Source of the DNA: a virus
Strand: one strand, 5' to 3'
IMG/VR virus record: IMGVR_UViG_3300010938_000075
Span: 235 to 33,494 of that record
DNA length: 33,260 bases
The notes beneath the pieces were generated by a model. That model worked only from the letters and a program-made list of their open reading frames with translations. It had not been told where the DNA came from and made no database searches. The position numbers were made by a program, and so were the translations under genes. Shown here one piece after another: positions 1-33,260 of this stretch (positions are counted from its first letter, which is position 1; each line of letters begins with the position of its first letter).

Positions 1-1862
1 AGTACATGTCCAATGCAAGGGACGCTCATCGTGAGATCGGTCAGACTAAGCCGATCAAGGTTACTGCACCGACACAGTTTGACCCAACATTCAGAGTCAG
101 AGACTTCGGTCCAGGCGTGAGTCCAGAGCGCATCGAGAATGTCTTTGTTCTTTACGGAGCCTCGACAAAGCGTCAGTCAAACAAACAGACAGGCGGCTTC
201 GGCATCGGTGCCAAGTCTGCTTGGGCTTATACTGATTCATTCACTATCACGACTTACATTGACGGCACGCTGCGTCGATATGTAGCACATACAGGATCGG
301 ACAAAGTCGGTCGTCTTGATCTTATCGAGACTTCAAAAACTTCCGAAGCCAACGGTACACTGATCGAGATTGCCGTCAATCCCAGAGATATCACAGAGTT
401 TCAAGTCTCTGCGACTCGTGCTGCATTGTTTTGGTCAAGCGATGAGACTCCAGAACTTTTGAACGCTCCGGTTCTTAATGCGCCCAAAGGCTTTGATTTT
501 GGTGCTTTGAAGGTTTTCTCTTCTAGCATGTGGCCTTATCAAATGCATTCGTCAATCGGTAGCATCGGAGCCTTTGTTATCGATGGCATCCCCTACCCGA
601 TTGAGAATCATCACACAGAGCTTTGTCCTTTGATCGAGTCTGTTCGTGACAAGATACAAGGTCGAATGCTTATCACCATTCCCAATGGCATCGTGCAAGT
701 ATCTGCAAGCCGTGAGAAGCTTGACGACTCAGAGGTGACTCGCAAAGGTCTTCAAAGAGTGTTCACAAAGATCAACACAGAACTTGAGAAGTATTTAAAT
801 GATCGAATGCAAGCGATTGATTCAGTTGAGACTTTTGTAAAGACCTACGGCGAGTTGCATAAGTTCTTCACGCTGCGCGATGCAGAGTACAAGGGCTTCA
901 AGTTTGACGGTCGGTACTTACTGTCTGATCTTTTTAAGGATGTCAATCTTTGGGTTCACACAATGCGTTGTGGCAAGCTGTACTCGAACGTCAATCGAAA
1001 TGGTATCATGATAGAAGAGTTTCACAATGTTTATTTCAATCCAGGTACCGACACGAAGGTCAATGTTAACCGACGCATTCGAGAGCTACTGGCTAAGGGA
1101 GTCAAGCAAGTCTTGGTTCTTGAGGCAGGCCAGACTCCTAATGCACCGACAGCATTGAAGACTATCAAAAAGATATTTCCTTTGAAAGACTTCTTGGCGT
1201 TACCTTTCACAGTACCTCCACGATCACCAAAGGCTGCCAAGCTTGCTAAGCAAGCGTCACAGCAAACATTCCACGACTTGAGTGGAGCATACAAGACCGT
1301 TCGATATGATACCGCTATCGGTCGATCATCACGCCCGAACATTCAGGTATGGATTGACCTAGACACCTTCCATAAGGACCGCAAGCGCATCGGTAACATC
1401 ATCGACTGGGCACAACAAAAGAAACTAGGCTTTGACTTCATGGCAGTATCAAAGTCCACAGCTAAGATTCTTGCTTATACTGAGAACTTCATCGAGTTTG
1501 GTGAATGGCTCAAAGGTCTTTCTATCGATGTTAAGACCCGAAGCGGCATGATCAAGAATGCTCGTAAGTATGACAAGTTCGTAGAGGTTCTCAAAACGAT
1601 AAACATCAAAAATAAATTCTTGACTAAGATGATAGACCTTTATAAGATAGCAGACAGTGGTGACTATGTCCCCGAAGAGGTAGAGAAACTCTTCGAGGCA
1701 GATGACAAGTTTCAAGAGTTCTTGAAGCTTGACAAGGAACTTGCGAAGTACGCAAAGGCCTTGCCACTACTTGAGACTATGGAAGGCTATCACTTGGCGC
1801 GTGCTGATAAGGCTGAGCTAGCGTTCTATGTAAAGGCGAAGTTAGATAGTATCGGACTTTAA
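1..1862 (+). CDS. rIIA: rIIA-like GHKL ATPase-fold protein, 5' end outside window
   Basis: Homologue of phage T4 rIIA, a membrane-associated protein acting with rIIB in lysis control and exclusion of competing phages; the biochemical role is not settled. Seen: the GHKL ATP-binding (Bergerat) signatures at the very start. The open frame continues to the window edge: the first two bases (AG) can end a Glu codon, giving E-Y-M-S-N-A-R-D-A, an intact N-box (ExxxNAxDA). It is followed by a G1 box (DFGPGVS) and a G2-like loop (GGFGIGAKSAWAY). The ATG at base 6 therefore lies inside the N-box and is not the real start; the gene begins upstream of the window. 618 residues follow that ATG, and the C-terminal half is helical and Lys-rich. 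It ends 28 nt before rIIB, which supports the pair. Hsp90/MutL-type ATPases are the alternative fold relatives, but the rIIB neighbour makes rIIA the best name. Confidence 0.85.
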   Translation, partial: YMSNARDAHREIGQTKPIKVTAPTQFDPTFRVRDFGPGVSPERIENVFVLYGASTKRQSNKQTGGFGIGAKSAWAYTDSFTITTYIDGTLRRYVAHTGSDKVGRLDLIETSKTSEANGTLIEIAVNPRDITEFQVSATRAALFWSSDETPELLNAPVLNAPKGFDFGALKVFSSSMWPYQMHSSIGSIGAFVIDGIPYPIENHHTELCPLIESVRDKIQGRMLITIPNGIVQVSASREKLDDSEVTRKGLQRVFTKINTELEKYLNDRMQAIDSVETFVKTYGELHKFFTLRDAEYKGFKFDGRYLLSDLFKDVNLWVHTMRCGKLYSNVNRNGIMIEEFHNVYFNPGTDTKVNVNRRIRELLAKGVKQVLVLEAGQTPNAPTALKTIKKIFPLKDFLALPFTVPPRSPKAAKLAKQASQQTFHDLSGAYKTVRYDTAIGRSSRPNIQVWIDLDTFHKDRKRIGNIIDWAQQKKLGFDFMAVSKSTAKILAYTENFIEFGEWLKGLSIDVKTRSGMIKNARKYDKFVEVLKTINIKNKFLTKMIDLYKIADSGDYVPEEVEKLFEADDKFQEFLKLDKELAKYAKALPLLETMEGYHLARADKAELAFYVKAKLDSIGL

Positions 1863-1890
1863 TTTAAGGCATAACCAAAGGAAGGTTTTT

Positions 1891-2808
1891 ATGTCACAAG
1901 TTAACTACATGATCACAAAGGATGCGTTGAGCGTGAGTTTCGACGGTCAGTATCACACGATCAAGCGAGGCGATAGCCGATACGCACGAGTGGTTGAGGC
2001 AATCAAGCAAGGTAATCTTGCAGACATTCCAACAATCGTAGATCTTAGCAAAGGTCTTGAGATTGGTGGATTGATCTTAAAAGACGGCATCGTGATGACA
2101 AAAGAAGGCGAAGCTTTACCGGCTGCGTTGAACGAGCGCATCATTGAGTTTCGTGATGAAGGCTTGCCCTTTGAACACTTGCTCAAGTTCTGGGAAAACC
2201 TCAAACAAAATCCAAGCTTTCGAGCACGAGAGCAACTGTTCAAGTTCTTGGAGCACAACGGACATCCGTTGACCGAAGATGGTTGTTTCGTAGCTTATCG
2301 CGGAGTAACTGAAGACTTCAAAGACATTCACACAAAGACTTTTAACAATGCCCCAGGTTCTGTCTGCGAGATGCCCCGAGAGCAAGTGGACGACGACCCT
2401 ACCCGAACGTGCAGCGTAGGCCTTCACGTCGCAGCGTGGGAGTATGCGTCTGACTTCGGTCCTCAAAAGATTGAGGTCAAGGTCAATCCCAAAGACGTGG
2501 TTGCCGTACCGATTGACTACAATGGTCAGAAGATGCGAGTCTGTAAGTTTGAAGTCTTGAAGGCATGCGAAAAACCAATCGAGAATCAAGCCTTGTACGG
2601 TCGTGAGAATCAGTCTTCAAAAGATATCTTTGAATTAGATGAAGAAGAGTTAGCTAGTTGTGATCACGACTATGACACTATTGTTCAACTTGCTAGAGAA
2701 TTTTCAGATAGATACGAAGGTCAAGCTTTGATCAATAGAATCTCTGAAGAGACTTACCATGATGAGGACTATAGTGAAGAAGTTCTTACAGAAGAAGGGA
2801 TGTTCTAA
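1891..2808 (+). CDS. rIIB: rIIB-like protein
   Basis: Partner of the upstream rIIA homologue; in T4 both products are needed for rII functions at the host membrane. The 305-aa protein shows the typical rIIB layout. The N-terminal ~70 residues resemble a small domain with 'YHTIKRGDSRYARVVEAIKQG'-type spacing (Tyr/Arg rich). The central block (about residues 85-190) contains FLEHNGHPLTEDGCFVAYR and a CSVGLHVAAWEYASDFG segment, both characteristic of rIIB proteins. The C-terminal ~70 residues are acidic and probably flexible. The start is well set: an AAGGAAGG Shine-Dalgarno lies just upstream (about 1877-1884) with good spacing. The stop overlaps the next gene's start (TAATG), indicating translational coupling into the envelope-protein genes. 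Confidence 0.85.
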   Translation: MSQVNYMITKDALSVSFDGQYHTIKRGDSRYARVVEAIKQGNLADIPTIVDLSKGLEIGGLILKDGIVMTKEGEALPAALNERIIEFRDEGLPFEHLLKFWENLKQNPSFRAREQLFKFLEHNGHPLTEDGCFVAYRGVTEDFKDIHTKTFNNAPGSVCEMPREQVDDDPTRTCSVGLHVAAWEYASDFGPQKIEVKVNPKDVVAVPIDYNGQKMRVCKFEVLKACEKPIENQALYGRENQSSKDIFELDEEELASCDHDYDTIVQLAREFSDRYEGQALINRISEETYHDEDYSEEVLTEEGMF

Positions 2809-3233
2809 TGAAAACTTTAATCGTAACACTGGCTTTCCTGATGTCAAGCGCAGCATTCGGCCATGAGTGCTGCCCTAAACCAGAGTGCCAGCAATCTAAA
2901 CCGAAGGTTATCACTCGAACAAAGGTCGTTGAGAAGGTCGTTGAAAAACCTGTCCCAGTGATCGTTGAGCAAGAACGAGTGAAGGTAGTCCCTCAGATTA
3001 TACCTGTAAAGGTAACTCAAACGGTTTACCGAAATGTTCAAAAGAAAAACCGAATCTCTTTGCTAGGCGGCACTGGACCGACACGAGTATCCATAACTCA
3101 GTCTGAAGTAAGACTTGAGCGTGGCGTGGTAGTGGGAGCACAGTATCAGCGCATGCTTGGAGATAGTTTGTCCGTAGGTGTACAGGTTCAAAGTAACGAA
3201 ACCGTCCTTGGCTCTGTAGGCCTGGACTTTTAA
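2808..3233 (+). CDS. exported Val/Lys-rich protein with beta-type C-terminus
   Basis: Not a family I can name. A 141-aa product with a Sec signal peptide (residues 1-18, probable cleavage after AAFG), then a Cys-containing stretch (HECCPKPEC), then a repetitive charged/Val segment (about 33-80: KVVEKVVEKPVP and similar) likely to span periplasm as an extended rod. The last ~60 residues alternate hydrophobic and polar residues and end in ...VGLDF; a terminal Phe is the usual recognition signal of outer-membrane beta proteins. The C-terminal pattern R-x-LGD-xxx-(V/I)GV-...-N-...-LG-x-VG-x-x-F recurs in the protein at 25577-25993, so the two look like members of one phage family. The start overlaps the rIIB stop. 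An envelope-spanning or outer-membrane role is inference. Confidence 0.7.
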   Translation: MKTLIVTLAFLMSSAAFGHECCPKPECQQSKPKVITRTKVVEKVVEKPVPVIVEQERVKVVPQIIPVKVTQTVYRNVQKKNRISLLGGTGPTRVSITQSEVRLERGVVVGAQYQRMLGDSLSVGVQVQSNETVLGSVGLDF

Positions 3234-3246
3234 TAGGAAAAGTAAA

Positions 3247-4104
3247 GTGAAAAAGTATATTATTGTAACTCTTTCGAGTTTGGCCTTGGTCGGTTGTGGG
3301 AAGTACTTTGATACCGAACCACTCCCCGAAAAAGACAGCTATCCAGTACAAGCTCAACCAATCAATATCGAAATCTTTATTGAAGGCGATCAGATTAATA
3401 ATTCTAATAATAATGTAGCCGAAGGTGGAAGTGTGATTGATAGCGGTAACAGTTCAAACACTAATACCAACACGAACACTAATCAGTTAAGCGCTGAAGT
3501 TGACTTTGATTTGGATTTTGACTTCAACATTTACCTTGAAGGCGGAGAAGATTACTTCAAGCGTGTAAAGCGTGACCGCACCCGAGCACCTAATCGTTGC
3601 GAAGACCCACAGCCAGGTCGTCACTTGCTCTGCCATGTGTATGACTTCAACGGTCGTACTCAACTGGCTACACAGCTCGACTCAGCACCGCACTTGGGGT
3701 CATTTTACATGGATACTTTTGATGTCACTGCCCGAGACTGGCAACAAGGATTCCCAAAATTTCCAGCAAGTCTGTCTCACTTGCGAGAAAATTATGCGGT
3801 TCGATGCTTCGCAAAGCTCCGAGTTACTCACGCAGGTCAGCACACTTTCTCTATTACATCCGATGATGGTATGAGAGTTTTGTTGAACAACTCGCCAGTG
3901 GTTCAAGATGATGGCCTACATGCACCAAGGACTGCAAGCGCAATGACCAACCTAGTTGCGGGATTGTATAACATGGAAGTTCAGTGGTTCCAAGGACCTC
4001 GTACTCAAATTGCTGCGGAGCTTAAGTGGGCAACACCGAGTAATACAACTCTTCGTTACATTACTCCAAGCGATATGCAAAAAGCTAAGAAACTTTGTAA
4101 GTAA
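3247..4104 (+). CDS. PA14-domain lipoprotein
   Basis: Predicted lipoprotein of 285 aa starting at GTG with an AGGAAAAG ribosome site. The signal peptide carries a clear lipobox (LVGC, Cys17). Residues ~55-85 are a low-complexity linker (SNTNTNTNTN) followed by an acidic DFDLDFDF block. The C-terminal part, roughly 130-275, matches a PA14 domain: a strand ending in TFSITSDDGMRVLLNNSPVV, then LVAGLYNMEVQWFQG and AAELKWATPS, in the standard order (SDDGMRV, later G-Y-x-x-x-V-x-W/Y, later L-x-W). PA14 domains bind carbohydrate in adhesins and glycosidases, often through the DD pair seen here. Known: the fold and lipidation. Inferred: a surface or periplasmic glycan-binding role during infection, perhaps shielding the receptor or binding the host wall. 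It sits between an exported protein and a lipoprotein protease, forming an envelope-directed operon. Confidence 0.8.
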   Translation: MKKYIIVTLSSLALVGCGKYFDTEPLPEKDSYPVQAQPINIEIFIEGDQINNSNNNVAEGGSVIDSGNSSNTNTNTNTNQLSAEVDFDLDFDFNIYLEGGEDYFKRVKRDRTRAPNRCEDPQPGRHLLCHVYDFNGRTQLATQLDSAPHLGSFYMDTFDVTARDWQQGFPKFPASLSHLRENYAVRCFAKLRVTHAGQHTFSITSDDGMRVLLNNSPVVQDDGLHAPRTASAMTNLVAGLYNMEVQWFQGPRTQIAAELKWATPSNTTLRYITPSDMQKAKKLCK

Positions 4105-4118
4105 AAAATAGATATGTG

Positions 4119-4152
4119 GCCCCGAGTATCTTAAAAAACCTCCCATCGGGGC
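4119..4152 (+). other. intergenic hairpin ahead of the subtilase gene
   Basis: GCCCCGA at 4119-4125 pairs with TCGGGGC at 4146-4152 (7 perfect GC-rich pairs, 20-nt loop containing an A6 run). A short CCTTTT follows, then the GGGAG ribosome site of the subtilase gene. The T-run is too short for a confident terminator; it may be a partial terminator or an mRNA-processing/stability element between the two lipoprotein genes. Confidence 0.45.
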
Positions 4153-4169
4153 ACCTTTTGGGAGAATTT

Positions 4170-4874
4170 ATGAAGCTGATTCTGTTCTTAATGATCTTAC
4201 TGATGGGCGGTTGTTTTACCGCTCAAGGCGAAAAAGCAGAGATACTAGTTTTTGTTATCGACACAGGCATATCCCCAAAAGTCCCTCAGTTTAAGGGTTA
4301 TCTTTCTAAAACAAATTCTAAGAATGATCTAATAGATGAACACGGTCACGGCACTCACATCACAGGCTTGATACTTTTCGGTCGTTACTTAAAAGATCCA
4401 GTATGTAAAGAGGTAAAGATAGTGTCTTGCCGTTTCTTTTGTAAAAATTCACGAGTAACCACAGCCGATTGTTTTCGCAAGGCTCGCCTAGCAAAGGCTA
4501 ATTTTGTTAATTTTTCAGGTGGTGGAATAGAATATATGGCGGAAGAACATGCCGAACTCAAGCTCTTAGTTAAAGTGTCAAAGGTTGTTGTGGCGGCAGG
4601 GAATGAAAAGTTTAATCTCAAGGAGAAGTCTTATTATCCTGCAAGTTTAAATCTTGAAGGTATGGACATAGTTGCGAATGGTACCTCTGAATCAGATAAG
4701 GCTTCGTCATCTAACTATGGTCTGCCTAACCTGCATTGGGTAGATGGTAGAGGGGTTTTTTCATACACCCCAAGCGGTTCTATTGGAGTGATGGAAGGTA
4801 CTTCTCAAGCTGCTGCGTTAAGAACGCATGAGCTTGTGAAAGAAGCGTGTCAGCGTTTACGATCTTCTAAATGA
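4170..4874 (+). CDS. subtilisin-like serine protease, lipoprotein
   Basis: Small S8-family (subtilase) endopeptidase, 234 aa from the ATG at 4170, chosen because a GGGAG site precedes it and a lipoprotein signal (lipobox LMGGC, Cys15) begins there. A GTG 54 nt upstream is open but would put the hairpin at 4119-4152 inside the gene. The catalytic triad is complete and in S8 order: Asp31 in VIDTGI, His60 in the HGHGTH block, Ser212 in EGTSQAA; Asn145 in VAAGNE supplies the oxyanion hole. There is no propeptide of the usual ~80 residues, and the domain is shorter than bacterial subtilisins (~275 aa), so this is a minimal version. Lipidation places it on the periplasmic side of a membrane or the cell surface. 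Role inferred: degradation of envelope or competing-phage proteins. The last 25 nt overlap the convergent gene at 4850. Confidence 0.85.
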   Translation: MKLILFLMILLMGGCFTAQGEKAEILVFVIDTGISPKVPQFKGYLSKTNSKNDLIDEHGHGTHITGLILFGRYLKDPVCKEVKIVSCRFFCKNSRVTTADCFRKARLAKANFVNFSGGGIEYMAEEHAELKLLVKVSKVVVAAGNEKFNLKEKSYYPASLNLEGMDIVANGTSESDKASSSNYGLPNLHWVDGRGVFSYTPSGSIGVMEGTSQAAALRTHELVKEACQRLRSSK

Positions 4875-5062
4875 TCTTTAATTTCTTGAATTAGTTTAGG
4901 ACTCAAGACTTCAAGGCAGTTACGATTCTTGTACCTAGCAATAGGTTTTTCAAGTAAAGTGTAAACTTCGTCTAGCGTTAAGCCAAACTCTAACTTGTCG
5001 CCGTAAGCTAACAGGTGAACTAATTCAACTAAGAGTTTCTCACGCTCTGTTAGCCTACGCAT
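4850..5062 (-). CDS. small protein of unknown function, 70 aa
   Basis: No family recognised. Predicted mostly helical and highly charged (MRRLTEREKLLVELVHLLAYG at the start, EIKDHLEDRKR at the end). Its start lies inside the 3' end of the Rrf2-type gene (13-nt overlap) and it is the last gene of the leftward operon. It overlaps the subtilase gene by 25 nt tail to tail. The overlapping start suggests translational coupling to the regulator, so it could be an accessory to it; that is only positional inference. Confidence 0.6.
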   Translation of the reverse strand: MRRLTEREKLLVELVHLLAYGDKLEFGLTLDEVYTLLEKPIARYKNRNCLEVLSPKLIQEIKDHLEDRKR

Positions 5063-5418
5063 GAAAGAGCCTTGATCTGCCCAACGGCAGCGATCACTTC
5101 TGCGTGCCTAGCAAGTGGTAGCTGAGCGCCTTCGGGAGATTGAACTGCCACCTTCAAGGTCTTTGCTGCTTCAACTGCATGCATAACATCAAGCAGCGAC
5201 AAGGTAGAAAGATCTTGGCTAGCAACACATCCCCCACCAGGACCACGAACGCTTCGGATCAACCCTTTAATTCTAAGAAGCCGAGCAACTTGTTGCAAGA
5301 ACTTCTCATCCAAGAGGTTTCGATTTGCCACCTCTTTGATCTTTACAGGTCTACCACTCTGATTCTGCGCAATATCTTGCAGTAACACCAAAGCATATTG
5401 TACTTTTGCGGTTAACAT
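5050..5418 (-). CDS. Rrf2/IscR-family transcriptional regulator
   Basis: 122-aa winged-helix DNA-binding protein of the Rrf2 family. Signatures: the N-terminal LTAKVQYALVLLQDIA helix, a helix-turn-helix (VKIKEVANRNLLDEKFLQQVARLLRIKGLI, about residues 25-54), the wing GPGGGCVAS (about 59-67), and a dimerisation helix ending in VMHAVE. Bacterial members (IscR, NsrR, CymR, RirA) regulate iron-sulfur, nitric oxide or cysteine responses. IscR and NsrR bind a cluster with three closely spaced Cys near residues 90-105. Here only two Cys are present (one in the wing, one four residues from the end), so a cluster-binding mode is unlikely; it may act as an apo-type repressor. It is one nt downstream of the trypsin-like protease gene. 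Whether it controls phage or host promoters cannot be told from sequence. Confidence 0.8.
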   Translation of the reverse strand: MLTAKVQYALVLLQDIAQNQSGRPVKIKEVANRNLLDEKFLQQVARLLRIKGLIRSVRGPGGGCVASQDLSTLSLLDVMHAVEAAKTLKVAVQSPEGAQLPLARHAEVIAAVGQIKALSCVG

Positions 5419-5419
5419 C

Positions 5420-6163
5420 TTAGTTACCTCCTAAGAACTCTCGAAGGATTTCGAGAGGAATAAATAAACTTCCGTACACTTTACTTCTATCTTTGAACTC
5501 TTCTCTTGTTTTAGCCGATGAAAGAAGGTTAGACATAACACCAACAACCTCCCCGTCTTGATTAACCACAGCGGCACCACTGATACCGTACCATGCGAGC
5601 ATGTTTGACTCGTTGTATACCCCTAGTAAGAAGACCTCATGCTTCTTGATCACGCCTCTTAAATTTACAGGCCCACCTTGAGGAAAGCCATAAGAGGATA
5701 CGACTTGCTGCATCTTATAATCTTTCGCAATCTTTAGCGCTTTCTTTACTTTAATCTTCGCGTAGATAAGGCATAGGTCAGAGTTTTGAGATACTCTTAA
5801 AATTTGTCCAGGACCAACCCCGCCGCCACGCTTTTCTACCTCTACATAAGAAAAGTTGTACATGTTCTGTCCGTAGGTCTTTCGATCTTCAGGCTTTAGA
5901 ATTGCGCCAGCACAGACGTGTTTATTAGTTACTATGTATGCACCGCGCTCTGTCAGACCGACAACGAAGCCAGTACCCGAACCGCACTGATTATTATAAG
6001 GGCAAGCTATAATCTTTACTGTTGCGTCTTTCACCATCTCTTCTATATTAGTAGCTCTGTAGACTTTGTATCTTTTGTACAGATCACGAAGCCCCCCAAG
6101 AACACCAACTGTAAGTAAAACAACTAGGCTTATTTTTATCGTTTTGTAGGCTAATCTTTTCAT
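5420..6163 (-). CDS. membrane-anchored trypsin-like serine protease
   Basis: 247-aa chymotrypsin/HtrA-fold (trypsin-like) protease. One N-terminal transmembrane helix (about residues 9-27, preceded by MKRLAYKTIK) anchors it with the protease domain outside the cytoplasm. The catalytic triad reads His82 (VTNKHVC), Asp129 (NSDLCLI) and Ser195 (YGISGAAVV); GSGTGFVV before the His and VVGVMS after the Ser are typical. No PDZ domain follows, so it is a stripped-down DegP/DegS-like enzyme of about the minimum length for the fold. Four Cys (54, 60, 84, 131) could form periplasmic disulfides. It lies 1 nt from the upstream gene and 1 nt from the Rrf2 gene, so it is cotranscribed. Substrate unknown. 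Together with the subtilase, the phage carries two extracytoplasmic serine proteases of different folds. Confidence 0.85.
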   Translation of the reverse strand: MKRLAYKTIKISLVVLLTVGVLGGLRDLYKRYKVYRATNIEEMVKDATVKIIACPYNNQCGSGTGFVVGLTERGAYIVTNKHVCAGAILKPEDRKTYGQNMYNFSYVEVEKRGGGVGPGQILRVSQNSDLCLIYAKIKVKKALKIAKDYKMQQVVSSYGFPQGGPVNLRGVIKKHEVFLLGVYNESNMLAWYGISGAAVVNQDGEVVGVMSNLLSSAKTREEFKDRSKVYGSLFIPLEILREFLGGN

Positions 6164-6164
6164 G

Positions 6165-6416
6165 CTAATTATAGTGGTTACTATCTCCTGTATTCTGGTC
6201 TCTGACCAACTCTGAAAAGAAATTAACCACGCTTTCGAGCGTATTTAATTCTTCTTTCATTTGTTGAACAGCAGGGTGCTCGTCTCCAAGGTCTTTTCTA
6301 ACTTGTAGATAGATATTAGTCTTATCTTGAAGGAAGATTGTCAACGCCTGTACCCCAGCCAAAAAGTTTTTTCGGTTTACTAAAAAGTTCTTCTTCTCTT
6401 TTTTATTCGATGACAT
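6165..6416 (-). CDS. small protein of unknown function, 83 aa
   Basis: No family recognised. A basic N-terminus (NKKEKKNFLVNRKNF) is followed by two predicted amphipathic helices (about 18-72) with heptad-like spacing of Leu/Val. No Cys, signal peptide or membrane segment is visible. Its start overlaps the clpP stop by 14 nt and its stop is 1 nt from the protease gene, so it is translated in a tight clpP-83aa-protease series and may be an adaptor or cofactor for one of them; that is positional inference. Confidence 0.6.
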   Translation of the reverse strand: MSSNKKEKKNFLVNRKNFLAGVQALTIFLQDKTNIYLQVRKDLGDEHPAVQQMKEELNTLESVVNFFSELVRDQNTGDSNHYN

Positions 6417-7002
6417 GGTCCACCAAGCCTAGTTCTAAAACTTCTTCTGCTGAAAGGTAGTAGTCCTTCTCGCAAATCTTAGCCCATCGCTTAGCGGAGG
6501 TTTTTCCGTTACTTAATGTTTCATACATCTTATACATTTGACGCTGCAACTGGATATTATGCTTGAAGTCGTTCTCGATCTCAGTCATAGTACCTTTAAC
6601 AACATCGCTCATCTGATGAACCATTACCCATGAATGAGCACCGACATAACGCTCATCACCGGCTGCAAGAATAAAAGTGGCCGCAGACATAATTTTGCCG
6701 AAGCCTCTAGTAATTACATGACAGGGTGAAGCTTTGATACGGTCAATGATACCCAACATGTCGTATACGGAACCGCCAAAAGAAGAGATTTCAATCTTCA
6801 CAGGCCTATCTTTTTCCTTATCAAACTCATCAAAAGCTTTCTGAATTAATTCAAGAGAGCCTTCATTGATCTCGTCAGTCAGATAAACCACTCGCTCTTT
6901 GAAATTAACGCCGTACTCGAAAATGTTTTCGTAGTGCGACGAATCTCTAGAGCGAGTATTTAGAGGTCTCTTCTTAGCCACGCTAAGCTTCCTGTTGCGC
7001 AA
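6403..7002 (-). CDS. ClpP-family serine peptidase
   Basis: 199-aa S14 peptidase. ClpP assembles as stacked rings and degrades unfolded proteins delivered by ClpX/ClpA; phage relatives also process proheads. All ClpP landmarks are present: EISSFGGSVYDMLGIID (substrate-groove strand/turn, about residues 71-87), catalytic Ser106 in GKIMSAATF, His129 in SWVMVHQM, and Asp180 in EKDYYLSAEEV with GLVDHV after it. The N-terminal ~30 residues are basic and disordered, unlike the short processed propeptide of bacterial ClpP. No ClpX-type ATPase is in the window. The gene overlaps the trigger-factor-like PPIase gene by 20 nt, reproducing the bacterial tig-clpP order. A prohead protease is possible, but the gene is 6 kb away from portal and on a different transcription unit, which argues for a host-directed or regulatory proteolysis role. 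Confidence 0.85.
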   Translation of the reverse strand: MRNRKLSVAKKRPLNTRSRDSSHYENIFEYGVNFKERVVYLTDEINEGSLELIQKAFDEFDKEKDRPVKIEISSFGGSVYDMLGIIDRIKASPCHVITRGFGKIMSAATFILAAGDERYVGAHSWVMVHQMSDVVKGTMTEIENDFKHNIQLQRQMYKMYETLSNGKTSAKRWAKICEKDYYLSAEEVLELGLVDHVIE

Positions 7003-7528
7003 CCGCCTGTTGTGTTTTTACTTTTTCCAGTTCGAACTGCTTTTGAAGCTCAAGAGCTTTCTCAGCTACGCGAGAAGGTACTTCGTTCAATACCTTGCGA
7101 ACGCATACTTCGAACTGAGCAGTCTTACCTGCAAGCTCTTTGCTCTGATAGTTCTCAGGAAACTTCACATCAAAAGTCTTTTCTTCACCGGCTTTCATAC
7201 CAAGAAGATTATTTTGGAAGTCTCCAAGGAACTGATGAACCTCCATGTCAACAAAAACGCCAACGCCAAGCCCGCCTTCAAAAGGTTTACCTTCTAGTGT
7301 TCCAACAAAATCAATGTATAAAATCGACTTTGATCCTACGGCACCGCCATCTTCACGCATGATAGACATAGAAGCCAGGTTTGAGGTCTCAAGCTTTAAG
7401 TTACGAATCTGCTGATTCACAACCATAGCCAAGCCTTGAACCATCTTCACCGCGTTTTCTGCTTGATCGACGATTTGATCTTGCATCTGACGCTTTGTCA
7501 TCTGTTTGCGAGCTTTGAATCCGCCCAT
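6983..7528 (-). CDS. trigger-factor-like FKBP-type peptidyl-prolyl isomerase
   Basis: 181-aa protein with an FKBP-type PPIase domain of the trigger-factor kind at about residues 75-160. It shows YIDFVGTLEGKPFEGG, then LLGMKAGEEKTFDVKFPENY, then KTAQFEVCVRKV; these are the conserved strands and the GxxxGExxxxxxxFPExY block of trigger factor. The ribosome-binding N-domain and the long C-domain of bacterial Tig are missing: instead there is a ~65-residue Gln/Lys-rich helical N-terminus and a ~30-residue Gln/Glu-rich coiled tail. Known: PPIases speed prolyl isomerisation and can act as chaperones. Inferred: a folding helper paired with the overlapping ClpP, or an assembly chaperone. A good AAGGAGAAG site precedes the ATG. 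Confidence 0.8.
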   Translation of the reverse strand: MGGFKARKQMTKRQMQDQIVDQAENAVKMVQGLAMVVNQQIRNLKLETSNLASMSIMREDGGAVGSKSILYIDFVGTLEGKPFEGGLGVGVFVDMEVHQFLGDFQNNLLGMKAGEEKTFDVKFPENYQSKELAGKTAQFEVCVRKVLNEVPSRVAEKALELQKQFELEKVKTQQAVAQQEA

Positions 7529-7544
7529 CTTCTTCTCCTTTTCG

Positions 7545-8117
7545 TTAGTTCGACTGAATGTCGAAGTTTAAAAATTGTGGGTCAATATTAAAACGAACAC
7601 CGGACCTAGTCATAACATGAACGAGACCATCATCTCGCTCATCCATAACCATGCATTTATCCATACTTGCTACTTTTCCGCGTTGAGAAACTGGAACACC
7701 GCCAAGGTCTATAATCTCTGCTTCTTGTCCTTTGTAGCTACCAGCGGTAGGTACTGGGTTTTTTTCGATCTTTCCAAGTACTTTCTCTTCCTTCGCAGGT
7801 GCATCGGCCTTTACCACATTTGTGATAGCGGCTGTCGTTGTCTTTACCACATTTGTGGTAGAAGCTTTCGTTGCTGACTTATCTTGCGCTCTATTTGCTA
7901 GTAATTTCAATACTTTAACTTCTTCGTCTGTAAACGCTGATTGATTCTCGACTTGCTCGTTAGCGGCGAGCTTCAACAAAGCCTCAGTTATCGCGGCCAT
8001 GACCTCAGTCTTTATAGCTTCCGGTGTATCTTTTGGCAGAGTGATCTTGGCGTTGACAAGCGCCTTCTTTCGGGCTACCTCACGCTCAAGCTCCGCAATC
8101 CTATCTTGCACGCTCAC
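7545..8117 (-). CDS. 190-aa protein of unknown function with coiled-coil N-terminus
   Basis: First gene of the leftward operon; GTG start with a perfect AGGAGG site five nt upstream (8123-8128). The N-terminal ~75 residues are helical and charged (IAELEREVARKKALV at the start), residues ~82-115 are a Thr/Val/Lys-rich linker with an internal repeat (TNVVK twice, 11 residues apart), and the C-terminal ~60 residues form a compact predicted beta domain (GSYKGQEAEIIDLGGVPVSQRG... ending in FNFDI-type strands). No catalytic motif seen. Function unknown; position suggests it belongs with the PPIase and ClpP genes. Confidence 0.65.
   Translation of the reverse strand: MSVQDRIAELEREVARKKALVNAKITLPKDTPEAIKTEVMAAITEALLKLAANEQVENQSAFTDEEVKVLKLLANRAQDKSATKASTTNVVKTTTAAITNVVKADAPAKEEKVLGKIEKNPVPTAGSYKGQEAEIIDLGGVPVSQRGKVASMDKCMVMDERDDGLVHVMTRSGVRFNIDPQFLNFDIQSN
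7809..7857 (-). repeat. 33-nt-spaced direct repeat with inner palindrome
   Basis: CTTTACCACATTTGTG occurs at 7809-7824 and exactly again at 7842-7857. The second copy is followed by G, making a perfect 12-nt palindrome CCACATTTGTGG. It encodes the duplicated TNVVK of the 190-aa protein, so a simple linker expansion explains it; no regulatory role is shown. Confidence 0.7.
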
Positions 8118-8140
8118 TCAATCCTCCTAGGTATTCTTGA

Positions 8141-8169
8141 AATGTATCAAACTGATCAACTACAGTCAA
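8141..8169 (-). promoter_or_regulatory. sigma70-type promoter, proximal, for the leftward PPIase-clpP operon
   Basis: On the minus strand TTGACT (8169-8164), exactly 17 nt, then TACATT (8146-8141). Expected start near 8134 gives a 17-nt leader with the AGGAGG site of the GTG at 8117. It lies in a divergent intergenic gap. Confidence 0.65.
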
Positions 8170-8198
8170 GGCCTACTTTTTTACTTGCCTTTTATTTA

Positions 8199-8227
8199 AA
8201 GGTACCGTAGGCTACTATTAAAGTCAA
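8199..8227 (-). promoter_or_regulatory. second, distal promoter for the same operon
   Basis: TTGACT (8227-8222), 17 nt, TACCTT (8204-8199) on the minus strand, 58 nt upstream of the proximal site and with the same spacing. Tandem promoters are inferred. For the rightward gene at 8245 the best -10 is TACTAT (8213-8218), without a good -35. Confidence 0.5.
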
Positions 8228-8244
8228 GTATGAAAGAGGGATTT

Positions 8245-8514
8245 ATGAAAGGTATCTTGGAGTTTAACCTGCCGGAAGAACAAGAGGAATTTGATTTGGC
8301 TAATAAAGCCAGCGCTCTTCGCAATACCCTGACCGATGCTGAAAACTTTGTGTTTAGGCCTGCCAGAAAGCATGGCTACTCAGATCAAGAGATTCAAAAG
8401 CTGGTAGAAGAGTTGGACAATCTGTCCGACGGTAAGGCTACCGAGCTTATCAGCCTGCTTGAAGCTAAGTTTTATGAGTGCGCAGAGGCAAACGATGTGT
8501 TAGGGTTACTCTAA
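8245..8514 (+). CDS. small conserved-type phage protein, 89 aa
   Basis: Start set at ATG 8245 because AAAGAGGG lies four nt before it; an ATG at 8230 overlaps that site. The beginning (KGILEFNLPEEQEEFDLANKASAL) resembles a short acidic protein family common in phage genomes near nucleotide or replication genes, but I know no established function. Helical, acidic, no Cys cluster or membrane segment. First gene of the rightward 8.2-10.7 kb unit. Confidence 0.7.
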   Translation: MKGILEFNLPEEQEEFDLANKASALRNTLTDAENFVFRPARKHGYSDQEIQKLVEELDNLSDGKATELISLLEAKFYECAEANDVLGLL

Positions 8515-8573
8515 TGTTGCATGTAAAGATCGACCTAGTTCCTTTTGGTAAAACAAATGCCCGTCAAGACTGA
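8514..8573 (+). CDS. 19-codon ORF, possible gene remnant
   Basis: ATG overlaps the stop of the 89-aa gene (TAATG), encoding MLHVKIDLVPFGKTNARQD and stop. The VKIxLVPFG beginning is like the first strand of a small phage protein usually much longer, so this may be the surviving 5' end of a deleted gene. The rest of the gap to 8604 holds only the ribosome site (AAGAAGG) of the next gene. Confidence 0.3.
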   Translation: MLHVKIDLVPFGKTNARQD

Positions 8574-8603
8574 GGCCTTGACCACACTAAAGAAGGTAAT
8601 AAA

Positions 8604-9224
8604 ATGAAACGCTTCACGATCAACGACATCAGAAAGTGGAAGCCGTGCTACGACCCAAGTGAGCATCTGCCAGAAAGTTGGCAGGGTACTGCCCTAGACA
8701 TACTCAACGACAACCGCATTCTCTTTAGAGATCGACTTTGGGTTATCATGCGTACAGACTTAGTTTCTGAAAGGCTAATGAGACGATTCGCCGTATGGTG
8801 TGCAAGACAAGTTCAGCACCTAATGGACGATGAGAGAAGTATTCACGCGCTGGACGTAGCAGAAGCATATGCAGAAAATCGCTGGCTAATTGACGACGCG
8901 GCCTACGCTGCGGCTTGGGAAAATAAGTTGGCTGCGGCAGAGGCCGCCGCAAAGGACGCAATAGAGGGCGCAGCAGCGGCGTGGACTGTAGCGCAAGCGA
9001 CAGCATGGTACGCAGCACGAGCCGCAGCACGGAACGCAGCGTGGGATGCAGCAAAAGACGCAGCACGGAACGCAGCAGAGGCGACAGGATGGTCCGTAGC
9101 ATGGAGCGCAGCGTGGGATGCCGCCGCAGCACGGGCCGCAGCACGGGCCACAGCAGTGGCCGCTCAAGAACAAAAGCTACGGGAGATGTTAATTGCAGGT
9201 ATTGAAACTGGAGATACAAAATGA
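8604..9224 (+). CDS. Ala-rich protein of the 'putative immunity protein' (Imm5-like) type
   Basis: 206 aa in two parts. Residues 1-90 are a compact N-domain (IRKWKPCYDPSEHLPESW, then DRLWVIMRTDLVSERLMRRFAVWCARQV) of the kind found in bacterial and phage proteins annotated as putative immunity proteins. Residues ~95-190 are an Ala/Trp/Arg helical repeat with a short period (AARNAAWDAAKDAARNAA and relatives), followed by a charged helix. The name comes from association with polymorphic-toxin loci in bacteria; no biochemical function in phages is established to my knowledge. AAGAAGG lies at suitable distance before the ATG. Long open frames antisense to the repeat are an effect of the GCN/NGC-rich repeat. 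Confidence 0.65.
   Translation: MKRFTINDIRKWKPCYDPSEHLPESWQGTALDILNDNRILFRDRLWVIMRTDLVSERLMRRFAVWCARQVQHLMDDERSIHALDVAEAYAENRWLIDDAAYAAAWENKLAAAEAAAKDAIEGAAAAWTVAQATAWYAARAAARNAAWDAAKDAARNAAEATGWSVAWSAAWDAAAARAAARATAVAAQEQKLREMLIAGIETGDTK
8966..9160 (+). repeat. degenerate Ala-codon repeat tract
   Basis: GC-rich tract built of GCAGCACGG-, GACGCAGCA- and GCGTGGGATGC-like units encoding the Ala-rich helix of the preceding protein. Its composition is clearly more GC-rich than the flanks. Such units recombine easily, so repeat number may vary between related phages. Confidence 0.75.
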
Positions 9225-9336
9225 ACAAGCTGTGAACTCGATCGGCTGGAGGGCAAGCGCTGGTTGCGCCACCATCATCTACACAGGCGCAGACCAAGAA
9301 GACTCTAGAAGAGTTTACAGAAAGGAAGTTTGTAGT

Positions 9337-10482
9337 ATGGGTGCCGTGAGCTTACCTAGGTTATACAAGAAAACTTCTACAGGAAAGATCGAGCAGTGGG
9401 AAGTTTATGCTGCTCAGAAGCCTGATGGTCGATGTCATGTCAATGTCACATTCGGCGAGGTTGGTGGCAAGATGCAAACAACCTTTGATACCATCACACA
9501 GGGTAAGAACCTTGGCAAGAGTAACGAGACTACCCCTTATCAGCAAGCGTGTAAGGAAGCGAAGTCCAAGTGGGATAAGATGAAGAAGAAGGGCTATGTT
9601 GAGTCGATTGAAGCTGCAAAGGCTGGAGAAGTTGATGCCTTGATCGAGGGTGGAATCGAACCGATGCTGGCTCATGTTTATGAGAAGCATGGGAATAAGA
9701 TCAAGTTTCCCTGCCTTGCTCAGCCTAAGCTAGATGGGATTCGTTGTATAGCAATCAAAGACCGCCAAACTGTCACCCTTTGGTCTCGCACTCGAAAGAG
9801 AATAACCTCCTGCCCACACATTGAAAAGTCTATAGCTTTTCATTTTGCACGCTTTCATAGCTTGATCTTAGACGGCGAGCTTTATAATCATGATCTAAAG
9901 GATGACTTTGAAAAGATCGTATCGGCTGTACGCAAAGAAGATCCAGCTGAAGAATCTGAAAAGGTTCAATATCATATTTATGATGTGGTCATTGATGAGA
10001 CTAACCTTCAAAGAGCACGCTGGCTGACTTTGAATGCTTTGTGGTCTGATCGAGAGCCTTTGCGTTTGGTAAAGACTGAAGGTGTGCGCAGCGAAGCTGA
10101 TGTCGCCATTCTTTTTAAAGAGTACAGAAAAGAAGGCTACGAAGGTTTGATACTTAGAAACAACGATGCCAAATATGAAAATAAGCGTTCGTACAACCTA
10201 CAAAAGATCAAAGAGTTTGATGATGCTGAGTTTCGTATCGTAGGTGTAGTAGAGGGTAAAGGAAAACTTCAGGGTTTGTTAGGCGCTTTCGTGTGCGCAA
10301 CAGAAGATGGTGCCGAGTTTGAAGTCAAGATGACAGGTAATCAAGAGGAAACTAAGAAGTTCCTGCATGATGAAAGCCTTTGGAAAGGTAAGCTTTTGAC
10401 CGTACAATATCAAGGTTTGACAGGCAAAAACAAAGTACCACGATTTCCTGTGGGTCTACGACTTCGTGAGGAGAGTTTATGA
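9337..10482 (+). CDS. ATP-dependent DNA ligase
   Basis: Seals nicks in phage DNA through an enzyme-AMP intermediate. 381 aa from the ATG at 9337, which has an AAAGGAAG site eight nt upstream; an in-frame ATG at 9193 lies inside the previous gene and is rejected. Nucleotidyltransferase motifs in order: I, K131-L-D-G-I-R (adenylated Lys); III, LDGELY with E181; IV, EGLILR (269-274); V, K290-I-K292; then an OB-fold C-terminus (EFRIVGVVEGKGKLQGLLGAF). The first ~90 residues (LYKKTSTGKIEQWEV, VTFGEVGGK, GKNLGKSNETT) look like a WGR-type domain, otherwise known from poly(ADP-ribose) polymerases and bacterial DNA-repair proteins, and may position the enzyme on nicked DNA. Its stop overlaps the next start (ATGA). 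Confidence 0.92.
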   Translation: MGAVSLPRLYKKTSTGKIEQWEVYAAQKPDGRCHVNVTFGEVGGKMQTTFDTITQGKNLGKSNETTPYQQACKEAKSKWDKMKKKGYVESIEAAKAGEVDALIEGGIEPMLAHVYEKHGNKIKFPCLAQPKLDGIRCIAIKDRQTVTLWSRTRKRITSCPHIEKSIAFHFARFHSLILDGELYNHDLKDDFEKIVSAVRKEDPAEESEKVQYHIYDVVIDETNLQRARWLTLNALWSDREPLRLVKTEGVRSEADVAILFKEYRKEGYEGLILRNNDAKYENKRSYNLQKIKEFDDAEFRIVGVVEGKGKLQGLLGAFVCATEDGAEFEVKMTGNQEETKKFLHDESLWKGKLLTVQYQGLTGKNKVPRFPVGLRLREESL

Positions 10483-10739
10483 ATGTTTTAGAAAGTCTAC
10501 AGGATTTACATTGTGCTTTAGAGGTTTGTTACATGCACACTGGTTTAAAAATTCACTTAGAGCCTGACGCTTTTTATAGATTAATGCTTGAAGTTCAAGG
10601 CAAATCTCAAACAGCCCCTATCTCAGAAGGTGAGTACAACACTAACGAACTTAAATTGGCTACGTCAGTCGGTTATTTAGTGGTTGTAAAAGATGAAACT
10701 CTTAGAACTAATGGGCACACTAAAACTTTTAAATTTTAG
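10479..10739 (+). CDS. small protein of unknown function, 86 aa
   Basis: No family recognised. Begins within the ligase stop (ATGA), so translation is coupled. Mixed alpha/beta prediction, with two Cys near the N-terminus (HCALEVC) and a C-terminal strand pair (YLVVVKDETL...TKTFKF). It converges with the minor head gene, overlapping 11 nt; the junction holds a CTAAAA/TTTTAG inverted repeat but no convincing terminator. Confidence 0.6.
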   Translation: MNVLESLQDLHCALEVCYMHTGLKIHLEPDAFYRLMLEVQGKSQTAPISEGEYNTNELKLATSVGYLVVVKDETLRTNGHTKTFKF

Positions 10740-11556
10740 GCGGCTTCTCGCCAGGTAGTAAGAAGTGAAGTTCACATCGACATCTGGGGTGCGTTGAACC
10801 AATAACCGGCTTCCATTCAGATTTCGGTTTGCCATCATTTGTACCGTTTGCAGCAAGTTCGGCCAAAGTGTATATCTTAGGATTACCGTTTTTATCCTGG
10901 TAGAAAGAAAAGCACCAATCGCAAAGCCTACCGTCGTTCTTTACGATCTTATATACTCGTATCTCATCTGCTTTTATGCCCAAAACTGAACCAACGGTTT
11001 GAGCTTGATCCATTACTGCGTTGTTTACTAAGTTTGTAAAGCTCACGGTAGCAGCCCGAACAAAATTTGAGTCTACGGTGCTTAATAATCCTGCAACCAT
11101 CGCAATCAAGCGCCTAGCAGACGCGTCCTTAGAAGGCTTTTTTCCAGCCACTTCCATCTTTTGATGAGTGTCATTTACATGCAAAACTGATTGTCGAATT
11201 CGTTTTTTTAGATCTTCCTTAGCGTTCAAAAGAGCTTCATACATTTCACGCTTTGCGTGCTCTAAGCTGTAGGCTTGGGTATCGGAGGTGATGGGCATTA
11301 CGTTAGATAGATTGGCAGCAGCTATCAAATCTCTCAGCTTGATTGGACGCTTATCAGTTTGACCGGCTCTAGCTCTTGCGATTAGATATAAGGATTCGAT
11401 TAGAGGTCTGTTGATTTGAACTAAGCCTAGTACACTTGCTCGCTGCTTATCTTCGTCAGATAATATGTCATATCCCACTATTGAGATCATAAAGTCCAAG
11501 AAGTTTTTCTCTACTATTTGGTCAATGTTATTTAAAGTTCGTTGTTCTAGCAGCAT
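10729..11556 (-). CDS. minor head / head morphogenesis protein (SPP1 gp7 / Mu gpF type)
   Basis: 275 aa. The C-terminal ~75 residues carry the Cys/His signature of the phage Mu F-like head protein domain: DGRLCDWC, later W-K-P-V-I-G-S-THPRCRCELHF. This domain occurs in minor capsid proteins that sit near the portal and help head assembly or DNA ejection. The N-terminal two thirds are helical, as in gp7 proteins. Its place downstream of TerS, TerL and portal on the same strand supports the assignment; the intervening homing endonuclease and two small ORFs are insertions into an otherwise standard order. GAGGAAG precedes the ATG at good distance. It lacks the extra toxin domain sometimes fused to MuF proteins. 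Confidence 0.75.
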   Translation of the reverse strand: MLLEQRTLNNIDQIVEKNFLDFMISIVGYDILSDEDKQRASVLGLVQINRPLIESLYLIARARAGQTDKRPIKLRDLIAAANLSNVMPITSDTQAYSLEHAKREMYEALLNAKEDLKKRIRQSVLHVNDTHQKMEVAGKKPSKDASARRLIAMVAGLLSTVDSNFVRAATVSFTNLVNNAVMDQAQTVGSVLGIKADEIRVYKIVKNDGRLCDWCFSFYQDKNGNPKIYTLAELAANGTNDGKPKSEWKPVIGSTHPRCRCELHFLLPGEKPPKI

Positions 11557-11764
11557 TGATAACTTCCTCTATCTCTAAACCAATAGAGTTTAAAAGGTTT
11601 TGAAACCTAGAACAGATAAGATCATGAGCTTCATTTAGAGCGTCATCTGAGTATCGCTCACCGTGATCACACTCAGACTTAACTTTTAAAGCTTTTTCCA
11701 TCAGCTCTTCAGCTTCTGTTAGCGTTTTGCCTTTATCAAGCTCAACTTTAATCTTGATACTCAT
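11528..11764 (-). CDS. small protein of unknown function, 78 aa
   Basis: Acidic helical protein between the 37-aa ORF and the minor head gene; overlaps both (4 nt with the upstream ORF as ATGA, 29 nt with the downstream gene). The pattern of two helices with a Cys/His turn (KSECDHGERYSDDALNEAHDLI) has no match I know. Its position in the head module hints at a structural or assembly role. Confidence 0.6.
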   Translation of the reverse strand: MSIKIKVELDKGKTLTEAEELMEKALKVKSECDHGERYSDDALNEAHDLICSRFQNLLNSIGLEIEEVINAARTTNFK

Positions 11765-11874
11765 CGGGCACCACCTGACGATTCTAGCTTGACTTCCTTA
11801 TAAGCCATCTGGTTTAGGAGATTACCAATAGGCCCCGACGAGTTCTTTTTTGTTACCAAATTTAGAAAGCACAT
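11761..11874 (-). CDS. 37-aa ORF between homing endonuclease and head genes
   Basis: Too short for usual gene calling but coupled at both ends: its ATG overlaps the stop of the endonuclease gene (TAATG), preceded by GGAG, and its stop overlaps the next start (ATGA). Encodes a basic peptide starting MCFLNLVTKKNSSG and ending LESSGGAR, with MAYKEVKL in the middle. Such coupling on both sides is hard to get by chance; function unknown. Confidence 0.5.
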   Translation of the reverse strand: MCFLNLVTKKNSSGPIGNLLNQMAYKEVKLESSGGAR

Positions 11875-13076
11875 TATTGCTCCAGGATAAATTTTAAGTT
11901 ACCAGTGCCGTATACTTTGAGCGCATTTTTAAACTTACCACTATTCCAAGAGGCGCGCCTATTGTATAGCTTTCCGTTTAAAAGCCAATTAAAATCTACG
12001 CTCGTCATTCCAATATACTTAAATCCAGCTTTAGAATAAACATTGCCATTTGAGTAGCGAGCGTTAGCATAAGTAATTATAGTATCTTTTGAGAGCTTTA
12101 GTCTAGCCTTTAGCAACTTACTAAACCCACCAACCACTTGATATCCAAGCTTGGTACAAAATCTAGCGATCTCTAAGCCCTCTTTGTGATTCCTAAAAGT
12201 GATTAAAGCGATTAACTCAGTGTCATCAAATAAACCCAAAGCTATAACCGAGGGGGTAAAGCCTTGAAGGTGGTTAGCGTTGAGAAAAGCTCTTTCACTG
12301 GCTTTGTCTACTGACTTCACGTTAAGTTTTCTAGCAAACAGTTTTTTATCAAACAGTCCCAGCTTAGATCGGATCATGCTTAAAACTATAGGGCGTTTTG
12401 ATTCGTACTCACTAGCCCAGAACTGAAGTAATGTATAGCCTTGATCTTTAGCTAATTGATACTTTTTGCGGTGGTAGTACTTGTCTCTAAACTTTGAAGA
12501 ATGCCAGTACTCACCGTTAAGCTCTACAGCAATATTGTCAATTACGAAATCCAATTGTAGGTTTGAACCTTGCAGCTTTACGTTACGTTTGACTTGTGCG
12601 GCTATTTCTAAAAGGTCTTTGTAAAAAACATCTTCCAAGTTAGATCTTGGAGCGCAGGTGGGGCAGGTAGGGGTCTGAAGAAAGTTGTTCGTGCTCCTTT
12701 CAAATTCGTGACCTTTGCTGCATCTGTAAACTCTAGAACGACTATTAACTTTTGAAACTACTTCAATATCTAAGCCTAGATTCTTTACAGTTAAAGCGTG
12801 TCTGTCTATGATATTAGACTTTATGATCTTACCTACGGTGTTCTCGTTTACGCCTGTAATCTTAGAGATTTGTCGATTAGTTAGGCCTCTAGCATTAAGT
12901 TCTAGAATCTCGTTAGGATTTACGACAGAGTGCCTTGCTTTAGTCTTAAGATTGTTTTTATTAAGAAAGTTTCGTACAGCAGTAAAACTTACACCTAAGA
13001 CCTTGGACATCTTCTCCATAGATAAGCCATCGTTAAGTAGCTTTATTACTTCTTCTTTACGATGGTCCAATAGCAT
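11874..13076 (-). CDS. free-standing homing endonuclease, Vsr/EDxHD-like
   Basis: 400-aa mobile endonuclease. Domains in order: two helix-turn-helix segments (about residues 5-45 and 50-90; MEKMSKVLGVSFTAVRNFL, NRQISKITGVNENTVGKI) for site binding; a zinc-finger-like knuckle (CSKGHEF...CPTC); a Vsr-like nuclease core with LDFVIDN, VELNGEYWH and LLQFWASEYE (about 175-235); and a C-terminal domain (HLQGF...IALGLFDD...ITFRNH...YANARYSNG...GFKYIG) that recurs in such phage endonucleases. Known: these enzymes cut alleles lacking the element and spread by repair. The gene fits exactly between portal and the 37-aa ORF, not in an intron. The stretch seems more AT-rich than its neighbours, consistent with transfer. 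Confidence 0.8.
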   Translation of the reverse strand: MLLDHRKEEVIKLLNDGLSMEKMSKVLGVSFTAVRNFLNKNNLKTKARHSVVNPNEILELNARGLTNRQISKITGVNENTVGKIIKSNIIDRHALTVKNLGLDIEVVSKVNSRSRVYRCSKGHEFERSTNNFLQTPTCPTCAPRSNLEDVFYKDLLEIAAQVKRNVKLQGSNLQLDFVIDNIAVELNGEYWHSSKFRDKYYHRKKYQLAKDQGYTLLQFWASEYESKRPIVLSMIRSKLGLFDKKLFARKLNVKSVDKASERAFLNANHLQGFTPSVIALGLFDDTELIALITFRNHKEGLEIARFCTKLGYQVVGGFSKLLKARLKLSKDTIITYANARYSNGNVYSKAGFKYIGMTSVDFNWLLNGKLYNRRASWNSGKFKNALKVYGTGNLKFILEQ

Positions 13077-13078
13077 TA

Positions 13079-14911
13079 TTATTCCTGATCTTGGATATAG
13101 TATTCAATGATTGACTTTTTGGTATCTTCTTTTTCCTTTTCAGGAGAAGTATCAATCTTGCTAACTTCGTCTACTAAAGACTCTAGGTCCCTATCAAACT
13201 GAGAGGCAAGCTCTTTGGCCTCTTCTGACTGCGCGCCATTCTGCTCTGGATCTCCGCCCTCTTCACCATCAACTGCACCATCATCAACTTGATTAGCAGG
13301 ATCATTCGCTGCCATCTTCTGAGCCAAGTACTGAGAGTAAATAGCATTAAGAATTATGTCACCACTCTCAATCGGTTCTCTGCCCATCTCGATTCGAGCT
13401 TCATTAACGGTTTTCCAAACAGCAGTTTCTTTTTGCAATCTATCGATTTCTTGTTGACGCGTTTCAGCATCAAGACCAACAAACTCAAAACGATATTTTT
13501 TCGCATACTCTTTATTCCATCGCGGCAACACATGGTTGTTGATCAACCCTTGTACATAATCAAGCAGGGGTTTTAAACCTTTGTCACGGCTAGCTTTAAT
13601 TCTAGTTTCGTTAGACGATTCATTCAAAGTTGAGGTGTTAACCTTACTGATGTCGAAGTTGATCTCAGCGGGGTCAATCTGATAAACAGCACAGCAGATA
13701 CGAATTAAGTAATTCATCCACTGTTCAAACTCCATTTCGCGATTTGACTGAGCAAGTGGAACCCACCTAACTTCGTCAGCCATACCAATGATAGGAGGTC
13801 TGAAAGCGTTTCTAGTATTGCTGATCTGATTGAACCATTGACGCTTAAAGGCTTCAAGCTGAGCACGAGATATGTTTTCGCCCTTAATATGCAACAAACC
13901 TTTAGTACCGATACCTTGAACAAAGAAGTTTCTGTTATGAGCTTCTGCATACAAGTGCGCAGTAACGATCTGCATTAGCAGCTCCAACTCACCAACTGCG
14001 TACCCGTTATCTTCTGGATCTACAGTAGGGTTGGCTGGTTCAAACACGAACCAGTCTTCTGACCAAGCGGCAACGATTTGTCCCCGAACAACTTGAACAT
14101 ATCTATAAGGCTTGTTGGTCTTTCTTTTAATCTCTTCTTCAGTCAGACCACGAGCCATCATCTGCTCAATTAAAAGCTTCTGCAATCTCTCAGCAGAAGT
14201 TTTAGTAACATAACGAATTGTACCGGCAGATACAGGGTAAAAGTGATGACACTTCTCTCCGTTTTTCTGAGGTACCAGCTCAATAGCTGCGTAGTTATAA
14301 GTGAGACGATCTTTGATAACAAGTTTCATGAACTTATCAAAATCTACTCGCTTGTTTGTAGTATCACTCTCACCTACATCCATCCCACAATGCTTGATAA
14401 ATTCTTCGATCTCTTTGATTTCTTTAAGCTGTTTCTTTTTAACTTCGATGCGACGCTTTTCAAACTCAAACTTCTTTTCAGCATACTGCTCAGGAGTAAG
14501 AGTGGGATCTGCCAAGTCCAATTTTTCATCTTCAGTTAGATCTGCTTGATTTTCTGGAACAATTAACCAACCTGGAGAGTATCGATTCTTTTGTTTCTTG
14601 GTGAACATCGAGCCTTGAGAAACTCGTGTTTGATGAATAGCCATGACGATTGAATCTCGGCGTGCCATGGTCTTAAGAATAGGCATGCCGATGGCACCGG
14701 ACTTCTCTTTATACCCATATTGTTCTTGACCTTGGTAATCTAACTCCGTAATCGCCAGCTTTCCGCCGTGATCTTCTGGTCTAGGAGCTTGGCTAGCGCT
14801 ACTTGATTTCTCAATGCTTTCGATGTTGGTGCGAGATTTTGTGATGTAAGAGTCTAAAGTCACATTGATAGCTTCGCCAACTTTAGAGATAAAACTTTTA
14901 TTTTCTGCCAT
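13079..14911 (-). CDS. portal protein
   Basis: 610-aa portal: the dodecameric ring at one head vertex through which TerL pumps DNA. Evidence: position immediately after TerL (14-nt gap); the core with YVQVVRGQIVAAWSEDWFVF, the long helical stem region (LLMQIVTAHLYAEAHNRNFF), and the QIDPAEINFD / TLNESSNETRIKASRD block followed by a helix where portals carry the tunnel loop (IGM..VRWVPL..SNREMEFEQWMNYLIRICCAVYQ). The region around residues 110-170 is a highly charged insertion (Glu/Lys coiled), and the last ~60 residues are acidic and disordered, a common portal tail. Length is slightly above HK97/SPP1-type portals because of these. A potential ribosome site is weak (GGAGAAATTAA). Confidence 0.88.
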   Translation of the reverse strand: MAENKSFISKVGEAINVTLDSYITKSRTNIESIEKSSSASQAPRPEDHGGKLAITELDYQGQEQYGYKEKSGAIGMPILKTMARRDSIVMAIHQTRVSQGSMFTKKQKNRYSPGWLIVPENQADLTEDEKLDLADPTLTPEQYAEKKFEFEKRRIEVKKKQLKEIKEIEEFIKHCGMDVGESDTTNKRVDFDKFMKLVIKDRLTYNYAAIELVPQKNGEKCHHFYPVSAGTIRYVTKTSAERLQKLLIEQMMARGLTEEEIKRKTNKPYRYVQVVRGQIVAAWSEDWFVFEPANPTVDPEDNGYAVGELELLMQIVTAHLYAEAHNRNFFVQGIGTKGLLHIKGENISRAQLEAFKRQWFNQISNTRNAFRPPIIGMADEVRWVPLAQSNREMEFEQWMNYLIRICCAVYQIDPAEINFDISKVNTSTLNESSNETRIKASRDKGLKPLLDYVQGLINNHVLPRWNKEYAKKYRFEFVGLDAETRQQEIDRLQKETAVWKTVNEARIEMGREPIESGDIILNAIYSQYLAQKMAANDPANQVDDGAVDGEEGGDPEQNGAQSEEAKELASQFDRDLESLVDEVSKIDTSPEKEKEDTKKSIIEYYIQDQE

Positions 14912-14925
14912 TTAATTTCTCCATA

Positions 14926-16719
14926 TCAGAACACGAACCAAAATCCATCACCACCGTCTACTCCACCGTCTTCGTCGGACTTCTTTTTACCGTCAGGTCC
15001 GTATTCTTGCCTGTTATCATTGAAGTTTGAAACTCCAGCTTTTTCGGCCATCTCTTCTGCGGTAGGGTAGGCAATATGACGCCCTGCGGCATCTTTGGTG
15101 GACTTCGCTTCTTCAACTTCTTCCTCATTATAGCCTATATAGAGCGGACTTGTCTTGTCAAACTGATAACAGATCAAGGCCACAACCATCGCCATATCGT
15201 CTTTACAACCAGGGGCATGCTGAATCTGGACCTTTCCAGAGTCCGTTTTCTTTTCCCTCAAGTCTTTAAGATGCCTGAAAATTAAAGGATAGTCAATGAT
15301 CTTCAATAGCTTAGAGTTAATGTTAATCTGAAGGCTGTACATGGCCTTATTTTTTGACTGACCTGACATCCTAAACTCTTTGGCAAGGCACCCTTCTTCC
15401 ATCAGAAGCGTTTTAATGGTGGCAAAGGCGTACTGATCGGCGACCACGAAAGGGACCTGATACTGCTTCAGCTTTGAAGCTATCTGTGGAATAATGTTCT
15501 TTGGGTCTAACTCTTGCCCTGGTAGCCCACGCCAAGCTATAGCGTAATCCACGACTATCTTGGACTCTCTTTGTTTTGCTTCTTTATCCCAGTAATGTTC
15601 TTTATGACCTATACCAAAGCCCCAATAGTCCTCTTTGGTAGCATAGTCCATGGCAGCAACATATCTATACTTAGGGTTGTAAGGTAAGTCTTCTATACCG
15701 GCAAGCCTAGTCATATCGATAAGGTTAGGGTCTAGGTATGAAACCTCTGACGCCGTATACTGAGCGCCGTACTCACGAAGAAAGTAGGCCGAACCTTTCT
15801 TCTTTTGTTTTTCAAGATACTTGACTGAAATACTAGGATTTGCATACCAAGATGGAATCTGGAGATGCAGGATGTCCGGGTCTTTTGAGTTCTCGTAGTC
15901 GCCATACATAAGACCAGACTGACCGTTAGGAGAAGAGATCTTAAGGATAAGGGCCATACCTTCGACTTGTTGGAACTGTGAAAGGGCAGGGGCTAGGGCT
16001 TGATAGATAGCTGTATCGGTGTTTTTTGCGTCGGTACCGTCCATGACGCCCATGAAAGCATTCTCGTCCATGATTGCAAACGGAACAGCCATGCCTCGAA
16101 GTTTTGAGATATCTGCAGCAATAACTTTAATTATCACTCTATTATTGAGTTTAATCTGACCGCCAATAAGGGCGTCTTGTTTTCCAATTTTATCTTCAGG
16201 ATACTCATCCTGGAAGTTTTCGATCTTACCGTCGAGAAAGGTGTCGAACAGATAAGTCGATCTAAGAAACATATTCTTAATCGTTGCGTAGATCTCCCCT
16301 GCTTGCTCTTTGGTTGGAGAAACTATGGGGATAGTTGCGTGAGGTGATGTGCCCAAGTAAGGAGTGTAATCAAACTGAGTAGCATAATAAATGGCAATAC
16401 CAGCACCAATGGTTGTAGACTTACCAGACCGCCGCCCCCAACACAAAGAAACATCTGAGTATAGCGTAGGAACGTACCTATCTTTGCCTGAAAAGTGTTT
16501 AAACATTTCCAGTTCGCTTGGAAACTCTACTTCTTGATAATCATGCGATCTAGGAATAGGAGTTGTTTCGTCTAGAGACTCAGCTTGGATAACTTTTAAA
16601 GTCATTTTTTGCGCAGGTGATAGATTCTTAATTCCTAAAGTAGCTTCCCACTCAAAGAACTCAAGCAACGATAAACCTAATAGAGTTTTTGGCCTTTGGA
16701 CCTTTACGATTTCACTCAT
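14926..16719 (-). CDS. terL: terminase large subunit
   Basis: 597-aa packaging motor. The N-terminal ATPase has Walker A GRRSGKST (95-102) and Walker B ending FAIMDEN (Asp218, Glu219), with a coupling-type motif in ISSPNGQSG (261-269). The C-terminal RNase H-like nuclease shows the acidic triad: Asp358 in VAAMDYA, Asp428 in VVADQYA, and Asp507/508 in GCKDDMAM. Both domains are complete and of normal length. The start overlaps the TerS stop by four nt (ATGA), and portal follows. The last ~50 residues are Asp/Gly-rich and end in FWFVF, possibly a portal or TerS contact. Confidence 0.95.
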   Translation of the reverse strand: MSEIVKVQRPKTLLGLSLLEFFEWEATLGIKNLSPAQKMTLKVIQAESLDETTPIPRSHDYQEVEFPSELEMFKHFSGKDRYVPTLYSDVSLCWGRRSGKSTTIGAGIAIYYATQFDYTPYLGTSPHATIPIVSPTKEQAGEIYATIKNMFLRSTYLFDTFLDGKIENFQDEYPEDKIGKQDALIGGQIKLNNRVIIKVIAADISKLRGMAVPFAIMDENAFMGVMDGTDAKNTDTAIYQALAPALSQFQQVEGMALILKISSPNGQSGLMYGDYENSKDPDILHLQIPSWYANPSISVKYLEKQKKKGSAYFLREYGAQYTASEVSYLDPNLIDMTRLAGIEDLPYNPKYRYVAAMDYATKEDYWGFGIGHKEHYWDKEAKQRESKIVVDYAIAWRGLPGQELDPKNIIPQIASKLKQYQVPFVVADQYAFATIKTLLMEEGCLAKEFRMSGQSKNKAMYSLQININSKLLKIIDYPLIFRHLKDLREKKTDSGKVQIQHAPGCKDDMAMVVALICYQFDKTSPLYIGYNEEEVEEAKSTKDAAGRHIAYPTAEEMAEKAGVSNFNDNRQEYGPDGKKKSDEDGGVDGGDGFWFVF

Positions 16720-17327
16720 TCTTTCTTCTTATATGCCGCGTCTACGACATCTTTTAGTAAAGCTTTTTCGTCGTAACCTGGATTAATCTGTTTCATCTTT
16801 AAGTGAATCTCTGCAAGCTTCGCGTAATCGATTCGTTCGTTTACATTTCTTACTGTGTGTTCACTCTTTGTTCGCTCAACACCGCCGTTAGCAGCGAAGT
16901 AATGAAGCTTTGTTAGCTTTTCTACAGCTTCAGTCAGTATCTTTAAAGGCACTGGGCGACCAGTATCTTCTCCCTCAAAGACATACTTTTCAAAGTCAGT
17001 TACCAGTTTGTACACGACCTTCAGAAGTCTAGAATAAGTTTCCCTAGCAATATGCTCAACATCTGCCCTTTCAAGCATCTGCTTTTCTTCTAGGTCTTTG
17101 GCTTTACGAGCTTCCCACTTATGGTCCTTCTTATATTTTTGAAGGCTCTTTTCAGTGAGATTCCACTTCTCTGCGATAGATTTAAGGGAGTTACCTCTGC
17201 GGTACTCCTGGTACATCTGCTCTTTATCGAAGTCCGAGGGTACATAGACTTTGCTAGGCAATTCCTCGGAAACAATAGGAGAAAACTCCTGAATACCCTC
17301 TACCTTTTTATCCTTAGAATCCGACAT
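16716..17327 (-). CDS. terS: probable terminase small subunit
   Basis: 203 aa directly upstream of TerL with an ATGA overlap. A helix-turn-helix at about residues 38-66 (YRRGNSLKSIAEKWNLTEKSLQKYKKDHKW) is typical of TerS DNA-recognition domains, followed by long helices (about 75-130) fitting the oligomerisation core and a charged C-terminus that would contact TerL. TerS proteins recognise the packaging start on the concatemer and regulate TerL. Sequence similarity alone is weak; the assignment rests on HTH plus position. GAGGT precedes the ATG. Confidence 0.75.
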   Translation of the reverse strand: MSDSKDKKVEGIQEFSPIVSEELPSKVYVPSDFDKEQMYQEYRRGNSLKSIAEKWNLTEKSLQKYKKDHKWEARKAKDLEEKQMLERADVEHIARETYSRLLKVVYKLVTDFEKYVFEGEDTGRPVPLKILTEAVEKLTKLHYFAANGGVERTKSEHTVRNVNERIDYAKLAEIHLKMKQINPGYDEKALLKDVVDAAYKKKE

Positions 17328-17346
17328 TTTAACCTCGCACTGTATT

Positions 17347-17355
17347 ATTTTAGCA
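17347..17355 (-). promoter_or_regulatory. possible extended -10 promoter before terS
   Basis: TGCTAAAAT on the minus strand (17355-17347) is an extended -10 with 5 of 6 hexamer matches, 20 nt before the terS ATG. No good -35 accompanies it and the 45-nt gap is AT-rich, so chance is possible. Confidence 0.3.
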
Positions 17356-17372
17356 CAAGGTTGACCAAAAAA

Positions 17373-17957
17373 CTAGTCCTTAGAAGCGACTGTACGAGAC
17401 TCAGAAAGGAGGTGTTTATTGATCTTATGGTACGCCTTGTTGATATTTGCCATGTAAACTGCTCGATACTCAGGGGTGCCGGAATGATACCGAGTGTACC
17501 AGTTAAGCTCCTTCTTACCGTACCGTATCTTGTAGTCAGCCAGAACCTTTACTGACATCTCAACGCTGTAGTCTAGGTCGGTCATCATGCGTTTTTTATC
17601 TATGTTGAATTGCTTAGACCATACGCTATAGCGTACTTGACCTATACCGTAATCACCAGTGCAACGCTTGGGGTTAGTCAAACAATTTTGAGGATCAACT
17701 CGCAAAGAGCTTTCCTGAAACAGGATTGCAGTAACTAATCTCCAGTCGATATCGTGTTTATCAGTTTCTCTTTCTATAGCCTTTGCTAGCTTTCTACTCT
17801 TCTCTTTTGTTAGAGCCGGTTGCAGGTGCTCTACCGTCTTCTGAATAGAGCGGAACTTCATTGAGTCTGATTGCTTTTGAGATATTGGCAACGCTTTCGA
17901 GTTCAGGCAAATCGGCACCATTATCGTCGCCAGTATTGTTAAGATTTTTAATCTCAT
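17373..17957 (-). CDS. secreted lytic transglycosylase (SLT fold)
   Basis: 194-aa peptidoglycan-cleaving enzyme. The start at 17957 is preferred over an in-frame ATG at 17990 because a strong AAGGAAGGAGAG site precedes it and the reading begins with a signal peptide (MRLKILTILATIMVPICLNS). The catalytic Glu82 is in AILFQESSLRVDP, followed by CTGDYGIGQVRYSVW (the GxGxxQ element of family 1 SLTs) and NWYTRYHSG near the end. Family 1 enzymes cleave the MurNAc-GlcNAc bond with formation of 1,6-anhydro-MurNAc. Because it carries its own signal peptide it does not strictly need a holin for export. Use as endolysin or virion-entry enzyme cannot be separated here. Its first 164 nt overlap the upstream gene in another frame. 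Confidence 0.82.
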   Translation of the reverse strand: MRLKILTILATIMVPICLNSKALPISQKQSDSMKFRSIQKTVEHLQPALTKEKSRKLAKAIERETDKHDIDWRLVTAILFQESSLRVDPQNCLTNPKRCTGDYGIGQVRYSVWSKQFNIDKKRMMTDLDYSVEMSVKVLADYKIRYGKKELNWYTRYHSGTPEYRAVYMANINKAYHKINKHLLSESRTVASKD

Positions 17958-18297
17958 CTTCTCTCCTTCCTTTGGATCTTCGTAATTCAACGAAGACCTT
18001 GTAGGTAGGGAGATACTCCCTTACCCAATCAAATACTGAATCTACGATTCTTTCTCGGCGGCCTAGTAGAATCCAAAGTAAGATTCGCCAGATAGATGCG
18101 TGTAGGTAGATGTAGATCTTGCTTCCCCTCCTGTCTAGATCTATGTCTACATTCTTAATGCTAGGAAAGTTGATGTATACAAAAGCAATGATCGTATTCA
18201 AGGTGAACTCAGTAACGACACCGTTCTTTCTCATCCAGTCGTCGCCAGCCGAGAATGCTTCATCTAACAATCTTTTTGCTTCGTCATCTTTCTCCAT
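17794..18297 (-). CDS. 167-aa protein of unknown function overlapping the lytic transglycosylase gene
   Basis: From the ATG at 18297. Central region alternates beta strands (VVTEFTLNTIIAFVYINFP, DRRGSKIYIYLH) and a hydrophobic helix (ASIWRILLWILLG) followed by amphipathic RERIVDSVFDWVREYLP; the last ~55 residues are hydrophilic and are the part read in a second frame by the transglycosylase signal peptide. No family recognised; a membrane-associated lysis accessory is possible. The predicted transcription start from the promoter at 18304-18332 falls on this ATG, so the message may be leaderless, or translation may begin further in; no Shine-Dalgarno is visible. The frame is open further upstream into the terminator, which cannot be the real start. 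Confidence 0.55.
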   Translation of the reverse strand: MEKDDEAKRLLDEAFSAGDDWMRKNGVVTEFTLNTIIAFVYINFPSIKNVDIDLDRRGSKIYIYLHASIWRILLWILLGRRERIVDSVFDWVREYLPTYKVFVELRRSKGRREDEIKNLNNTGDDNGADLPELESVANISKAIRLNEVPLYSEDGRAPATGSNKREE

Positions 18298-18303
18298 GCG
18301 GCC

Positions 18304-18332
18304 AGTATCCCATGGATAGTAAGCATAGTCAA
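18304..18332 (-). promoter_or_regulatory. promoter for the lysis/packaging operon
   Basis: TTGACT (18332-18327), 17 nt, GATACT (18309-18304) on the minus strand, starting two nt after the T-tract of a terminator. It is the natural promoter for the transglycosylase-TerS-TerL-portal unit. Confidence 0.65.
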
Positions 18333-18333
18333 G

Positions 18334-18358
18334 AAAAAAGGCCGCCGAAACAGCCTTT
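18334..18358 (-). terminator. intrinsic terminator after the dUTPase operon
   Basis: On the minus strand AAAGGCTG-TTTCGG-CGGCCTTT forms an 8-pair stem (one G-U) and ends in a T6 run. It lies 38 nt after the dUTPase stop. A 13-nt dyad TTCCA-ATA-TGGAA (18360-18372) sits just before it. Confidence 0.8.
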
Positions 18359-18396
18359 ATTCCATATTGGAATATTGAATAATGTAATAAATACAA

Positions 18397-18843
18397 TTAC
18401 TTACCGCTAGAACCGAAGCCGCCAGTGCCTCGTTCTGAGTCGCTAAGTGTCTCACTTTCGACTAATTCAATAGCCGGATAAGGCATAATGACAAGTTGTC
18501 CAACGCGCTCACCAATCTTATACTCTGAAGAATTTGTAGGTCTAGCGCCATAATCGATAGCAAATTTAAACTTAATTTCTCCTCGGTAAGAAGAATCGAT
18601 AACGCCTACGCAGTTAGTTAACACTAACCGAGTTCTTGATATGGAAGATCGAGGAAAAATTAATCCGACATGACCTTCGGGGATCTCAAACGCCAAACCA
18701 GTTCCATAAACTTGCAAAAGCCTTCCGCACTCGTTAAGCTCGTATTCATGAGAAATTGCTGTCAAATCAAGTCCTGCATCACCGGCTTTAGCATACTTAG
18801 GGATTACTGCGTCAGGGTGTAGCTTCTTAACCTTTACTTGCAT
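18397..18843 (-). CDS. dut: dUTPase
   Basis: Trimeric dUTP diphosphatase: hydrolyses dUTP to dUMP and PPi, keeping uracil out of DNA and feeding dTMP synthesis. 148 aa from the ATG at 18843, which has an ideal AGGAGG six nt upstream; an ATG at 18858 overlaps that site. All five motifs are present: 1, AGDAGLDL (20-27); 2, PRSSI (64-68); 3, NCVGVIDSSYRGEI (77-90, catalytic Asp83); 4, RVGQLVI (113-119); 5, RGTGGFGSSG (138-147), the P-loop-like tail closing over the substrate. Length is normal. Last gene before a strong terminator. Confidence 0.95.
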   Translation of the reverse strand: MQVKVKKLHPDAVIPKYAKAGDAGLDLTAISHEYELNECGRLLQVYGTGLAFEIPEGHVGLIFPRSSISRTRLVLTNCVGVIDSSYRGEIKFKFAIDYGARPTNSSEYKIGERVGQLVIMPYPAIELVESETLSDSERGTGGFGSSGK

Positions 18844-19039
18844 CTTGATCCTCCTCATCTACCACAGACATCCAGGGGAAAAGAAACGCGGTAACAACCG
18901 CATTAAAGAAGTAGAACATTTGACCAATTGAATCTCTGGGATCTACGAAGTTTGGTCCAATGATAGATACCAAAGTCAAAAGCACAACACATATTAGAAG
19001 GTTATTGTGGTTAAACTTAATCTTCTTTTTCTGGTTCAT
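18827..19039 (-). CDS. small two-helix membrane protein, 70 aa
   Basis: Basic N-terminus (MNQKKKIKFNHNN), two predicted transmembrane helices (about 14-31 and 39-58) and an acidic C-terminus (DEEDQDASKG). This size and charge layout fits class II holins, and the lysis enzyme lies 1 kb downstream, but it sits in the dUTPase unit before a terminator, which weakens that reading. Overlaps dUTPase by 17 nt. A phage inner-membrane protein is safe; holin is a guess. Confidence 0.6.
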   Translation of the reverse strand: MNQKKKIKFNHNNLLICVVLLTLVSIIGPNFVDPRDSIGQMFYFFNAVVTAFLFPWMSVVDEEDQDASKG

Positions 19040-19385
19040 TCTTGTCGTCCCTTTCAGGCGAAGCGTAGTATATGTAGCTTAACTGGCTCATAATATCTAG
19101 CAATCGCATCTTTAAACTTTCAAGCATCCCTACATAACCAATAAAATCAAAGCCTCGCGACAGACCGCCAATCAAAGACTCAACAGAGCCTTTGCTAGTT
19201 TTAAGGGTCATAACAAACCCATCAAGCTCACCTTTAGCGGCTCGCTCAGACATCTTTTTAAACATGTCGGCCAAAACCTTGTTACGCTCAAGCTCGTCTT
19301 TGTCACGTTCCTCAAAGATAGACTTTACATTATCAAACTGAAGGATTTTAAACTTTGGTTTTCCTTTTTCTTCTTGGTCGCTCAT
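19017..19385 (-). CDS. 122-aa protein of unknown function
   Basis: Start at 19385 has AAGGAGG close upstream; an ATG at 19403 overlaps the previous gene further and is less likely. Charged helical N-terminal half (IFEERDKDELERNKVLADMFKKM), then a Gly-containing turn region (GGLSRGFDFIGYVGM) and a final helix; acidic tail. No recognised family. Confidence 0.6.
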   Translation of the reverse strand: MSDQEEKGKPKFKILQFDNVKSIFEERDKDELERNKVLADMFKKMSERAAKGELDGFVMTLKTSKGSVESLIGGLSRGFDFIGYVGMLESLKMRLLDIMSQLSYIYYASPERDDKNEPEKED

Positions 19386-19584
19386 ACTCCTCCTTATGCC
19401 CATAGTAAAATATAGGCCTGGTGCCGTCTGTGTACTGTTCTTTTTGACCTGGGACGTGGATCTCCAGATATCCTCTAATTATATTCAATATCTCGCCATG
19501 TTGCAAGTCGTGATCAACGGCCATCTCTAGCAGTAATGGTTCTAGATCTTGAGTGATGTCGCCCAATGGCCTTAGCTTTTTCAT
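19348..19584 (-). CDS. 78-aa protein of unknown function
   Basis: Residues 10-45 are helical and acidic with two His (DHDLQH), the end is strongly basic (RPRRKRKTKV), suggesting nucleic-acid contact. Start overlaps the upstream stop (ATGA at 19581-19584) and the end overlaps the next gene by 38 nt. No family recognised. Confidence 0.55.
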   Translation of the reverse strand: MKKLRPLGDITQDLEPLLLEMAVDHDLQHGEILNIIRGYLEIHVPGQKEQYTDGTRPIFYYGHKEEYERPRRKRKTKV

Positions 19585-19796
19585 ACATTTCTCAAATAAT
19601 CTTCAAGGCTTGAAAGCTCTTCTTCTCTTTCCCAAGCGTCCCAGTACATTCGATAACAGCGCTGATACTCTTCTGAGTCTTTGTTGTAACCAAGGCGTTT
19701 CATGTGCTCTTCACAAGACTCCATGAACTTAATTAGTGATTCACGACGATGAGCGATAGCTTTAAGAGCTTTTCGGTTTAAAAGTGCAGAGATCAT
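19581..19796 (-). CDS. 71-aa protein of unknown function
   Basis: AAGAGGAGA precedes the ATG. Helical, with aromatic-rich EEYQRCYRMYWDAWEREEE in the second half. No family recognised. Part of a run of tightly packed small genes (20.15-18.4 kb). Confidence 0.6.
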   Translation of the reverse strand: MISALLNRKALKAIAHRRESLIKFMESCEEHMKRLGYNKDSEEYQRCYRMYWDAWEREEELSSLEDYLRNV

Positions 19797-19797
19797 G

Positions 19798-19998
19798 TTA
19801 GTTCTCCTCTTTTAGTTTCTTGATACGCTCAACGCCCTTGCTGTAATCATCTTTACAAGCTTGTATGTTTTTCATCTCAATGGTGATCGACTTGTTTATC
19901 ACGCAGTTGTTGTAGTAATCAACACAGTCAAAATCAGCGTCACCCTTACCGTTTCCGCACATCAATAAGATTACGGAGACGAACTCAGCCGTCGACAT
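19798..19998 (-). CDS. 66-aa Cys-containing protein, possibly exported
   Basis: Start at 19998 is preceded by GGGGGG in the overlapping upstream gene; an ATG at 20010 is in frame but lacks that site. A short hydrophobic N-terminus (EFVSVILLMCG) is followed by a Cys-rich middle (Cys at about 14, 25, 32, 48) and a Lys-rich helix. Four Cys and a hydrophobic start would suit a periplasmic disulfide protein, but the hydrophobic segment is short and lacks the usual positive N-region. Unknown function. Confidence 0.55.
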   Translation of the reverse strand: MSTAEFVSVILLMCGNGKGDADFDCVDYYNNCVINKSITIEMKNIQACKDDYSKGVERIKKLKEEN

Positions 19999-20153
19999 AA
20001 TTCCCCCCATCTTTCTTCCTCTGTTACATGCGCATCGTGAATCCGATTGTAAAGAAGCTCAAACGAGTACTCAACCTCATTCGATTCAAACTGCTGGTTA
20101 GCAAGATACTCTTGCCTCTGAATGTAAGCTAGAAAGCTATCACCGAAAGTCAC
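19971..20153 (-). CDS. 60-aa protein of unknown function behind a structured leader
   Basis: GTG start at 20153 chosen because GGAGGG (20162-20157) lies four nt upstream; the frame stays open to a TTG at 20168 inside a terminator T-tract, which is not a credible start. Acidic, Tyr/Glu-rich (NEVEYSFELLYNRIHDAHVTEEERW). No family recognised. Its expression is probably set by the terminator hairpin directly before the ribosome site. Confidence 0.55.
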   Translation of the reverse strand: MTFGDSFLAYIQRQEYLANQQFESNEVEYSFELLYNRIHDAHVTEEERWGELCRRLSSSP

Positions 20154-20166
20154 AATCCCTCCAAAC

Positions 20167-20197
20167 AAAAAACAAGGACACCTATCACTCCGTCCTT
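20167..20197 (-). terminator. intrinsic terminator/attenuator just before a Shine-Dalgarno
   Basis: On the minus strand AAGGAC (20197-20192), 12-nt loop, GTCCTT (20179-20174), then G and T6 (20172-20167). Only four nt separate the T-run from the GGAGGG site of the 60-aa gene. With the promoter at 20257-20285 this gives a leader of about 95 nt ending in a terminator, the layout of an attenuator. Confidence 0.65.
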
Positions 20198-20256
20198 CAG
20201 AATGGTTCTCCGAGGGGCGATCAACTCCACAACAACCTCAGTGCCCTTGCAAGTAT

Positions 20257-20285
20257 AGAATACTAAATTAGTTCAGTAATGTCAA
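20257..20285 (-). promoter_or_regulatory. promoter before the attenuator-type leader
   Basis: TTGACA (20285-20280), 17 nt, TATTCT (20262-20257) on the minus strand; expected start near 20250. The -35 lies in the last codons of the membrane-protein gene. The same TAnTCT -10 recurs at 20693, 26371 and 28513. Confidence 0.6.
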
Positions 20286-20540
20286 TAGAAAATGTAAGTT
20301 TATTAAGTGTCCTAAGATGACTATGAATAAGTATAGCAACCAGAGTCTTAGAGCGTTTACCCAGCCTGTTATGTGATACACGATGAGTAGGAAGGTGAAT
20401 ACCATCAAAGGGACAATTAGTTGAAATAGGGCTAATGCTACGGTGGCGGAAGAGAGTCCTAGCCATAAGGAATGCCGGACAAACCCTAAACCGAATAGTA
20501 GAACCAAGGACCACAAAGAGACTTTTAGTTCAGATCTCAT
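20268..20540 (-). CDS. 90-aa polytopic membrane protein
   Basis: From the ATG at 20540 (AAGAAAGG upstream) the product is almost entirely hydrophobic, with three predicted transmembrane helices (about 6-24, 28-50, 58-87) and few charges. Size and topology (three TM) resemble class I holins, but there is no neighbouring lysis gene and the family is not recognised. It follows the degenerate tRNA in the same direction and is probably driven by the promoter at 20693-20721. Confidence 0.6.
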   Translation of the reverse strand: MRSELKVSLWSLVLLFGLGFVRHSLWLGLSSATVALALFQLIVPLMVFTFLLIVYHITGWVNALRLWLLYLFIVILGHLINLHFLLTLLN

Positions 20541-20594
20541 AAAGCCTTTCTTAAAAGGTGCAAGAGGTAGGATTATTGTCTGGCCTGACACCTA

Positions 20595-20661
20595 TCGTGA
20601 GGATGGACTTGAACCACCGACCTCCTCTAACGAGGACTCTAACCAACTGAGCTACTCATCG
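20595..20661 (-). pseudogene. degenerate tRNA-like sequence with shortened anticodon arm
   Basis: Reads on the minus strand as a tRNA: 7-nt acceptor strand CGATGAG, TA, D-arm GCTCAGTTGGTTAGAG, and a canonical T-arm GGTGG-TTCAAGT-CCATC. Between D-arm and T-arm the anticodon arm is only TCCTC-GTTA-GAGGA, a five-pair stem with a 4-nt loop, where a 7-nt loop is required; the region is about six nt too short. The 3' acceptor strand CTCACGA pairs fully only for four positions, or with a bulged A. No CCA is encoded. It cannot decode as written, so it is a decayed tRNA, a tRNA-like RNA with another job, or contains sequence errors. Confidence 0.6.
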
Positions 20662-20692
20662 CAACGAATGCCTTCGCCGCTCTTGCCAGATT

Positions 20693-20721
20693 AGAGTAAT
20701 AAAAAATCCCAGACCTGTCAA
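20693..20721 (-). promoter_or_regulatory. promoter overlapping the tRNA-Leu terminator
   Basis: TTGACA (20721-20716), 17 nt, TACTCT (20698-20693) on the minus strand. The -35 lies in the loop of the terminator at 20701-20734 and the T6 tract forms part of the spacer. It would transcribe the tRNA-like sequence and the 90-aa membrane gene. Confidence 0.5.
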
Positions 20722-20734
20722 CAGAAATCTGGGG
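20701..20734 (-). terminator. intrinsic terminator after tRNA-Leu
   Basis: On the minus strand CCCAGA pairs with TCTGGG (20733-20728 with 20713-20708) around an inner CTGT/ACAG helix, followed by A and a T6 run (20706-20701). It ends the ribonucleotide reductase-tRNA-Leu transcript. Confidence 0.75.
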
Positions 20735-20750
20735 TTGTATCGTTTTGAGA

Positions 20751-20835
20751 TGGTGCCTCGTGCCGGACTTGAACCGGCATGCTGTTAAGCGAGGAGTTTT
20801 AAGGCCCTTGTGTCTACCAGTTTCACCAACGAGGC
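20751..20835 (-). tRNA. tRNA-Leu (anticodon UAA)
   Basis: 85 nt including an encoded CCA end. Acceptor GCCTCGT / ACGAGGC pairs perfectly, then A-CCA. D-arm with TGGTGAAACTGGTAGACA, T-arm GCCGG-TTCAAGT-CCGGC, and a class II long variable arm (GCT-TAAC-AGC), as expected for Leu. The anticodon TAA is at 20801-20799, preceded by T33 and followed by AA. The anticodon stem has a C-C mismatch next to the loop and a G-U pair, so it is weaker than usual. It follows the reductase gene by 35 nt and precedes a terminator, so it is probably processed from that message. It reads UUA/UUG, codons used often in these AT-leaning genes. Confidence 0.9.
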
Positions 20836-20870
20836 TAGATCAGACTAGCAAATCAAGAACCTATGGTCAA

Positions 20871-22763
20871 CTACTTTATTGGACAAACTCCGCCCACGCA
20901 CTCCATTGAATCCAAAAGATCAGACTCTTTGATCTCACCGCTCAAAATTGGTTTAACCCTGGCAGCATACTCTTCGTACTGCTCTTTTGTAATCTCTTCA
21001 TACGGAGCTTGATCAAAGCCGTGCTCTGAATGCAAGAGAAATGAAACCGATTTAATGTTGTCGTTGTAGTTGGCGTTTAACCACTCTCGGATGGCTGGAA
21101 GTTCTTCTTTTCGATAGTAGATCGTGCAAGATACCGCATTATCTGACCACTCAGTCTGAAGTCGCTTTACATACTCAAGTTGTTGAACAGCCGTAGTATC
21201 TTTGGCTAAAGCTGTACCTTCAGGGACTTTGCAAGGAAACGACACTACAACCGTGTTTCTATCTTCGGTACCATCAAAATTTCTTTGGTACTCAACGAAG
21301 TAACCATTAGCACGGCAAATCTGAACTAAAGGAGAGTTAGAAGCCATTCTGATTCTGCGAATATAGTACTGCGCATAAGCTGGATGGCAACCGCTGCTAA
21401 CCCCAGCGAGTAAACTCAGCGTCCCAGATGGCTTTACGGTTGTAAGCTTGATTGACTTTGGCCAATTTTTCAACTCAGAGTATGTTTCATCATATTCACG
21501 AAGCAGGGTGTACACATCTTTGAGCCAGCTTCTTTGCTCTTCGGTCGCCTGCAGATAACCAGTTACTCCGATACCCATTCGCATGTTTTTGTGAACAATC
21601 CTTTCTGTTTCTTCGTGATGACAAGCAAGAGCTAAAGAGTGTTTATTGATTCTGTAAAGCATGGTAGCGACATCATACAATTGTTCTTTTGACTCGATGT
21701 TTGGCAAGAAGATCTCTGCTAGACAGCAAGTCTCGTAAGGAGCAAGGCTTTGCTCTGCGCAAGGATTGAATCCTAATACTTCTGGATCTGGATACTGCGT
21801 CTCACCGACTCGGCCCATTCTTTGTGAGTTACGGAGATTGATCAAACCGAACGGTTCACCGTTACCCATATAACCTTCCCAGAACTGCTCTGGTAACATC
21901 TTAATGTCGTTGCATACGACTGAGTTGTTTGACATAGCACGCCAGTTAGGGATGTTACCTAGGTCCCAACGCTTGCTGGCAAGATACTGCAGATCATCGC
22001 AGTCTCCGATAGCAAGCTCTGCAGATCGTCTAACATTGCCGCTAACAACGATGAAGCCTATAATATTCATGATGTCTAGAGCGTCGATAGGTCGAATCTT
22101 CTTACCAGCTCTAGCGTTAAGAAGTTTATTGATCTCTGCAATTCCCCAGCAAAGCTCTTCTGGTCCAGACGCAAGTCCGCCAAAGCCTTTAATAGGGGCA
22201 CCCTTTCCTCGAACAAGAACTGTAGAGAAAGTGAAAGACTTTCCTGTTTCGAAGTGTGCTCGAAGAGTTTCTTCAAGCAATTTTACCCAGCCCTCTCGTG
22301 AGTCTGGAACGATGAAGTCCGCATCGTTAGTATCTTGCCTAGCAATCTTAACTCGCTTAGGCTTAGGTAGCTGATACACGAACTCTTTTTGAATGTTGTA
22401 ACCAACACCCGAGCCAAGCATCAGAGCATCCATAGTCCAGGTAAAAGCTTTCCAATTATCCACAACTGTAAAAGCGCAGTTCTGCAAGCTAAAAAGGCCT
22501 AGCTTTTGTACGGTTTTAGTACCAAGCTGCCACCAGAAGCGTCCGGCCACGGAACCTTTAAGCTCAAGAAGATAGCGTCGCAAACGCTCCTCTTGCTCAG
22601 GCGTGAATCCACACTTCAATTGCTGTTGTACTGCGTTTACAACACGGTCAACTGACTGCTCGAATTCTTCTGTTTTTGAGTTTGGATCTTCTTCTTTAAG
22701 TCGTCGTGCATAAGTTCTTTTAAAAGTAATGTAACCAAGCTCGCCCCAGGGCGTCTTACTCAT
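20871..22763 (-). CDS. adenosylcobalamin-dependent (class II) ribonucleotide reductase
   Basis: Converts ribonucleotides to deoxyribonucleotides with a B12-derived radical. 630 aa, of the monomeric ribonucleoside-triphosphate reductase (RTPR) type. Visible elements: LQNCAF (first active-site Cys), GSGVGYNIQ, the SGNVRRSAEL region, FNPCAEQSL (thiyl-radical Cys and the Glu two residues later), CCLAEI (second redox Cys), PSGTLSLLAGVSSG, and a C-terminal redox pair Cys622/Cys627 in ECVGGVC that re-reduces the active site. It is shorter than the ~739-aa Lactobacillus enzyme and lacks an obvious N-terminal ATP cone. No B-subunit gene is needed. AAGGAGG precedes the ATG. The host or medium must supply cobalamin. 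Confidence 0.93.
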   Translation of the reverse strand: MSKTPWGELGYITFKRTYARRLKEEDPNSKTEEFEQSVDRVVNAVQQQLKCGFTPEQEERLRRYLLELKGSVAGRFWWQLGTKTVQKLGLFSLQNCAFTVVDNWKAFTWTMDALMLGSGVGYNIQKEFVYQLPKPKRVKIARQDTNDADFIVPDSREGWVKLLEETLRAHFETGKSFTFSTVLVRGKGAPIKGFGGLASGPEELCWGIAEINKLLNARAGKKIRPIDALDIMNIIGFIVVSGNVRRSAELAIGDCDDLQYLASKRWDLGNIPNWRAMSNNSVVCNDIKMLPEQFWEGYMGNGEPFGLINLRNSQRMGRVGETQYPDPEVLGFNPCAEQSLAPYETCCLAEIFLPNIESKEQLYDVATMLYRINKHSLALACHHEETERIVHKNMRMGIGVTGYLQATEEQRSWLKDVYTLLREYDETYSELKNWPKSIKLTTVKPSGTLSLLAGVSSGCHPAYAQYYIRRIRMASNSPLVQICRANGYFVEYQRNFDGTEDRNTVVVSFPCKVPEGTALAKDTTAVQQLEYVKRLQTEWSDNAVSCTIYYRKEELPAIREWLNANYNDNIKSVSFLLHSEHGFDQAPYEEITKEQYEEYAARVKPILSGEIKESDLLDSMECVGGVCPIK

Positions 22764-22787
22764 CGTAGCCTCCTTGTTGTTTAGGTA

Positions 22788-23423
22788 TTATGACTTAGGA
22801 TAGATGTGAAGTAAATAGGAATTTGTCATTGCAATAGCGTCACAAATGTCAGAGTTCTTCATATCCTCATCCACGTCTAGTTTGATATTGTAGGTTTGCT
22901 GCACATAGCGAGAAGCCAGGTGCTTGAAGTTTATTTTACCTTTTTTCTTCCCGACTTTGCGAGAGGATTTAAAAGTTTTTATGTGAGCGTTGTGAGCTTT
23001 ATCTTCTTCTGTCATCTTTAGGTTAAGATGCGTTCGCCAACCATTCTTACCGTTTGAATCATAATAGTACAGTGAATCAATCAAATGTGGAAACTCAAGA
23101 TCAATAAAATGCACAACAAAAAAGTGCAGTGCGTCAAGAGGCTTTTGTGAAACCCTTGAGATACCGCGATTAACTTCTTCGATTACTATTTGATCAGGAT
23201 TATATTGACGAATTAACTCGACTATCTTTCTTGACAGATCTAGTATTTTATACAGGGCTTGCTTTGGGTATTTAAGTTTGGTCACGCCTTTGACCTGTGG
23301 CAAGATGTAGCCGTACTTTAGTAAAGCTTTAGAGTCTGCGTCTAGCAGTGCAAATCCTGTACAGGTAGTTGAAAGATCTAAGCCAAGGATCTTGGTTAAA
23401 CCTTTTTTTGACGCTTTAGCCAT
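22788..23423 (-). CDS. RuvC-like Holliday junction resolvase
   Basis: 211-aa RNase H-fold nuclease. The acidic set is in RuvC order: Asp16 in KILGLDLSTTCTGFAL, Glu82/83 in IVIEEVN, and Asp192/Asp195 in NSDICDAIAM. The basic patch SSRKVGKKKGK (about 153-163) could contact DNA. Bacterial RuvC is ~170 aa; the extra ~40 residues lie between the second and third motifs. Expected job: resolving branched replication/recombination DNA before packaging. Located in the recombination block with the RecA-like gene; overlaps the zinc-ribbon gene by 28 nt. Confidence 0.85.
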   Translation of the reverse strand: MAKASKKGLTKILGLDLSTTCTGFALLDADSKALLKYGYILPQVKGVTKLKYPKQALYKILDLSRKIVELIRQYNPDQIVIEEVNRGISRVSQKPLDALHFFVVHFIDLEFPHLIDSLYYYDSNGKNGWRTHLNLKMTEEDKAHNAHIKTFKSSRKVGKKKGKINFKHLASRYVQQTYNIKLDVDEDMKNSDICDAIAMTNSYLLHIYPKS

Positions 23424-23701
23424 CCGTACCTCTTGGCATCTTCTAAGCCGTACTTATCGATCTTCTCTGCAAGCTCATAGCGATCGTGATGGTCATTCAT
23501 TCGTTTGCGCATCTTCTGTTCTAGATTCTTCTTAACCTGTGAACCTCGATACCTATCGCGCATTTCATATACAGTAGAAGAAATCTCAACAGGTAAAGCT
23601 GCTTTTGTAGGGGTAGAGCAAGAAGGACAAACGTCTTCCTTAACTTTAAGACGAGACCATTCGTGACCGCAAGATGAACATTTAAACTTTCTTAGAGCCA
23701 T
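23396..23701 (-). CDS. zinc-ribbon protein, 101 aa
   Basis: N-terminal zinc ribbon (FKCSSCGHEW ... VCPSCSTP, two CxxC knuckles 15-17 residues apart) like FmdB-type ribbons, followed by a long basic helix (YEMRDRYRGSQVKKNLEQKM) ending in KRQKKV. Probably binds nucleic acid or a replication protein; no specific function known. Overlaps the RuvC-like gene downstream and the 29-aa ORF upstream. Confidence 0.75.
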   Translation of the reverse strand: MALRKFKCSSCGHEWSRLKVKEDVCPSCSTPTKAALPVEISSTVYEMRDRYRGSQVKKNLEQKMRKRMNDHHDRYELAEKIDKYGLEDAKRYGWLKRQKKV

Positions 23702-23771
23702 TTAACATCTCCAAGAAGGAATAAAGCTCGAATCTTTGCCGCCAGTCTTTAAGTATCTTCGGCACTTTCAT
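23682..23771 (-). CDS. 29-aa ORF bridging two zinc-finger genes
   Basis: ATG at 23771 with GAAGGA seven nt upstream; encodes a basic amphipathic peptide beginning MKVPKILKDWRQRFELY and ending NGSKKV. It overlaps the upstream gene by 23 nt and the downstream one by 20 nt, filling the only gap in this block. A coupling peptide is plausible. Confidence 0.4.
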   Translation of the reverse strand: MKVPKILKDWRQRFELYSFLEMLNGSKKV

Positions 23772-24126
23772 GTTTGATTCCTTCAACGTCTTTGGTGTAC
23801 CGTTGAAGCTTAGTCTTATGCCCGCACTCAGGATTGCTACAGCAGCGCCAGTAAAAAACGCCGTCAAGACGCTTCATGATATGAATCTTTAAAACGCCTT
23901 CTTGACACTCGTAGCATCTCCATTTATTCTTTAACAGTTTTTCTTTTTGTTCAAGCTCAAACTCTTCATTTTGCTTAGTTATAAGCTCGTGAAGAAGGTC
24001 TTGATCGGCTTGACCTCGTTGAATTAGCTTTCGAAGTCTAGAGTTCTCCTTCTTAAGCTTTTGATTCTCGTACTTCAACCTTTGGAGCTGATCTAGCTTC
24101 TTGTCGCCATTGCGCCTGCTCATACT
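23749..24126 (-). CDS. coiled-coil zinc-finger protein, 125 aa
   Basis: Start at 24126 chosen for GGAGAG six nt upstream. The first ~60 residues are a strongly charged leucine-type coiled coil (LDQLQRLKYENQKLKKENSR), followed by a four-Cys zinc site (WRCYECQEG ... CCSNPECGHKT). Coiled-coil dimer plus zinc ribbon suggests a DNA- or RNA polymerase-associated regulator, but no family is recognised. It sits directly downstream of the RecA-like gene. Confidence 0.65.
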   Translation of the reverse strand, partial: SMSRRNGDKKLDQLQRLKYENQKLKKENSRLRKLIQRGQADQDLLHELITKQNEEFELEQKEKLLKNKWRCYECQEGVLKIHIMKRLDGVFYWRCCSNPECGHKTKLQRYTKDVEGIKHESAEDT

Positions 24127-24146
24127 GACTCTCCTGCGGTTAGCCA

Positions 24147-25172
24147 TTATCGAAGAGTTTTCTTGTACTCGTCCAAGGCTTCTTTGGTTGCAGGTATAGT
24201 CCCTTTAGCTACTGTGAAAACGCTGGATGTAAGTTTTCTATTGGTAATGTGATTCTTAGTAACCTCAAGAATGGTTTCCAAACCAATGTCGCAGTCTTTA
24301 CCTTTAATTTGTGCTTCTAAGCGCTTGCGCTTACGAGTCCTGATCACCAGGGCCGAAGAGTATGGAATAGCGTCACCACCAGTAGGGATCTCTGTTTGAA
24401 TTCCATTTGGCGCAGTCTGCATGTAAGATTGATTCAAGAACAAGATAGCTGCCTTCTCTCGAACGCGATTAAGAAGCGCGTTAACCTTACGAGTAAGAAC
24501 TCGCAAAGCTTTAGCAGTCTTCATCATACCTTTGTCCCAGTTTTCAGTCTCGGCTTCCATCTCAGCGTTAGACATAACATTACCGATTGAGTCCCACAAG
24601 AACAAGCAAGACAGATCAGTCATGTCGATAGTCTGTTCGTTTCCTTCTTTATCTTCAAATTTAAGTTTATTGTTTTGTAGATCTCGAAGCATCTTGATGA
24701 TCACATCATAGCCTTTCTCGATGCTATCAACTGGCACGACGATCATCTGTGTAGGGTCTCCGCCCATCTGAACTAGACGATCATAAGCAAATTTGTGCTC
24801 AGTTAAGATCAGAATAGGAATAACCTCAGCTTTTTGACAGCCGACGATAGCTTCCATAAGCTGAGTTGTTTTACCTGTATCAGGCTTTCCATAGATACAA
24901 GAAATAACTCCCATAGGGATACCAGGAATCTCTAACGCCTCTTGAAACGCTTTAGACATAGGAATATATTTATTCACCACGATCTTTCCAAGGTCGTTGA
25001 TGTCATGAACTTGAGCAAGATCTTCTTTCATCTCGGCGTTGATGTAGCCTTGAAACTTTTTGATGGCGTTAGCGAAGGCCGACTTTTTTTCAGTCGGTGT
25101 GGCGTCATCGACAGGTTGAGTAACTTTATTTTGAGTGTTTTCTTCTTCTTGAGAGCGTTTAAATCGCGACAT
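24147..25172 (-). CDS. RecA/UvsX-like recombinase
   Basis: 341 aa. Walker A GKPDTGKTT (95-103), LILTEHKF after it (the Glu position that activates water in RecA), Walker B LSCLFLWDS, and an ILFLNQSYMQ motif matching the RecA L2-flanking strand that ends in N/Q sensing ATP; GGDAIPYSSALVIRTRK follows as in RecA (GGxALxFYAS.RLDIRR). The first ~45 residues are charged and low complexity. RecA-fold strand-exchange protein for recombination-dependent replication and repair; the UvsY-like gene two nt upstream fits the T4 pairing. A DnaB-type RecA fold is excluded by the GGxA..Y block. Confidence 0.85.
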   Translation of the reverse strand: MSRFKRSQEEENTQNKVTQPVDDATPTEKKSAFANAIKKFQGYINAEMKEDLAQVHDINDLGKIVVNKYIPMSKAFQEALEIPGIPMGVISCIYGKPDTGKTTQLMEAIVGCQKAEVIPILILTEHKFAYDRLVQMGGDPTQMIVVPVDSIEKGYDVIIKMLRDLQNNKLKFEDKEGNEQTIDMTDLSCLFLWDSIGNVMSNAEMEAETENWDKGMMKTAKALRVLTRKVNALLNRVREKAAILFLNQSYMQTAPNGIQTEIPTGGDAIPYSSALVIRTRKRKRLEAQIKGKDCDIGLETILEVTKNHITNRKLTSSVFTVAKGTIPATKEALDEYKKTLR

Positions 25173-25173
25173 A

Positions 25174-25569
25174 TCAACCTTCCATTCCTTTTCGAATGTT
25201 TGCAGAAAGATCTTTTAAAGATTCGTGTTTCTGGTAAAAAGCTCGCACTATACCCTCTAAAGCTTCAAACTCATACTCTGCTTCGTTTAGTTCTTCTTGA
25301 ATGTTGATGATGTTAGGGTCGGTATTGATAGCAGCTTCGATATCACCAACTCGTAGACCTCTAGCGGCTAGCTGCTTATGCAGGTTGCCTTTAGCGTGAG
25401 CAAGTCTAGCTCTAAGCTGCTTTGTTCTTTTGTTAGCGATAGCCTTTGCTTTAGTCCATTTTCGCATCAACAAAGGTTGGTCGATAAGTTCTCCATTAAG
25501 ATTTTTTAGATCAATCAGGAGTTCGCTGTCAACGCCGTCATACAAGTTTACATTTTGTTCTTTGCTCAT
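25174..25569 (-). CDS. probable UvsY-like recombination mediator
   Basis: 131-aa helical protein ending 1 nt before the RecA-like gene. Its size, the W-T-K-A-K-A...K-x-x-L basic helix in the middle, a short Gly turn, then NIQEELNEAEYEFEALEGIV and a final amphipathic helix (YQKHESLKDLSANIRKG) follow the layout of T4 UvsY (137 aa), which loads UvsX on ssDNA coated by gp32. The sequence match is only by pattern, so the name rests mainly on layout and adjacency. Confidence 0.5.
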   Translation of the reverse strand: MSKEQNVNLYDGVDSELLIDLKNLNGELIDQPLLMRKWTKAKAIANKRTKQLRARLAHAKGNLHKQLAARGLRVGDIEAAINTDPNIINIQEELNEAEYEFEALEGIVRAFYQKHESLKDLSANIRKGMEG

Positions 25570-25576
25570 TAGCCCC

Positions 25577-25993
25577 TCAGAAAGAAAAGCCTACTTGAAC
25601 ACCTAAAGATCTATCGGTGTTTGCGGAAACGCCGATAAAGATGTCACCTAAAACTCTTCGATTAACTTCCACTCGATAGATAGGATTGTTGAACTGAAGG
25701 TTTCTAGCTTCAACACCGGCAGCAACAAACCAATCGTTTTTCTTCATGATCTTTTGTTCGAAGGTTTTTGTAGACGACTCTTTAGAGTTATCTACGATCA
25801 CGGTTTCTTTTTCGGTTGTGCCATCAGGGCGAGTTCGTTCCTTGATAACAGTTCGAACATCTCTCTTGATTACTTCTTTTTCTTCTACCTTGACTTGCGT
25901 TTGAACCGTAGGCCACATGTATTTTGTGGCGCTTACGGCTAAAGCGGCAATCACTAAGGTATAAATAGCGACTGACTTTAAGGTTACTTGCAT
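25577..25993 (-). CDS. membrane-anchored protein with charged rod and beta-type C-terminus
   Basis: 138 aa. Residues 5-23 form one membrane anchor or uncleaved signal. Residues 30-80 are a charged rod (KVEEKEVIKRDVRTVIKERT, then a DGTTEKETVIVD turn). After KKN the last ~55 residues alternate like beta strands (PIYRVEVNRRVLGDIFIGV) and end in LGVQVGFSF, an outer-membrane-like terminal Phe. I recall proteins of this layout as common hypotheticals in phages of Gram-negative hosts, without known function. The C-terminal half resembles that of the protein at 2808-3233. A bridge between inner and outer membranes is a reasonable inference. Confidence 0.65.
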   Translation of the reverse strand: MQVTLKSVAIYTLVIAALAVSATKYMWPTVQTQVKVEEKEVIKRDVRTVIKERTRPDGTTEKETVIVDNSKESSTKTFEQKIMKKNDWFVAAGVEARNLQFNNPIYRVEVNRRVLGDIFIGVSANTDRSLGVQVGFSF

Positions 25994-25994
25994 C

Positions 25995-26330
25995 TTACTT
26001 ACCTACAGGTTGACCTGTTTGACAATCCAACTGCTGAAGATCTTTTCGTGAGTTCAAGTCACGCATAGAGATCTCCATAGGAACTGCGAAAATAAGAAGC
26101 GCACGAACACCACGGTAAACCTTGGCTTCTTCATCAGCTTCTAGAATGATGTAGGCAGACGTTCCTCCTTGCTCAGACAAGCACACAGGATTCTCGCGAG
26201 AGACGTTCGAGTACTTTGACTGATCGAGCTTACGATCATCCAAGGCCTGTTTTACGAGCACACTTGACTGGGCCAGTGAGATCACCAACAGCGCCGGTAC
26301 GAGAGCTTTCTTCAATAGATTCTTTTTCAT
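25995..26330 (-). CDS. exported small protein, 111 aa
   Basis: Signal peptide (KKNLLKKALVPALLVISLAQ), then a charged spacer and a compact domain with strands AYIILEADEEAKVYRGVRALLIFAVP and two Cys (C49, C104) that may pair. No family recognised. Stop is 1 nt before the membrane-anchored protein, so the two are coupled and may work in the same compartment. AAGGAG lies six nt before the ATG, directly behind a small hairpin. Confidence 0.6.
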   Translation of the reverse strand: MKKNLLKKALVPALLVISLAQSSVLVKQALDDRKLDQSKYSNVSRENPVCLSEQGGTSAYIILEADEEAKVYRGVRALLIFAVPMEISMRDLNSRKDLQQLDCQTGQPVGK

Positions 26331-26343
26331 CTTTTTCTCCTTC

Positions 26344-26356
26344 CCAGCTTTGCTGG
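26344..26356 (-). promoter_or_regulatory. 5'-UTR hairpin
   Basis: CCAGC-AAA-GCTGG (minus strand), five perfect pairs with an A3 loop, located 8 nt after the predicted transcript start and 2 nt before AAGGAG. It could stabilise the mRNA end or modulate ribosome loading. Confidence 0.5.
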
Positions 26357-26370
26357 ATTATTTAAAACTA

Positions 26371-26399
26371 AGATTACCTGTTTTGTTATTAAATGTCAA
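26371..26399 (-). promoter_or_regulatory. promoter for the exported-protein / RecA unit
   Basis: TTGACA (26399-26394), 17 nt, TAATCT (26376-26371) on the minus strand, in the only gap of this region; expected start near 26364, leader 34 nt. Drives 26330 leftward through uvsY- and recA-like genes. Confidence 0.6.
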
Positions 26400-26619
26400 T
26401 TCCACAATCAATCTGACCGAACCGCATGTTGGCAGCCAAGTACAACAAGGTACGAGACTCTTCATCCTTAACTATACGATTAAACCAGGCTTTACAAGAC
26501 TCAAGCTGATGAGTAGTCTTACACGATCCGATCACGCTAATGATCTTGGCCGTTTTAGGGTTACTCCTGGCTTGGCTTATTTTTTCCAGAGCTTCCTGCA
26601 TTGCATCCCGTCTGTTCAT
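26389..26619 (-). CDS. 76-aa protein of unknown function
   Basis: Start at 26619 preceded by GGGAGG; an ATG at 26652 is in frame but without a site. Helical with three Cys (GSCKTTHQLESC ... DCGI). Overlaps the membrane gene upstream by 59 nt. No family recognised. Confidence 0.5.
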   Translation of the reverse strand: MNRRDAMQEALEKISQARSNPKTAKIISVIGSCKTTHQLESCKAWFNRIVKDEESRTLLYLAANMRFGQIDCGIDI

Positions 26620-26917
26620 CTCTGCCTCCCTCAAGTTCGATACTTCTATCATCCAGGTCTAGCTTTACTTTGTCAAGATTTCTCAGTCGGTAGAATACGA
26701 ATCCCAAGCTGAGAAACAACAAGGTAACTAGCGTAGCTGATAGGTACTTATCTGGGTTGTCATGCAACAAAGCGATAGAAATAATTGACAAAACTAGTCC
26801 AGTATAGAACACGAGCAAGGTTACGCTGGGTTTACCAGCAACCGAGTCATGGGCCATAGGTAAAGGAAGTCCGATATGATTAGCTTTTAGGACAAGATCT
26901 TTAATTCTTTTTAACAC
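26561..26917 (-). CDS. two-helix membrane protein, 118 aa
   Basis: GTG start with AAGAGGCAA upstream. Basic N-terminus, two transmembrane helices (about 32-50 and 58-76: VTLLVFYTGLVLSIISIALL and ATLVTLLFLSLGFVFY), then a charged cytoplasmic tail rich in Asp/Lys/Gly. No recognised family. One of several small membrane proteins between the nucleotide and recombination genes. Confidence 0.55.
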   Translation of the reverse strand: MLKRIKDLVLKANHIGLPLPMAHDSVAGKPSVTLLVFYTGLVLSIISIALLHDNPDKYLSATLVTLLFLSLGFVFYRLRNLDKVKLDLDDRSIELEGGRDEQTGCNAGSSGKNKPSQE

Positions 26918-27137
26918 GGCGCTTGCCTCTTTGGGCTTTGTTTTTGTTGATCTTCTTGGCCTTAGCTACTACCTCTTTGACCGCCTCTTCAGCGACCTTA
27001 ACTTCACCATCCCAGAAAGGTTGCTCAACAAGCTTAAGCTCAGGGCGCTTCTTGCGAATGAGCATCTTATAAGCTACCAAGCCTACCAGACCGAATGGAA
27101 CTACTGTAGCCAAAGCTACTAATGCTAGATCAGACAT
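26901..27137 (-). CDS. single-pass membrane protein with basic tail, 78 aa
   Basis: One N-terminal transmembrane helix (about 4-24, LALVALATVVPFGLVGLVAY), an acidic middle and a very basic C-terminus (KAKKINKNKAQRGKRRVKKN) that could bind nucleic acid or phospholipid at the inner face of the membrane. GAGGTG precedes the ATG. Function unknown. Confidence 0.55.
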   Translation of the reverse strand: MSDLALVALATVVPFGLVGLVAYKMLIRKKRPELKLVEQPFWDGEVKVAEEAVKEVVAKAKKINKNKAQRGKRRVKKN

Positions 27138-27741
27138 TTTTCACCTCTCTTTTGTACATTTCAAATAAAGACTTACGAGACCGTCTTTGAGCGGAGACGC
27201 CAAGCTTCGACAAAGCAGCCTCATACTTTTTAATTATATTCCAAGACTCTTCTTCTGTAAACCCTGCATCTTCAGTTACCTCAATTTCTATAAAGTGAGA
27301 TAGTTCATTAGTTTCCAGGTCACGAACCGAGTAGAATACCAGGGTGCAATCTGTACCGTGATAGATATGACACTGCTTGTTGATTCTAAAGTTGAACTCA
27401 AAACCTTGAAGCTTCACAAATTTTTCAACCGTATCAAAAGAATTACCGTCAACTCTGAGGTTAACTTCTTCTCGAATGATGTTGTTCTTATCTTCGGTCT
27501 TACGCTTGATGGTTAGTTCTGCACGCTTATCTTTCTTGTTGTCAGAAAAGCGATACCGAATAAAGTCGTCGCCCTTAACATAGTAGCAGTCATCAGACTG
27601 TACATACAAGAAGTCCTTACGACCTAATTCGGTTTCTACCAAATGCTTGAAGTCCCAAAGAAGCTTTGGGTCATCGATCTTATACTTAGTTTCAAACTCC
27701 ACAAACTGTGGAAGTCCGGTATCAGAAGCTTCCCTCATCAT
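27130..27741 (-). CDS. CYTH-domain (triphosphate tunnel) protein
   Basis: 203 aa with the signature ExExK (EFETK) near the start, the hallmark of the CYTH fold that binds triphosphates in a beta tunnel through acidic metal ligands and basic residues. Further strands carry the expected alternating charges: RYRFSDNKK, AELTIKRKT, REEVNLRV, and HFIEIEVTED near the end. Family members include class IV adenylate cyclases, thiamine triphosphatase and inorganic tripolyphosphatase; the tunnel residues seen do not decide between them. Start taken at ATG 27741 (ATG 27738 equally possible). It overlaps the dNMP kinase gene by 20 nt, suggesting a link to nucleotide metabolism. Confidence 0.8.
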   Translation of the reverse strand: MMREASDTGLPQFVEFETKYKIDDPKLLWDFKHLVETELGRKDFLYVQSDDCYYVKGDDFIRYRFSDNKKDKRAELTIKRKTEDKNNIIREEVNLRVDGNSFDTVEKFVKLQGFEFNFRINKQCHIYHGTDCTLVFYSVRDLETNELSHFIEIEVTEDAGFTEEESWNIIKKYEAALSKLGVSAQRRSRKSLFEMYKREVKNV

Positions 27742-28495
27742 ACTTTCCAGCCTTAGCAAACTTAAACTTAGACTGACCTTTCTTAGTTTTCGTTGTAGGT
27801 TCGCTACCTTTGAGGCCGAGACTCAACAGCTTCCTCTTAAGGTCCTCTAAAGAACCGTCATTTAGAATGATGTTTTCAGCAGGAATAATTGCTTTAACTT
27901 CTAGAACTTTACGCTCTGAGTCATGCGTGGCTTGAGCTAGTTGTTCTTCAGCTTGTGGGCGTTCTACATAAAATCCTTTAAAATCAGTGCCAAACTTGGT
28001 CGCAAGAAACTGGTATTCATTTGCAAAGCGTACATCTGTTACGCAGTACAAGCCGTCTTCGTTTAGCGAGGCTAAAGCCTTGGTAGAGAATGCAGCTTGA
28101 AGATGCCAGTCAGGGTGAATACGGTTTCGAATCCACTCTGTACCAATGACCTGCAAGATCTCTCGGGGAGTTCGCAAAGGAACACCTTCAAGACCAGTCA
28201 CAGAAGCTTTATTTGGGTTATAGTAAAACTCTTCTGGATCAAGGTAATCAAGCATGATTTGATTAACCTTACGCAAGATTTTAGGAGTGATGATGATCTC
28301 ACCATTTTTCAATGGCTTCTCCTTTAGTGCCGGATCATGTACCAAGGTGTGATGAAGTTCAAAAACTTCTTGGCAGATCTTCTTTAGAGGTCCCGCGAAG
28401 GAGATGCTGCCGTCAGCGATGCCTTCTTTTTTTAAGATGTCAGCAGAGGTGTCTTTACCGCTGCCTTTAGGTCCTGTGAATGCTACAATCTTCAT
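27722..28495 (-). CDS. deoxynucleoside monophosphate kinase
   Basis: 257-aa P-loop kinase similar to phage T4 gp1 dNMP kinase, which phosphorylates several dNMPs including modified bases. P-loop GPKGSGKDT (8-16) followed by SISFAGPLKKI, then RTPREILQVIGTEWIR with the Arg/Gln pattern of this family, HPDWHL, and the Walker-B-like LYCVTDVRFANEY. The C-terminal ~35 residues are Lys-rich and unusual for the family. GGAGGAAG precedes the ATG. With the dUTPase and class II reductase it completes a dNTP supply route. Confidence 0.88.
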   Translation of the reverse strand: MKIVAFTGPKGSGKDTSADILKKEGIADGSISFAGPLKKICQEVFELHHTLVHDPALKEKPLKNGEIIITPKILRKVNQIMLDYLDPEEFYYNPNKASVTGLEGVPLRTPREILQVIGTEWIRNRIHPDWHLQAAFSTKALASLNEDGLYCVTDVRFANEYQFLATKFGTDFKGFYVERPQAEEQLAQATHDSERKVLEVKAIIPAENIILNDGSLEDLKRKLLSLGLKGSEPTTKTKKGQSKFKFAKAGKYDEGSF

Positions 28496-28512
28496 GTTCT
28501 TCCTCCAAAGTT

Positions 28513-28541
28513 AGACTACCTAAGTAATCCGTATAAGTCAA
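28513..28541 (-). promoter_or_regulatory. promoter for the dNMP kinase unit
   Basis: TTGACT (28541-28536), 17 nt, TAGTCT (28518-28513) on the minus strand; predicted start near 28506 leaves a short leader with GGAGGAAG. It begins three nt after the hairpin at 28544-28560. Confidence 0.6.
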
Positions 28542-28543
28542 CT

Positions 28544-28560
28544 AAAATCTCAATCTGAGA
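28544..28560 (-). terminator. weak intrinsic terminator after the phosphoesterase gene
   Basis: TCTCA-GAT-TGAGA then T4 on the minus strand, starting directly at the stop codon of the phosphoesterase gene. Five pairs and a short T-run make it weak; it may only reduce read-through. Confidence 0.4.
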
Positions 28561-29865
28561 CTAGAAAGGTCCTTTAAACGGTTTAATGATCTTGTCTAAG
28601 TTCTTGTTATTATCAGCATCTTTGACCTGAATGAATCTAACATCTCCCACGGCATGCTTTGGAGTAACCTCAAAGATTTGCTGCGTAGGGTTTGAGTCGA
28701 AGATACCGATAGCCATCGCATAAGGATCAAGGCCAGACAGACAGCCGTTTACGATCAGCATACAACCAGACTCCATAAGCTGAAGCGTAGGTGTGTGGAC
28801 ATGCCCTAAAAGTACGCCAGCAAAGGTCTTATTACCGCCAAGCTTAGACGCATTTAACTTATTGATCTGGTTATTGATAGATTTCATGTTCAAAGCTGAG
28901 CCAACATTACCAACATTGATAACAGTGTCTGAATGTGTAACGAAGAAGCTATGCCCTTGCGCCTCAAAGATAGCAAACGGAGTCACAGGAACTTCTACCT
29001 GTACATTCGGAAGCTTTGCGTGACAGACTTCTCGAACGGCAATGTAGATCTGAGTTTCGTATGAATCCCACTTATGAGTGGTGCCGCGATCTGTAGAGGA
29101 CTTGTGCATAGATCGGCCATGATTTCCAGGCTGAAACACGACCTTCACAGACCTAAATCCAGTGGCAAGATAAGAGATCATCTGAGTTAAGATGTTGAGA
29201 GTTCCTGCAAACTGAGTAGTCAAAAGATCAACAAAGAACTCCTGGTTATGGATCATACCAGCGATGATGTCGCCGTTAATCACGAGTACCAAGTCTGTTT
29301 CTTTTCGGTAGTGCGGTTTGTAGTTCATGATCTGTTCTGCAAACAAAGCAGAGCGTCGCGCAGCGATGGTCCAGTCATACTTGTTGATATAGCCCATCTC
29401 CTTCGGATCAATGTTAGCTCCGTAATGGGTATCAGATAAATGTGCCACAAGAGTTCTAGCTCCTGCCTTCTTTAAGACCTGTAGGTTTTTCACTGGTTTA
29501 TGAATACTAAAATTTATCTGAGATACAACTTTTTGAAAGGACTCAGCAAACTCCTTATTCATCATCGCCCGAGTGCCAAGCTGCTTTTCAATCTTATCTC
29601 GGTGAGACTTAACAAGGTCAGCAGTAGACTTGATTATCAAATTATCGTTAGTCTTTGGGAAGTATAAGCTCTTAAGGTTAGCGAAACCACCAACGCGGCG
29701 AAGCTCCCATTCGGGAATCTCGTTTGGATCATTTGCCCAAAACTGCGCAACAGTAATCTCAGAAGCATCCTTCTTAAGAGCCTTTGCTATTTGATTCATG
29801 GACTTGATAAAGTCCTTGATGATCAGTTTAGGCTTTCGAGCTTGTTGTTTTTTAGCCTGTTTCAT
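28561..29865 (-). CDS. Mre11/SbcD-type metallophosphoesterase
   Basis: 434 aa. The calcineurin-like phosphoesterase core starts at about residue 138 and shows the full metal-ligand series: D145xH147 (LSDTHYG), GD199 (INGDI), GNH249 (PGNHGR), H311 (VTHSD), and GHVH (354-357). The 135 N-terminal residues form a separate helical module (FIKSMNQIAKALKKDASEIT, FWANDPNEIPEWELRRVG). Known: such enzymes include nucleases and phosphodiesterases; in phages a gene beside polymerase and helicase is usually a recombination/repair nuclease (T4 gp47 type). No gp46/Rad50 ATPase is in the window, though one could lie further right. AAGGAGATAT precedes the ATG, and the polymerase gene ends eight nt upstream. 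Confidence 0.8.
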   Translation of the reverse strand: MKQAKKQQARKPKLIIKDFIKSMNQIAKALKKDASEITVAQFWANDPNEIPEWELRRVGGFANLKSLYFPKTNDNLIIKSTADLVKSHRDKIEKQLGTRAMMNKEFAESFQKVVSQINFSIHKPVKNLQVLKKAGARTLVAHLSDTHYGANIDPKEMGYINKYDWTIAARRSALFAEQIMNYKPHYRKETDLVLVINGDIIAGMIHNQEFFVDLLTTQFAGTLNILTQMISYLATGFRSVKVVFQPGNHGRSMHKSSTDRGTTHKWDSYETQIYIAVREVCHAKLPNVQVEVPVTPFAIFEAQGHSFFVTHSDTVINVGNVGSALNMKSINNQINKLNASKLGGNKTFAGVLLGHVHTPTLQLMESGCMLIVNGCLSGLDPYAMAIGIFDSNPTQQIFEVTPKHAVGDVRFIQVKDADNNKNLDKIIKPFKGPF

Positions 29866-29873
29866 ATATCTCC

Positions 29874-32276
29874 TTATTTAGCCTCGGCCAAATTGTCCGC
29901 AATCTGCGGTTCAGCAAGGATAGGTACATCAATTTGTTCTGTTACCCAGTTCTTTTCCATAGACTCTTGTAAAAGTTGGGCCGCAAATTCTGCTTGATCC
30001 TCTCTTACCACGCAAGTTATTTCATCGTGAATAGTGAGAGCAATCCAGCCGTCGATATTGTTTTTCTTGAATAACTTTGAAAGTTTAATTAAAGCAGCAT
30101 TACAAATGTGGGCCGCAGTAGATTGTATTGGAAAATTCTTGGCGTTATTAAGATAGTTTCGGAACTTGTAGTACATCTCACTGCCGTACTCTTGGTTGTA
30201 CCTAGACACCATGTAGCGCTTATCTAAGATGCGAGTGCCATACTTCTTATAAAGCTCTTTGGCACCAGGCAAGTGACGCACACGGCCAAACTTAGTTTTA
30301 ACCATGCCGTAACGCATAGCTGCACGCTCTTGCTCGGCCATGTAGTTTTTAAGTCCAGGATAACTATCTAAGTAACTGTCAATGATCTCTTGAGCTTCGT
30401 CTGGGTCTATCCCCATAAGTTGAGCAACTCGCCATGCGTTTGCGCCGTATGGAACAGCTAAAGTGAACACCTTTGTTTTTTGTCGATACTCAGGGTTGAC
30501 ATCTTTCAAAAAATTCTTAGCTTTAGGATCTGCGCTAACATTATCAAGGTTAAACACATCAATAGCAATCTGAGAATAAAGATCTAAACCCCTTTTCCAA
30601 ACAAGCTTCAGACCTGGATCTTTAGATACCCAAGAGAAGATGCGAGGTTCAAGGGCCGCAAAGTCAGCATTAACGATCTTATATCCTGGGGGAGCTACGA
30701 ACCCACTCTTGATACGCTTGTCGTCACGAGGCAAGGTCTGCAGGTTCAATCCACCACCGCAAGAGTAACGACCAGAAGTCGTACCGAACTGCAGCATAGA
30801 AGGATACAACCATCCATCATCGTGCATCTCTAAGATAGGCTTGACATAGGTAGACAGCAACTTCTCAAGTTTTTTCTTCTCAAGAAGCTTTGGAATAAAC
30901 TTAATATGGGTGTATTTTTCGAGACTGTCCGCATCAACCTTTGGTTTACCGGAAGTTCGTGAAAGCTCGCCCGGTTCGCATCCGTACTTATCAAAGAGAA
31001 GCCACGCTAGGTGAGCGTTAGAATTTAGGTTAAAAATAAAACGATCATCAGGGTTGGCTTCTCGGTAAAGCTTTAACTTAACCTCAAAGACAACATCCTC
31101 GTCCAGTTCTGGTTCGTCTGGATCACCCTCGTATACACGAGTCGGCTTTGTTTGTAAGTACTTGCCATCCTTGTCTAGCTCAAGGGGGCAGCACATGATA
31201 GGCTCGTAAGTGAGCCACTGGATTGCAGGATGACCAGGGTATTCGTCGCTTAAGGCCTTCAGCGCATTTTTAGCCAAAGTGGTTCTACCCGTTCTCGAAG
31301 ATACTGGCGGTAGTATTGAATAGTGCTGTAGTAGCCCTACTGCGAACTTTCCATTCTTAGTGGTATGAATTTCTTTGTCTACGATCTTTCTAACGAAAGG
31401 CCGGACATCGTCTTCGATCTCACTAAAGATCTCGCTTTCCAACCTTAGTATATCACTTTCGAGGTCCTTTTCAAGTTTTTTAAAGTACTCGACATCGATG
31501 AAGATCCCATTATATTTCATCTGGCAAGTAACTTCTCTTAGAAGAGGCATAACCTCTTGTTCATAAAAAAATTCATCCAGCTTCTCTTTATAAAGGCGGT
31601 GTTCAAAATAATCAAAGATCTTAAGGGTTAAGTCCACATCGGCGCAAGCGTAAAAGCCAATCTCATCGACGTCACCCTTCCAGATCTCCTTCTCAACCTC
31701 AGTCCACTTACCGCCATTCTTCTTTACAGAAGCAGCCAGCGTCAACTGTTCTTGATTAGCGATATCCCCAGCAGGGATACCGATCTCTTTCTTATACAGG
31801 GTTGCAATCTCCTTTAAACCAAATGGCCGCTCTTCATCCAAGGTGTGTTTGAGCATCAGTGTGTCACAGTATACTGAATCAGTCAAGTTTATATTATAAC
31901 GATGGCGGAATACGGTAATATCGAACACGGCGTTATGTAGGATAAGCTTCTTTCGCTTTAACGTGTCGCATAGCTGCTCGATAAAGGCAAGCTCTTCTTC
32001 TTCAGTGACCAGGCGATCAAGTTGCTTAGTAACAGGGTTCCATGAGCGAAAGGCAGCATAATACCCTTCGTCAAAACGTCCAGTAACGGCAACGCCAATG
32101 ACCTGGCACTTGTGCTCTTCACGGCCACTGGTCTCAACGTCAAACGCGACATATTCAACCGATTTTAAATAATCAAGCATCTCTCCGAAACTGTCGGCGG
32201 TTTTTAGCAGCCTGTAATTCTTTTTCGTTGTATCCTTCGCCTCGGGTTCGACGCTCGTACTGTTCGTCGCTTTCAT
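29874..32276 (-). CDS. family A DNA polymerase with 3'-5' exonuclease
   Basis: About 800 aa, the replicative polymerase of this phage. The 3'-5' proofreading domain begins at VEYVAFDVETSG (Exo I Asp and Glu) with ILHNAVFDITVF (Exo II) and GFYACADVDLTLKIF (Exo III). Polymerase motifs: RTSGKPKVDADSL and FGTTSGRYSCGGGLNLQTLP (template/primer side), motif A NADFAALEPRIFSW, motif B RQKTKVFTLAVPYGANAW, motif C TIHDEITCVV (catalytic Asp). A Tyr occurs at the helix O end (VPYG), where T7 has Tyr and E. coli Phe is at a different position, so ribose discrimination cannot be judged. An insertion with acidic residues lies near 375-425. The start is uncertain: frame open to 32315, with ATGs at 32288, 32279 and 32276 after GAGGAGG; 32276 has the best spacing. 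Overlaps the helicase gene by ~100 nt. Confidence 0.92.
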   Translation of the reverse strand: MKATNSTSVEPEAKDTTKKNYRLLKTADSFGEMLDYLKSVEYVAFDVETSGREEHKCQVIGVAVTGRFDEGYYAAFRSWNPVTKQLDRLVTEEEELAFIEQLCDTLKRKKLILHNAVFDITVFRHRYNINLTDSVYCDTLMLKHTLDEERPFGLKEIATLYKKEIGIPAGDIANQEQLTLAASVKKNGGKWTEVEKEIWKGDVDEIGFYACADVDLTLKIFDYFEHRLYKEKLDEFFYEQEVMPLLREVTCQMKYNGIFIDVEYFKKLEKDLESDILRLESEIFSEIEDDVRPFVRKIVDKEIHTTKNGKFAVGLLQHYSILPPVSSRTGRTTLAKNALKALSDEYPGHPAIQWLTYEPIMCCPLELDKDGKYLQTKPTRVYEGDPDEPELDEDVVFEVKLKLYREANPDDRFIFNLNSNAHLAWLLFDKYGCEPGELSRTSGKPKVDADSLEKYTHIKFIPKLLEKKKLEKLLSTYVKPILEMHDDGWLYPSMLQFGTTSGRYSCGGGLNLQTLPRDDKRIKSGFVAPPGYKIVNADFAALEPRIFSWVSKDPGLKLVWKRGLDLYSQIAIDVFNLDNVSADPKAKNFLKDVNPEYRQKTKVFTLAVPYGANAWRVAQLMGIDPDEAQEIIDSYLDSYPGLKNYMAEQERAAMRYGMVKTKFGRVRHLPGAKELYKKYGTRILDKRYMVSRYNQEYGSEMYYKFRNYLNNAKNFPIQSTAAHICNAALIKLSKLFKKNNIDGWIALTIHDEITCVVREDQAEFAAQLLQESMEKNWVTEQIDVPILAEPQIADNLAEAK

Positions 32277-33260
32277 CATCCTCCTCATTATGCTTAATAA
32301 ACTTGTGTTTGTCAAACGAAGAGTTTTGCTCCCTTACTTCTTCTGGGGTTCTAGGGTCAAAACCGTCTCGATGTGGTACATATAACTTATGGGATACAAG
32401 CCTATTTTCATCCGCGTTGATGCGTTTACAGATATCTCTATATTCTATATACTCTTCATCTGTTAATTCTCTAAAAGAGCCTTCTTTACCAGAAAACCTC
32501 ATGACATGCTCGTCACTGACACCTGGACCACGGTTCTTGCCGATGAACAAATGAATATAACGATCGAGGTTTGGATCAAATCCTAAAGGCCTCCAGATGT
32601 TGATAACTATGGTTGCGTTTTCTTCCCAGGCACCTGAGTCTCGTGATACACGGCTTGTGCGAAGAGGTTTAATATGATCGCCTTGCTCTCTTGAGATCTG
32701 AGAAATATAAACGATATGACAGTCGCACTTCTTTGCGATGGTGTTCGCATCAAGGGCATTTTGAGTTGCATTCATGTAAGCATTGTCATACTCTGAGCTA
32801 ACTCGACCTGCATAGTCGATGATAGCTAGGGTGATCTTTATGTTTTGAGCTTGCTCTACGCCTTGTATGGTTGACTGAATCTCGTCGGACATTAGGGTAG
32901 ATTTAAAGTCAAAGATAGTGTATGGAAGCGCTGCCTTAAGCTTATTTATAACCTCTGCGACGATGTCTTGATCTTGCTGTCGTGGGTTGCCATTTGGCTT
33001 TGTTACTCGCTGAAACGCTTCTTCAATCTGGAACTGGTCGTACTGAGTGTAACGAGCACCAAGCTTCTCCAGTAAAGATGTGTCAGCCATGTCTGCCGAG
33101 AAGAATATATGATAAAGCTTTTGCTTGTTAAGGTTGTCAATCAACTGCGTAGCAAGCGAGGTCTTACCTGAGCCGTTCGCACCGTTGATGATAGAGAAGT
33201 TTCTAGGGCGCAAGCGAATCTTATCATCAAGCCACTTGATACCAAACTGAGGATAAGTCT
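32173..33260 (-). CDS. DnaB-type replicative helicase ATPase domain, 5' end outside window
   Basis: RecA-fold hexameric helicase C-domain. Walker A NGANGSGKTS, Walker B LAIIDYAG, VYISQISRE (sensor strand ending in Gln, as in DnaB IVALSQLNR), then SRDSGAWEENATIVINIWRP matching DnaB (LRESGAIEQDADVVxFIYR) and FIGKNRGPG matching the arginine-finger strand (AKNRNGPxG). The frame stays open to the window edge and adds TYPQFGIKWLDDKIRLRPRNF, the usual DnaB lead-in (TGxxxLD), so the TTG at 33213 is not the start; the N-domain lies outside. The C-terminal ~70 residues are highly charged (EEDDESDEQYERR) and their coding sequence overlaps the polymerase gene start. Confidence 0.85.
   Translation of the reverse strand, partial: TYPQFGIKWLDDKIRLRPRNFSIINGANGSGKTSLATQLIDNLNKQKLYHIFFSADMADTSLLEKLGARYTQYDQFQIEEAFQRVTKPNGNPRQQDQDIVAEVINKLKAALPYTIFDFKSTLMSDEIQSTIQGVEQAQNIKITLAIIDYAGRVSSEYDNAYMNATQNALDANTIAKKCDCHIVYISQISREQGDHIKPLRTSRVSRDSGAWEENATIVINIWRPLGFDPNLDRYIHLFIGKNRGPGVSDEHVMRFSGKEGSFRELTDEEYIEYRDICKRINADENRLVSHKLYVPHRDGFDPRTPEEVREQNSSFDKHKFIKHNEEDDESDEQYERRTRGEGYNEKELQAAKNRRQFRRDA
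32287..32315 (-). promoter_or_regulatory. internal promoter for the polymerase gene
   Basis: TTGACA (32315-32310), 17 nt, CATAAT (32292-32287) on the minus strand inside the helicase gene; predicted start near 32280, one nt before a polymerase ATG. Strong hexamers, but it lies in coding sequence, so chance is possible. Confidence 0.4.

Follow-up and report, generated by a model that had tools for sequence, protein, structure and literature searches.

A trigger factor-derived PPIase domain encoded beside a ClpP-type peptidase in the terminase-portal block of an uncultured phage lineage

Introduction

Why would a phage keep the gene for a trigger factor (Tig)-type PPIase directly upstream of one for a ClpP-type peptidase, and is the pair a borrowed piece of a host operon or an arrangement of the phage's own? 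The question is raised by a 33,260-nucleotide stretch of DNA (the window), a fragment that spans positions 235–33494 of a 41.7-kb IMG/VR virus record (IMGVR_UViG_3300010938_000075). Phage ClpPs are common and already known (PMC7824862), and their partners are mostly unknown. A sequence-only reading of the window had remarked that the pair is not a standard phage module, and a search of the open-access literature agrees with this, as it yielded no described equivalent and no paper that reports a Tig-type PPIase and a ClpP as a pair in a phage.

Results

Organization of the locus

The minus-strand genes between 8117 and 5050 are, in order of transcription, those for a 190-aa protein, the PPIase, ClpP, an 83-aa protein, a trypsin-like protease and an Rrf2-type regulator (Table 1). 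The program-made ClpP open reading frame runs to a TTG at 7002 (199 aa), and its 20-nt overlap with the PPIase gene depends on that TTG. However, the close relative L004 has an ATG at the position of the window's GTG 6981, with AGGAAG preceding both, and clpP starts 3–14 nt past the PPIase stop in five further relatives (L005, L006, L009, L010 and L097); clpP thus most likely abuts the PPIase gene and does not overlap it. The most likely gene is 6403–6981, encoding 192 aa with the triad at S99/H122/D173 and starting 1 nt after the PPIase stop. Both genes proposed in the sequence-only reading are present, but the overlap described between them is a start-codon artefact of TTG 7002. The 83-aa gene behind clpP does overlap the clpP end, by 14 nt.

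Table 1. Features of the PPIase-ClpP locus and the adjoining portal block (window coordinates)
Feature	Coordinates	Strand	Basis
Rrf2-type winged-helix regulator	5050..5418	-	Pfam PF02082 3.2e-20
Trypsin-like (Trypsin_2) protease, N-terminal hydrophobic anchor	5420..6163	-	Pfam PF13365 8.2e-13
83-aa predicted helical hairpin protein	6165..6416	-	Alignment, AlphaFold2 prediction
ClpP-type (S14) peptidase	6403..6981	-	192 aa from GTG 6981 (most likely start); PF00574, triad alignment
Tig-type PPIase, 181 aa	6983..7528	-	Pfam FKBP_C, TIGR00115, PDB matches, AlphaFold2, Foldseek
190-aa protein directly upstream of PPIase	7545..8117	-	Synteny; conserved along with the pair
Opposite-strand cassette with ATP-dependent DNA ligase	8230..10739	+	Ligase PHROG_114 6.3e-89
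275-aa portal-block protein	10729..11556	-	Synteny; conserved
Portal protein	13079..14911	-	PHROG_12 7.7e-51
Terminase large subunit	14926..16719	-	PHROG_2 2.4e-25

The 190-aa protein has no significant family match in Pfam or PHROG searches. The trypsin-like protease, in which His, Asp and Ser are conserved in an alignment of relatives, is the end of the conserved gene run, and by synteny the Rrf2-type regulator comes after the module in some relatives only. The ligase cassette separates the PPIase-ClpP pair from the portal block, a position in which L006 and L010 have no such cassette. Within the portal block, the 275-aa protein has a Cys/His-rich C-terminal end that, by eye, resembles Mu gpF-type minor head proteins.

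Several other features of the window and its relatives are worth recording. Genes for a PA14-domain protein and a subtilase (Peptidase_S8) at 3247–4874 (+) adjoin rIIA/rIIB, and there are therefore three protease types within about 3 kb. A 400-aa gene following the portal gene (11874–13076, minus strand) has HNH/homing endonuclease-family PHROG matches and is also found in L006, not in L005, L009 or L010. There is a tRNA-Leu (taa) at 20751–20835 (-), beside a ribonucleotide reductase gene. A DnaB-like helicase is present as two ORFs (368 and 391 aa) in 32173–33260 and the start of L003, and is single in the related genomes G001 (740 aa) and G002 (707 aa); the gene is split, or the window contains a frameshift or a sequencing error. 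G002 (G002:C1:94874-95764, plus strand) and G001 also carry a gene that by eye is branched-chain aminotransferase-like.

The PPIase is a cut-down trigger factor

The PPIase matches Pfam FKBP_C (5e-10) and the NCBIfam trigger factor model TIGR00115 (1.7e-24), the latter with 86.4 bits against a curated cut-off of 180.2 for full-length proteins. Trigger factors are the only matches in a sequence search of the PDB, and the top matches when an AlphaFold2 model (mean pLDDT 70) is searched with Foldseek. The model has a long N-terminal helix of low confidence (residues 12–56), an FKBP domain (57–149, pLDDT about 75–93) and a C-terminal helix (153–180). In alignments to Tig, F104 and F139 correspond to F198 and F233 and the Y221 and F177 positions are kept; equivalents of F198 and F233 are retained in eight of eight phage PPIases. 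None of these eight has the ribosome-binding GFRxGxxP motif that is present in all seven bacterial Tigs compared, and the C-terminal arms of Tig are absent, as only a helix follows the PPIase domain in the 181-aa protein. The view that Tig has been stripped to its PPIase domain is thus borne out, with TIGR00115 covering only profile positions 145–241 of 410 and the rest of Tig missing.

The phage ClpP has a complete triad and an altered docking surface

The ClpP ORF matches PF00574 (1.5e-29), and Ser106, His129 and Asp180 (199-aa numbering) align with E. coli S97, H122 and D171, confirming that the triad is complete; in the corresponding ClpP of L033 (7983–8570) the triad Asp is replaced by Asn. 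The pocket by which E. coli ClpP docks ClpX and ClpA is one that we take to consist of Y60, Y62, F82, I90 and L114 (mature numbering). At the aligned positions the window ClpP has the changes Y60K, Y62E, F82A, I90R and L114G, and K/R60, E62, R90 and G114 are found in all seven slot-A ClpPs, with position 82 mostly Ala; in the seven bacterial ClpPs compared, Y62 and L114 are retained and residue 82 is F or Y. The phage ClpP thus appears to be without the pocket that in bacteria receives the ATPase partner, and because these hydrophobic residues are replaced, canonical ClpX docking is unlikely. This weakens the earlier proposal of a ClpP working with host ClpX; the phage protein could still engage a host ATPase through a variant mode of docking. 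The aligned oligomerisation-sensor pair is E-K in the phage ClpP versus E/D-R in bacterial ClpPs.

The same reading had ClpX dropped from the phage unit, and this agrees with the larger relatives. A search of G000, G001 and G002 for AAA_2 (ClpX/ClpA-type) proteins gave none, with a control matching in 14 of 14 genomes; two large relatives, including G001, which carries terminal repeats, thus yielded no ClpX-like gene. A 304-aa AAA protein is present in G001 and G018 and was not found in G002 or G021.

The pairing is conserved and has outlasted replacement of ClpP

The PPIase gene is directly upstream of clpP in eight IMG/VR contigs, all of them related (the window, L004, L005, L006, L009, L010, L033 and L097), so the adjacency that the sequence-only reading proposed to look for in other phages is not confined to this contig. 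The gene order from the 190-aa protein to the trypsin-like protease is common to all eight, with the downstream genes of the module divergent in L010 and L033; two other contigs, L007 and L032, each contain one side of the module. Among the pair-bearing contigs L005 is 118 kb with 122-base terminal repeats, L010 is 113 kb and L097 is 110 kb. The module runs on directly from the portal block in L006 and L010, and in the others it is parted from the block by opposite-strand genes, usually including the DNA ligase gene. The PPIase has a dN/dS of 0.066, and ClpP one of 0.007, between the window and L004, and both genes are under strong purifying selection. This, together with the recurrence in eight contigs, argues that the pair is not a chance find. 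Searches for further PPIase relatives of L033 and L097 gave none beyond the known contigs, no related ClpP or terminase was found in GTDB genomes, and no close cultured phage of the lineage was found.

An informative departure is seen in L006 and L097, where the position next to the PPIase holds a ClpP of a different lineage (type B). L006 groups with L009 by both portal (support 98/96) and PPIase (85/94), and yet its ClpP is type B and only 30% identical to that of the window; a clade uniting slot A with slot B is rejected by the AU test (p 0.002). In L006, ClpP has clearly been replaced in place, with the PPIase and 83-aa genes retained. That the pairing was kept through this replacement is the strongest evidence that having ClpP beside the PPIase is selected, although recombination between the flanking homologous genes could have produced the replacement without any coupling. 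In the distant phage L051, ClpP is within the portal block, beside the portal gene and that of the 275-aa protein and with no adjoining PPIase, so ClpP can occupy this block without a PPIase partner. A 172-aa gene in L051 was considered as a homologue of the 190-aa gene, and the similarity is not significant.

The 83-aa family is conserved behind ClpP in nine of nine loci examined, including those with a type-B ClpP. It had been put forward as a candidate adaptor, a role we find unsupported since the AlphaFold2 model (pLDDT 81) is a plain hairpin of two helices with no PDB fold match at E≤0.001.

ClpP-fold genes also occur in multiple copies in other viral genomes. The large uncultured phages L077–L083 have two or three each, and some of these (in L077 and L079) start with a stretch resembling a signal or anchor sequence, which suggests exported ClpP-like proteases. 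The 167-kb viral record L058 has a ClpP at 1489–2076 (-) that scores 252.8 bits to PF00574 and is near bacterial ClpP in the tree, as well as two other ClpP-fold genes.

The pair is not a copied host operon

The slot-A ClpPs form their own clade (support 100/99). A tree that unites them with bacterial ClpP is rejected (p-AU 0.0006); trees that place them with the S14 prohead proteases (p-AU 0.21) or with the whole of type B (p 0.23) are not rejected. The proposal that a host tig-clpP operon was recently captured and trimmed draws on the order of Tig part followed by ClpP, which is that of bacteria such as E. coli. It is scarcely credible given that ClpP lies outside the bacterial clade, that two unrelated ClpP lineages are found beside the same PPIase family, with that of L006 exchanged without its PPIase, and that the PPIase is at most about 45% identical to its bacterial Tig matches. 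Because the slot-A ClpPs are outside the bacterial clade, the bacterial order appears to be echoed, not inherited as one operon.

Twenty-six INPHARED records match the Tig-type PPIase. The 12 of these that we inspected all have long Tig ORFs; seven have an adjoining bacterial ClpP, and clpX is annotated in L114. These characters make the inspected records look like bacterial DNA, and there are no phage parallels of the pair among them. L114 (CAKLQH020000005.1), L039, L110–L113 and L117 are filed as phages and carry bacterial tig-clpP, which is probably host DNA.

Relation to head maturation proteases

The best PHROG matches of the window ClpP are head maturation proteases (phrog_94, 3.7e-33), and the score to the NCBIfam head-maturation model NF045542 is 81.4 bits, with a cut-off of 120. 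In the relatives G001, G002 and G018, genes for a phrog_1028 head maturation protease, a scaffold-like protein and a phrog_752 capsid protein form one cassette, which in G001 is about 31 kb from ClpP; G021 also has phrog_1028. The window's record excludes the capsid-cassette region, and its separate capsid protease is presumed from these relatives. Since the place beside the capsid gene is taken in relatives by a separate SPO1-type protease, the standard prohead protease is not ClpP, and a canonical role of this kind is ruled out by synteny. Grouping with prohead proteases next to capsid genes had been named as an observation that would count against a tig-clpP-like unit; ClpP does not lie next to capsid genes in the relatives, although the sequences are compatible with a deep kinship to S14 prohead proteases (p-AU 0.21).

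Discussion

In their terminase-portal block, these phages keep the gene for a phage-lineage S14 peptidase next to that for a Tig-derived PPIase domain. As the best of several readings, we tentatively suggest that the two may form a proteostasis unit of the phage's own, in an uncultured lineage of ~110–118 kb phages with an SPO1-type capsid cassette. The synteny suggests expression together with the late head genes. ClpP would assemble into a ring chamber, would not dock host ClpX or ClpA in the usual way, and may degrade or trim unfolded or misassembled phage proteins, the most likely substrates being head proteins of the portal block that are synthesized concurrently. The PPIase could bind these chains through its FKBP domain and flanking helices, and either aid their folding or leave them to the protease. 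A stronger version, in which the Tig-derived PPIase replaces an ATP-driven unfoldase and feeds virion proteins, nascent or misfolded, to a ClpX-blind ClpP ring, making an AAA+-free chaperone-protease, is speculative and rather unlikely to be correct.

Other explanations draw on parts of the same evidence. ClpP could be an accessory morphogenetic protease that trims particular virion proteins (the portal, the 275-aa protein, internal proteins) alongside the SPO1-type capsid protease and is assisted by the PPIase as assembly chaperone. The portal-block position in relatives, the L051 ClpP beside the portal and 275-aa genes, the PHROG matches and the possible sister relationship to S14 prohead proteases all point this way, but G001 has a dedicated protease-scaffold-capsid cassette about 31 kb away and ClpP falls below the head-maturation cut-off, and we consider this role conceivable but unlikely. 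A function directed at the host or at incoming phages, in which ClpP, the membrane-anchored trypsin-like protease and the subtilase attack their proteins, is suggested by the presence of Trypsin_2, Peptidase_S8 and rIIA/rIIB genes within 7 kb, and a survey of jumbo phages interprets ClpPs of patchy occurrence as weapons against the host (PMC7824862). In this lineage, however, the slot is a stable feature linked to the packaging block, not a patchy one, and the subtilase is on the opposite strand, so that we doubt this explanation.

Bacterial trigger factor reportedly binds ClpX, speeds the degradation of some substrates and serves as a ClpXP adaptor, with PPIase-dead F198A trigger factor acting like wild type with ClpXP and the arms being part of the ClpX interface (PMC7804408). 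The phage PPIase could similarly be an adaptor for a ClpP that works with host ClpX or ClpA, and the failure to find a phage ClpX fits this; but with Lys, Glu, Ala, Arg and Gly at the docking-pocket positions and the Tig arms missing, it seems quite improbable. It is very unlikely that the two genes are functionally unconnected and adjacent only because the late operon is compact. Synteny alone can last within one phage lineage, and the eight contigs are all related, but the adjacency has outlasted displacement of ClpP and divergence of the PPIase to 28% identity, and the nearby insertion of the ligase cassette did not split the pair.

The proposed proteostasis unit is of interest because ClpP is here repeatedly tied to one small chaperone, with its docking surface apparently gone and another protease at the capsid gene. 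ClpP-fold proteolysis without an unfoldase can thus be put to the test at this locus, as can a trigger factor-protease partnership put together apart from the bacterial operon.

Comparison with known systems places the pair between several of them. With the bacterial tig-clpP-clpX operon it shares the order of a Tig-type and then a ClpP gene, but it has another ClpP lineage, a truncated Tig, no clpX and a setting in the packaging block. The PPIase has the Tig-type FKBP fold of bacterial trigger factor (TIGR00115), with the F198, F233, Y221 and F177 equivalents in the window protein, but it is without GFRxGxxP and arms, and a long helix at the N terminus and a short one at the C terminus take their place. 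The phage ClpP has the fold and full catalytic triad of the bacterial ClpXP/ClpAP peptidase (PF00574), but represents a separate clade with the pocket replaced, and no ClpX-type gene was found in its large relatives. The type-B ClpPs of large phages (relatives of the L006 ClpP, L041–L057) occupy the same slot in L006 and L097 with the triad intact; they are a distinct lineage and elsewhere are at other sites, some near polymerase or ligase genes. The S14 head maturation proteases (PHROG_94 and NF045542, e.g. Giles gp7 and TuertoX gp4) provide the best PHROG match and have a place in the portal block in common with the slot ClpP, but the latter is not beside the capsid gene, where there is another protease, and the window ClpP is without the long C-terminal extension of Giles gp7 and TuertoX gp4.
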